A DNA stretch of 64,000 bases from Apostichopus japonicus. Lineage: Eukaryota; Echinodermata; Holothuroidea; Aspidochirotida; Stichopodidae. Where the stretch lies: NCBI RefSeq assembly GCF_037975245.1, contig NC_092569.1, positions 37,198,168 through 37,262,167 on the forward strand, given 5' to 3'. Of the stretch, positions 1-64,000 are shown piece after piece. Positions within the stretch are counted from its first letter, which is position 1, and each line of letters begins with the position of its first letter. The notes beneath the pieces were generated by a model. That model did not search any database. It saw nothing but the letters and a program-made list of their open reading frames with translations, and had not been told where the DNA came from. A program made the position numbers and the translations under genes.

Positions 1-61
1 GTTACTACAGTACTAGCTATAAACCAGTGTCAATACTCCCAGGGAGTTACTGCAGTACTAA

Positions 62-3000
62 CAAACAAACAGCAGTATGACAGCTGAATTACTATCTACT
101 TCACCACACCATGTACATTATTATTTAACAATAGTTTTATATTATGTGTTTCTACCCCTGCAGTATATACAACATATTGTACTACTGTATGCTGCACAAA
201 CAAACAGCAGTATGACAGCTGAATTACTATCTAGTTCACCACACCATGTACATTATTATTTAACAATAGCTTTATATTATGTGTTTCTACCCCTGCAGTA
301 TATACAACATATTGTACTACTGTATGCCGCACAAACAAACAGCAGTATGACAGCTGAATGACTATCTAGTTCACCACACCATGTACATTATTATTTAACA
401 ATAGCTTTATATTATGTGTTTCTACCCCTGCAGTATATACAACATATTGTACTACTGTATGCTGCACAAACAAACAGCAGTATGACAGCTGAATGACTAT
501 CTAGTTCACCACACCATGTACATTATTATTTAACAATAGCTTTATATTATGTGTTCCTACCCCTGCAGTATATACAACATATTGTACTACTGTATGCTTC
601 ACAAACAAACAGCAGTATGACAGCTGAATAACTATCTAGTTCACCACACCATGTACATTATTATTTAACAATAGTTTTATATTATGTGTTTCTACCCCTG
701 CAGTATATACAACATATTGTACTACTGTATGCTGCACAAACAAAGAGCAGTATGACAGCTGAATTACTATCTAGTTCACCACACCATGTACATTATTATT
801 TAACAATAGCTTTATATTATGTGTTTCTACCCCTGCAGTATATACAACATATTGTACTACTGTATGCCGCACAAACAAACAGCAGTATGACAGCTGAATT
901 ACTATCTAGTTCACCACACCATGTACATTATTATTTAACAATAGCTTTATATTATGTGTTTCTACCCCTGCAGTATATACAACATATTGTACTACTGTAT
1001 GCCGCACAAACAAACAGCAGTATGACAGCTGAATGACTATCTAGTTCACCACACCATGTACATTATTATTTAACAATAGTTTTATATTATGTGTTTCTAC
1101 CCCTGCAGTATATACAACATATTGTACTACTGTATGCCGCACAAACAAACAGCAGTATGACAGCTGAATGACTATCTAGTTCACCACACCATGTACATTA
1201 TTATTTAACAATAGTTTTATATTATGTGTTTCTACCTCTGCAGAATATACAACATATTGTACAACTGTATGCTGCACAAACAAACAGCAGTATGACAGCT
1301 GAATTACTATCTAGTTCACCACACCATGTACATTATTATTTAACAATAGTTTTATATTATGTGTTTCTACCCCTGCAGTATATACAACATATTGTACAAC
1401 TGTATGCTGCACAAACAAACAGCAGTATGACAGCTGAATGACTATCTAGTTCACCACACCATGTACATTATTATTTAACAATAGCTTTATATTATGTGTT
1501 TCTACCCCTGCAGTATATACAACATATTGTACTACTGTATGCCGCACAAACAAACAGCAGTATGACAGCTGAATTACTATCTAGTTCACCACACCATGTA
1601 CATTATTATTTAACAATAGTTTTATATTATGTGTTTCTACCCCTGCAGTATATACAACATATTGTACAACTGTATGCTGCACAAACAAACAGCAGTATGA
1701 CAGCTGAATGACTATCTAGTTCACCACACCATGTACATTATTATTTAACAATAGCTTTATATTATGTGTTTCTACCCCTGCAGTATATACAACATATTGT
1801 ACTACTGTATGCCGCACAAACAAACAGCAGTATGACAGCTGAATGACTATCTAGTTCACCACACCATGTACATTATTATTTAACAATAGCTTTATATTAT
1901 GTGTTTCTACCCCTGCAGTATATACAACATATTGTACTACTGTATGCCGCACAAACAAACAGCAGTATGACAGCTGAATTACTATCTAGTTCACCACACC
2001 ATGTACATTATTATTTAACAATAGTTTTATATTATGTGTTTCTACCCCTGCAGTATATACAACATATTGTACTACTGTATTCCGCACAAACAAACAGCAG
2101 TATGACAGCTGAATGACTATCTAGTTCACCACACCATGTACATTATTATTTAACAATAGCTTTATATTATGTGTTTCTACCCCTGCAGTATATACAACAT
2201 ATTGTACAACTGTATGCTGCACAAACAAACAGCAGTATGACAGCTGACTTACTATCTAGTTCACCACACCATGTACATTATTATTTAACAATAGCTTTAT
2301 ATTATGTGTTTCTACCCCTGCAGTATATACAACATATTGTACAACTGTATGCTGCACAAACAAACAGCAGTATGACAGCTGACTTACTATCTAGTTCACC
2401 ACACCATGTACATTATTATTTAACAATAGTTTTATATTATGTGTTCCTACCCCTGCAGTATATACAACATATTGTACAACTGTATGCTGCACAAACAAAC
2501 AGCAGTATGACAGCTGACTTACTATCTAGTTCACCACACCATGTACATTATTATTTAACAATAGCTTTATATTATGTGTTTCTACCCCTGCAGTATATAC
2601 AACATATTGTACAACTGTATGCTGCACAAACAAACAGCAGTATGACAGCTGAATTACTATCTAGTTCACCACACCATGTACATTATTATTTAACAATAGC
2701 TTTATATTATGTGTTTCTACCCCTGCAGTATATACAACATATTGTACTACTGTATGCCGCACAAACAAACAGCAGTATGACAGCTGACTTACTATCTAGT
2801 TCACCACACCATGTACATTATTATTTAACAATAGTTTTATATTATGTGTTTCTACCCCTGCAGTATATACAACATATTGTACTACTGTATGCTGCACAAA
2901 CAAACAGCAGTATGACAGCTGAATTACTATCTAGTTCACCACACCATGTACATTATTATTTAACAATAGCTTTATATTATGTGTTTCTACCCCTGCAGTA

Positions 3001-6000
3001 TATACAACATATTGTACTACTGTATGCTGCACAAACAAACAGCAGTATGACAGCTGAATTACTATCTAGTTCACCACACCATGTACATTATTATTTAACA
3101 ATAGCTTTATATTATGTGTTTCTACCCCTGCAGTATATACAACATATTGTACAACTGTATGCTGCACAAACAAACAGCAGTATGACAGCTGAATTACTAT
3201 CTAGTTCACCACACCATGTACATTATTATTTAACAATAGCTTTATATTATGTGTTTCTACCCCTGCAGTATATACAACATATTGTACTACTGTATGCCGC
3301 ACAAACAAACAGCAGTATGACAGCTGACTTACTATCTAGTTCACCACACCATGTACATTATTATTTAACAATAGTTTTATATTATGTGTTTCTACACCTG
3401 CAGTATATACAACATATTGTACTACTGTATGCCGCACAAACAAACAGCAGTATGACAGCTGACTTACTATCTAGTTCACCACACCATGTACATTATTATT
3501 TAACAATAGTTTTATATTATGTGTTTCTACCCCTGCAGTATATACAACATATTGTACTACTGTATGCCGCACAAACAAACAGCAGTATGACAGCTGAATT
3601 ACTATCTAGTTCACCACACCATGTACATTATTATTTAACAATAGCTTTATATTATGTGTTTCTACCCCTGCAGTATATACAACATATTGTACTACTGTAT
3701 GCCGCACAAACAAACAGCAGTATGACAGCTGAATTACTATCTAGTTCACCACACCATGTACATTATTATTTAACAATAGCTTTATATTATGTGTTTCTAC
3801 CCCTGCAGTATATACAACATATTGTACAACTGTATGCTGCACAAACAAACAGCAGTATGACAGCTGAATTACTATCTAGTTCACCACACCATGTACATTA
3901 TTATTTAACAATAGCTTTATATTATGTGTTTCTACCCCTGCAGTATATACAACATATTGTACTACTGTATGCCGCACAAACAAACAGCAGTATGACAGCT
4001 GACTTACTATCTAGTTCACCACACCATGTACATTATTATTTAACAATAGTTTTATATTATGTGTTTCTACCCCTGCAGTATATACAACATATTGTACTAC
4101 TGTATGCCGCACAAACAAACAGCAGTATGACAGCTGAATTACTATCTAGTTCACCACACCATGTACATTATTATTTAACAATAGTTTTATATTATGTGTT
4201 TCTACCCCTGCAGTATATACAACATATTGTACTACTGTATGCCGCACAAACAAACAGCAGTATGACAGCTGAATTACTATCTAGTTCACCACACCATGTA
4301 CATTATTATTTAACAATAGCTTTATATTATGTGTTTCTACCCCTGCAGTATATACAACATATTGTACAACTGTATGCTGCACAAACAAACAGCAGTATTA
4401 CAGCTGAATTACTATCTAGTTCACCACACCATGTACATTATTATTTAACAATAGCTTTATATTATGTGTTTCTACCCCTGCAGTATATACAACATATTGT
4501 ACTACTGTATGCCGCACAAACAAACAGCAGTATGACAGCTGACTTACTATCTAGTTCACCACACCATGTACATTATTATTTAACAATAGTTTTATATTAT
4601 GTGTTTCTACCCCTGCAGTATATACAACATATTGTACTACTGTATGCCGCACAAACAAACAGCAGTATGACAGCTGAATTACTATCTAGTTCACCACACC
4701 ATGTACATTATTATTTAACAATAGCTTTATATTATGTGTTTCTACCCCTGCAGTATATACAACATATTGTACTACTGTATGCCGCACAAACAAACAGCAG
4801 TATGACAGCTGAATTACTATCTAGTTCACCACACCATGTACATTATTATTTAACAATAGCTTTATATTATGTGTTTCTACCCCTGCAGTATATACAACAT
4901 ATTGTACTACTGTATGCCGCACAAACAAACAGCAGTATGACAGCTGAATTACTATCTAGTTCACCACACCATGTACATTATTATTTAACAATAGCTTTAT
5001 ATTATGTGTTTCTACCCCTGCAGTATATACAACATATTGTACAACTGTATGCTGCACAAACAAACAGCAGTATGACAGCTGAATTACTATCTAGTTCACC
5101 ACACCATGTACATTATTATTTAACAATAGCTTTATATTATGTGTTTCTACCCCTGCAGTATATGCAACATATTGTACAACTGTATGCTGCACAAACAAAC
5201 AGCAGTATGACAGCTGAATTACTATCTAGTTCACCACACCATGTACATTATTATTTAACAATAGCTTTATATTATGTGTTTCTACCCCTGCAGTATATAC
5301 AACATATTGTACTACTGTATGCCGCACAAACAAACAGCAGTATGACAGCTGAATGACTATCTAGTTCACCACACCATGTACATTATTATTTAACAATAGC
5401 TTTATATTATGTGTTTCTACCCCTGCAGTATATACAACATATTGTACTACTGTATGCCGCACAAACAAACAGCAGTATGACAGCTGAATTACTATCTAGT
5501 TCACCACACCATGTACATTATTATTTAACAATAGCTTTATATTATGTGTTTCTACCCCTGCAGTATATACAACATATTGTACAACTGTATGCTGCACAAA
5601 CAAACAGCAGTATGACAGCTGAATTACTATCTAGTTCACCACACCATGTACATTATTATTTAACAATAGCTTTATATTATGTGTTTCTACCCCTGCAGTA
5701 TATACAACATATTGTACAACTGTATGCTGCACAAACAAACAGCAGTATGACAGCTGAATTACTATCTAGTTCACCACACCATGTACATTATTATTTAACA
5801 ATAGTTTTATATTATGTGTTTCTACCCCTGCAGTATATACAACATATTGTACTACTGTATGCCGCACAAACAAACAGCAGTATGACAGCTGAATTACTAT
5901 CTAGTTCACCACACCATGTACATTATTATTTAACAATAGTTTTATATTATGTGTTTCTACCCCTGCAGTATATACAACATATTGTACTACTGTATGCCGC

Positions 6001-7068
6001 ACAAACAAACAGCAGTATGACAGCTGAATTACTATCTAGTTCACCACACCATGTACATTATTATTTAACAATAGCTTTATATTATGTGTTTCTACCCCTG
6101 CAGTATATACAACATATTGTACTACTGTATGCTGCACAAACAAACAGCAGTATGACAGCTGAATTACTATCTAGTTCACCACACCATGTACATTATTATT
6201 TAACAATAGCTTTATATTATGTGTTTCTACCCCTGCAGTATATACAACATATTGTACTACTGTATGCCGCACAAACAAACAGCAGTATGACAGCTGAATT
6301 ACTATCTAGTTCACCACACCATGTACATTATTATTTAACAATAGCTTTATATTATGTGTTTCTACCCCTGCAGTATATACAACATATTGTACTACTGTAT
6401 GCCGCACAAACAAACAGCAGTATGACAGCTGACTTACTATCTAGTTCACCACACCATGTACATTATTATTTAACAATAGCTTTATATTATGTGTTTCTAC
6501 CCCTGCAGTATATACAACATATTGTACAACTGTATGCCGCACAAACAAACAGCAGTATGACAGCTGAATGACTATCTAGTTCACCACACCATGTACATTA
6601 TTATTTAACAATAGTTTTATATTATGTGTTTCTACCCCTGCAGTATATACAACATATTGTACAACTGTATGCCGCACAAACCAACAGCAGTATGACAGCT
6701 GAATTACTATCTAGTTCACCACACCATGTACATTATTATTTAACAATAGCTTTATATTATGTGTTTCTACCCCTGCAGTATATACAACATATTGTACAAC
6801 TGTATGCCGCACAAACAAACAGCAGTATGACAGCTGAATTACTATCTAGTTCACCACACCATGTACATTATTATTTAACAATAGCTTTATATTATGTGTT
6901 TCTACCCCTGCAGTATATACAACATATTGTACAACTGTATGCCGCACAAACCAACAGCAGTATGACAGCTGAATTACTATCTAGTTCACCACACCATGTA
7001 CATTATTATTTAACAATAGTTTTATATTATGTGTTTCTACCCCTGCAGTATATACAACATATTGTACT
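62..7068. repeat. 135-bp tandem satellite, about 52 copies
   Basis: About 52 head-to-tail copies of a 135-bp unit, each with a PstI-like CTGCAG site. Copies differ at a handful of diagnostic positions, such as GCTGAAT versus GCTGACT and GTACTACTG versus GTACAACTG. Because 135 is a multiple of three, one plus frame stays open wherever the T of GAATTAC is not mutated to G (GAATGAC, stop). This gives long repetitive open frames, the longest 2171-5356. There is no unique coding sequence, start context or splice structure around them, so I treat the array as non-coding. From about 2.7 to 5.1 kb the variants follow a four-unit (540-bp) higher-order order. If DSCC1 continues to the left, the array sits in one of its introns. 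Confidence 0.95.
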
Positions 7069-7207
7069 AATCATGATTTCTGAATTTGGTGAACAATTAC
7101 AAGATCTAAGCAATGGAACTAGTTAACCTTTTGATTTAGAAATACCATCAAGGAGCACTTGTAAACAATTGAAATATTCTGATCAGTCTACAAAGCTGTA
7201 TTATAAC

Positions 7208-9702
7208 CAGTGTTTCCTCTAAGAAATTTCCCATTGAGTCAAAATGGCTAATATCTGAATATTTGACTCACTACCGTCCTGGGGGAGGGGTCTAAGGGGA
7301 GGGGTAAAATTCCATGACTTTTCACGATGTTACAGTTTGCTGACAGTATTAGCACCAGGGTTGAGCCAGAATTTTCAAAGTTGTAGGGATGACTATCTGA
7401 GCGGAGCGCCAACATCAGTTGGCGTGGAGCGTACAAGAAAATTTTTGGTTTTACAAACCCCCCAGATGGCTGGAAACGGCCCTTCCGGAGTGTTCATTCT
7501 GGTTCCCTGGCCTCTTGATTACTTCAGACACCTCATTCAATATCACTCTTAAACCCAAAAAACAAACAAGTTAAAATAGTACGTAATTCGATACTACATA
7601 ATGTATTTAAAATTAGCAAGGTACATGTACAGAGTAAGCCAGTAACAACAGGCAACAAAGTGCTGCAGCTCCATAAGGTCTGTTAATCAACAACGATAGG
7701 CTTATTTGACTGTGGAATGTTTCTCAACTGAAATATCATCTTCATAAACGGGTTCTAAACTAGATGTTAAAAAACTGACAAGATCGGATCCTAGTCTTTT
7801 TCGGTGGGTAGAGTGATGATTGAAACGGCACGCGATAGATTTGGAAAATGAAAAGTTAAAAACACCCCCTTAATGTATTTACGGGGGCTTTTTTAAGGTT
7901 TAAGGGGCGCTTTTCCAGTTCAATATGTTGATTACGGAAAAAGGTTGTAAGCATTCATCAGGATCAAGAAAGCACAATTATCCTCTTCCTAGTTAGCTGC
8001 GACCGTATAGCAAATTCATTGAAAGTTTAATTGCCAACATTTGCGATTGTTTAGCAAATAACGTCAATCCACCGAATACATGACGAAAAACCAATAACCC
8101 ATCAACTGAAATAGAAAACACTGAGGTTTACTTCCACTGAAGGTGCCCTTTCCTTTAATCATGTATTTTTTCGTGTGTGGATAAAATCACTAACCACCAA
8201 ATACGAAACCATTATACCGCTGAAAAGTAATCGAAGTTAAAACCTTCAATCCATCGCCACAGCAACGGTGTACGTAAAATACAACATTCCCTCTTTAAGA
8301 GATACCGCATACCTTCCAAACAACTGCCGATTTCCAGCAAATTGAAGTTGTAAACAAAACTATGATTTTTTTTCCAAACCGATGGTTAGGCTACATTTCC
8401 TATTGACTTAGTGTGGTTGTTAGGCTAACATGTGGTCGAAGGTTGCAGTATTTCATGTATATTTTAGTTCTAGCTAACTGTGTCACATCTTCAGCGAAAA
8501 AAGAGATGCTTAGGGTAGATTTTTCCGCTGACTACGTGTGGTGTTCGGCTACCATGCGCGCGACGATAGCAGCAAAGAAAATTTGTAAACAAAGCTACGC
8601 AAAGTATTGTTATTATTATATTTTTGCAAACCGATGGTTAGGCTACATTTCCCATTGACTTAGTGTGGTTGTTAGGCTAACATGTTGTCGAAGGTAGCAG
8701 TTTTTCTTAGATATTTTTATTTTTTATTTGCGACACAACTTGAGCGAATAAACAGATAGCTAGGTTAGAGTTCCATGTTGACTTATTGTGAAGTTAGGCT
8801 ACCATGTGGTCGGAGATTTATGGGGATTTTAGGTTATTGTCGCTGGTACTGAAATTGCTTAGTGAAGGCAATTAAAGGACGTTAATATTAACAAATTCGA
8901 GGAAGCAATAAACCTTGTGCAAGATCGTGATACGTGGCGGAGCTTAATCACTGAGCATGTCGTATAGACGAGACTCAACTTACTACTAAGGCCGGTGGAG
9001 GCCCGGTGATTGTGCGCGACCCTCCCGCACTGCTTCAAATTTGATGTGGGATTGTGAAAACTGTTTGTGCGATTCGCGCTGCTACTTGCAAACCCTACAG
9101 TAGCTAAAGCAAAAGCATGTCACAATTAAATTTACACAGACACCTGATATTACGAGGGCGACTTTCTTATATTTCTCTTTTCTTTTTCGCCCTCGCAATT
9201 GTGCTTTCGGAGGGATTTTTTTTAGCACTTGCTAGGGCGAAACGCCCGTTGCCCCCGCTTATTTCTGACCCTGTTGCAATGTAATGTAAGGTAGGCTATA
9301 CAGATATTATATTTAGTACACTGGTAGTGCGAACCATCGTAGATTAGGCAATGCATCAGTGCGTTATATGATTTAGCTTTACAGCAATCGAGCTAAATCT
9401 GCGTGACTGTATAGAAAAACATAGCTACGGTAAAGTAAACGATCGCTAATTTAACATTTCTGACGAAAAATTGGAAACAATTTACAGTAATAATTTCTTC
9501 ACTTCAAGTTGAAGTTCTGAACAACATGCCTTTTGAAACGTTTTTTTTTTCTATTCACACTGTATAAAATCAGGAGAAAATGAAACCCTCTTTTTTTCAG
9601 AAAATGAACCCTCTTTTTTTTTCTCTATCTCTGAAAGCCAGTGCGTCAAATCGGCAAGCCATTGCGTCAAAATCGCGTCATAGCGGCTTAGCGGAAACAC
9701 TG
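7208..9702. mobile_element. hAT-like DNA transposon with 8-bp target duplication
   Basis: The ends are CAGTGTTTCCTCTAAG on the left and the reverse complement of CAGTGTTTCCGCTAAG on the right. They are flanked by the perfect 8-bp direct repeat ATTATAAC (7200-7207 and 9703-9710). An 8-bp duplication and CAGTG termini are typical of the hAT superfamily. No intact transposase is visible. A short open stretch on the minus strand (about 7702-7850) looks protein-like but I do not recognise it. The interior holds a direct duplication of about 80 bp near 8377 and 8632 (a GATGGTTAGGCTACATTTCC-like segment). That segment is related, in inverse orientation, to repeats at 35.5-36.1 kb and 42.2-42.4 kb. 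The element is probably nonautonomous or decayed. Confidence 0.75.
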
Positions 9703-10020
9703 ATTATAACACTGGTACTCAGATCCCTGGCAGCAGTTCTTGGACTGCTGTGCAGCTCACAACTCCACTACAATAATGCTACTTAATAGTGTTGAAAGTT
9801 AAGAGCATATTGCCATGGTGAACACTCAGTTTATATTGCATTGTTATACAGAAAATTCCACTACCAGTGGTATAGGTATTTGTAACATTTCCATAGCAGT
9901 AAAATATTGTGAATTATGCAATGTGCAAACAAACCTTCACTTTTTTTCTCTCCAAAGCAGTCCAGGACATGTTGTAGAATAAACCTGGTAAAAAATGGAA
10001 CAAAAGAAAGATTTAAAATA
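9703..10020. other. Unique intronic or flanking sequence, no gene seen
   Basis: Single-copy AT-rich sequence between the hAT-like element and the next array. I looked on the minus strand for the next DSCC1 exon and did not find one with acceptable splice sites and homology. Confidence 0.5.
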
Positions 10021-10615
10021 TAAAAATGAACAGCTGTGGTCCACTCATGTTACCTGGACTGTCAGCATATTATTCCTGTACACCAATATCAAAATATTAA
10101 GAAGGAACAGCTGTGATCCACTGCTGATGATATCTGGACTGTCAGCATATTAATACTGTACACCAATATCAAAATGTTAAAAAGGAACAGCTGTGATTCA
10201 ATGATGATATCTGGACTGTCAGCATATTATTCCTGTACACCAATATCAAAATATTATTCAATGATGATATCTGGACTGTCAGCATATTATTCCTGTACAC
10301 CAATATCAAAATATTAAGAAGGAACAACTGTGATCCACTGCTGATGATATCTGGACTGTCAGCATATTACTACTGTACACCAATATCAAAATTTTAAGAA
10401 GGAACAGCTGTGATTCAATGATGATATCTGGACTGTCAGCATATTATTCCTGTACACCAATATCAAAATATTAAAAACAGCTGTGATTCAATGATGATAT
10501 CTGGACTGTCAGAATATTATTCCTGTACACCAATATCAAAATGTTAAGAAGGAACAGCTGAGAAGACCACTGAGAAGACCTGGACTGTCAATATATTTAC
10601 TACTGTACACCAAGT
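10021..10615. repeat. Irregular tandem array, unit about 80 bp, about 7 copies
   Basis: Repeated blocks of ATCTGGACTGTCAGCATATT followed by a TCCTGTACACCAATATCAAA segment. Spacing varies because some copies lack the GGAACAGCTGTG part. It lies just downstream (gene sense, minus strand) of the last DSCC1 exon seen. Confidence 0.85.
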
Positions 10616-10819
10616 GTAATAGCAGATTCTAGTATTGGGTCTAATTATCACCAAAACATGCTGCAATTAATCAAATCTACCGGAGTTTAAAAATCCTTGA
10701 AGCTCACATGATGAAACCCACTTCATGATGCAATTTGCAGACAGATCTTAATAATAATATAACAGGTCCTTGTTATGTTTCTTATTAGAATAAGACTTGC
10801 TTCAATTAGTCAAACCTAC

Positions 10820-10958
10820 CTTGGTTTAAGATTTTGCAGCGTTTCAATCATCTCATTCTGAGGAACTTCATCAAGCTTCCAAGAGTTTTCATCTATAAGT
10901 GATAATATCTGAGACAAAACTTCAAACTCATAATCAAAGTCTAGAAGCCGCCAAAACC
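10820..10958 (-). CDS. DSCC1: DSCC1 exon 5
   Basis: Two bases, 45 codons and two bases, with acceptor GGTTTTAG and donor GTAGGT. It encodes FWRLLDFDYEFEVLSQIL and then a segment with LIDENSWKLDEVP, matching the YWRILEFDYE..LVDSESW region of human DSCC1. Translation continues in a further exon that I could not find. Confidence 0.92.
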
Positions 10959-13900
10959 CTAAAACCAGAGAAGAAAAATGGTCTATTATTACTTTCATCA
11001 CTGTAGTATTCAATCCTATGGGCCCATGGAATTGTTTTACGGTTTGATCACTGTAGTATTCAAACCATCAATCCTATGGGTCCATGGAATTGTTTTATGT
11101 TTTGATCACTATAGTATTCAATACATCAATCCTATGGGCCCATGGAATTGTTTTATGTTTTGATCACTGTAGTGTTCAATACATCAATCCTATGGGCCCA
11201 TGGAATTGTTTTACGTTTTGATCACTGTAGTAGTCAATACATCAATCCTATGGGCCCTAGGAATTGTTTTGTTTTGATCACTGTAGTATTCAATACATCT
11301 ATCCTATGGACCCATGGAATTGTTTTGTTTTGATCACTATAGTATTCAATACATCAATTCTATGGGCCCATGGAATTGTTTTGTTTTGATCACTGTAGTG
11401 TTCAATACATCAATCCTATGGGCCCATGGAATTGTTTTACGTTTTGATCACTGTAGTAGTCAATACATCAATCCTATGGGCCCTAGGAATTGTTTTATGT
11501 TTTGATCACTGTAGTATTCAATACATCTATCCTATGGACCCATGGAATTGTTATGTTTTGATCACTGTAGTATTCAATACATCAATCCTATGGGCCCATG
11601 GAATTGTTTTATTTTTGATCACTGTAGTATTCAATACATCAATCCTATGGGCCCATGGAATTGTTTTATTTTTGATCACTGTAGTATTCAATACATCAAT
11701 CCTATGGGCCCATGGAATTGTTTTATGTTTTGATCACTGTAGTATTCAATACATCAATCCTATGGTCCCATGGAATTTTTTTTTTCGACCTCTGTAATAT
11801 CAATGTATATAAATACCATAGCCAGTAGCTGATGTTTAATAACATTGGTCTATAATTACTTTTAATGACTGTAATAATAAATGTATCGATACTATTGCCC
11901 CAAGTTGCTGATTAAAAGGATGATTCTACCTTGGTTTTAAAAGTCTGTTCTAATCCTTGTTGATATTAACCCTATGGCCCATGCTGGTATTGACTACTGT
12001 AAAGCTCAGTGTAAGTCATTAATTTCATACTTACTCTACGTTGTGATCTTACCATTAACACAACAAGCCCTTAGTTTCTTCAGTTCAGCCCTTATTTCTT
12101 TCTGACTGGCCTGAACTACATCTAAGAGATCATTGTCAGTAAACTTAGGACCTGAGTGACTAGGACTGTCTTCATAGAGATCACCAGCATAAACATTTTG
12201 CTCCAATAAGTGCTGTAGCTTCTGTACTCTCGGTCGCATGGTGCGTAGTTCATAATATTCATGAGCTAATGCTTGTACCTGTGGCAATGTAGAATGTGAA
12301 ATATTTATCCACTGTTTGGTGCCATTGTCTTAAAATTTACAAGAACCTGACAACTACAGAACCTTTTAGGTAAATGTAATGTCCATGCATATCTTCTATT
12401 GCATGTCAGGTCATGTATTATCAATGAAAGAAGAACCTGACAACTACAGAAACTTTTAGGTAAATGTAATGTCCATGCATATCTTCTATTGCATGTCAGG
12501 TCATGTATTATCAATGAAAGAAGAACCTGACAACTACAGAAACTTTTAGGTAAATGTAATGTCCATGCATATCTTCTATTGCATGTCAGGTCATGTATTA
12601 TCATTGAAAGAAGAACCTGACAACTACAGAACCTTTTAGGTAAATGTAATGTCCATGCATATCTTCTATTGCATGTCAGGTCATGTATTATCAATGAAAG
12701 AAGAACATGACAACTACAGAACCTTTTAGGTAAATGTAATGTCCATGCATATCTTCTATTGCATGTCAGGTCATGTATTATCATTGAAAGAAGAACCTGA
12801 CAACTACAGAACCTTTTAGGTAAATGTAATGTCCATGCATATCTTCTATTGCATGTCAGGTCATGTATTATCATTGAAAGAAGAACCTGACAACTACAGA
12901 ACCTTTTAGGTAAATGTAATGTCCATGCATATCTTCTACTGCATGTCAGGTCATGTATTATCAATGAAAGAAGAACCTGACAACTACAGAACCTTTTAGG
13001 TAAATGTAATGTCCATGCACATCTTCTATTGCATGTCAGGTCATGTATTATCAATGAAAGAAGAACCTGACAACTACAGAACCTTTTAGGTAAATGTAAT
13101 GTCCATGCATATCTTCTACTGCATGTCAGGTCATGTATTATCATTGAAAGAAGAACCTGACAACTACAGAACCTTTTAGGTAAATGTAATGTCCATGCAT
13201 ATCTTCTATTGCATGTCAGGTCATGTATTATCAATGAAAGAAGAACCTGACAACTACAGAACCTTTTAGGTAAATGGAAATGTCCATGCATATCTTCTAT
13301 TGCATGTCAGGTCATGTATTATCATTGAAAGAAGAACCTGACAACTACAGAACCTTTTAGGTAAATGTAATGTCCATGCATATCTTCTATTGCATGTCAG
13401 GTCATGTATTATCATTGAAAGGCTGATTGACACAAGAAGACCATACATATAGTGAGAACAGACGGAACAAGGCCATACATATAGTGAGAACAGAGGGAAC
13501 AAGGCCATACATATAGTGAGAACTGACGGAACAAGGCCATACATATAGTGAGAACAGAGGGAACAAGGCCATACATATAGTGAGAACAGAGGGAACAAGA
13601 GCATACATATAGTGAGTAAGCTTTATACATTTCACTTACTGTTATCATACATGAATAGAGGTAATGTCAATATCATACTTAATTATGAATTGAACCGGTC
13701 ACCACTGAAACAGTACAAGAAAAACCAGAGGGAAACCACTCCCAGCAGTTACTTGCCTTTAAATACATTACATATGCAACACATGAGTAGTTTGCAAGCT
13801 AACCTGAGTTGAAGTTCATACTGCAGATGGATAGCAGTATAAATCTAAACCGAGTTAGTGCTTACATGGTTTAATTACATATGCAACACATGAGTAGTTT

Positions 13901-16900
13901 GCAAGCTAATTCCTAGTTGAATTTCATACTGCAGATGGATAGCAGTATAAATCTAAACAGAGTCTGTGCTTACATGGTTTGATGACTGGGAATCCTGACA
14001 TAATACCACAACGATGAAAGGAAGACAGAGGGAAATTGTTTGTTGTTGGTAAATTATTTTGCATGCTCACAGTTCCTCCTGCACCTACTCTACCTGCTGC
14101 ATCTACAGTACCTAATGTACTTACCTTACCTCCTGCACCTACAGAACCGGACTGCACGTATAGTACCTCCTGCACGTACTGTACCTCCTGCACCTACAGT
14201 ACCACCTGTATGTACTGTTCCTCTTGCACCTACAGTACCACCTGTATGTACAGTACCTGATGCACTTACAGTACCTCCTGCATCTACATAACCTATAGAA
14301 CTTCCTGCACCAATAGTACCTCCTGCACTTACAGTACGTCCTGCACCTACATAACCTATAGTACCTCCTGCATGTACAGTACTTCCTGCACCAATAGTAC
14401 CTCCTGCACCTACAGTACCTCCTGATGCACCGTACCTCCTGCACGTACCATACCTCCTGCATGTACAGTACCTAGTACACTTACAGTACCTTCTGCACCT
14501 ACAGTACCTCCTACACCTACAGAACCTATAGTACCTCCTGCATGTACAGTACTTCCTGCACAAATAGTACCTCCTGCACCTACAGTACCTCCTGCATGTA
14601 TCGTACCTCCTGCACATACCGTACCTCCTGCATGTACAGTACCTAATACACTTACAGTACGTTCTGCACCTGCAGTACTTCCTGCACCTACAGAACCTGT
14701 AGTACCTCCTGCACGTTCAGTACTTCCTGCACCTACAGTACCTCCTGCACCTACAGTACCTGATGCACTTACAGTACCTCCTGCACCTACATAACCTATA
14801 GTACCTCCTGCACGTACAGTACTTCCTGCACAAATAGTACCTCCTGCACCTACAGTACCTCCTGCATGTACCGTACCTCCTGCACATACCATACCTCCTG
14901 CATGTACAGTACCTAGTACACTTACAGTACCTTCTGCACCTACAGTACCTCCTTTACCTACAGTACCTATAGTACCTCCTGCATGTACAGTACTTCCTGC
15001 ACCTATAGTTCCTCCTGCACCTACAGTACCTCACGCACATCCATTATGTATTGCACCTACAGTCCTTTTGAGACTGGTCATCTGCCAGAAAACCTTGCAA
15101 ACTTTCTTAGATATCATCCAGCGCTCTTTACCATACAACAACAACTTAAATAATATCTTTCTGATTTGGAATTTTATACCTCAAAATGATGAATATCTGT
15201 CTCATTCTCCTGGAAATCCTCAGGACTACAGAAACATTTGTCCAGTAAAAGAAGGGTATTTGATGTCTGAGCTTCTTTCAGGTCAAAAGTTACACCATCA
15301 AGGCATAAAACCGCACTCTCCTTTTTATATCCACGTATTATTAAGCTGGAAATGAACCATAAAATCAGATATCACATCCTCACAATTAACTGAAGAACAA
15401 ATGCTATTGATGTGTGGCCAAGAATTTGTCTCCTGACCATTATCAGTTTAGAGTTCTTATTTGATTTTTTAGTTGACACTGTTTATACTGTACAGTAGGT
15501 AAACAAGACTGGCCTGTAATTGTAACATGCTATTCATTTGTTAGACAATAACATGTGTCAGTAAGAAATAAATGAAGTCCTGGCTTAAAAGTGACAAGAC
15601 ATAGATAGAGGTGTGTCTAAGTGATGGCAACTGCTATAAGGAGTCAGATGTAATATCCTTGATTTAGTGACAAGACATAGAGGTGTGTCTATTAGTGATG
15701 GCAACTGCTATAAGGAGTCAGATGTAATATCCTTGATAAGTGACAAGACATAGAGGTGTGTCTATTAGTGATGGCAACTGCTATAAGGAGTCAGATGTAA
15801 TATCCTTGATTTAGTGACAAGACATAGAGGTGTGTCTAAGTGATGGCAACTGCTATAAGGAGTCAGATGTAATATCCTTGATTTAGTGACAAGACATAGA
15901 GGTGTGTCTATTAGTGATGGCAACTGCTATAAGGAGTCAGATGTAATATCCTTGATAAGTGACAAGACATAGAGGTGTGTCTATTAGTGATGGCAACTGC
16001 TATAAGGAGTCAGATGTAATATCCTTGATTTAGTGACAAGACATAGAGGTGTGTCTATTAGTGATGGCAACTGCTATAAGGAGTCAGATGTAATATCCTT
16101 GATTTAGTGACAAGACATAGAGGTGTGTCTATTAGTGATGGCAACTGCTATAAGGAGTCAGATGTAATATCCTTGATAAGTGACAAGACATAGAGGTGTG
16201 TCTATTAGTGATGGCAACTGCTATAAGGAGTCAGATGTAATATCCTTGATTTAGTGACAAGACATAGAGGTGTGTCTATTAGTGATGGCAACTGCTATAA
16301 GGAGTCAGATGTAATATCCTTGATTTAGTGACAAGACATAGAGGTGTGTCTATTAGTGATGGCAACTGCTATAAGGAGTCAGATGTAATATCCTTGATAA
16401 GTGACAAGACATAGAGGTGTGTCTATTAGTGATGGCAACTGCTATAAGGAGTCAGATGTAATATCCTTGATTTAGTGACAAGACATAGAGGTGTGTCTAT
16501 TAGTGATGGCAACTGCTATAAGGAGTCAGATGTAATATCCTTGATTTAGTTACAACACATAGAGATGTGTCTAAGTGATGGCAACTGCTATAAGGAATCA
16601 GATGTAATATCCTTGATTTAGTGACAAGACATAGAGGTGTGTCTATTAGTGATGGCAACTGCTATAAGGAGTCAGATGTAATATCCTTGATTTAGTTACA
16701 ACACATAGAGATGTGTCTAAGTGATGGCAACTGCTATAAGGATAAGTGACAAGACATAGAGGTGTGTCTAAGTGATGGCAACTGCTATAAGGAGTCAGAT
16801 GTAATATCCTTGATTTAGTGACAAGACATAGAGGTGTGTCTATTAGTGATGGCAACTGCTATAAGGAGTCAGATGTAATATCCTTGATTTAGTTACAACA

Positions 16901-19900
16901 CATAGAGATGTGTCTAAGTGATGGCAACTGCTATAAGGAGTCAGATGTAATATCCTTGATTTAGTGACAAGACATAGAGGTGTGTCTAAGTGATGGCAAC
17001 TGCTATAAGGAATCAGATGTAATATCCTTGATAAGTGACAAGACATAGAGGTGTGTCTAAGTGATGGCAACTGCTATAAGGAGTCAGATGTAATATCCTT
17101 GATTTAGTTACAACACATAGAGATGTGTCTAAGTGATGGCAACTGCTATAAGGAGTCAGATGTAATATCCTTGATTTAGTGACAAGACATAGAGGTGTGT
17201 CTAAGTGATGGCAACTGCTATAAGGAGTCAGATGTAATATCCTTGATAAGTGACAAGAAATAGAGGTGGTATTTGATATAGGCAGGGAAGATCGTAATGG
17301 TTCAGCAATTTATACTCACTTTTTGCCTTCTTCAACATAATCCATGACAGATGAATCCACTTCCACTAGTTTCATATTAGATGTATGGAAACTGTCTCCA
17401 AAGTACAAACACTGTGGCTGACCAATCAAGTCATTAGGATCCAACTTAGCAACAACAGAAATTGCTGTAACTTGCTTCAGATTTCTTCAGGACAAAAGAC
17501 AAATATCACAAACAGGGTGAACTTAACTTAATTAAAATGAATAAGTAAATATAACCTAAAGCAAAACAGATGATGACTATGATAATAATGTGCTCTATCT
17601 GCTTGGATAACAGGTTCTGGTTGTCTCAAAATGAATGTAAACAACACAAGCATTTTGATCCATAGATATCCACGGGAGAACTAAAAACTACAGTAGTGAC
17701 AGCACTTTTTAACACATCCCAACTATAACTTTGAATAAGTTTGAGCAGCTTATTGAAACCTATAAGGGGATAAAATTTCTCAGCCTGGGATCAAATTTAT
17801 CCCCATTTTCACAATTACAAAGGGAAAAAATGAAGAGGGGGTCCTGATGTTATGAATTTCCCCAGGGCCTTCTCTAGCTTACCTGAAAATTTATTGTTCT
17901 GGTCAAACGAAAGCATATTTACAATGTAATGGATTGATAAGTGTCACATGATAGATTGTGCTTATCTTTATACCGTTTTTAGTCATTGCTGCCATGTTTC
18001 ACTGATTTGTAACGAGCACTTGATAAAGCAATGCTTCAAAGGAAACAGATCCCCAACTATCAAAACACTTGATAACAATAAACTGGCGATGTGGCCGAAT
18101 GGATAAGACTGTGGCAGTCAAAGCAATGAGGCTTACAGTAGCAATCAAGAAGTTTGGGGTTCGATCCCCAGTCGGGTCATAGTAAGGTGGGTTTTGCATC
18201 CAACAAGCGCAATCTACGCATTTCCCATTAAAATGATTCTCTAAATTGAAAGATTCCAAATTTGGGATAAAATGTTGAACTGGAAGCCACCCAACATGAA
18301 AGTTGTAATCCATAAGCCCTTGCGGGTTTCTCCCACATTCGTGGTCGCTTAAGCGTCGTAAAAATAAAAACCTGATTATTGTTATCAATCACTTAATCTG
18401 TTATAGACAGAAGCAGTGTTGAAGACTCAAGTCTTGACCTTGATGTTAATGAAAGAAAATATTCATTAAGAATAAAGTACTCTCTGATATATGTGCAATT
18501 GCACAAGCTTCAAGATTTTTAGTATGGTGAAGTCCACTGTTTAGTTGTACCTTTTTCTCAATTTCACTCTGACTTTTCTACTTCCAAATAAATGAGTCAC
18601 ACAATTGTTAGGAGTGGTTTAACAAAGACATCAGCCAATGTATCTCTCAGTCTCAGTAACGTGTACAGGATTTATAAGGTGCAGTGGGGGGTGTGGGATT
18701 TCTAATTCCCAGACTGATTTATTTATAGGGCATGAAGCTTTATGAAAATACTGTTGGCGGACAAATATGTTACCAATGAGGGGTTCAGTGGCTGTGGGTT
18801 TGTTTAGACTGTATTGCCTATGTTGCGAGTCTGGGGGGGGGGGGGGGGGGGTACTCACCCAGAAGAAAATTGCATTCTGAGGCATTTACACTACAAGTAC
18901 AACTTAGGTCTGTGATTAGATTTAAACATGCATCATGGCCCCTCTTACTTAGTGCATGGATGCCATTGCTTTCACAGAGGCTTGCAGTAACTTTACTTGT
19001 TCATGAATCAATAATAATCTTATTCTAACACATGTATGTGTTTCCTACAGGAGGTTAGGCCTAGGTCTAAATATAGATTCCCTACATTAGGCAAAGTTTT
19101 GTCATTATTCATGGTACTTATCAACTTGATGGAATCCATATGCAGCTGTGAAGCTTAACTTGGATGGGTGCATGTGACGTCAAACAGCCAATGGTGCAAG
19201 TAAAAAATAAAGGAAGGGCTGGCCAAAAACTATGAAGACCAATACAACTTATGGTGCACTATATACAGGAAGTGAAAACAGTTAAGGCAAGATATTAGTA
19301 GCATCTGTGATTAGTATGAATGAGCTACAGTAGGCTTCCATCAGCTAAATTTACTAAACTAGTCCTAGCCAGGTAGTAGTAAGTAGTAGTAGTACATGTA
19401 CTTAGTAATAGTAGTACTGAAAATAGGCTAATACTAGTTAAGTTTAGTTTAGTAGAAAAAAGGTTCAGGAGAGAAACTAAAGTCCCCATTAAGGACCCTA
19501 AAGGAGAGAAAAAAACTGAAGACACAAACACTCAGAACCGGTTACAACATGCTTCAAAGGGGTATGACTAATTACCATACCTGACAATACCGGACCATAT
19601 CTGACCATACCAGACCCAACCGGAGGCAAAATAAATGACCATCAGACACCACCGGAGTCATTTTTATCATATTTTATCATAAAAATGCTGGTTATGTGTT
19701 AACATTCATCTCAAAATCGGAATTTGGGATGAATGTTGACAACAAATCTGGGTTCCGCTGGCCAATTTACCCAAATGGGGCCGGTGTAAAAAGAATCCAA
19801 GTGCCCCAGGAATCTACGTCCGCCTTCCTTTGTCCTGACGCATCAAGCCACAGTGTCCCTTTGTGCAGGATTATGTGAGAGGTTATGTAGCTAGTCAAAG

Positions 19901-21004
19901 TGAGTTCCATCACTGACGAAATGTAAGGCCGATCTCATTAATTAGTGGTGTATACTTTGATCAAAATGAGTTCCATCACTGATGATTCACTGCCGAATCT
20001 CACTGATGTAGGTAATGTCTATACCTCAAAGTTCATAAACAAGTGAATTATTTCACCCCAAATAGACTTCATAGTTTTTTGGATTCATTTAAGGATAAAA
20101 AATAAGCATTTGATAGTCCGGTGGTGTCTGATGGTCATTCATTTTGCCTCCGGTTGGGTCCGGTATGGTCTGAATGGGTCCGGTATGGTAATTAGTCATA
20201 CCGCTTCAAAGTGCTTGTCCAAAGCATTCTTAAAGGCATTGAAGACTCGCCCCAAACCACATGCGGCCATCTGAAAAAGTTTACTTTCTGTTGCTTGTAG
20301 TTGTAAGTGAAGTTTTGTTTGTGTCGCTACAAAATGCAGACAGTAATGAAACGTGATACCTTGTTATCTTTAGCTGGACCTGAGATGTCCATCACTGTGT
20401 CGTTTATACACTGTGCTGTGGGTATTGACCGCAGCTGTTTGTACTGACTGTTCACTAGTGTCTAATAACCGACGGTAGCAAGCTGTGTGTGTATTTTCTG
20501 GGATCGATGGTGGTGTCTAACACTTCTGTTACACCTTATTCGAAACTAGGTCAGAGTACCGGAATCAGACGTTTCTTTTTGCGCGAGTCTTCACACCCTT
20601 TATTCCCATTCACACTACTTACAAGTACAACATTCTCAGGCTAACCTTTCCACTCATTCACAACTGCTAGGCTTAGCAGTAGTACTACTAGTAGTACTAC
20701 ATACAACTTAAGGCTAGGACTCCAACTAGTTTACTAAATTTAGCTGACGGTAGCCTACTGTATCTCATTCATACTAAACGTTTGTCCTAACTTAAGGCTA
20801 TAGGCCTAGCCTAGAACTAGTGGTCGTACTAGTACTAGGCCTAGCAGTAGTAGTACTAGCCTAGGTCCAAGTTCTACAGTAATACTAGTAGGCCTAATTT
20901 AGTAGCAATGAGTTGAATGACTACCCTAGGCATATGACAGTTGTAGGTGCTTTTGTAGGCCTAGCCTATGTTAGAACCCACCTTTCTCTGGCATTAGGCT
21001 CCAT
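10820..21004 (-). CDS. DSCC1: DSCC1 (DCC1), N-terminal five exons; 3' part missing from view
   Basis: Sister chromatid cohesion protein DCC1. In known systems it joins CTF18 and CTF8 to form the alternative RFC clamp loader that acts with PCNA at replication forks and supports cohesion; it is nuclear. Exons in gene order are 21004-20982, 17484-17320, 15345-15180, 12278-12053 and 10958-10820. All junctions are GT-AG and the phase is kept throughout (7 codons+2 nt, 54+2, 55, 75+1, 45+2), giving 239 codons plus two bases. The family match rests on segments such as EYYELR..RP, FTDNDLLD..QAS and FWRLLDFDYEFE, which align with human DSCC1 (393 residues) in order. About 150 C-terminal residues, including the winged-helix part, are not seen and probably lie left of the window. 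Every intron except the first holds a tandem array. Confidence 0.88.
10985..11790. repeat. Tandem array, unit about 53-57 bp, about 14 copies
   Basis: Head-to-tail copies centred on CCTATGGGCCCATGGAATTG, alternating with a GATCACTGTAGTATTCAATA segment. It lies in DSCC1 intron 4, starting about 27 bp from the exon 5 acceptor. Indels of the TTTATG tract change unit length, so the open frames across it are shadows. Confidence 0.92.
12053..12278 (-). CDS. DSCC1: DSCC1 exon 4
   Basis: 75 codons plus one base, with acceptor TTGCCACAG and donor GTAAGA. It encodes HEYYELRTMRPRVQKLQHLL, an acidic linker, then FTDNDLLDVVQASQKEI. These are the best-conserved DSCC1 blocks in the window. The remaining base G joins GG of exon 5 to make Gly. 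Confidence 0.93.
12335..13425. repeat. 90-bp tandem array, about 12 copies
   Basis: Copies of a unit containing AAGAACCTGACAACTACAGA, TTTTAGGTAAATGTAATG and GCATGTCAGGTCATGTATTA. It lies in DSCC1 intron 3. The unit is 30 codons long, which produces an open minus frame of 328 codons (12305-13291) with no unique sequence. I treat that frame as an artefact of periodicity. Confidence 0.95.
13436..13617. repeat. 32-bp tandem array, about 6 copies
   Basis: Repeats of GGCCATACATATAGTGAGAA followed by CAGAGGGAACAA, directly next to the 90-bp array in DSCC1 intron 3. Confidence 0.9.
13768..13981. repeat. 107-bp direct duplication
   Basis: Two copies beginning TTACATATGCAACACATGAG, at 13768 and 13875, about 107 bp apart with a few differences. 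They lie in DSCC1 intron 3. Confidence 0.85.
14065..15065. repeat. 18-bp minisatellite, about 55 copies
   Basis: Degenerate copies of CCTCCTGCACCTACAGTA. Longer blocks recur roughly every 250-300 bp, for example the ATAACCTATAGTACCTCCTG variants. On the minus strand the frames read Gly/Ala/Thr-rich repeats with no independent sign of coding. The array sits 115 bp beyond the exon 3 donor of DSCC1. In the sense of that transcript each unit contains AGGTAC or AGGTGC, which resemble weak 5' splice sites. Confidence 0.93.
15180..15345 (-). CDS. DSCC1: DSCC1 exon 3
   Basis: Begins after TTCCAG and ends before GTATAA. Its first base completes an Asn codon with the AA left by exon 2. It encodes LIIRGYKKESAVLCLDG and TFDLKEAQTSNTLLLL, which align well with the LVIRG..AVLC..TYDLK..TSNMLL segment of vertebrate DSCC1. 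It ends in phase 0. Confidence 0.9.
15588..17265. repeat. 70-75-bp tandem array, about 23 copies
   Basis: Copies of GTGACAAGACATAGAGGTGT, GATGGCAACTGCTATAAGGA and GTCAGATGTAATATCCTTGA. They fill almost all of DSCC1 intron 2. Length varies through presence or absence of TTTA and of ATTA. Mixed ordering of variants indicates unequal exchange. Confidence 0.94.
17320..17484 (-). CDS. DSCC1: DSCC1 exon 2
   Basis: 54 codons with one base in front and two bases after. The acceptor is a T-rich tract ending CCTGAAG and the donor is GTGAGT. It encodes AKLDPNDLIGQPQCLYFGD and then SNMKLVEVD, matching the AKL..CLxFG region near the N-terminus of vertebrate DSCC1. Confidence 0.85.
18069..18388. mobile_element. 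tRNA-derived element bounded by 13-bp inverted repeats
   Basis: A tRNA-like head contains an A-box-like TGGCCGAATGG (18092-18102) and a B-box GGTTCGATCCC (18159-18169), with a long variable region as in class II tRNAs (Leu/Ser type). The acceptor strands do not pair, so this is not a working tRNA gene. The whole unit lies between TTGATAACAATAA (18069) and its exact reverse complement (ending 18388). Inverted rather than direct flanks are unusual for a SINE. It lies in DSCC1 intron 1. Confidence 0.65.
18389..19311. other. Intron 1 of DSCC1, mostly unique; 19-G homopolymer
   Basis: No exon recognised. A run of 19 G residues at 18833-18851 is the only low-complexity feature. Confidence 0.6.
19560..20202. 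mobile_element. MULE-like MITE with 9-bp target duplication
   Basis: Terminal inverted repeats of about 95 bp start GGTATGACTAATTACCATAC and carry CCGGAGGCAAAAT and GACCATCAGACACCACCGGA. The flanks are the perfect 9-bp direct repeat GCTTCAAAG (19551-19559 and 20203-20211). A 9-bp duplication with long inverted repeats is typical of the Mutator superfamily. There is no transposase. The open frame at 19696-19878 is not recognised. Confidence 0.78.
20230..20603. mobile_element. TTAA-type MITE, copy 1
   Basis: Starts TTAAAGGCATTGAAGACTCG and ends with the near reverse complement CGAGTCTTCACACCCTTTA. A clearly homologous copy lies at 60044-60407, with TTAA at both ends. The ends suggest insertion into TTAA, but the superfamily is uncertain. 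Confidence 0.7.
20982..21004 (-). CDS. DSCC1: DSCC1 exon 1 (start exon, 7 codons plus 2 nt)
   Basis: On the minus strand it reads ATG GAG CCT AAT GCC AGA GAA AG followed by donor GTGGGT. The start context is AAAATGG. The two leftover bases AG join the single first base A of the next exon to make an Arg codon, exactly the phase required. The resulting N-terminus is about as short before the AKL motif as that of vertebrate DSCC1. The exon is tiny, so the call rests on phase, position and the promoter-like sites upstream. Confidence 0.68.
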
Positions 21005-21283
21005 TTTATGTTGCATGACACTAACGCAGCCCAACAATAGTCAACGCAAAAATGGCAATAGGTGAGTAACAAACAAGTAAATGTTTGGCCTTGTACTGAC
21101 TGGGCTAGGCTTGCTTAGTAAGACCTACGTGAATTGAAATAAGCGCTGACTACTCAGTCTAGGCTTAGTTAGAGCTAGCTACTTGAATCACGAAATTGGT
21201 CATTAACTTTACTTCTCACAAACTCAAGCAAATGTCATAAGGAGGTTGCGCCTTAGAATCATAGTCTAGTCATACTATTCCGA

Positions 21284-21316
21284 TTTCCCGCGTTTACTAT
21301 CAGATAGATGACGTCA
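21284..21316 (-). promoter_or_regulatory. Probable DSCC1 promoter: E2F-type and CRE-type sites
   Basis: TTTCCCGC at 21284-21291 matches the E2F consensus and TGACGTCA at 21309-21316 is a perfect CRE palindrome. They lie about 280-310 bp upstream of the DSCC1 start codon. An E2F site fits a replication gene expressed in S phase. No TATA box was seen. The assignment is inferred from motifs and position only. Confidence 0.5.
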
Positions 21317-21599
21317 CTTTTGTGTACACACGATTGCATGCGGATATGGTAGGTACAGTGGGAGACATACACAGTTCCACATTATATACGCGATTCTGTG
21401 AGTTTCGAAAAGGAAAATACATAACAATGTTCATTTTACAAAAACTGGAACTTGTTTCAGCTGCTTGTCTGACGAACCATGAAATATGAGAGAATTTGCT
21501 GATCGTCGATGCGACTAGTGACAGACTAGTGACAACAGTAATTGGTGTGAATCCTTATGGGCGTCCATTACCGCAAAAACAAACTTATAAATATAAATT

Positions 21600-21835
21600 A
21601 CATCAAAAATAATTTAATATGAGAAAAAATAAATTTTCTCCATCAAAAATAAATTTACTCCATCAAAAATATATTTACTCCATCAAAAATATCTTCATCA
21701 AAACTAAATTCAGTCCATCAAAAAATGAATTTTCTACATCCAAAAAAAATTACTCCATCAAAAATAATTTACTAAATCACATCGAAAAATAATTTAATCC
21801 ATCAAAAATATGTTTTCATCATCAAAAATGAATTG
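21600..21835. repeat. AT-rich tandem repeat, unit about 22 bp
   Basis: About ten degenerate copies of CCATCAAAAATAAATTTACT. Confidence 0.75.
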
Positions 21836-21967
21836 ACCCTGTCGAAACTAAGTTCACCTGCACGTATTAAATCTACCCGTTCGATATAAACTCATCCCGC
21901 CAAGTCCAATTGTCCAAAGGTGGTTCAAATTTAACTCTTGATTACAGAAAGATGGTGAATCGAGACT

Positions 21968-22374
21968 ACCCAGTGGCGGAGTGTCCATACAGTCAGAGGG
22001 GCGGATGCCCCCCCCCCCGACGGTCTCAAATTGACTGCTGGCGCCCTTTTCAGATGTTTACCACTTTTTACTTATTCGCGATTATTGACTTTTTTTATTG
22101 CGCAGGTATACCTATTGACATTTGTCACATTTTGTTGGTGTAATTTTCTGACAAAATTGCGATGACACCTATTTATTCTTCGTTTATCTGCAAATTAGCA
22201 AGGCCCGGAAAGGGTCATTTCCGGCCATCTAGGGAGTATCTTTACTCAAAAAAAAATCTGTGCGCTCCGCGCAAACATGTGGTGGTGCTCCGCTTAGATA
22301 GTGTCGAAAGCGCCCCTACAGACGATAGGCTCGCCCCCCCCCCACCCCTGACCAATACCCCTAGCTTCGCCACT
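21968..22374. mobile_element. MITE nested in the gag region of the retroelement
   Basis: Short terminal inverted repeats (AGTGGCGGAG on the left, reverse complement of AGTGGCGAAG on the right) are flanked by the 6-bp direct repeat GAGACT (21962-21967 and 22375-22380). It contains two C-rich tracts and the palindrome-like TGCGCTCCGCGCA. Removing it rejoins the flanking gag-like sequence. Confidence 0.65.
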
Positions 22375-22439
22375 GAGACTTGCCAATTATGGTGCAGAAC
22401 TGCGAAATATTGCGGAACATTGTCAGTTTGGCGCAACCA

Positions 22440-22507
22440 GGGGCGGCGATCTGTTTAAAATATTGGGGGGACATGTCCCCCCGTCCCCCCCCCCATGATC
22501 GCCGCCC
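22440..22507. mobile_element. Short GC-rich foldback insert
   Basis: A 68-bp segment opens with GGGGCGGCGATC and closes with GATCGCCGCCC, with a GGGGGGACATGTCCCCCC palindrome inside. It interrupts the gag-like region. No clear target duplication was seen. Confidence 0.5.
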
Positions 22508-23295
22508 ATGGCCGCGCAACATTAGAAGATAGGGATCGTCTGGTTTGTGGCATCCGAAACAGAGGGTTTTGCTGTCAGAGCCAGCCTTAATTACCTTCAA
22601 GATTGATTAGGAAAAAGCCCAGGGTTGTGAAACTGCTAACCAAAACGCATTTGATTTACAACGTGCTACCGGATCACAACCTTCCAGACGTTTGTACCCG
22701 AGATAACTTCATCAACTGGAGTGGCAACGTAACAGCAGAAGTCAGCTTAGAGGTCGTAAATCCTGTTTCCGATGAAGAGGTTCAACCCATATACTCAGTT
22801 GTCTGTTCGAAGATGCTATACTTGTAGATATCGTGAAACTAAGGGACACATAGAAAGGGCTTGTAGGAAAAGGCGAAGTCCAAGGGAAAACCAAATGCTG
22901 AAGCATATAGATGTAACGCAGAAGTCAACCAAACCGAACATTCTCGAAAAGGACGATACCTCAGATACTGCTAACATTTATACTATGTTTCATTTTGTAG
23001 CATCTGGTTCAGGTGAACAACCAATCGTAGTTTCCATTTCTTGTGATGGTTTTGACCTTGAATGATAAGGAGGTTGATACAGGTGTTGCTTTCTCAGTGG
23101 TGGTATTGGTAAGTGAAGCTGCATATCAGCAGTGGCCCTCCAGGCATAAACCGAAAATTAACCGTTGTACAGATATTCTTCGTACCTAGTATACAGGGGA
23201 ACAAATACCTGTTCAGGGGCAACTTATGGTCGAGTATATAGATGTACAGTAAAAACCCTCCCATTGTATATACTGCCAGGTAAAGGCCCAAACCT

Positions 23296-23886
23296 ACGGA
23301 AGCGTAGAAGGGACATTGCATTGACGAGTTACCAACTTGACAAAACGACAATTATCTGCAAATTGACGAGTTGCACACTTACTACCATCTCGACAAAATG
23401 ACAAAATTCAGAAAATTGATGCATTGACGAGATAACGGATCTCGTCAATGCAACAATTTCCTGCAAATTGACGAGTTGCACACTTACTACCATCTCGACA
23501 AGATGACAAAATTCAGAAAATTGACGAGTTGACGAGATAACGGATCTCGTCAATGCATCAATTTTCTGCAAATTGACGAGATGCACACTTACTACCATCT
23601 CGACAAAATGACAAAATTCAGAAAATTGACGTTTTGACGAGATATCGGATCTCGTCAATGCAACAATTTTCTGCAAATTGACGAGTTGCACACTTACTAC
23701 GTATACCATCTTTACAAGATGACAAAATTGAGAAAATTGACGAGTTGACGAGATCCATTATCTCGTCAAAACGTCAATTTTCTGAATTTTGTCACGTTAC
23801 CATCTCGTCAACTCGTCAATTTGCAGATAATTGTCGTTTTGTCAAGTTGGTAACTCGTCAATGCAATGTTCCTTCTACGCTTCCGT
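23296..23886. mobile_element. Foldback DNA element nested in pol
   Basis: The left arm begins ACGGAAGCGTAGAAGG. The right arm is its reverse complement for about 70 bp (one mismatch seen), ending CTTCCGT. The interior has about three 120-bp subrepeats built on TTGACGAGATAACGGATCTC and CTGCAAATTGACGAG. The flanks are CCAAACCT and ACAAACCT, a 7-of-8 match. The open frames within it are translations of the repeats. Confidence 0.8.
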
Positions 23887-25790
23887 ACAAACCTCTTGGG
23901 GAGAAAGTTACTTGCAGCACTAGTCATTCAAGTGAATGTTGGGAATGTGAACTATATGTCCATAGATAGCATTGTAACTAAGTATACCAAGGTATTTGCA
24001 GATGAACTGGGTTCCATAAAGGGAGTAAAAGCCGAGCTTCACATTCAGGAGGAGACAACAGTCTTCAAGGCCCGTTCTCTGCTCATCTGCCTTGAAACCC
24101 AAGGTCGAGGAAGATTTGCAACGTTTGTAGGATGCTGGGGTCATTAAACCAGTCCAATTCTGTAGGTGGGCTGCCCCAATAGTCCAGTGTTTAAACCCGA
24201 TGGAACCATTAGGATTTGTGGAGATTATAAGACTACAGTAAATGTAGCAGCTGAAACTGCTGGTATACCTTTTACCGCGTGTGGAAGATCTGTTTGCTCA
24301 GTTATCAGGAGGTAAAACATTCTCGAAACTTGATCTAAACCATGCTTATCAACAGGTATAATTAGAGGAGAACTCCCAAAAGTATATATGTTACCATAAA
24401 CACATACCAGGCTTCCGTTTGGTGTTGCATCCGCTCCATCGATATTTCAGAGAATTATTGATAGTTTGATACAGGATATCCCTCATATTGTTGGATATCT
24501 TGATGATATTTTGGTAACAGGAAAGACAGAAGCTGAACATCAGGCAACCTAGACACATTCTTAAGATTTGAAGAGTATGGTATCCGACTCAAACCACAGA
24601 AGTGCAGTGCATTTAATGTACGTATAGCATTGTTACATATTTGAGTCATGTATATTGGTGAAAATGGTCTCAGACAAACAGATGAAAATATAAGAGCAGT
24701 CAAACTGGAGGCACATGCTCCTACTAGTGTCACAGATATCAGGGAGCTGCTAGCTCCCTGCAGATATGAACGCCTACTTTGATATGTATATAAACTACTA
24801 TGGTCGTTTTCCACCTTCCTTTTCTACCGTGCTAGCACCATTACACAGTTTTCTAAGACAAGGTGTTTAGTGGGAATGGCCCTCACTACAACAATGTGTT
24901 TAGTGGGAATGACCCTCTCCACAAAAAGGTGTTTTTGAGAAATGCAAGGAACTTCTACTGAATGCTGATATTTGGTACATTACGACCCACTAAAACCAGT
25001 TATTCTGTCATGTGATGCGTCTCCATACGTACGGCGCGCGCGGGGTCTGTTCTGTTACATCGTTATCGTATGCCAAATGCATGATCAGAAAGACCTGTCT
25101 GTTAATTCGCATCTCGATCCTTATCTAAGGTAGAAAGAGGTTATTCTCAAATAGACAAAGAGGGTCTCAGTGTGATATATGGTGTTCAGAAATATCACCA
25201 GTATGTTTGGTATAGTTCACAATCCTCACAGACCACCAGCCGCTAAAATGTTTGTATATATGGTGAAGGATCGTGCAGTGCCACCAATAGCTGCAGCTAG
25301 AATAATTCACTCACCTTGTCGGCTTATACAACTATAAAGTATAAGCTTGTGTACGAGCCAGGTTCAAAGCATTGTAATGTCGATGCTTTGTGAAGGGTTC
25401 CTCTAAAGGATGAACCAGCCCATGTTTCAATTCCGGCTTATCTCATTTTACTGATGGATTACCTAAATGATAGACCAGTCAGTCATCGGGACATAAAGAA
25501 GTGGACCAGACATGGACCCACTTTTGTCCCAAGAATTGTGTTTTACAGGTTGGGCTTCACATTGCATGTGATCAAGAGGATTTTAAAACCATATTTCAGT
25601 AGGAAATCTGAATTAAGTGTACATGCTGCATGGTTGCATAATGTGGGGCAACAGAGTTGCTATACCCCCACAAGACAGGGAATTAGTTCTAAAGGAACTA
25701 AACATTCTGAGCATCCGGGGACTTCCAGGATGAAATCCCTAGCTCGGAGTTATGTATAGTGGGCCAAAATGGACCACCTGACTTGCGGCT

Positions 25791-26564
25791 GCTATATGGG
25801 CGTGTCCTGCATGATTGGTATATGTATGTCAATTTACATATGTGACCAGGTGAACATATAGTACTGTATTCAATTCATTCCTTCTATTAACGGATATTAT
25901 TATCATGCTTATGTTATGTAAATAGCTAGACCAGTGGTCTATAGTTTGTATGGTATAAGTAAGTCAGAGCTTCACAGATCCTCAGAGTGTGTACATGTTC
26001 TTATTCCGTTTTTTGTGTGTGTTTGAATTCTCCACTTCTCCTGCCCTCGGACTCTACAGTTTACACCGGTGACACCATCGCTGTTTAGTTTGCATACTCA
26101 ACTCATATCTAGATGTGGTCCAGCTCTTAAAATGAGAATCGTTATTTCTTCAATAATACTATCAAAATTTTACCGTTTTTACACCGTTTTGTTAGTTTTA
26201 ACAACTATCACTGTCATTGTCAGTCAACGGACATAAAAAAATATTCCATCCATAATAAACACCGGTGTTACATTGAAACATAACGAAAAACATAAAAACA
26301 TCAAACAGTATCTTATTTTTTTTCTCGGTACGCACGTTATTACTTCAATTCGAATATATATGGCGCGTATGGAATGCGAAAGGGAATATTCATGAGTGGG
26401 CGGGGCTTCGAACAATTTCTATGCTTCAGTGGGACACAATAACCATATGAAAAAATTAAATCTCCCGTTGCAGTTGTATATAGGTTAACCCCCCACTTTT
26501 ACTGCACTAATAGTTTTAGCCCCGCCTACATAGGCTGTCAATCAATCGTCGAAATTTCCGAGGA
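25791..26564. other. Spacer with no gene seen
   Basis: AT-rich sequence after the integrase remnant. It may include the retroelement 3' end or an old LTR, but I could not pair it with a 5' copy. Confidence 0.4.
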
Positions 26565-26745
26565 GGGGGATTGTCCGGGGTAAAATTGTCATGGTTGGGA
26601 ATTGTCCGGAGTGGGAATTCTCCGGGGGAAATTGTCAGGGTTGGCAATTGTCCGGGTGGGAATTGTCCGAGGGGGTATCGTCCTGTGGGGGGGGGGGTAA
26701 TCGTCCGGGGGGAATTCGTCCAGGGCGTAGTTGTCCGGGAACCTT
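26565..26745. repeat. G-rich degenerate repeat (AATTGTCCGGGG)
   Basis: About ten degenerate copies of AATTGTCCGGGG at 16-20-bp spacing, with a G run near 26690. The translation is Gly/Trp-rich and probably meaningless. Confidence 0.75.
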
Positions 26746-27155
26746 CTGTTATTGTCTAATGTATAAAGTGTTGTTTTCTTATTATTTTGTCGTTGTTCAA
26801 ACTTATGATGTCATTTGTAAATAGGTTTCTGTAGTCTGAAATAAAAACGTCGTTGAAATTCAGTCTTTCGTCGAAATGAAATCGTTTATCTAAGTTCAAG
26901 CTCTTGGTTAAATTTATTACTCTGTTAAACTTTGTGCCATTGTCTACGTGTTTCTGCGTTGCTGTTGAAACATATTTTGCTGTTGATTTATTGAACGCAG
27001 CGTTCAATTTAAATGTCTGGTCAAATTAAATGTTGTATCTTCCGTTCTTGTTGCTGTTTCACAACTTCCGTCCCTCTGAACTAATGCTTTACAACGTTGC
27101 CGTGAATTTATGCCGTTGTCTAAAAGTTAGGCGGGGTATTTTGCTTACCACACGG

Positions 27156-27203
27156 ATTGGCCAAACTTATTATTTGGCTCTGGACTGATCGAGATTATAA
27201 AAG
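27156..27203 (+). promoter_or_regulatory. SPP core promoter: CCAAT and TATA elements
   Basis: An inverted CCAAT box (ATTGG, 27156-27160) lies 36 bp before TATAAAAG (27196-27203). Transcription would be expected to start near 27230, giving a 5' leader of about 110 bases to the start codon at 27340. Confidence 0.65.
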
Positions 27204-27339
27204 AGGGCGCTCACATCACAACAACAGCTGAACGAAAACAGAGCCGGATATACGGCTCTGAACAAAAGGTTCACCGACCTAAAGTAAGGTCTAGTACACG
27301 TACACGTTTCTAACATACGCATACAGCTACTCTGACATC

Positions 27340-27543
27340 ATGGCGGAAGAGGTAGAAATCCTACAGTCCGGATCAACTGAATTGAACCTTACGTTAAACG
27401 AAACAGAAGGTGCCGTAAATGGAACGAAAATACAATCTACACCAGAAGGAATGGCCATTGCGTACGGTAGTTTAGTCCTGATGGCTATACTTCCTATATT
27501 CTTTGGGGCATTCCGATCTGTTAAATTTCACAAGGAACAGAAG
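27340..27543 (+). CDS. HM13: SPP exon 1
   Basis: 68 codons. It holds the acidic lumenal N-terminus with three NxT sequons, then the first membrane segment (MAIAYGSLVLMAILPIFFGA) and FRSVKFHKEQK. The donor is GTATAC and the exon ends in phase 0. Confidence 0.95.
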
Positions 27544-30500
27544 GTATACAGTAGTTAGCCTAACAGCAGTAGCGTTAACATGAATCACCATGTTATTGCT
27601 GATAACCGTTCAGCATGTCTAGGCCTAAGCTGCATGCCATTGGAACAGCTGTTACAAGTTTCCATAATATCATTCCTAATATTATTAGTTGAAGTGAATG
27701 AATGTTGGAACCTATGTAGCAATACAGGCAAATGTTGCATCAGTTGGCCAACAGAGGAGAAAACAAACAGATATTTTAAAAAATCTTACTGTACATTAGG
27801 CCTTCATATAGACTAGGGCCTAACTTTAGAATCCGTACCATATGGATGGGAAAGCTTACGAGGGGCTAGGAATTAGGTTTAGGAAGTACAGTAGGGAATA
27901 GGGTTAGGAAGTAGGGTTAGGAAGTAGGGAATATGGTTAGGGGTTAGGAATGGTACGGATTCTAAATAAGTACCTAGACTAGGCCTAATACTAGTATTAC
28001 CAATACTATTAATAATAGCCAGGCAGCCTAAGCATTGTACTGGTGTTCAGGCAGCTTTCCCACCCAAGGGTCAGGATAAGTTTGTTTTATTTTGTTAAAT
28101 TTCCAATTTATTTGATTGGGTCACTCCATAATGTTAATGGGAAAAATGCACTTAACAATATTCTATCCCTTTTTATTTTCACTGGGGTAAATGTTTAAGA
28201 AGATTATGTTATCCCAGATCCATTAGTTGTGTGATTATTCTGTGATACTGCTGTGTGTTATACCAGATCCTTTAGATGTGTGATTATTCTGTGATATTGC
28301 TGTGTGTTATACCAGATCCTTTAGATGTGTGATTATTCTGTGATATTGCTGTGTGTTATCCCAGATCCTTTAGATGTGTGATTATTCTGTGATACTGCTG
28401 TGTGTTATCCCAGATCCATTAGATGTGTGATTATTCTGTGATCTACTGCTGTGTGTTATCCCAGATCCATTAGATGTGTGATTATTCTGTGATACTGCTG
28501 TGTGTTATCCCAGATCCTTTAGATGTGTGATTATTCTGTGATACTGCTGTGTGTTATACCAGATCCTTTAGATGTGTGATTATTCTGTGATACTGCTGTG
28601 TGTTATCCCAGATCCTTTAGATGTGTGATTATTCTGTGATATTGCTGTGTGTTATCCCAGATCCATTAGATGTGTGGTTATTCTGTGATATTGCTGTGTG
28701 TTATACCAGATCCTTTAGATGTGTGATTATTCTGTGATACTGCTGTGTGTTATACCAGATCCTTTAGATGTGTGATTATTCTGTGATATTGCTGTGTGTT
28801 ATCCCAGATCCTTTAGATGTGTGATTATTCTGTGATACTGCTGTGTGTTATCCCAGATCCATTAGATGTGTGATTATTCTGTGATCTACTGCTGTGTGTT
28901 ATCCCAGATCCATTAGATGTGTGATTATTCTGTGATACTGCTGTGTGTTATCCCAGATCCTTTAGATGTGTGATTATTCTGTGATACTGCTGTGTGTTAT
29001 ACCAGATCCTTTAGATGTGTGATTATTCTGTGATACTGCTGTGTGTTATCCCAGATCCTTTAGATGTGTGATTATTCTGTGATATTGCTGTGTGTTATCC
29101 CAGATCCATTAGATGTGTGGTTATTCTGTGATATTGCTGTGTGTTATACCAGATCCTTTAGATGTGTGATTATTCTGTGATACTGCTGTGTGTTATACCA
29201 GATCCTTTAGATGTGTGATTATTCTGTGATATTGCTGTGTGTTATCCCAGATCCTTTAGATGTGTGATTATTCTGTGATATTGCTGTGTGTTATACCAGA
29301 TCCTTTAGATGTGTGATTATTCTGTGATACTGCTGTGTGTTATACCAGATCCTTTAGATGTGTGATTATTCTGTGATATTGCTGTGTGTTATCCCAGATC
29401 CTTTAGATGTGTGATTATTCTGTGATACTGCTGTGTGTTATCCCAGATCCATTAGATGTGTGATTATTCTGTGATACTGCTGTGTGTTATCCCAGATCCT
29501 TTAGATGTGTGATTATTCTTTGATATTGCTGTGTGTTATCCCAGATCCTTTAGATGTGTGGTTATTCTGTGATATTGCTGTGTGTTATCCCAGATCCTTT
29601 AGATGTGTGGTTAATCTGTGATACTGCTGTGTGTTATCCCAGATCCATTAGATGTGTGATTATTCTGTGATATTGCTGTGTGTTATACCAGATCCTTTAG
29701 ATGTGTGGTTATTCTGTGATATCGCTGTGTGTTATACCAGATCCTTTAGATGTGTGGTTAATCTGTGATACTGCTGTGTGTTATCCCAGATCCATTAGAT
29801 GTGTGATTATTCTGTGATATTGCTGTGTGTTATACCAGATCCTTTAGATGTGTGGTTATTCTGTGATACTGCTGTGTGTTATACCAGATCCTTTAGACGT
29901 GTGATTATTTTGTGATACTGCTGTGTGTTATCCCAGATCCATTAGATGTGTGATTATTCTGTGATATTGCTGTGTGTTATACCAGATCCTTTAGATGTGT
30001 GGTTAATCTGTGATACTGCTGTGTGTTATCCCAGATCCATTAAATGTGTGGTTATTCTGTGATACTGCTGTGTGTTATACCAGATCCTTTAGATGTGTGA
30101 TTATTCTGTGATACTGCTGTGTGTTATCCCAGATCCTTTAGATGTGTGGTTAATCTGTGATATTGCTGTATGTTATCCCAGATCCATTAGATGTGTGGTT
30201 ATTCTGTGATATTGCTGTGTGTTATACCAGATCCTTTAGATGTGTGATTATTCTGTGATATTGCTGTGTGTTATCCCAGATCCATTAGATGTGTGGTTAT
30301 TCTGTGATATTGCTGTGTGTTATACCAGATCCTTTAGATGTGTGATTATTCTGTGATATTGCTGTATGTTATCCCAGATCCATTAGATGTGTGGTTATTC
30401 TGTGATATTGCTGTGTGTTATCCCAGATCCATTAGATGTGTGATTATTCTGTGATATTGCTGTGTGTTATCCCAGATCCATTAGATGTGTGATTATTCTG

Positions 30501-33500
30501 TGATATTGCTGTGTGTTATACCAGATCTTTTAGATGTGTGGTTATTCTGTGATACTGCTGTGTGTTATACCAGATCCTTTAGATGTGTGATTATTTTGTG
30601 ATACTGCTGTGTGTTATCCCAGATCCATTAGATGTGTGATTATTCTGTGATATTGCTGTGTGTTATACCAGATCCTTTAGATGTGTGGTTAATCTGTGAT
30701 ACTGCTGTGTGTTATCCCAGATCCATTAGATGTGTGGTTATTCTGTGATACTGCTGTGTGTTATACCAGATCCTTTAGATGTGTGATTATTCTGTGATAC
30801 TGCTGTGTGTTATCCCAGATCCTTTAGATGTGTGGTTAATCTGTGATACTGCTGTGTGTTATCCCAGATCCTTTAGATGTGTGATTATTCTGTGATATTG
30901 CTGTGTGTTATCCCAGATCCTTTAGATGTGTGGTTAATCTGTGATACTGCTGTGTGTTATCCCAGATCCATTTGATGTGTGATTATTTTGTGATATTGCT
31001 GTGTGTTATACCAGATCCTTTAGATGTGTGGTTAATCTGTGATACTGCTGTGTGTTATACCAGATCCTTTAGATGTGTGATTATTCTGTGATACTGCTGT
31101 GTGTTATACCAGATCCATTAGATGTGTGGTTAATCTGTGATACTGCTGTGTGTTATACCAGATCCTTTAGATGTGTGATTATTCTGTGATACTGCTGTGT
31201 GTTATACCAGATCCTTTAGATGTGTGGTTAATCTGTGATATTGCTGTGTGTTATCCCAGATCCATTAGATGTGTGATTATTCTGTGTCATTGCTGTGTGT
31301 TATACCAGATCCTTTAGATGTGTGATTATTCTGTGATATTGCTGTGTGTTATCCCTGATCCATTAGATGTGTGATTATTCTGTGATATTGCTGTGTGTTA
31401 TCTCAGATCCTTTAGATGTGTGATTATTCTGTGATATTGCTGTGTGTTATCCCAGATCCATTAGATGTGTGATAATTCTGTGATATTGCTGTGTGTTATC
31501 CCAGATCCATTAGATGTGTGCTTATTTTGTGATACTGCTGTGTGTTATCCCAGATCCATTAGATGTGTGATAATTCTGTGATATTGCTGTGTGTTATACC
31601 AGATCCTTTAGATGTGTGGTAAATCTGTGATACTGCTGTGTGTTATCCCAGATCCTTTAGATGTGTGATTATTCTGTGATACTGCTGTGTGTTATCCCAG
31701 ATCCTTTAGATGTGTGATTATTCTGTGATATTGCTGTGTGTTATACCAGATCCATTAGATGTGTGATTAATCTGTGATACTGCTGTGTGTTATACCAGAT
31801 CCTTTAGATGTGTGATTATTCTGTGATACTGCTGTGTGTTATCCCAGATCCATTAGATGTGTGATAATTCTGTGATATTGCTGTGTGTTATCCCAGATCC
31901 TTTAGATGTGTGATTATTTTGTGATATTGCTGTGTGTTATCCCAGATCCTTTAGATGTGTGCTTATTTTGTGATACTGCTGTGTGTTATCCCAGATCCAT
32001 TAGATGTGTGATAATTCTGTGATATTGCTGTGTGTTATCCCAGATCCATTAGATGTGTGATTAATCTGTGATACTGCTGTGTGTTATCCCAAATCCATTA
32101 CTTGTGTGATTATTCTGTGATACTGCTGTACAGTATGTTATCCCAGATCCAATAGATGTGTGATTATTCTGTGATACTGGCGTATGGTATCCCATATCCA
32201 GTGATCATTGAGCTATCAATTGGTGGGACTTGAACTTCACGTGTTGACTTCATATTTATAATTGAGATGCTTGCATAAAGCCCATTGAAATGTTATAAAT
32301 GTAGTACTGCTTTAAATATTCCATAACGGAAGCACCAACTGTACAGTAGTGACATTTTGCCAACATTCAATCGAATATTAAATATATAAAACACAATTTG
32401 GTATTACACAAAATAGGATTGCTACTGATGAAAGGAAGACACCCTCCTGGTGGAAGATGAGCAAGTAATTCATGAATTTGATTAAACTCTCACTAACCTG
32501 CCCGTACACTTTTCACATTACTGTAGTATAATATAATACTTGCAATCTGAGCAGATTGGAATTGGACTTCTTTATTCTTCTAACTACTCCTATAAATTCT
32601 GGCTTCATTATTTGACATAAATCTTGATGCAAGAAAAAAAACTTATTTTGAAAACTCAATAGTATTAAAAAAATTAACATATAACCCAGAAAAGCTCATC
32701 TAAAAGTGCGTTTATGTTTTGAAAGTGCAAGGAAGATAAATTGTGATTTTAACATAAATTCTGGATGTATCATACAGGCTGTTGGCATATTCTCTATTAG
32801 TTGTGTGTTTGGCTTTGTGGCTCTTGTGTCTATGTACAGCCATTTGAAATTGCAAAGAGTGCATTTAGTATTTTAATCTTTAATACTGTACAGTAGGTTT
32901 TTAAATTGTGAAATAAAGTTCTGTATACCGTTGAGCTAATCCATATCTGTTGTTTTTATTATAGGATAATGGTGATACGCCAGAGGTAATGTCTGACAAG
33001 GATGCTGCAATGTTTCCGATCATTGCCAGTGCTACCCTGTTTGGAATCTATGTGATCTTCCAGGTAATGACCTAATCCTAAATACACTACATGCAATGTT
33101 TCCCATCATTGCCAGTGCAACCCTGTTTGGAATCTATGTGATCTTCCAGGTAATGACCTAATCTAAATACACTACATGCAATGTTTCCCATCATTGCCAG
33201 TGCAACCCTGTTTGGAATCTATGATATCTTCCAGGTAATGACCTAACCCTAAATACACTACATGCAATGTTTCCGATCATTGCCAGTGCTACCCTGTTTG
33301 GAATCTATGTGATCTTCCAGGTAATTACCTAATCCTAAATACACTACATGCAATGTTTCCCATCATTGCCAGTGCTATCCTGTTTGGAATCTATGTGATC
33401 TTCCAGGTAATTACCTAATCCTAAATACACTACATGCAATGTTTCCGATCATTGCCAGTGCTATCCTGTTTGGAATCTATGATATCTTCCAGGTAATGAC

Positions 33501-36500
33501 CTAATCCTAAATACACTACATGCAATGTTTCCCATCATTGCCAGTGCAACCCTGTTTGGAATCTATGTGATCTTCCAGGTAATGACCTAACCCTAAATAC
33601 ACTACATGCAATGTTTCCCATCATTGCCAGTGCTATCCTGTTTGGAATCTATGATATCTTCCAGGTAATGACCTAATCCTAAATACACTACATGCAATGT
33701 TTCCCATCATTGCCAGTGCAACCCTGTTTGGAATCTATGTGATCTTCCAGGTAATGACCTAACCCTAAATACACTACATGCAATGTTTCCCATCATTGCC
33801 AGTGCTATCCTGTTTGGAATCTATGATATCTTCCAGGTAATGACCTAATCCTAAATACACTACATGCAATGTTTCCCATCATTGCCAGTGCAACCCTGTT
33901 TGGAATCTATGTGATCTTCCAGGTAATTACCTAATCCTAAATACACTACATGCAATGTTTCCGATCATTGCCAGTGCTATCCTGTTTGGAATCTATGATA
34001 TCTTCCAGGTAATGACCTAATCCTAAATACACTACATGCAATGTTTCCCATCATTGCCAGTGCAACCCTGTTTGGAATCTATGTGATCTTCCAGGTAATG
34101 ACCTAACCCTAAATACACTACATGCAATGTTTCCCATCATTGCCAGTGCTATCCTGTTTGGAATCTATGATATCTTCCAGGTAATGACCTAATCCTAAAT
34201 ACACTACATGCAATGTTTCCCATCATTGCCAGTGCAACCCTGTTTGGAATCTATGTGATCTTCCAGGTAATGACCTAACCCTAAATACACTACATGCAAT
34301 GTTTCCCATCATTGCCAGTGCTATCCTGTTTGGAATCTATGTGATCTTCCAGGTAATGACCTAATCCTAAATACACTACATGCAATGTTTCCCATCATTG
34401 CCAGTGCTACCCTGTTTGGAATCTATGTGATCTTCCAGGTAATGACCTAACTCTAAATACACTGCATGCAATGTCATGCTTGTTACTGTCATCATCAAAT
34501 GCTGTAGTTTATTAGTCAGCAGACCATAGTGCTAGCCTTTACCCACAGCCTGATGCCATGATACCATGCTTTAGTTTGCTCCTCTGTGATGCAATTAAAT
34601 ACATTAGTGTTAAATAAATGTCTCAAACGAAGTACAGTCTTAGCCAATCAAAATAGCGGTCAACACAAAATGTTAATGTTACAAAAACATTGGGATGATG
34701 CCAAGGTCCCACAGTACATGAATTCCCACAGAGTTAAAGTATTATGCTGATAAGCAAGCTGCATGAAAGTTGACAACTGCTTGTATTGGTCCAGGCCCAA
34801 AACATGTTTCAAATTAGGTTGTTTTACTGGAAATCTAGGGCAGACAACTGCATGAGCTACATTTGTATAAAGCAAATAAAATGGACATGAACAGTGGTGT
34901 TTACACGGGTCCAAAAATCGGGAACCTGGTACCCAAGAGCTGTTACCCGTTTGGTATCCGGGTACCCAGAAAAAATGTTTACCCTCGTGTATCACGGTTT
35001 TCAAGAAATTACATATTGGATGCTATAATAAATGAAATATATTCCCTACTGACAATTTTTTCATGTTCAAATACGTAGGTGTAAGATAAGGTATAAAACC
35101 TTCCTCATAATTTCTATTTGCTTTTGTTTCTTCCATTAACTTGTAAATAACTTCATATAATTAACATTACTACTTACATCGCACTGCCGCCGCTGCTTAT
35201 GCTTGCTCTCCACGTCTATTGGATCAGACCATATAAATATCCAATTTAGCTCTTGAACAGTTGTTACTACTACTATCTATTATGTTCGCATTAGCCGTGA
35301 AATTGCAGGATTCGCGCAATTTGAATGCATTTGGAATTAACGATAAGTAAAGAGCCACTTGCGATTATTATTTTTTGGTTATTCCGTTGTAATCCATAAA
35401 CATCTCGTAAAATTCCTTGTCAGCTTTCCTTCTATGAAATAAACGAATGAATAAATAATTATTTCTTCCACATGGTAGCCTAACACCACATTAAGTCAAT
35501 GAGAAATCTAGCTAAGCCTAACCATCTGTTTATTTCGCTGAAATTGTGACGCAGTTATAAGATATCCATGGAATACTTTCATTACTGCTGTTACGTTCGA
35601 CCACATGGTTGTCTAACACCACACTAAGTCAGGGGTAATCTAGCCTAGCCATCTGTTTATTAGCTGAAATTTGTGACGCAGTCATAAGATAACAATGGAA
35701 TACTTTCGTTATTGCTGTTATCTTCCACCACATGGTAGCCTATCACCACACTAAGTCCATGGGAAATCTGCCTAACCATTGGTTTGCCAAAAAAAAAAAA
35801 AAACACACTTTGCATAGGATTCGGGTAATAAATTAGGAACCGGGTAGTATCGCGTCGGGCGGGTACCTTAGTTATTGCTGTTATCTTCGACCACATGGTA
35901 GCCGAACACCACACTATGTCAATGGGAAATCTGCCTAACCGTCGGTTTGCCATTTTTTTTTTAAATCACAGTTTGCGTAGGATTCGGGTAATAAATTAGG
36001 AATCGGGTAGTATCGCGTCGGGCGGGTACCATAGTTATTACTGTTATCTTCGACCACATGGTAGCTGAACACCACACTATGTCAATGGAAATCTGCCTTA
36101 CCGTTGGTTTGCCATTTTTTTTTAAACCACAGTTTGCGTAGGATTCGGGTAATAAACTAAGAACCGGGTAGTATCGCGTCGGGCGGGTACCCGGATAACC
36201 CATGCAAACACTAATGTACAGAGTACAGATCCAAGTGGCCCATCCTGGGACCTAGATTACCAGGGCATTCTTTTTGCTGCAGAAAAGAAAACAGCGCAGC
36301 AGAAGATTTGTATACTGAGGGTCTCATTACTGGGAACTGCATCTATATAAGTACTGTATATATGTATAAACTCAGTCAGGAACACTTTCACATTGATTTA
36401 CTCATTTACAGGAACGTTATTGCCTTGTTATTTCCGTTATTTAATGTGAGTGTAAGAATGGAGAGAGGGGATAGTTGGAAGAAACAGTACCATTCATAAT

Positions 36501-39500
36501 TTCATTCCGAAAGATGAATGAATATATCATGTCACCCAGGCTATGGAATAATTGGATTAAATTGTCCTTTCTGTGCCAACATAAGTTTTCTTTGCTGCCA
36601 TAAATTTGACAATTGTATGGTTAGCATCTCTACCATTTGTTTTGCTATATCTGGTACAATTGTTTTCTTTGTTTGTATAGATTTGGCAAATTTCCTTACA
36701 CATGTAAGAAGCAATCACAGGGACTGTCCTAAAGCGATTGTTCTTTTGTATAAAATATAAAATTGGGTCCAGTCCCATAGAATTAGACTTCTGTTGTTTG
36801 ATTTCGCTTCAAAAAAAAAGGTTATTTTTGCAAGCTTCTTTTTGATTTGTGTTAGTTCTTAATTATATTGTGATGCGCTTTATATCATTGTTGAATGCAC
36901 TTCTGGAGCTGTAGTTGGTGCTTTTGTCTATAAATGTTTTTATTGATTCCTTGCTGAAGGCAGAAGGAATCTATGCAATGGTGGTGGCATGTGTGGGTGT
37001 GTGTATGTGACACTTTTATGCACTAACTTCATAAGGATAACTGGGGTACATATTTAGTATGAAGGTTCCACTTGGGTAGAACTGGTTTGGGATTATTGTT
37101 GTTTGTATTGGTCAAAGGTCACTTGAGGTCAGCAGGGATCAAAGTCTGAAAACATTGTTCACACAATATATGTCAAGAAGTTGAAGTTGCAGGAAGCTCA
37201 AACTTGGTGTGTAGCTTGCCGTTGGTGAGTAGAAAAGCTGGAGTGTTTCTCATGAATGGTCATTTGTGAACAACAGAATGGAAAAGTGTGAAATCATTGT
37301 AAACATCTCAAGGAAGGAAGCCTGTGTAGTTCTCACAATTGTCATGTGGATTTCATGTAAGTAGTTCAGTTGAACCCTATTGTTTATGGTGGAGTTCAAA
37401 GGTCATTTGGGGTCAGCAGAGGGCAAAATGTGAATCTACGGTATCAAAAGTGCTGTATCTCCAGAACCAGAACATGAAAGGAGCTCATGCATCCGTGGTA
37501 TGATAGTCTTGTGTATTGTATAGTTTGTACCTGATTTGAGGTAGGTCAGAGATCATTTAAGGTCACCAGGTGTCATTACTTGAACACTATGTAAATCAGC
37601 ATTGTAACCAACACAGGTTTTCTGTGTCCTACTCAGGACGCAATGTTTTAGCCAGGGACGCAAAACCTTCAAGTTTCTTGCGTCCCTGGGGACGCAAACT
37701 TTGTTATTAGAGAAACAAACCCCAAGTAAACATAGCCACAACTAGGCCTAAGCAAAACATTACAAAACATAACAAAACACATTTTGAATGTACATCTTTG
37801 TTTTTAAAAAACAACAGTTCAGAATCAAAATTTCTGCCAATCTTACAGATGATTGAATTTGTTTGATAACAAATAAATCATAACAATCAACAGGGTTACC
37901 AACATTTACATTACAGAGATTTCCATGCTAAAAATGACCAACGATGCTTTCCAAATTTCCATGTTTTGATTGGCTATTCCCTTACCCATTGTCTGCAGAC
38001 ATTCTTGCATCTGTAGTGCCCAATGAACACAAAGTATGAAACTATTTGTTATTTACTCTACCCTGTGTAGAGATAGCAAAGTTTATGGTATAGGCTATCA
38101 TAGTTGTGCACTCAAATATCATAACATTAGGCCTTGTTGTCACATACAACAACAAGACTCATGGCAGAAGATGTACTCGAATTATGTCTGAGACTATCAG
38201 CCTCAGGTAATATTTAAATCATTGTTTTGATCATAAAATGTTATGAGTTTTGTGGGAAGCCAGCATCTACTTTATGATACTGAAAAGGAAAGGCTCTCTG
38301 CATTGAGAGTTGCTAGTGTAAAATGTGCATTTGTAAACAGGCTCCATTTCCTGTTTATAGTCAGTAAGCTGCTGGCTTCACAGTTTATCCTTTTACTTAA
38401 GATACTGCATCAGAACAGAAGTTCATTGTCTCTTCTGCAGTTTTTGTATATAAATTTAGTGTCCATTAGCATGTGGGTTGCCTCTTTACTGCAGGACTCC
38501 CTTGTTTTTTGAAAAGTTGGCATCGTCATTGCTGTGGTCAGAGTTTTCTGGTAGCAACTCCAATCAGGAGAACTTTAAAGGATGGTTTAGAGAAAGTTAC
38601 TTTCCTGATTGGGTACTGTATCCTTACTCCTATTTGGCCCCTCCCTTTAGTTAGACAAAGAAAATGCTGGGTCAGGGCTGGAAAACCTTGCGAACCTTCC
38701 GAACCAGGTTCGCGGGAAATCCGCGATGCTCGCGGGAAATCCAGCCTGGCTGGAGAAAAAAAAATCGGGGAAAAGAAAAAATCGGGGAAAAAAAAAACGG
38801 GACGAAACTTAAAAAAAAAACACGAAGTAGCAAAAAGTACATCTGTATAAACAATAAGGAAAATTTCAGAAGAAAAGTTTAAGAAACAAAAGAAAAATGT
38901 CCAGAGAGTGTGCTCGCAATTTTAGTCACAATAGCCTATAACGAGTAATGATGTGACCCCAACCCACTTACAAGGGCAATGTCACACGGACACACACGGC
39001 CCAGCGCGGGAAGCTTGCTGTAATAAATCAGCCTCGCGGGAAATGTTTTGAACAATATTGCCATTCCACATTTGTTTATACTTATATTGTATGTTAGTTA
39101 GTAAACGTTTTCTTTCGTATGAAATTGACTTCAATTCAGTGTTTCCTCTAAGGTGCGGGATTCCCTTCAACTGACTCAGTAATCCCGCAAAGAAAACATT
39201 TGTCTGCTGGAAATCCCCGCATCGTTTAGGGATGCACCGGATATCCGGTCCGACCAGACTATCCGGCCGGATAGTGAGCAATTTTCCGGTTCGGGCCGGA
39301 TATTTTTCAAAATCCGGCCGGATCTTTTTCAAAATCTGGCCTGAATTATTCCTTAAAAAAGTGTTGGTATTCACTTAAATCAATGTAAACTATTTCCAAA
39401 AATTAATAAAAACATTCAAAGTAAGGAAAAATTAGGTTTAACATGTTTAATTTAATTTTCTCAATGGTCTGACCCACTGTTTCTAAAGATCAACCAAAAT

Positions 39501-42500
39501 AATACAACTACTCTAATAATATGAATGTATACAAACTATACTGTACAACAAATACAGTTTGCAGTGAAATCATTTCTTTCAGCCTTCTTCAGTTTAATAT
39601 TGTGCAGTTAAAATAGACCATTCATATACTTATCAGTCAAAATACTGTTCCATTGAATCTTTACTTTCCCATTATTGTTGGCATTCATGTTTTCTCTGAA
39701 TTTTTATGTGTGGAACAATCTCTTATATGGTTAAATACGTGTTAATTGTTTTTAATTCCACAAAAACCACTTCATCTTATAGTTCATTCTGAAACCTTAG
39801 AATAACTTTAATTCTCATCAAAAAAGGTTAATTCCAGAGCTGAGGGCTGACAATGAAAACAATTTCAAAAGTAACCTTGCTACAGTTATCACATACAGAG
39901 ACAATTATCTTAGTAAATAATTTAACAACATGTGACTGATCTAACAAAATGATTTCCATATTTATATCTTTTTGAGGTTTCAAGCTATCATTCCTTAAAT
40001 AATTATATCTTTAAAATGATTTGTTGCAGAGCATGCAAGTCTTTTTCATATATACTGTAACGTTGCTACTGTATTTGGGAATGTAAACAAATTTAATTTC
40101 CCGCTTTCACTGTATGTTGAACATATTTTCTCAAATTGTGGTGAAGGAAAAGAAGTTTTTCTCCAGTTTTCGGAAGAAGGCGAGCACGTTGCTTGTCAAA
40201 AATTTTGCCTGCTTCAGAGAAAGACGCTCTGAATATACAGAGGAAACAGGACAGGACAATAACACCGAGCCAGTTGAGAAATAGTAGGGAAAATGAACTT
40301 GTGTTCCTTCCAGACTGCCACAGGGTCAGAGGATGGGGTCTTAATTTCACCTTCTTTATAATATGCATATACCTCACCAAAGATTTGCTCCTTGTTTCAT
40401 ACTTCTACATCTTATTAATGATTTTCTTTTGTGTAATGAAAAAAATCCGGTTCCGGCCGGATTTTATCCGGCCGGATTTCATGTACTATCCGGCAAAATC
40501 CAGTTCCGGCCGGATCCAAAAATTTGGATCCGGTGCATCCCTAGCATCGTTTTCTTGCATTCGCGATAAGTTTATACTCAATGCACAACGTATTCACTTG
40601 ACTGTAAAAAAACTCTGAAAATCAGTAGAGAAATTACCAATTGTGTACGAAAAGTAAGTTGGTACACCTTTCAAATTTTATGAAAGATCCAGCAAAACAC
40701 TTTCGAAAAATTCACGCGAAACTGGCATATCGTGCTAAATGCAACTAATGTCATGTAAACAAGGCTCTAGTACACCCATTTATGAATCAACCGTAAGACC
40801 ACATCTGGTGTTAAGCGCGGGAAAAAAATATTTTCTAGAATTTCCAAAAATACAGAAAAAATAATATCCTACCATAGTTAAGTGCATAGCAAATAGCCTA
40901 ACCACCTCGTCGGTTACAGATCTCACGTAACTACAAAAACACAACTAATAGTATTTTGCGAACTTGACGTTTTCTACAAGAACATGGAATTAAAAATAAG
41001 CATTTAGTTAATCATGCCAAGTGGCCTAAAACATATTTTATTACAAGGTTTACTTTCATAAAGATTGCCATAGCTAGTGGGGCCTCGATGTGCTGCGTGT
41101 ATGGTATAGACTGTGCCTCGTGTATCATGGGGAATACTCCATGAAACGTTTCTTGGAAACGTGCCAAAAATGTTAACAAACAGGTGTTATACAGGGGATG
41201 AGCGAGCAGTTGTTTGGTATTTAGGTACCTGGGAAAATTCGCAGCACATGTACAGTTAGCCTACCGTAGTATTTAAGTAGGGTTAAACCGTACTGCAGTT
41301 GTAAACTGATGTACGTATAGTGTGCGCTATTCATTATTAGGCAGTCTATAAACGGGGCTTTGCCGAACGTTGTTTGTTTCATAATATCGGAAGTTCTGTA
41401 AGTTAAACTTTGTAAAGAATGTAGGACAGATGAAATCTCTTTTCATTTTATCACATAATATAGGTCTACTCTAACTTGTCATTTTAAAATTTTCATCAGC
41501 TTCGTGACAATTTAAATTCAAAAAGTTGTCAGTATTTTGCATCCTCAACTGCTAATTTTGTTATCGCCAGACACGCAAAAATATTAAAATTTTCCCCCAC
41601 CAGGGCCCTAAGGCGGGCCCCTGGACCCCACGCCTTTATGCTCGCATGCTAAGTGTAGAAGTACCAGATGGAGCACCAGAAGCCTATTGCTTTTGGTGGA
41701 GGTCAAGTGTCATTTGGGGTCACCAGGGGTCAAACTGAAAACCTTGTAAACATGATATCTCAAGAAGGGAAGCATGGCTCTAATGTAGTGTGTAGAAGTA
41801 CCACATTAGGTTAAAGAAGCCTATTGTTTATGGTGGAGGTCAAAGGTCATTTGGGGTCATCAGAGGTCAAATCGTGAAACCTTTGTTAACATGTACACCC
41901 TCACTATACAATACGTCAGATTCATGAAGAAAACTGCTCATGTTACATCATCGAAACCACAATGCATTTTTGCATTCTGGTTACTACTACTATCTATTAT
42001 GCAGGCCCAGACCTCGCATTTTCCGCGGGATTGTGCGCTTTCCGCAATTTAATCGCATTTGGAATAAACGTTCAGTAAAAAGCCACTTGCGATTATTATT
42101 TTTAGTTATCCCGTCTATAATGCATTAGTAACATATTGTAAATTTCCTTTTCAGTCTTACCTTCTACTGTATGAAATAAACCAATGAATAAATTATAATT
42201 GTGAGAATTCTTTCAATTTCTTCCACATGGTAGCCTAACACCACACTAGGTCAATGGGGAAATCTAGCTTAACTATCTGTTTATTCGCTGAAATTGTGAC
42301 GCAGTTAAAAGATATCCATGGAATACTTTCATTATTGTGTTTTCTTTGACCACATGGTAGCCTAACACCACACTAAGTCAATGGGAAAATCTTGCCTAAC
42401 CACGGGTTTGCAAAAAAAAAAAACTGTAGGATTCAGATAATAAAATTAGGAACCGGGTAGTATCCCGTCGGGTGGGTACCCGTGCAAACACTAATATTGA

Positions 42501-45500
42501 TGTACAGTATCTGTTGCTCTAAACATTAGTTTTTTTTGTTATTGGACATAGCATTTTACCTACATTACTGGTAGTGCTTGCACATGGTCAGATAAGTAAA
42601 TTGATAAGTTACGCACATTGTATATACACTGCACGATAACTACTTCTAAGTGGCCTAGCTTTTCATTTCCATGTATAAAGCTGTTCGTAAAACAGTCATT
42701 GAACAATCCTGTGTGAAAGAATACCATATTTCATAGCAGAGTAGGCGTTGAGTTTCTTGACAAGTATCTCATCGTGGTCAGTGTGTCATCTCTGTTGTCA
42801 AAACTTTCCAAACTCTTCACTCCTCTATTGAAATATGGTGACTTGTGTCATGGTTGATGCACAATATTGTTTTTTGGAGAAAATAAAGAGTAATAATTTG
42901 CACCTATTTTCTTTGCAGATATTTTCCAAAGAGTACATAAACATTTTGCTCACAGTCTACTTTCTCTTCCTGGGTGTTCTCTCTTTGGCTCATATAGCTG
43001 GGTAAGATATTTGTTTTCTTTGATTCATAGCTGGGTAAGATATTTGTTTTCTTTGATTCATAGCTGGGTAAGATATTTGTTTTCTTTGATTCATAGCTGG
43101 GTAAGATATTTGTTTTCTTTGATTCATAGCTGGGTAAGATATATGTTTTCCTTTATTCATAGCTGGGTAAGATATGTTTCTTTGATTCATAGCTGGGTAA
43201 GATTTGTTTGATATCATTGATTCATAGCTGGGTAAGATATCTTTGATATGTTTGATTCATAGCTGGGTAAGATATGTTTGATTCATATCTGGGTAAGATA
43301 TCTTTGATATGTTCGATTCATATCTGGGTAAGATATGTTTGATTCATATCTGGGTAAGATATGTTTGATTCATAGCTGGGGAAGATATGTTTGATTCATA
43401 GCTGGGTAAGATATGTTTGATATCATTGATTCATAGCTGGGTAAGATATCTTTGATATGTTTGATTCATAGCTGGGTAAGATATGTTTGATTCATATCTG
43501 GGTAAGATATCTTTGATATGTTCGATTCATAGCTGGGTAAGATATGTTTGATTCATATCTGGGTAAGATATGTTTGATTCATAGCTGGGTAAGATATGTT
43601 TGATTCATAGCTGGGTAATATATGTTTGATTCATAGCTGGGTAAGATGTGTTTTTTTTTCTCTTATTCATAGCTGGGTAAGATATGTTTGATTCATAGCT
43701 GGGGAAGATATGTTTGATTCATAGCTGGGTAAGATATGTTTGATTCATAGCTGGGTAAGATGTGTTTTTTTTTCTCTTATTCATAGCTGGGTAAGATATG
43801 TTTGATTCATAGCTGGGGAAGATATGTTTGATTCATAGCTGGGTAAGATATGTTTGATTCATAGCTGGGTAAGATATGTTTGATTCATAGCTGGGTAAGA
43901 TATGTTTGATTCATAGCTGGGTAAGATATGTTTGATTCATAGCTGGGTAAGATATGTTTGATTCATAGCTGGGTAAGATATGTTTGATTCATAGCTGGGT
44001 AAGATATCTTTGATTTATAGCTTGGTAAGATATCTTTGATTCATAGATGGGTAAGATGTGTTTGTAGTTCTTGTTCATAGCTGGGTAAGATATGTTATAG
44101 CTGGGTATGATATATTTGATACCTTTGATTCATAGCTGAGTAAGATTTGTTTGTTGTTCTTGTTCATAGCTGGGTAAGATATGTTATAGCTGGGTAAGAT
44201 ATGTTTGATACCTTTGATTCATAGCTGAGTAAGAATTGTTGTTCTTGTTCATAGCTGGGTAAAGATATATTTGATATCTTTGATTCATAGCTGGGTAAGA
44301 TATGTTTGATATCTTTGATTCATAGCTGGGTAAGATATGTTTGATATCTTTGATTCATAGCTGGGTAAAGATATGTTTATTGTTCTTGGTCATACTGTAG
44401 CTGAGTAAAATTTGTTTGTTGTTGTTCATAGCTGGTCAAGATATATGTTTTTGTTGATACACAACTGTAGCTATTTAAGATATATCTTACAATGTTTGGA
44501 TCGCTTTAATTGTTAGTTACTGTTTATGGGGTAGGCTCTATGGGTCATGGGATGTTCAATTGCTGAGAACTAGGACCTTAAAAGTCAAGAAAATGTCAAA
44601 ATGCTACATGGCCGGCAGATTGCAAAGTTTCAAAATTGTCATAAATTGAATAAAAATAAAAGCAATGCAACTCAACTTTCCAACTACAGTATGCTTATTT
44701 TATGGTACTCTTATCATGGAATTTTGGTAATTTTTTAGAGGAGGCTGCAGATTTGGAATGACCCATATGTTTGTTACCTTTGATACACGTTCAGATAAGA
44801 CAGGTTTGCAATCTATGATTCATATATGTAGCTTGGTACGATGTGTAGTTCATGTTTGTTTAATCATACTGGGAAGGTATGTTTGTTGGCTCATGTAGCT
44901 GGGTAAGATATTTTACTTACCTTTGATACATATCTGGGCAAGATAAATTTGTTACATTTGATCAATAGGTTGATGAGCTAAAAGCATAAAAGTTATATTA
45001 CAGTAGATTACAAGCTGGGTTGAATATATCTGTGTCTTGGGTCTTATTGAATAGTAGGGTGCTGTAGATGGTAGCTACTTTAATCTTGGATGCAACATAA
45101 GTGTCGTAAAGACATCCCAGAAGTTATACTGAAATTGAAGAGGCCTGAATGGAATGATATAAGTCAGTGGCATATAAGTTTCATTTTGGAAAGTGGATCA
45201 AAATGTCTGTGGAATACATATATACTATATCACACAAAGACTATCACTGTAGATCAGAGCCTTCATTTTCTCTTTCAGTCCCTACGTAAGACGTTTCATT
45301 CCTGGGATTGTTCCCAATGAAGATTACCACCTACTGTTAACGTCAGGCACAGCAGAAAAAAAGGAAGGTAATTGGAAAAGCCCACAGACTGCTTTTATCA
45401 TGTCATAACAGGATAACGGCCATACTCTTATCAGGATAGTGATTTATCTGAGGCATAATACAGTAGAATCATGCAGGTAGTGAGTCCTGTCTCTGCGGTA

Positions 45501-48500
45501 CCTAGAGTAGATATAAGCAGTGAGTCCTGTATCTGTGGTATGGTAGATACAGGTAGTGAGTCCTGTCTCTGCGGTACCTAGAGTAGATATAAGCAGTGAG
45601 TCCTGTATCTGTGGTGTGGTAGATACAGGCAGAGAGTCCTGTCTCTGCGGTACCTAGAGTAGATATAAGCAGTGAGTCCTGTATCTGTGGTATGGTAGAT
45701 ACAGGTAGTGTTTCCTGTATCTGTGGTATGGTAGATACAGGCAGTGAGTCCTGTATCTGTGGTATGGTAGATACAGGCAGTGAGTACTGTATCTGTGGTA
45801 CCTAGAGTAGATATAAGCATTGAGTCCTGTATCTGTGGTATGGTAGATAAAGGCAGTGAGTCCTGTATCTGTGGTATGGTAGATACAGGTAGTGTTTCCT
45901 GTATCTGTGGTATGGTAGATACAGGCAGTGAGTCCTGTATCTGTGGTACCTAGAGTAGATATAAGCATTGAGTCCTGTATCTGTGGTATGGTAGATAAAG
46001 GCAGTGAGTCCTGTATCTGTGGTTTGGTAGATACAGGTAGTGAGTCCTGTATCTGTGGTATGGTAGATACAGGTAGTGAGTCCTGTCTCTGCGGTACCTA
46101 GAGTAGATATAAGCATTGAGTCCTGTATCTGTGGTATGGTAGATAAAGGCAGTGAGTCCTGTATCTGTGGTATGGTAGATACAGGTAGTGAGTCCTGTAT
46201 CTGTGGTACATATGGTAGATAAAGGCAGTGAGTCCTTTATCTGTGGTATGGAAGATACAGGTAGTGAGTCCTGTATCTGTGGTATGGTATATAAAGGCAG
46301 TGAGTCCTGTATCTGTGGTATGGTAGATACAGGTAGTGAGTCCTGTATCTGTGGTATGGTAGATACAGGTAGTGAGTCCTGTATCTGTGGTATGGTAGAT
46401 AAAGGCAGTGAGTCCTGTATCTGTGGTATGGTAGATACCTGTTGCACCTGGGTATGATAGATACTTGGCTGCAATGGATGTACAGTAACCATTACAGTGC
46501 TGACTTCTAGTCAATGTGCATATTCTAGTCATTAAAATTGTTTTCATATTTTCAGTAGAGAATGAATGGCAAGCAGGACTCATTGAAGATATTAACTATA
46601 ACATTCTCTCTACTTTGTGCTCACTTGCTTTACAGAACTGATGAATTACAACTTTGACTACAAAGACCTTATCAATTTAGCCCTATGTGGAGTGTTTGGA
46701 GCCTGGTATCTCTTTCAGAAAGTGAGTGCCATCGAAACTTTTGATTTACTTCAATGACTTTATGTTTGATTCCTTGCCGAAATATAAAATCGTTTCTCTG
46801 TCAAACGCTATATTAGCAATCTCATACTTTGAAGACGTGTTTGAAAAATTGTTTATCGTTTTTTAAGGTAACTTCTAAGGGCTATCTTCTAAGGGAATCT
46901 CACATTTAGCCTGCGATGTGGTTGCCCCATATTATCCTCTTGAGTGTGACAGTTGATGTGAATCTCACATTTAGCATGCGATGTGGTTGCCCCATATTAT
47001 CCTCTTGAGTGCGACAGTTTATGTGAATCTCACATTTAGCCTGCGATGTGGTTGCCCCATATTATCCTCTTGAGTGTGACAGTTGATGTGAATCTCACAT
47101 TTAGCATGCGATGTGGTTGCCCCATATTATCCTCTTGAGTGCGACAGTTTATGTGAATCTCACATTTAGCCTGCGATGTGGTTGCCCCATATTATCCTCT
47201 TGAGTGCGACAGTTTATGTGAATCTCACATTTAGCATGCGATGTGAATGCTCCATATTATCCTCTTGAGTGTGACAGTTTATGTGAATCTCACATTTAGC
47301 ATGCGATGTGAATGCTCCATATTATCCTCTTGAGTGTGATAGTTTATGTGAATTTCACATTTAGCATGCGATGTGAATGCTCCATATTATCCTCTTGAGT
47401 GTGATAGTTTATGTGAATTTCACATTTAGCATGTGATGTGAATGCCCCATATTATCTTCTGAGTTTGAAAGGTTACATGAATGGCCTGAAGGCCCCATTT
47501 TTAGTATGAGATGATGGGTGTCATAATTGGCAACATGTAACCAAAATATGCACAAAAGCACACATGTCAGAAAGGAAGGAGCATTTTGTTTGCTAGCTGT
47601 ATTCCCTTGGTCAACTATTAATGCCAGACTTCATTTAACAGTCATAGATATAAAGTAACATTTCTTTATTGTTTTTCTCTTTTGAGCAGCACTGGATCGC
47701 CAACAACATATTTGGTCTGGCCTTTGCTCTGAATGGAATTGAATTCTTGCAGCTAAATACTGTTATGACTGGATGTATATTACTGGGTGGTCTCTTCTTC
47801 TATGATATTTTCTGGGTCTTTGGTACCAATGTAATGGTAACAGTAGCCAAGAGCTTTGAAGCCCCAATTAAGTGTAAGTAACTAGTCATGATTCAAGTAT
47901 TATAATAGAATGCAATTCTACCTATGGTATTAGTTGCATGAGTTGATTCCTATCAGAATTAGACACTCATGGTGGTGTCTACTCCTTAGCTTCCATTGTT
48001 GCACATCTTTCAGAAAACAGCCAGGCAAGCTGGTTTTTTATTCCTGGCCGGATATATGACTTATCTGTCATCAACTTTCAGATTGGTAATTGCAATGATC
48101 AAGTTATCTAGAACTAGCATATGATGTTCTGGTACTTGACTTCAGGACACATCTTCCTCTGTTGCTCTATCAGTGAATTGATTCCATTATAAACTTCTAA
48201 CAGTATACAATATAAGGAATACAGCATACAGTATAAACAAGGCAAAGGAATTAACAGTATAAGGAATACAGCATACAGTATAAACAAGGCAAAGGAATTA
48301 ACAATATAAGGAATACAGCATACAGTATAAACAAGGCAAAGGAATTAACAATATAAGGAATACAGCATACAGTATAAACAAGGCAAAGGAATTAACAATA
48401 TAAGGAATACAGCATACAGTATAAACAAGGCAAAGGAATTAACAATATAAAGAATACAGCATACAGTATAAACAAGGCAAGAATACAGCATACAGTATAA

Positions 48501-51500
48501 ACAAGGCAAAGGAATTAACAATATAAGGAATACAGCATACAGTATAAACAAGGCAAAGGAATTAACAATATAAAGAATACAGCATACAGTATAAACAAGG
48601 CAAGAATACAGCATACAGTATAAACAAGGCAAAGGAATTAACAATATAAAGAATACAGCATACAGTATAAACAAGGCAAAGGAATTAACAATATAAGGAA
48701 TACAGCATACAGTATAAACAAGGCAAAGGAATTAACAATATAAGGAATACAGCATACAGAATAAACAAGGCAAAGGAATTAACAATATAAGGAATACAGC
48801 ATACAGTATAAACAAGGCAAAGGAATTAACAATATAAGGAATACAGCATACAGTATAAACAAGGCAAAGGAATTAACAATATAAGGAATACAGCATACAG
48901 TATAAACAAGGCAAAGGAATTAACAATATAAGGAATACAGCATACAGTATAAACAAGGCAAAGGAATTAACAATATAAGGAATACAGCATACAGTATAAA
49001 CAAGGCAAAGGAATTAACAATATAAAGAATACAGCATACAGAATAAACAAGGCAAAGGAATTAACAATATAAGGAATACAGCATACAGTATAAACAAGGC
49101 AAAGGAATTAACAATATAAGGAATACAGCATACAGTATAAACAAGACAAAGGAATTAACAATATAAGGAATACAGCATACAGTATAAACAAGGCAAAGGA
49201 ATTAACAATATAAGGAATACAGCATACAGTATAAACAAGGCAAAGGAATTAACAATATAAAGAATACAGCATACAGAATAAAAAAGGCAAAGGAATTAAC
49301 AATATAAGGAATACAGCATACAGTATAAACAAGGCAAAGGAATTAACAATATAAGGAATACAGCATACAGTATAAACAAGGCAAAGGAATTAACAATATA
49401 AGGAATACAGCATACAGTATAAACAAGGCAAAGGAATTAACAATATAAGGAATACAGCATACAGTATAAACAAGGCAAAGGAATTAACAATATAAGGAAT
49501 ACAGCATACAGAATAAACAAGGCAAAGGAATTAACAATATAAGGAATACAGCATACAGTATAAACAAGGCAAAGGAATTAACAATATAAGGAATACAGCA
49601 TACAGTATAAACAAGGCAAAGGAATTAACAATATAAAGAATACAGCATACAGTATAAACAAGGCAAAGGAATTAACAATATAAGGAATACAGCATACAGT
49701 ATAAACAAGGCAAAGGAATTAACAATATAAGGAATACAGCATACAGTATAAACAAGGCAAAGGAATTAACAATATAAGGAATACAGCATACAGTATAAAC
49801 AAGGCAAAGGAATTAACAATATAAGGAATACAGCATACAGAATAAACAAGGCAAAGGAATTAACAATATAAGGAATACAGCATACAGTATAAACAAGGCA
49901 AAGGAATTAACAATATAAGGAATACAGCATACAGTATAAACAAGACAAAGGAATTAAGAATATAAGGAATACAGCATACAGTATAAACAAGGCAAAGGAA
50001 TTAACAATATAAAGAATACAGTATAAACAAGGCAAAGGAATTAACAATATAAGGAATACAGCATACAGTATAAACAAGGCAAAGGAATTAACAATATAAG
50101 GAATACAGCATACAGTATAAACAAGGCAAAGGAATTAACAATATAAGGAATACAGCATACAGTATAAACAAGGCAAAGGAATTAACAATATAAGGAATAC
50201 AGCATACAGAATAAACAAGGCAAAGGAATTAACAATATAAGGAATACAGCATACAGTATAAACAAGGCAAAGGAATTAACAATATAAGGAATACAGCATA
50301 CAGTATAAACAAGGCAAAGGAATTAACAATATAAGGAATACAGCATACAGAATAAACAAGGCAAAGGAATTAACAATATAAGGAATACAGCATACAGTAT
50401 AAACAAGGCAAAGGAATTAACAATATAAGGAATACAGCATACAGTATAAACAAGGCAAAGGAATTACTAAGCCGACTGACTTTGTGCTTCTACATTTTTA
50501 CGAACCAAAAAAATTTGCTGTTGGGACAACAAAACGTGAGACCTGGTTGACCCCCACAGAAGAAATTCATAAAATATTTGCCCTGACCTGTATCCAAGTA
50601 ATCTTAGGAGCAAGATTGGAAAAATATTGGCATTTTCAACAATAACAACCACCACCACAAATGTCATATGAATGGATATGCATTGTTCACTTGAAATTAA
50701 AGGTATTAATTCACTCTCAGCTTTATATTTTGTTATGATCTGATTTTACCTTACACACATCATCCATTTATGTGTGAATGATACATGTCTTTCAAATATG
50801 CAGAGTTATAACCCAACACAAATTGCAGCTTTAAAATGTCTTATAATATCATTGACTACTTAGGCTTAAACACAGGGGGCTAAGTGACTTCCACATTTCA
50901 AACATGTAAAATAGTAATCTGTTATTTGGTCGTCATTAAATTCTGTGAGTCTCCATCTGTCACAGGAGTTTCAGGTTCGTCTCTATCCCAAAGCCTAAGC
51001 TACGGATAGTCCATTATGTACACTAACTCTGTTTCATGGGTTTGTCTTTCATTTTTAGTGGTTTTTCCACAAGACTTGCTGGAAAATGGTCTTGAAGCTA
51101 ACAACTTTGCAATGCTTGGCCTTGGAGATATTGTGATACCTGGGATTTTCATTGCATTATTGTTGCGTTATGATGTCAGGTGTGTATGCAATTTGTTTGG
51201 CATTTTACCTACTTTGTCAGCTATACACAAAACTTTATTGTCATTAGCTGTGAAGGTTTAATATGTAATTTAGCTGTGTAGGTGTCATGTTTACTAGTAA
51301 TGTATGCTTGACATGTACTTAGCTGTAAAGTAGCAATATAGTAGATATGATTTGCATTTGTATGTTCTTTTACACAGCAAGAAGAAGTCCAACACATATT
51401 TTTACACCGGGTTTATTGCCTATCTTCTTGGCCTTCTGATGACGATTGGAGTTATGCATTTCTTCAAGCATGCACAACCTGCCCTCTTATACCTGGTTCC

Positions 51501-54500
51501 TGCATGTATAGGTCTGCCACTCTTTGTGGCATTACTGAAAGGAGAGGTAAAACAGATCTTGCTGTAAGTATCCACCATGCTACACATAGACCTATACAGA
51601 TCAATAGCTTGTTATTAGTATCCACCATGTGTAGTGCTACACATAGACCTATATAGATCAATAGCTCGTTATTAGTATCCACCACGTGTAGTGCTACACA
51701 TAGACCTATATAGATCAATAGCTTGTTATTAGTATCCACCATGTGTAGTGCTACACATAGACCTATATAGATCAATAGCTCGTTATTAGTATCCACCACG
51801 TGTAGTGCTACACATAGACCTATATAGATCAATAGCTTGTTATTAGTATCCACCACGTGTAGTGCTACACATAGATCTATTCAGATCAATAGCTTGTTAT
51901 TAGTATCCACCATGTGTAGTGCTACACATAGACCTATATAGATCAATAGCTCGTTATAAGTATCCACCATGTGTAGTGATACACATAGACCTATATAGAT
52001 CAATAGCTTGTTATTAGTATCCACCATGTGTAGTGCTACACATAGACCTATACAGATCAATAGCTTGTTATTAGTATCCACCATGTGTAGTGCTACACAT
52101 AGACCTATACAGATCAATAGCTTGTTATTAGTATCCACCATGTGTAGTGCTACACATAGACCTATTCAGATCAATAGCTTGTTATTAGTATCCACCACGT
52201 GTAGTGCTACACATAGATCTATTCAGATCAATAGCTTGTTATTAGTATCCACCATGTGTAGTGCTACACATAGACCTATATAGATCAATAGCTCGTTATA
52301 AGTATCCACCACGTGTAGTGCTACACATAGACCTATATAGATCAATAGCTTGTTATTAGTATCCACCATGTGTAGTGCTACACATAGACCTATACAGATC
52401 AATAGCTTGTTATTAGTATCCACCATGTGTAGTGCTACACATAGACCTATAAAGATCAATAGCTTGTTATTAGTATCCACCACGTGTAGTGCTACACATA
52501 GACCTATACAGATCAATAGCTTGTTATTAGTATCCACCACGTGTAGTGCTACACATAGACCTATATAGATCAATAGCTTGTTATTAGTATCCACCACGTG
52601 TAGTGCTGCACATAGATCTATTCAGATCAATAGCTTGTTATTAGCATCCACCATGTGTAGTGCTACACATAGACCTATATAGATCAATAGCTTGTTATTA
52701 GTATCCACCACGTGTAGTGCTACACATAGACCTATATAGATCAATAGCTTGTTATTAGTATCCACCACGTGTAGTGCTACACATAGCTCTATTCAGATCA
52801 ATAGCTTGTTATTAGTATCCACCATGTGTAGTGCTACACATAGACCTATATAGATCAATAGCTTGTTATTAGTATCCACCATGTGTAGTGCTACACATAG
52901 ACCTATATAGATCAATAGCTCGTTATTAGTATCCACCACGTGTAGTGCTACACATAGATCTATTCAGATCAATAGCTTGTTATTAGTATCCACCATGTGT
53001 AGTGCTACACATAGACCTATATAGATCAATAGCTTGTTATTAGTATCCACCACGTGTAGTGCTACACATAGACATATACAGATCAATAGCTTGTTATTAG
53101 TATCCACCACGTGTAGTGCTACACATAGACCTATATAGATCAATAGCTTGTTATTAGTATCCACCATGTGTAGTGCTACACATTTCTCTGAGCCTAGCAT
53201 CGTTACCTTATTTGTCTGTTGCAATGTTTCATAACTGTACATCAGTCCCTATCATGTACAATGTAACTGACACAATCTGCGGACAATGGCACTAGCATGT
53301 TTTATCACTCTTCAGATCTATTCTTTAGGGCCCTATGTTTTAATTTTGGATTTGGAAGATTGCATATAGTTCAAAAGCTGAACACTTTACAACTGTAGTA
53401 ACTCAGAAGCATACCATTCAGATTGTCTGGTGGAAGGTCTTGATACATTGTCCTCATAGTTGCTATTTTTCTCTTTCTAACCATGTGAAAATTGTCCCCA
53501 TTCGACATCTCTCCTTGTAGAAAACTGATTTTCAAATTCACCAGTTTCTCACCAAAAAAAAAAAATGAATGACGTAACGCGGGTGAATAGGTAAAACGAG
53601 CGACTTGACATTAGCACTCCCATTTCGGCAATAAATACACTCTTGCATGTACACGCACAGGTGATTGCCTATTATATATGACATAGACATTGCGAACGTA
53701 TACAGCCGACCATACCCAGTTGGTACGTACATAGCATTGCACATCACACTCAAACCACAGTTCATAAACCATTCTACCCTAACCCTAACACATTCTACAC
53801 AGTTCACACAGTTTGCACCACTCTTTTCTGTGTCAGGAATAGCAACAACTTCATTTTCTCTCCCTTTTCGTTCACGCATCCACGCGAATTACTACATCTT
53901 AATGTCTGGCACTGAGGCATCGTTCCACACAAGGCCTTAGCTAACCTGCCTAGTTGAATGTAGTACAGGGAAGGTTAGGCCTTAGCTAACCTGCCTAGTT
54001 GAATGTAGTACAGGGAAGGTTAGGCCTTAGCTAACCTGCCTAGTTGAATGTAGTACAGGGAAGGTTAGGCTTCGTAGAACTGTCCAATTGTACAATTTAC
54101 AGTAGCATACAGCGCAATGTAAACAACTAAGAGTCTGCTGTTCAAACTTAGCTTGTGTTACACAAAGACCACGAAATCACTGATGCACTATATTAATAAC
54201 GGCTTAACATTTTTTTCAAAACATATCTAATTTATAAGACATGTCACAACAAATTAGGGAAGAAATTAATCTGTATTCAAACGCAGGTTTTGTTGTGATT
54301 ACTGTAGGAACTGAATGCAGAGTGGGTTATGTCACAATCTGCATTGCCCAGATGACCTCACGTTTGCTACTGTTCAAAGTATGTTTAGAATAGCTTTCCT
54401 TAACAATTAAAAAATTGTTTCTCTGTCAAACGCAACATTAGCATTCTCATACTTGGGAAATTGTTTATCGTTTTTTAAGGTAACTTGTACGGGCTAGGAG

Positions 54501-54805
54501 AAAATTCTTTTATCCAATTTCTCTCAGGTATAGTCTATGAATGTAGCTGATTACTTTTGATTAGTGATATATTGAATATGTTTTCTTCATGTCTAACTTA
54601 CTTAATGTAATTTACTTTGGCAGGATATACTAATGACTTCTGGGTTCATGGGTTGTTTCTTGTTTATAAATGTCTTTGTGTTTGTTTCAAATAACACTGG
54701 ATATGAGCACACTTTAAAATATACTTCAAATATTTCAGATATAAAGACAATCCAGAAAAGAAGGAAACAGAAGAAAAAGATGAGGAAGCCAAGAAATCCA
54801 AGTGA
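27340..54805 (+). CDS. HM13: Signal peptide peptidase (HM13/SPP), complete nine-exon gene
   Basis: Intramembrane aspartyl protease of the ER. In the known family it cleaves remnant signal peptides within the membrane after signal peptidase and takes part in ER quality control. Exons are 27340-27543, 32965-33063, 42919-43001, 45279-45367, 46636-46721, 47690-47873, 51059-51179, 51378-51563 and 54739-54805. All introns are GT-AG and in phase, giving 372 codons (human 377). N-glycosylation sequons are at N16, N20 and N27 of the lumenal tail. The YD motif has catalytic D226 (LFFYDIFWVFGTN), GLGD has D272, and PAL is at 323-325. The C-terminus KKSK fits the KKXX ER-retrieval rule. The start has A at -3 and G at +4. 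Introns 1-6 and 8 are swollen by repeats or transposons; intron 7 is only 198 bp. Confidence 0.96.
27825..27966. mobile_element. 142-bp foldback element with telomere-like core
   Basis: The perfect 17-bp inverted repeat TTTAGAATCCGTACCAT (27825-27841) pairs with its reverse complement at 27950-27966. The core is built of GGGTTAGGAAGTA-like repeats on the plus strand. It lies in SPP intron 1. It may be a small MITE. Confidence 0.7.
28207..32195. repeat. 49-bp tandem array, about 81 copies
   Basis: Copies of CAGATCCTTTAGATGTGTGA followed by TTATTCTGTGATACTGCTGT fill most of SPP intron 1. Common variants are CCATTA/CCTTTA, TATCCC/TATACC, GATTA/GGTTA and ATACTG/ATATTG. A rare CTACTGCTG insertion recurs at 28441 and 28884, about nine units apart within matching neighbours, which indicates a block duplication of about 443 bp. 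Confidence 0.95.
32196..32964 (+). other. Rest of SPP intron 1
   Basis: Unique AT-rich intron sequence ending in the exon 2 acceptor. No other feature seen. Confidence 0.7.
32965..33063 (+). CDS. HM13: SPP exon 2
   Basis: 33 codons, with acceptor TTTTTATTATAG and donor GTAATG. It encodes the DKDAAMFPIIASATLFGIYV segment, matching the SRDAARFPIIAS region of vertebrate SPP. Its last 55-60 bases are copied 16 times downstream. Confidence 0.95.
33064..34438 (+). repeat. 86-bp array of exon 2 end plus donor, 16 copies
   Basis: The array starts at the first base of intron 2. Each 86-bp unit is GTAATGACCTAATCCTAAAT, then TACACTACATG, then a near copy of the last 55-60 bases of exon 2 ending GATCTTCCAG. 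Exon 2 therefore acts as copy zero. Every unit restores a CAG|GTAATG (or GTAATT) donor. There is no obvious acceptor just before the exon-like part. From copy 5 to copy 15 two variants mostly alternate (GCAACC..TATGTGATC and GCTATCC..TATGATATC), making a 172-bp dimer. Reading through from exon 2 meets TAA within four codons. Confidence 0.95.
34893..36212. mobile_element. Probable nonautonomous DNA transposon, copy 1, in SPP intron 2
   Basis: The left end GTGGTGTTTACACGGGT and the right end (reverse complement of AGTGTTTGCATGGGT) form imperfect inverted repeats, with CGGGTACCCG-like palindromes inside. The interior has two to three tandem blocks of CCACATGGTAGCC, CACCACACTA..GTCAATGG, ATTCGGGTAATAAA and GTATCGCGTCGGGCGGGTAC. 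A truncated relative is at 41985-42500, and part of the block occurs inversely in the 7.2-9.7 kb element. I could not confirm a target duplication. Confidence 0.55.
36213..38160. other. SPP intron 2 with dispersed AGGTCA-rich repeat copies
   Basis: No exon recognised. From about 36940 to 37600 there are repeated modules with AGGTCA half-sites, for example GGTCAAAGGTCACTTGAGGT and TTCAAAGGTCATTTGGGGTC. Related modules lie at 41690-41900 and 57300-57480. Confidence 0.6.
38161..38206 (+). other. Possible orphan start exon inside SPP intron 2
   Basis: ATG followed by 14 further codons (MAEDVLELCLRLSAS) and a base before a GTAAT donor. About 290 bp later, at 38495, CCTCTTTACTGCAG precedes a second open stretch with protein-like composition, but its best frame does not match the phase of the first. 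I recognise no family. It could be a pseudogene fragment or chance. Confidence 0.25.
39227..40543. mobile_element. hAT transposon remnant with perfect 8-bp target duplication
   Basis: The ends are TAGGGATGCACCGGAT and its exact reverse complement, with subterminal CCGGCCGGAT motifs. The flanking direct repeat is GCATCGTT (39219-39226 and 40544-40551), so the structure is that of a hAT element. Near its right end a minus-strand stretch resembles the hAT transposase C-terminal dimerisation region. At 1317 bp it is too short for a full transposase, so it is nonautonomous or internally deleted. Confidence 0.9.
40123..40245 (-). pseudogene. hAT transposase C-terminal remnant
   Basis: A stretch encoding SFSEAGKIFDKQRARLLP and then LLFLHHNL resembles the conserved end of hAT transposases (usually FSxAG..xxxxRxxLxPxxVExLxFLxxNL). 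Only this last block is readable. Upstream parts are in other frames or absent, so it is a fossil. Confidence 0.7.
40552..41984. other. SPP intron 2, mostly unique; AGGTCA module near its end
   Basis: No exon seen. At 41837-41849 lies AGGTCAAAGGTCA, a perfect DR1-type direct repeat, followed by two more half-sites (41853-41869), within a dispersed repeat that covers about 41690-41900. Confidence 0.55.
41985..42500. mobile_element. Truncated second copy of the 34.9-36.2 kb element
   Basis: Shares, in the same order, TTACTACTACTATCTATTAT, CACTTGCGATTATTATTTTT, the CCACATGGTAGCCTAACACC block and the end GGGTACCCGTGCAAACACTA. The left end is missing. Confidence 0.65.
42919..43001 (+). CDS. HM13: SPP exon 3
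   Basis: 27 codons plus two bases, with acceptor TTTCTTTGCAG and donor GTAAGA. It encodes IFSKEYINILLTVYFLFLG, corresponding to the IFSQEYINLLL block. Its final bases and donor seed the array in intron 3. Confidence 0.95.
43002..44440 (+). repeat. Splice-donor minisatellite in SPP intron 3, roughly 45-50 copies
   Basis: Begins at the first base of intron 3. The unit is about 26 bp (TTTGATTCATAGCTGGGTAAGATATG, here split: TTTGATTCATAGCTGG then GTAAGATATG). Longer versions early in the array carry ATTTGTTTTCTTTGATTC. Exon 3 itself ends CATATAGCTGG|GTAAGATATT, so the repeat copies the exon end and its donor. Nearly all copies keep GGGTAAGA. A T-rich ATTCATAG sits just before CTGG in each copy and resembles an acceptor. 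Confidence 0.95.
44441..45278 (+). other. Rest of SPP intron 3
   Basis: Unique sequence with scattered decayed AGCTGGGTAAGAT relics (for example near 44895 and 44930). The open frame at 45090-45320 overlaps exon 4 in another frame and is a shadow. Confidence 0.7.
45279..45367 (+). CDS. HM13: SPP exon 4
   Basis: One base, 29 codons and one base, with acceptor TTTCTCTTTCAG and donor GTAATT. It encodes PYVRRFIPGIVPNEDYHLLL, a loop matching the FP..FPN.QYQLLF segment of vertebrate SPP. Confidence 0.93.
45465..46440. repeat. 36-37-bp array with 148-bp higher-order unit, SPP intron 4
   Basis: Copies of AGTGAGTCCTGTATCTGTGG followed by TATGGTAGATACAGGC. Every four or so units a variant GGTACCTAGAGTAGATATAA replaces the normal one. 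In the middle of the array this gives a regular 148-bp period (frame stops at 45654, 45802, 45950 and 46098). The unit itself carries GTATCTGTGGTATGGTAGATAC-like dyad parts, split here as GTATCTG and TAGATAC. Confidence 0.94.
46636..46721 (+). CDS. HM13: SPP exon 5
   Basis: Two bases plus 28 codons, with acceptor GCTTTACAG and donor GTGAGT. It encodes LMNYNFDYKDLINLALCGVF and then GAWYLFQK, matching the INYEFDTKDLV..VWYLLRK region. Confidence 0.95.
46893..47465. repeat. 65-bp tandem array, about 9 copies, SPP intron 5
   Basis: Copies of GTGAATCTCACATTTAGCCT followed by GCGATGTGGTTGCCCCATAT and TATCCTCTTGAGTGTGACAG. The first copies alternate AGTTGATGT with AGTTTATGT, a 130-bp dimer. Confidence 0.92.
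47690..47873 (+). CDS. HM13: SPP exon 6, first catalytic aspartate
   Basis: 61 codons plus one base, with acceptor TTTGAGCAG and donor GTAAGT. It encodes HWIANNIFGLAFALNGIEFL, then the YD catalytic motif (D226) and the conserved NVMVTVAKSFEAPIK. Confidence 0.97.
48195..50466. repeat. 47-bp tandem array, about 48 copies, SPP intron 6
   Basis: Copies of CAAGGCAAAGGAATTAACAA followed by TATAAGGAATACAGCATACA and GTATAAA. A few units lack the AAGGAATTAACAATATA part. Variants GAATAAAC and AAAGAATAC recur at roughly regular distances, which suggests higher-order blocks. Confidence 0.95.
50467..51058 (+). other. End of SPP intron 6, with a dispersed repeat fragment
   Basis: The segment 50467-50610 (AAATTTGCTGTTGGGACAAC, GAGACCTGGTTGACCC, ATATTTGCCCTG) is homologous to 62995-63110. 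The rest is unique. Confidence 0.65.
51059..51179 (+). CDS. HM13: SPP exon 7, second catalytic aspartate (GxGD)
   Basis: Two bases, 39 codons and two bases, with acceptor CATTTTTAG and donor GTGTGT. It encodes VFPQDLLENGLEANNFAMLG and the GLGD motif with catalytic D272. Confidence 0.97.
51378..51563 (+). CDS. HM13: SPP exon 8, PAL motif
   Basis: One base, 61 codons and two bases, with acceptor CTTTTACACAG and donor GTAAGT. It encodes KHAQPALLYLVPACIG (the PAL box) and the start of the cytosolic tail. An upstream GTAAAA at 51547 could act as an alternative donor, but GTAAGT at 51564 keeps the phase and is closer to consensus. Confidence 0.94.
51564..53185 (+). repeat. 57-bp tandem array starting at the exon 8 donor, about 28 copies
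   Basis: Units of ACCTATATAGATCAATAGCT, TGTTATTAGTATCCACCATG and TGTAGTGCTACACATAG. The first bases of intron 8, GTAAGTATCCACCATG, are a diverged first copy, so the array starts at the splice donor. Some copies read GTTATAAGTATCC, closest to that donor. About half of the copies have CACGTG (a perfect E-box palindrome) where the others have CATGTG. The minus-strand open frames are periodic shadows (19 codons per unit). Confidence 0.94.
53186..54738 (+). other. Rest of SPP intron 8; 45-bp triplicate inside
   Basis: Three exact-looking 45-bp copies of AGGCCTTAGCTAACCTGCCT and TAGTTGAATGTAGTACAGGG lie at 53932-54066. The segment 54410-54490 (TTTCTCTGTCAAACGC, TTGTTTATCGTTTTTTAAGG) repeats 46790-46890 of intron 5. 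No further exon seen. Confidence 0.7.
54739..54805 (+). CDS. HM13: SPP exon 9, C-terminal tail and stop
   Basis: One base completing a Leu codon, then 21 codons and TGA, with acceptor ATATTTCAG. The tail YKDNPEKKETEEKDEEA ends KKSK, a KKXX signal like the KKEK of vertebrate SPP. Confidence 0.92.
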
Positions 54806-54846
54806 AATGATGATGGAGACTCGTGTTTGACCTGAGGAAGGAATCT

Positions 54847-55160
54847 CCTAAAAGGGATCTCCATGTACTGGCTAACTTCAGCAGCAGCATAATGTATTAA
54901 ATGCTGCTGCTGCATGAATCATGTTTAACTGTTTTAGTATTGAGTGAATACACTCCTAAAAGGGATCTCCATGTACTGGCTAACTTCAGCAGCAGCATAA
55001 TGTATTAAATGCTGCTGCTGCGTGAATCATGTTTAACTGTTTTAGTATTGAGTGAATACACTCCTAAAAGGGATCTCCATGTACTGGCTAACTTCAGCAG
55101 CAGCATAATGTATTAAATGCTGCTGCTGAATGAATCATGCTTAACTGTTTTAGTATATAG
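54847..55160 (+). repeat. 108-bp triplicate with perfect hairpin in SPP 3' UTR
   Basis: Nearly three copies start at 54847, 54955 and 55063, within about 360 bases after the stop codon. Each holds CAGCAGCAGCAT, the 10-nt loop AATGTATTAA and ATGCTGCTGCTG, a perfect 12-bp stem (54879-54912 in copy 1). All three copies keep the stem intact. If transcribed in the 3' UTR, each would fold as a strong hairpin. Confidence 0.9.
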
Positions 55161-55394
55161 TTTGTTTATTCTGTGTGGTAAAAAGAGATTAGTAGAATGC
55201 ACTCTGCATAGGAAAGCCCTCAGCATATAAACCCTACCACATGCATACTTCCAGAAATTGTATGCCTCTCAAGAATGTTGTAGAAGAAGCTACTTTATTC
55301 TTCATCGTTTTGTCAAAAAGGTTAGATACCACGTTCTTATGTGTTCAGAGTGTGGTGTACATCATTTATGCAGCTCTGAGATACCAAATGTGAA

Positions 55395-56680
55395 ATGTAT
55401 AGTACACTATCCATAGCTGTATGATACAACATGGTGAATGATTGGAGTGCACTATCCATAGCTGTATGATACTACATGGTGAATGATTGGAGTGCACTAT
55501 CCATAGTTGTATGATACAACATGGTGAATGATTGGAGTGCACTATCCATAGCTGTATGATACAACATGGTGAATGATTGGAGTACACTATCCATAGCTGT
55601 ATGATACAACATGGTGAATGATTGGAGTACACTATCCATAGCTGTATGATACAACATGGTGAATGATTGGAGTACACTATCCATAGCTGTATGATACAAC
55701 ATGGTGAATGATTGGAGTGCACTATCCATAGCTGTATGATACAACAGGTGAATGATTGGAGTGCACTATCCATAGCTGTATGATACAACATGGTGAATGA
55801 TTGGAGTACACTATCCATAGCTGTATGATACAACATGGTGAATGATTGGAGTGCACTATCCATAGCTGTATGATACAACATGGTGAATGATTGGAGTACA
55901 CTATCCATAGCTGTATGATACAACATGGTGAATGATTGGAGTACACTATCCATAGCTGTATGATACAACATGGTGAATGATTGGAGTACACTATCCATAG
56001 CTGTATGATACAACATGGTGAATGATTGGAGTGCACTATCCATAGCTGTATGATACAACATGGTGAATGATTGGAGTGCACTATCCATAGCTGTATGATA
56101 CAACATGGTGAATGATTGGAGTGCACTATCCATAGCTGTATGATACAACATGGTGAATGATTGGAGTACACTATCCATAGCTGTATGATACAACATGGTG
56201 AATGATTGGAGTGCACTATCCATAGCTGTATGATACAACATGGTGAATGATTGGAGTGCACTATCCATAGCTGTATGATACAACATGGTGAATGATTGGA
56301 GTGCACTATCCATAGCTGTATGATACAACATGGTGAATGATTGGAGTGCACTATCCATAGCTGTATGATACAACATGGTGAATGATTGGAGTGCACTATC
56401 CATAGCTGTATGATACAACATGGTGAATGATTGGAGTACACTATCCATAGCTGTATGATACAACATGGTGAATGATTGGAGTGCACTATCCATAGCTGTA
56501 TGATACAACATGGTGAATGATTGGAGTGCACTATCCATAGCTGTATGATACTACATGGTACTACATGGTGAATGATTGGAGTACACTATCCATAGCTGTA
56601 TGATACTACATGGTACTACATGGTGAATGATTGGAGTACACTATCCATAGCTGTATGATACTACATGGTGAATGATTGGA
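55395..56680. repeat. 45-bp tandem array, about 28 copies
   Basis: Copies of TGCACTATCCATAGCTGTAT, GATACAACATGGTGAATGAT and TGGAG, differing mainly at TGCACT/TACACT. The unit is 15 codons, so two minus frames stay open (the longest 55366-56538). There is no unique protein sequence. It lies downstream of the SPP stop codon; whether it is transcribed is unknown. Confidence 0.95.
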
Positions 56681-57841
56681 GTTGCTATCTTACAAGTACA
56701 TGTTGAATATATACAGCAGTTGATTTATATACAATCTGTAAGCTTACATTCACAAACTAGTACAGTTCTTCTTCACTGTCTTCACATGATACTTGCAAGT
56801 AAGGTCCGAGCATGTGTGTGTATTTGCTGGTGTATCGTTGTACATATGTTTGTGACACATGCTTGTAAATCTAAAAGTACCTGTCATCATGTGATCGCAT
56901 AATTGGCATGGGGCTTACCTAGTACAGGAACCCTAATTTCAGGGGTGTAGTGCATGTTATGGTTGACACTGGTCAAAATGTGAATATCTTTATAGCCATA
57001 TAAATCATAAATGGTATAAGTGAGATAGTACATTGTGAATGCATTGGAAGAGTAAAAAGGCATACTCAAGTCAGAAGAGGTCCAAAGTAGGAATATACAG
57101 AAAAGAACAGAACTGAAGGTTGCCAGATCACATACCTCACATGCTGCTTCCTTATTATTGGCCACAGAACCCTACTTTTTTCTTTTTGGATGTCAACAGT
57201 CATTTAAAGGTCAACGTTTGTTTTTTTCTTTACCACAACAACTCATATGCTATCATGAACAAAGCTTAACATGCCAATTGCTATTTAATAGATGGAAAAG
57301 TGTGCATCATGTGAATAAATCATGAGGCCAAGGTAGGTATACCTTGTAAACACCATACCTCAAGAAGCAAGAGATTGACAGACAGGTGTGTCTTCTATGT
57401 GATAAGCACAAGAAAGTTTTTGGTTGAGGTCAAAGGTCGTTTGTGTTCTTAAAGTGATAAATTTGAAAATCCTTGGAACTCACTTAAGAACACTGTTATG
57501 GACAGTTGATGTGTCACAGTTTTGGTGTTCAGTGGTCACCAATATTATGTTGAGATATTGGGTAAAGATACCCTGTTATAAGTAAAGCATCATAGTATAT
57601 GAAAACCAATATTGAAAGATAAAACATGTAAGTTGTTGACAGACTTGATAGTATGAAACTTCAACTGTAGGACGGCAGTTTAGGCATGAAAATGCAGTGT
57701 CGTCATCCGGTTGATTCTAATACACTTATAATCAAATTATGCAAAAGCCAATATGAATTTGTCAGACTTGTGATCTTTCTCTTCCTTATATGAAAACAGA
57801 CATAACTAATCAAGCTGATGATCTGCATTGGTATGAAGATA
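56681..57841. other. Spacer with no gene seen
   Basis: Contains one of the dispersed AGGTCA-rich modules (about 57300-57480, with GAGGTCAAAGGTCGTTT). AATAAA at about 57314 is a possible but unproven polyadenylation signal for SPP. Confidence 0.5.
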
Positions 57842-58275
57842 TAACTATTTCAATCTTACTAAGATTAAGTATTTCAATCTTATTAAGATTAAGTATTTAA
57901 ATCTTATTAAGATTAAGTATTTCAATCTTATTAAGCATTTCAATCCTATGAAGATTAAGTATTTCAATCTTATGAAGATTTAAGTTTTTCAATCTTATTT
58001 AGATTAAACATTTCAGTCTTATTAAGATTAAGTATTTCAATCTTATGAAGATTAAGTATTTCAATCTTATTAAGATTAAGTATTTCAATCTTATTAAGAT
58101 TAAGTATTTCAATCTTATTAAGATTAAGTATTTCAATCTTATGAAGATTTAAGTATCTCAGTCTTATTTAGATTAAACATTTCAGTCTTATTAAGATTAA
58201 GTATTTCAATCTTATGAAGATTAAGTATTTCAATCTTATTTAGATTAAAACTGTCAACCTTATTAAGATTAAGTA
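57842..58275. repeat. 24-bp palindromic tandem array, about 18 copies
   Basis: Units ATTAAGTATTTCAATCTTATTAAG, here split as ATTAAGTATTTC and AATCTTATTAAG. Every junction contains the dyad AATCTTATTAAGATT. Confidence 0.9.
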
Positions 58276-59073
58276 TTTCAAATTGACCCCAATTGGTGCC
58301 TACAGGTGTGTTATGGAACTCAGTTGTGCTATGGTACAGTAACTTAGAAAATAGGTTAAAGCATGTATTTTACATGAAAATGTTATCACCTGGTTGGAGG
58401 GTTTTCATGAAATCAATTCTTTCTTCTAGAAGAGCATCTTTCTCTTCCTGAAGGATCACTGCCAACATGAGTAGGTGAACATTGTGTGCACCCAATAACC
58501 ATTAACAAGTGTCCGACCACAGGTTACGAGGCCGATGGCTCAGTAACCTTTGCAATCGTGCTGGCGTGTCTGTGTGTTTATGTGACGGCTAGCTTGTAAG
58601 ATGCACAAGTTGAGTCAATGTCATGCTTGGTAGGTAGATGACCCATGATGTGTAGATGTGTCCTATTGTTTGTGGTTCCCATCATGAATATTAATGAGAG
58701 GGCTGGGCTTAACAAATTCTTAAAATGTCAAAATCTCTTCAACAGTATGTCAGATTTAGCTCACACTTGGTATGGTGATGTAACTACATAGTAAGTTTAG
58801 TGTATGCTCTTTGCCATCAACTTTGACCTCATTATTACTCATGAATTGGTAAAGCTTGTAAACATGATATCTCATCAACCACAAGTTAAATCAATGTCAT
58901 ACTTGGTAGATAAATAGCCCCATGATTGAAAATGGTAGAGGTCAACAGGTGTCAGTGTCTGAAAACCTTTAAACATAACTCTTAAATTGATACTAAAATA
59001 AATCAGTCAATTCTCCAATGGTATGATTTTCTTTTAGTGAACATAGTTTGGTCAAATTCAGTTAAGTTTTGTG
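58276..59073. other. Spacer with further AGGTCA-like dispersed repeat fragments
   Basis: Fragments resembling the 37 kb and 41.7 kb modules (TCTGAAAACC, GTAAACATGATATCTCA) occur around 58640-58990. No coding sequence seen. Confidence 0.5.
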
Positions 59074-59378
59074 AATAACTATCACTAGGTAAAGCCTTAT
59101 CTGTATACATCTATCAAGGGAGTGGGGTCCCCAGAGACGTCTCTATTTGTTTATTAAAACTGGAGCATGGGTTGATAACTATCACTAGGAATAGCCTTAT
59201 CTGTATATGTCAGTCAAGGGAATGGGGTCCCCCAGAGATGTCTCTATTTGACTTCTAAAGCTGCAGCATGGGTTGATAACTATCACTAGGAATAGCCTTA
59301 TCTGTATATGTCAGTCAAGGGAATGGGGTCCCCAGAGATGTCTCTATTTGACTTCTAAAGCTGCAGCATGGGTTGATT
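59074..59378. repeat. 101-bp direct repeat, 3 copies
   Basis: Three copies of ATAACTATCACTAGGAATAG, GCCTTATCTGTATATGTCAG and GTCCCCAGAGATGTCTCTAT at 59074, 59175 and 59275. Confidence 0.88.
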
Positions 59379-60043
59379 ACTATCAAGCATAGTATGGTAT
59401 AGATTTCTCATCAGTTGTCCTGTACAGCTATTTCAATTGTTCTATTTTTGTCCTGTTATTTCTGGGAAGATTAATGTTCCTAAGAAAATTTATGTAAAGC
59501 ATGACAAATATTGATTTTGGGGCCTTGTTTTCCTAAATATATTAAAATGGAGGGATTGCATTGTTAAATTGTTTTTTTTTAGTTATTTTTAGTTGGTTTC
59601 TCTGCTGGTTATATTGTTGTGCATGTTTTCTGTGCTGTTAATTGCCTTTGTTTATTCTTATATTAAGAGGAAGTTTCCACATTGTTTGTCTGGGAATTAT
59701 ACAAAGGAAATGTTAATCTGTCTCATATTTCACAACCAATGACATCACAAGACAGTTGAATGGGATTTATGTCTCTTATGTAGTCACATTGGAGGACCAG
59801 CTTGTAAGATGTTGACAGGGTCATTACATGATTGTATCTGCAAGGCTTATTTTAAGGACACTAATTGTTCAGATTTTATAAATGCTCACTCTTAAAACTC
59901 TTTCTTTTTGGATGCAATGAAATGTGCATTAACATTTGTTCTGCCAATTGAGAATCTTGGAAGCATAGTATATCATTAAGAATGTCTAGATAGTATGAAG
60001 AGTAAACTACATAAAGAAGAGCTTCCATCTAGTAAAGGATGAC

Positions 60044-60407
60044 TTAAAGGCATTGAAGATTCGCTCCAAACCAAGTGCTGCCCTCTGCAAAAGTTAACTT
60101 TTCGTTGCTTGCAAATGACGTTTTCTTCTTGTCGCTACAAAATGCAGACAGTAATGAAATGTGATACCTTGTTATCTTTATCTGGACCTGATATGTCCAG
60201 CGCTGCTATGTACACTGTTTTGTGGGTATTGATCGTAACTGCATTTATTGACTGTACACTAGTGTCTAATTACTGACAGTAGCAAGCTGTGTGTGTATTT
60301 TCTAGGATCGATGGTGGTGTCTAACACTTCTGTTAAACCTCATTCGAAACTTGGTCAGATTACCGGCATCAGACGTTTCTTTGTGTGCGAGTCTTCACTC
60401 CCTTTAA
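60044..60407. mobile_element. TTAA-type MITE, copy 2
   Basis: Homologous along its length to 20230-20603. It begins TTAAAGGCATTGAAGATTCG and ends CGAGTCTTCACTCCCTTTAA, so TTAA is present at both ends and the terminal inverted repeats are about 20 bp. Confidence 0.75.
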
Positions 60408-62994
60408 GGCAGAAGTTGAAGTAATAGAAATCATAATATTTCTATAGCTGTTGAGTTTTCAAGTTATTTACCTTCAACCTATGCTGGCATACTCCACCAA
60501 ATAGGTTCCTTTGAAGTCATATAAGCAAGAGAGCACCATTATGACATTCAACACTATTTGAACTGAATTGTAAATGTGTCATTGCAAGTCTCATATTGTC
60601 CCATTGAGTTTAGTGTTGCATCAGAGTAATTGACCTTATAGTCTGTGTATTAGACTGAATAGCCCAGTTGATAACCTTTACTTGTTTTAAAGGCTTCCTG
60701 TTCTCTCCTAGCGAGTTGAGAACTTTCTCGGGAATGTACCCTTACCCCTGCAGATGTTTAATTTAAGCACAAAAATACCTTTCAGAGAAGAACTGTTTCA
60801 TTGGAATGTATTTGAAAGCCCAAAGTAACGATTTATTGGTCGACAACTTCCAGAATTTTCAATGATAAATGTTGATTTTCGGGTTTCGATAAGTTGGATT
60901 TACAGTTACCTCGATTATCGGTTCAAAACATGGAAGATCAGTTAAAATCCCATGCACGACCCCGTTATCCAGGTTTACCTTATTATTTAATATTATATCT
61001 TGTTTATCTAATATTCCCGGTTTATCTTATTACTGAGCATTTGGCTTGCTATTGACGTGATCTTTTCCAAGGCGAACCTTATTTACGGAATTCCTGTCTT
61101 GCTATTGCCTGCCTAATACCCACATTTAATTTTACGGTATAACAGCCTCAACGATCAAGACGTTAGATGAATGCGTGTGGGGAGGGGGGGGGGGTGGGGA
61201 AAACTAGTGAATAATTGGGGTTAGGGTCACATCAGAGTACTAAGAAAGTCCCGCGCATTCTTCCTCGTATGTGCTGAGGATAATGTAAACTTATCACGGT
61301 CGTAAACCAGCTCTATGCAGGGACGTTTATCTCTGTGTTTATCTCTAGAAGCTGTGTTTATCTCTAGAAGTCATCGCTGGATCCTATTGTAAACATGCGG
61401 GTAATGGGACATCTTATCGCGATGGAACACATGAAGCGATTCAACGTGCCAAGTTAGAATGTGCATATAGGCCTACATTACATAACCTACAGAGTCCACT
61501 GTAAAAGATATACTTCCCATAGAAGGCATCATAGCTCACTGAAAGTATAAAATTATCGAGATAAAAGTAGAAATGGCGATTAGGCGATCGTTTATTTAAA
61601 GGAGAAAAAAACCCTAGCCTTTTCTGCTTGGAGAATATCGTTTTGCAGTACGCTCTTTTTCGACAGCTTAATAAATCATTTCTTTCAACCTTAAAAGTCG
61701 ATTCAATAGTCACCCATGGCATGCACCATTGTTGAATTCCGACAGTTACCGCTTGCTTCGTGACGTAAGCGAGACATTAAAACAGAAAAAGTGTTGCCAA
61801 TACCAACAATAATTAAAATATATTGTGTTAGATAAAAAGTTTGTTTTTCAAATATAATACATTCTAAAAAGTTTTAGCAGAAAAAATGTTATCCAAGTGT
61901 AAATATGTGTTTTTTGTTAACAGTATCGAGGATTTTACGACGGCTGTAATTGCACATTGAAACCTTTTGAGCCTACATTTCCTACGCACCGTTAAAGATA
62001 ACTAAGCCAATATCTTGTCAAATTTTTCTCCCGAAACACTTTCCGGATTCGGGAATTTTTGGATGCATTTTTGGATGCATTTGTACTTTGTAGCATTCAC
62101 ACAAATTTCTGATAAGCACACTATGTAAATACGACATTTCCAGATAGAAAAAACTGCAGTAGCTGGTAAATGTGGCTATGAATTATCTATAATGAGTACA
62201 AGAATCCTATTGTTTTTGGTGGAGGATTCAGCAGATGCTATACTCTTACTTAAACATGACATCATAATATCAGCAGATTCATCAGATGTGATATTGGCAT
62301 ATGGAGTACAAGATCACAGTTATTCATGGTGACATTTTGTGCAAGGACATGGTGTTCAGGAAAGCACATACCTGGTCAGAGATCTTAATATATATTGTTG
62401 TTATGAAATTGAGCATAATTTATATTTTCAAGAACCTAATTAGTAATTCCTGATCACTTTCTTGGTACATCCATGATCTCACCATACTTGACTGGTACAG
62501 GTCTAAGATGTTGTTTGTGTCTAAGTTTAACCAGAAATTACTGCACAATATCTTAAACTGCTCAGAAGTCTCAATATTAAAGAACTCGGGGATTTACTTT
62601 GTCACAAAAAAACTAGAGTTTCCCTTATTAGTGATTGTTATTACAACAAGTATATTTAGTGACAGTCTGACAGATATTGCCCAAATATTTGTCCAAATGT
62701 AATGCTGATGGAAGAACATTTGAATTCGACAGAGGTCAAAGTCTGGAAACCTTGTAAACTTGCAGACACTATTTCTTTGATGAATGGCTGTCATAGGATT
62801 TGACCTTTCCTCTTGTGGCTGAGTGTGTTCTACTTTCACGAATGACTGTTATCTGTCATCAGCATTCAGAATACCTTTGCAATGACGACGTTAACTGCTG
62901 GTATAACGTTCTGGTACTTAAACTGACACATTTCCCCCAGTTGCTGTATCAATCAGGTAATTCCATATAAAATAAAGCAAGGCATCACTTAGTC
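60408..62994. other. Spacer with no convincing gene
   Basis: Mostly unique AT-rich DNA. A G-rich tract lies near 61180-61200. The minus-strand open frame 61441-61722 has no recognised similarity. AGGTCA-module fragments occur near 62210-62300 and 62720-62760. Confidence 0.5.
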
Positions 62995-63127
62995 TGCTGG
63001 TTTGTGGTTCTTCATTTTCCGCCAACAAATTTGCTCTTCGGACAACAAGACGGTGAGACCTGGTTGACCCCACAGAAAAAAAATCCTACAATATTTGCCC
63101 TGTCCTGTATTAGACCGGCAGCCCAGT
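62995..63127. repeat. Dispersed repeat fragment, partner of 50467-50610
   Basis: Shares CAACAAATTTGCTCTTCGGA, GAGACCTGGTTGACCC and CAATATTTGCCCTG with the segment at the end of SPP intron 6. Confidence 0.65.
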
Positions 63128-64000
63128 GCACTTTGATCAAACGAACGAGGTACCAATATCTGAGTATTGGAACATTTGTGGAAAAACCCAGTATATCCAA
63201 AAGTGGATGTCTGCCGTGGTCGCTCTGCTGCATGTGGCCCCTGGGGCCGGTTAAAGGGGGCCCAAAAATGCATCTGATCAAACGAACGAGGTACCACTTG
63301 AAAACAATGTCAACTTAATGCATGAATGCCACATAGTACTGAATGGCCCATGCCAGGCAAATTTTCTGCTGCAAAGGACCCGCCAGACGCCCAAGAAGGG
63401 CCCCTAAAAAAATGCATCTGATCAAACGAACGAGGTACCACTTGAAACCAATGTCAACTTAATGCATGAATGCCGCAAAGTACTGAATGGCCTATGCCAG
63501 ACAAATTTTCTGCTGCTAAGGGCCCGCCAGACGCCCCCAAATATGGCCCAAATGCCCATTAGCGTAGCATTGACCCAGATTAAATGTACAAGGTACCACT
63601 CAAAACCGGTTTGGAATGTTCGGGTTGATCTTACAGACTATGGAAATCATCATGCCAGACAAATTTTCTGCTACAAAGGGCCCGCCAGACGCCCCAAAAG
63701 GGCCCATAAAAATGCATTTGATCAAACGAACGAGGTACCACTTGAAACCAATGTCAACTTAATGCATGAATGCCACAAAGTACTGAATGGCCCATGCCAG
63801 ACAAATTTTCTGCTGCAAAGGGCCCGCCAGACGCCCCCAAATATGGCCCAAATGCCCATTATCGTAGCATTGACCCAGATTAAATATGCAAGGTACCACT
63901 CAAAATCGGTTTGGAATGTTCGGGTTGATCTTACAGACTATGGAAATCATGCCAGACAAATTTTCTGCTACAAACGGGCTAACAGACACTAAAAAAGGGC
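63128..64000. repeat. Complex tandem repeat, 301-bp period, runs off the right edge
   Basis: Blocks GATCAAACGAACGAGGTACC, TGTCAACTTAATGCATGAAT, CCAGACAAATTTTCTGCT and GGGCCCGCCAGACGCCCC recur. Full units start near 63408 and 63709 (301 bp). A half unit precedes them. The 176-codon open frame 63462-63992 is a translation of the repeat and I do not call it a gene. Confidence 0.88.

Follow-up and report, generated by a model that had tools for sequence, protein, structure and literature searches.

How does an exon keep its boundary when its own end, donor site included, is repeated again and again in the intron that follows? The question is raised by exon 2 of a predicted signal peptide peptidase (SPP) gene in the sea cucumber Apostichopus japonicus, carried on the 64,000-nucleotide stretch of DNA that we analysed as a whole (the window). 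Similar structures have been described in amphioxus as mirages—minisatellite-like tandem duplications of exon-intron boundaries (PMC3087553, PMC3902484)—and we judge it probable, at roughly 0.8, that the exon-2 array is a minisatellite of this type that grew between 8-bp repeats, that it is near-neutral, and that the first donor is the one used.

The SPP gene and its exon-2 array

Judged by its sequence, the host gene is a signal peptide peptidase of the Peptidase_A22B family, in agreement with the first-pass annotation. A partial join of its exons matched Pfam PF04258 (Peptidase_A22B) at an E value of 4.7e-35, exon 8 alone did so at 1.3e-20, and the only solved-structure match was SPPL2A (E 9.6e-5). 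Exons 1-8 join into one frame with zero stops, in which YD, GLGD and PAL are all found, the three that we take to be the motif set of signal peptide peptidases. Exon 2 was located by tblastn using a human HM13 query sequence; the last exon or exons were not found, and the model ends at exon 8. Further A22B matches in the genome fall on contigs C15 and C4. The exons are listed below, each placed by the joined open frame (exon 2 also by sequence and by the tblastn search with human HM13):

27340..27543, plus strand: SPP exon 1, with its ATG at 27340
32965..33063, plus strand: SPP exon 2, 99 nt, in phase 0 at either end; its final 58 nt form array unit 1
42919..43001, plus strand: SPP exon 3, with donor TGG|GTAAGA
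45279..45367, plus strand: SPP exon 4
46636..46721, plus strand: SPP exon 5
47690..47873, plus strand: SPP exon 6, with the YD motif
51059..51179, plus strand: SPP exon 7, with the GLGD motif
51378..51546 (or ..51563), plus strand: SPP exon 8, with QPALLYLVP; alternative donors

The array in intron 2 had been described as sixteen tandem copies of the exon-2 end with its donor, giving 17 donors in total, and both a pattern count and a TRF call bear this out. Between 33063 and 34438 of the plus strand there are 17 CAG|GTAAT(G/T) donors at a spacing of 85-86 bp with no gap, the first after 33063 and the last after 34438; the 17 CAGGTAAT sites have starts spanning 33061-34436. TRF places the array at 33006-34474, with a period of 86, 17.1 copies and 94% matches, so the earlier view that it begins exactly at the exon-2 donor has to be corrected: it starts 58 bases upstream. 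Each 86-bp unit combines the final 58 bases of exon 2 (55-60 had been estimated) with 28 intronic bases, the exon-intron boundary lying inside the unit. Unit 1 is exon 2 itself (33006-33063, 58 bases), the remaining 16 units are intronic, and the splice signal CAG|GTAAT is present in 17/17. When searched against the 671.6-Mb genome, the boundary sequence gave at least 8 matches, and those listed all lie within the exon-2 array locus.

33006..34474, plus strand: minisatellite of putative mirage type, 86 bp, 17.1 copies, holding 16 intronic copies of the exon-2 end and donor (sequence, TRF)
33006..33013, plus strand: TGCAATGT, left bounding repeat (sequence)
33064..33069, plus strand: real exon-2 donor GTAATG (assigned from gene structure, not cDNA)
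34467..34474, plus strand: TGCAATGT, right bounding repeat (sequence)

The copies are nearly identical, as had been claimed: each of the 16 intronic copies has 0-4 differences from exon 2 over the 58 exonic bases. Inner copies mostly alternate between a GCAACC...GTGATC type and a GCTATC...GATATC type, and mean unit identity is higher at lag 2 (0.967) than at lag 1 (0.935), which upholds the proposal of partial amplification as a 172-bp dimer. Copy 17, at the edge, shows one difference from exon 2 and has just one of the changes at five variable exonic positions. Copy 4, which equals exon 2 at all 58 bases, is an inner-array exception to the homogenisation pattern.

The 8-bp direct repeat TGCAATGT bounds the array on both sides, and a bounding pair of this kind is what one expects when short direct repeats slip or are misaligned in repair. 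We infer that slippage in replication, or misaligned repair, took place between two TGCAATGT copies, one in exon 2 and one in intron 2, and that this event would have duplicated the exon-2 end together with its donor. Later exchanges of one unit and of two units, the latter giving the 172-bp dimer, may then have enlarged the array.

Arrays elsewhere in the gene, the window and the genome

Two further arrays lie at or near donors of the same gene; neither they nor the high tandem-repeat content of the window had been recorded in the first-pass annotation.

42992..44444, plus strand: exon-3 donor array, an exon copy and 48 intronic copies of CATAGCTGG|GTAAGATAT, 20-40 bp apart
51550..53183, plus strand: 57-bp array near the exon-8 donor, starting within about 20 nt of it

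In the exon-3 array, where copies were counted as CATAGCTGG|GTAAGATAT matches with at most 5 mismatches, GG|GTAAG is kept in 36 of the 48 intronic copies and lost in 12. Constraint on the donor core could not be gauged from these figures, because the copies themselves were found by matching the core. Thirty-seven sites, the real one counted, score at least as high as the real exon-3 donor, and read-through meets an in-frame TAA immediately past exon 3. The 57-bp array contains the exon-8 donor only if that donor is GCT|GTAAGT after 51563 (5th percentile), not if it is GAG|GTAAAA after 51546 (34th percentile); since GAG|GTAAAA outscores GCT|GTAAGT, we downgraded this array as a candidate third mirage. 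No donor-like site above threshold was found in 51564-53300.

Arrays are also present in SPP introns 1, 4, 5 and 6, away from donors. Of the window, 47% is tandem repeat of period 10 or more, compared with 8.7% of CCT loci, 12.6% of myosin loci and 2.2% of kinesin loci, the last having short flanks. A DSCC1 exon on the minus strand of the window is preceded, about 62 bases before its acceptor, by an array that does not touch the exon, and this array falls inside the 95-base acceptor zone of the coverage test described below. An Rfam search of the window gave zero matches at gathering scores.

Arrays were then sought at the edges of 137 exons in three unrelated families, CCT (top 30 of 57 matches), myosin (top 30 of 70) and kinesin (first 77 of 126), with edges assigned by scoring, not cDNA. 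A coverage test, from which three cpn60 loci lying in a single long open frame (L022, L025, L026) were excluded and for which the donors of L014 and L092 were re-placed by hand, kept 124 donors and 125 acceptors. Arrays spanned the boundary at 3/124 donors and 0/125 acceptors, counts too few to establish an asymmetry. The three are as follows:

L010, CCT: donor array, 46 bp x 11.8, at 16.4 of 21.4 Mb
L014, CCT: donor array, 31 bp x 38.7
L040, myosin: donor array, 53 bp x 17.4, at 24.0 of 29.6 Mb

In the outermost 20, 50, 75 and 95 bases of the intron, arrays were present at 3, 6, 7 and 8 of the 124 donors and at 1 of the 125 acceptors for every width (Fisher p = 0.37, 0.066, 0.036 and 0.019, the four widths not being independent and the sample modest). 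Deeper in the intron there is no donor-side excess: array coverage is 13.4% on both sides at 500-900 bases, and 9.2% on the donor side versus 15.9% on the acceptor side at 900-1400 bases. Arrays in the sampled introns therefore come closer to donors than to acceptors.

An echo test, which dropped 12 of the 137 exons for donors and 10 for acceptors, gave 9/125 donors and 0/127 acceptors at a score of at least 18. Ten donor cases at a score of at least 16 were read individually: three are the true arrays L010, L014 and L040, two repeat an exon end once in tandem (L028, in its exon part only, and L061), and five (L027, L062, L082, L091, L092) were set aside as weak, intronic-only or mis-called. 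With a stricter array definition (at least 2.5 copies), and before the hand re-placement, 5 donors and 0 acceptors were spanned or had an array start within 50 bases. A genome-wide pattern of three CAGGTAAG separated by 25-55 bases gave 458 matches against 204 when reversed; we rejected it as a test because the first places listed belong to a small number of long arrays, which makes the matches non-independent.

Minisatellites are enriched in subtelomeres, and the window resembles such zones in being tandem-rich and in lying about 203 kb from the end of its contig (202.6 kb from the window end to the end of C9). Unlike the subtelomeric pattern, L010 and L040 are far from contig ends. The exon-2 array belongs to a minisatellite process that recurs in this genome, is dense at this locus and is most likely neutral. 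Only tentatively, and at less than even odds, would we go further and suppose that boundary-spanning minisatellites are recurrent on the donor side alone, extra donors being ignored under a first-donor rule and arrays near acceptors being purged, with SPP as an extreme case (17 donors at exon 2, 37 at exon 3).

Comparison with known boundary arrays

The amphioxus reports name mirages in Adh3, the globins BflGb6 and BflGb9, TnC and PGBD5, describe regular splicing as undisturbed by them, and record somatic instability for the Adh3 mirage and, for a pair of BflGb6 haplotypes, unit counts of 6 and 3 (PMC3087553, PMC3902484). As described there, mirages share with the exon-2 array tandem units that span the boundary, many copies bearing splice signals, and inner units that are homogenised more than the edges. 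The turnover pattern expected of mirages, with inner units homogenised and edges exempt, is found here in the dimer pattern and the little-changed copy 17. By unit structure, splice signals and turnover pattern, the SPP exon-2 array matches the mirage class.

The differences are of host, size and number. Amphioxus mirages belong to a cephalochordate and the SPP arrays to an echinoderm; exon 2 of SPP has 16 decoys, against the 6 and 3 units reported for the BflGb6 haplotypes; and SPP holds two boundary arrays and one donor-adjacent array within one gene, unlike the amphioxus cases as reported. Compared with conserved COX1 residues, the COX1 gene on contig C35 makes sense only if AAA is read as Asn, AGA as Ser, ATA as Ile and TGA as Trp, which is the echinoderm code (NCBI table 9). 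Amphioxus, considered as the source on account of its mirages, is set aside on that code; a search for the GFP family gave no match either, a result that does not demonstrate absence. BflGb6 is described as an acceptor-side mirage and BflGb9 as a donor-side one, whereas in the sampled sea cucumber exons donor-side arrays alone span the boundary. A literature search, mostly at the level of titles and abstracts, found no mirages outside amphioxus bar related human boundary repeats.

In those human cases, internal tandem repeats at exon-intron boundaries have been linked to novel introns or alternative transcripts (PMC2812944). They share with SPP the principle that splice sites can be multiplied when a minisatellite expands across a boundary; they differ in that novel introns or alternative transcripts are reported for them. 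Introns are also said to have come from tandem arrays, reportedly in work by Zhuo in 2007.

The choice among donors

Scored with a table derived from 111 donors called in the same genome, the real exon-2 donor, CAG|GTAATG, reaches 7.2, which puts it at the 20th percentile among sampled donors. None of the 16 decoys scores lower: 13 have its same nine bases, and three are CAG|GTAATT, at 9.0 and the 48th percentile. Intron 2 contains 25 GT sites scoring at least as high as the real donor (itself counted), and 17 of these sit in the array. Since the decoys match or exceed the real donor, strength cannot pick the real site; position would have to. Distance from the acceptor is known to favour the first donor. 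Most simply, the spliceosome would pair the acceptor of exon 2 with whichever donor is nearest and transcribed first, leaving the 16 decoys in intron 2. On this account the array is probably tolerated because the first donor, at 33064, is used exclusively or nearly so, and it would be near neutral for SPP splicing.

The same scores could be taken to mean that the decoys leak, some pre-mRNA using a later donor, meeting a stop codon and being degraded, so that copy number would tune SPP output. Because exon 2 ends in phase 0, a later donor does read ...FQ V M T stop, with the in-frame TAA four codons beyond the true exon end that the first-pass annotation had predicted, and the amphioxus globin paper allows that mirage copies could serve as cryptic sites. 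We nevertheless regard leakage as unlikely: nearness to the acceptor of exon 2 speaks for the first donor, normal splicing is reported for amphioxus mirages, and the exon-3 array would burden this one conserved gene with such a cost a second time. More generally, reduced SPP output, isoforms subject to nonsense decay and a U1 sink, all suggested earlier for this array, are opposed by the finding of donor arrays in unrelated genes as well (3/124 sampled donors) and by the absence of interference reported for comparable amphioxus arrays.

With 17 donor-like sites per 1.4 kb, and 37 in the exon-3 array at or above the score of its real donor, the arrays might instead bind many U1 snRNPs, as a sink or to keep a long A+T-rich intron from being polyadenylated prematurely. 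The GTAATG donor ranks no higher than the 20th percentile among sampled donors, however, and the 12 of 48 exon-3 copies that have lost GG|GTAAG, together with the lack of any donor passing threshold in 51564-53300, indicate that donors are not maintained in every array; we give this idea a slim prospect.

The array also holds 10 acceptor-like sites that exceed the tenth percentile of sampled acceptors (a density of 7.1 per kb, where intron 2 outside the array has 1.8 per kb), and those printed are all at ATCTTCCAG|G, so that each ATCTTCCAG|GTAATG might be viewed as a juxtaposed acceptor and donor in a ladder of recursive splicing. Such a ladder is scarcely credible: the printed sites score 7.1, close to the tenth percentile of sampled acceptors (6.6) and well below their median (10.1); the ATCTTCCAG sequence is exonic and hence already explained by the duplication; and the exon-3 array has GG, not AG, ahead of GT. 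Some pseudo-splicing through these acceptor-like sites would nonetheless be compatible with the sequence. The usual HiFi read is longer than 1.4 kb. Tandem arrays are difficult to assemble, yet an assembly artefact is highly implausible given distinct ordered variants among the copies and the close agreement of this genome with the Apostichopus japonicus assembly reported as made from PacBio HiFi reads (PMC10344927).

Under the preferred reading, of a near-neutral mirage-type minisatellite with its first donor used, decoys that equal or outscore the real donor leave position as the main candidate cue for donor choice. If transcripts use the first donor only, this would support selection by proximity or by first come in vivo, and SPP offers a convenient natural test of how the first of many donors is chosen. 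Both that test and the donor-side bias deserve following, the asymmetry between donors and acceptors being the better lead. The SPP arrays would extend mirages to an echinoderm, and they show that minisatellites can enlarge introns right up to the edge of coding sequence.

Tandem arrays on the two sides of introns

Across 137 sampled exon loci from the CCT, myosin and kinesin families, the last 95 bases of the intron were almost free of arrays, which occurred at only 1 of 125 acceptors, whereas on the donor side arrays extended to the first intronic bases, lying within 20 bases of the donor in 3 of 124 cases and within 95 bases past it in 8 of 124.

At two of these loci, a single tandem copy of the exon end was observed within the next intron: in a CCT gene (L028, contig C21), where the copy comprises no fewer than 57 bases of exon and lacks the donor, and in a myosin gene (L061, contig C13), where it is a perfect copy of 50 bases, donor included. 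A kinesin gene (L092, contig C15) carries a 21-bp × 14 array starting ~45 bases past the likely donor, GGCAAT/GTAAGC.

Other elements in the window

Window features
61-7069: tandem array, 135-bp unit, ~52 copies, 98% match
~12053-12278, (-) strand: DSCC1 (Dcc1) exon (PF09724, E 4e-17)
12341-13421: 90-bp × 12 array near the DSCC1 exon
24400-24552: reverse transcriptase fragment of a retroelement, upstream of the signal peptide peptidase gene (PF00078, E 2.8e-10)

The 90-bp array stops ~62 bases upstream of the DSCC1 exon acceptor, and most of it is covered by a 333-codon open frame on the (-) strand. The 135-bp array begins close to the window edge and may extend beyond it.

Extra COX1 copies in the assembly

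COX1 pieces and partial copy on unplaced contig C29
14745-16086
30842-31219

On this contig of the A. japonicus assembly (G000), COX1 is split into four pieces, with another partial copy on the (-) strand, in addition to a full-length match on contig C35. The C29 copies perhaps represent separately assembled mitochondrial reads, or a nuclear copy.
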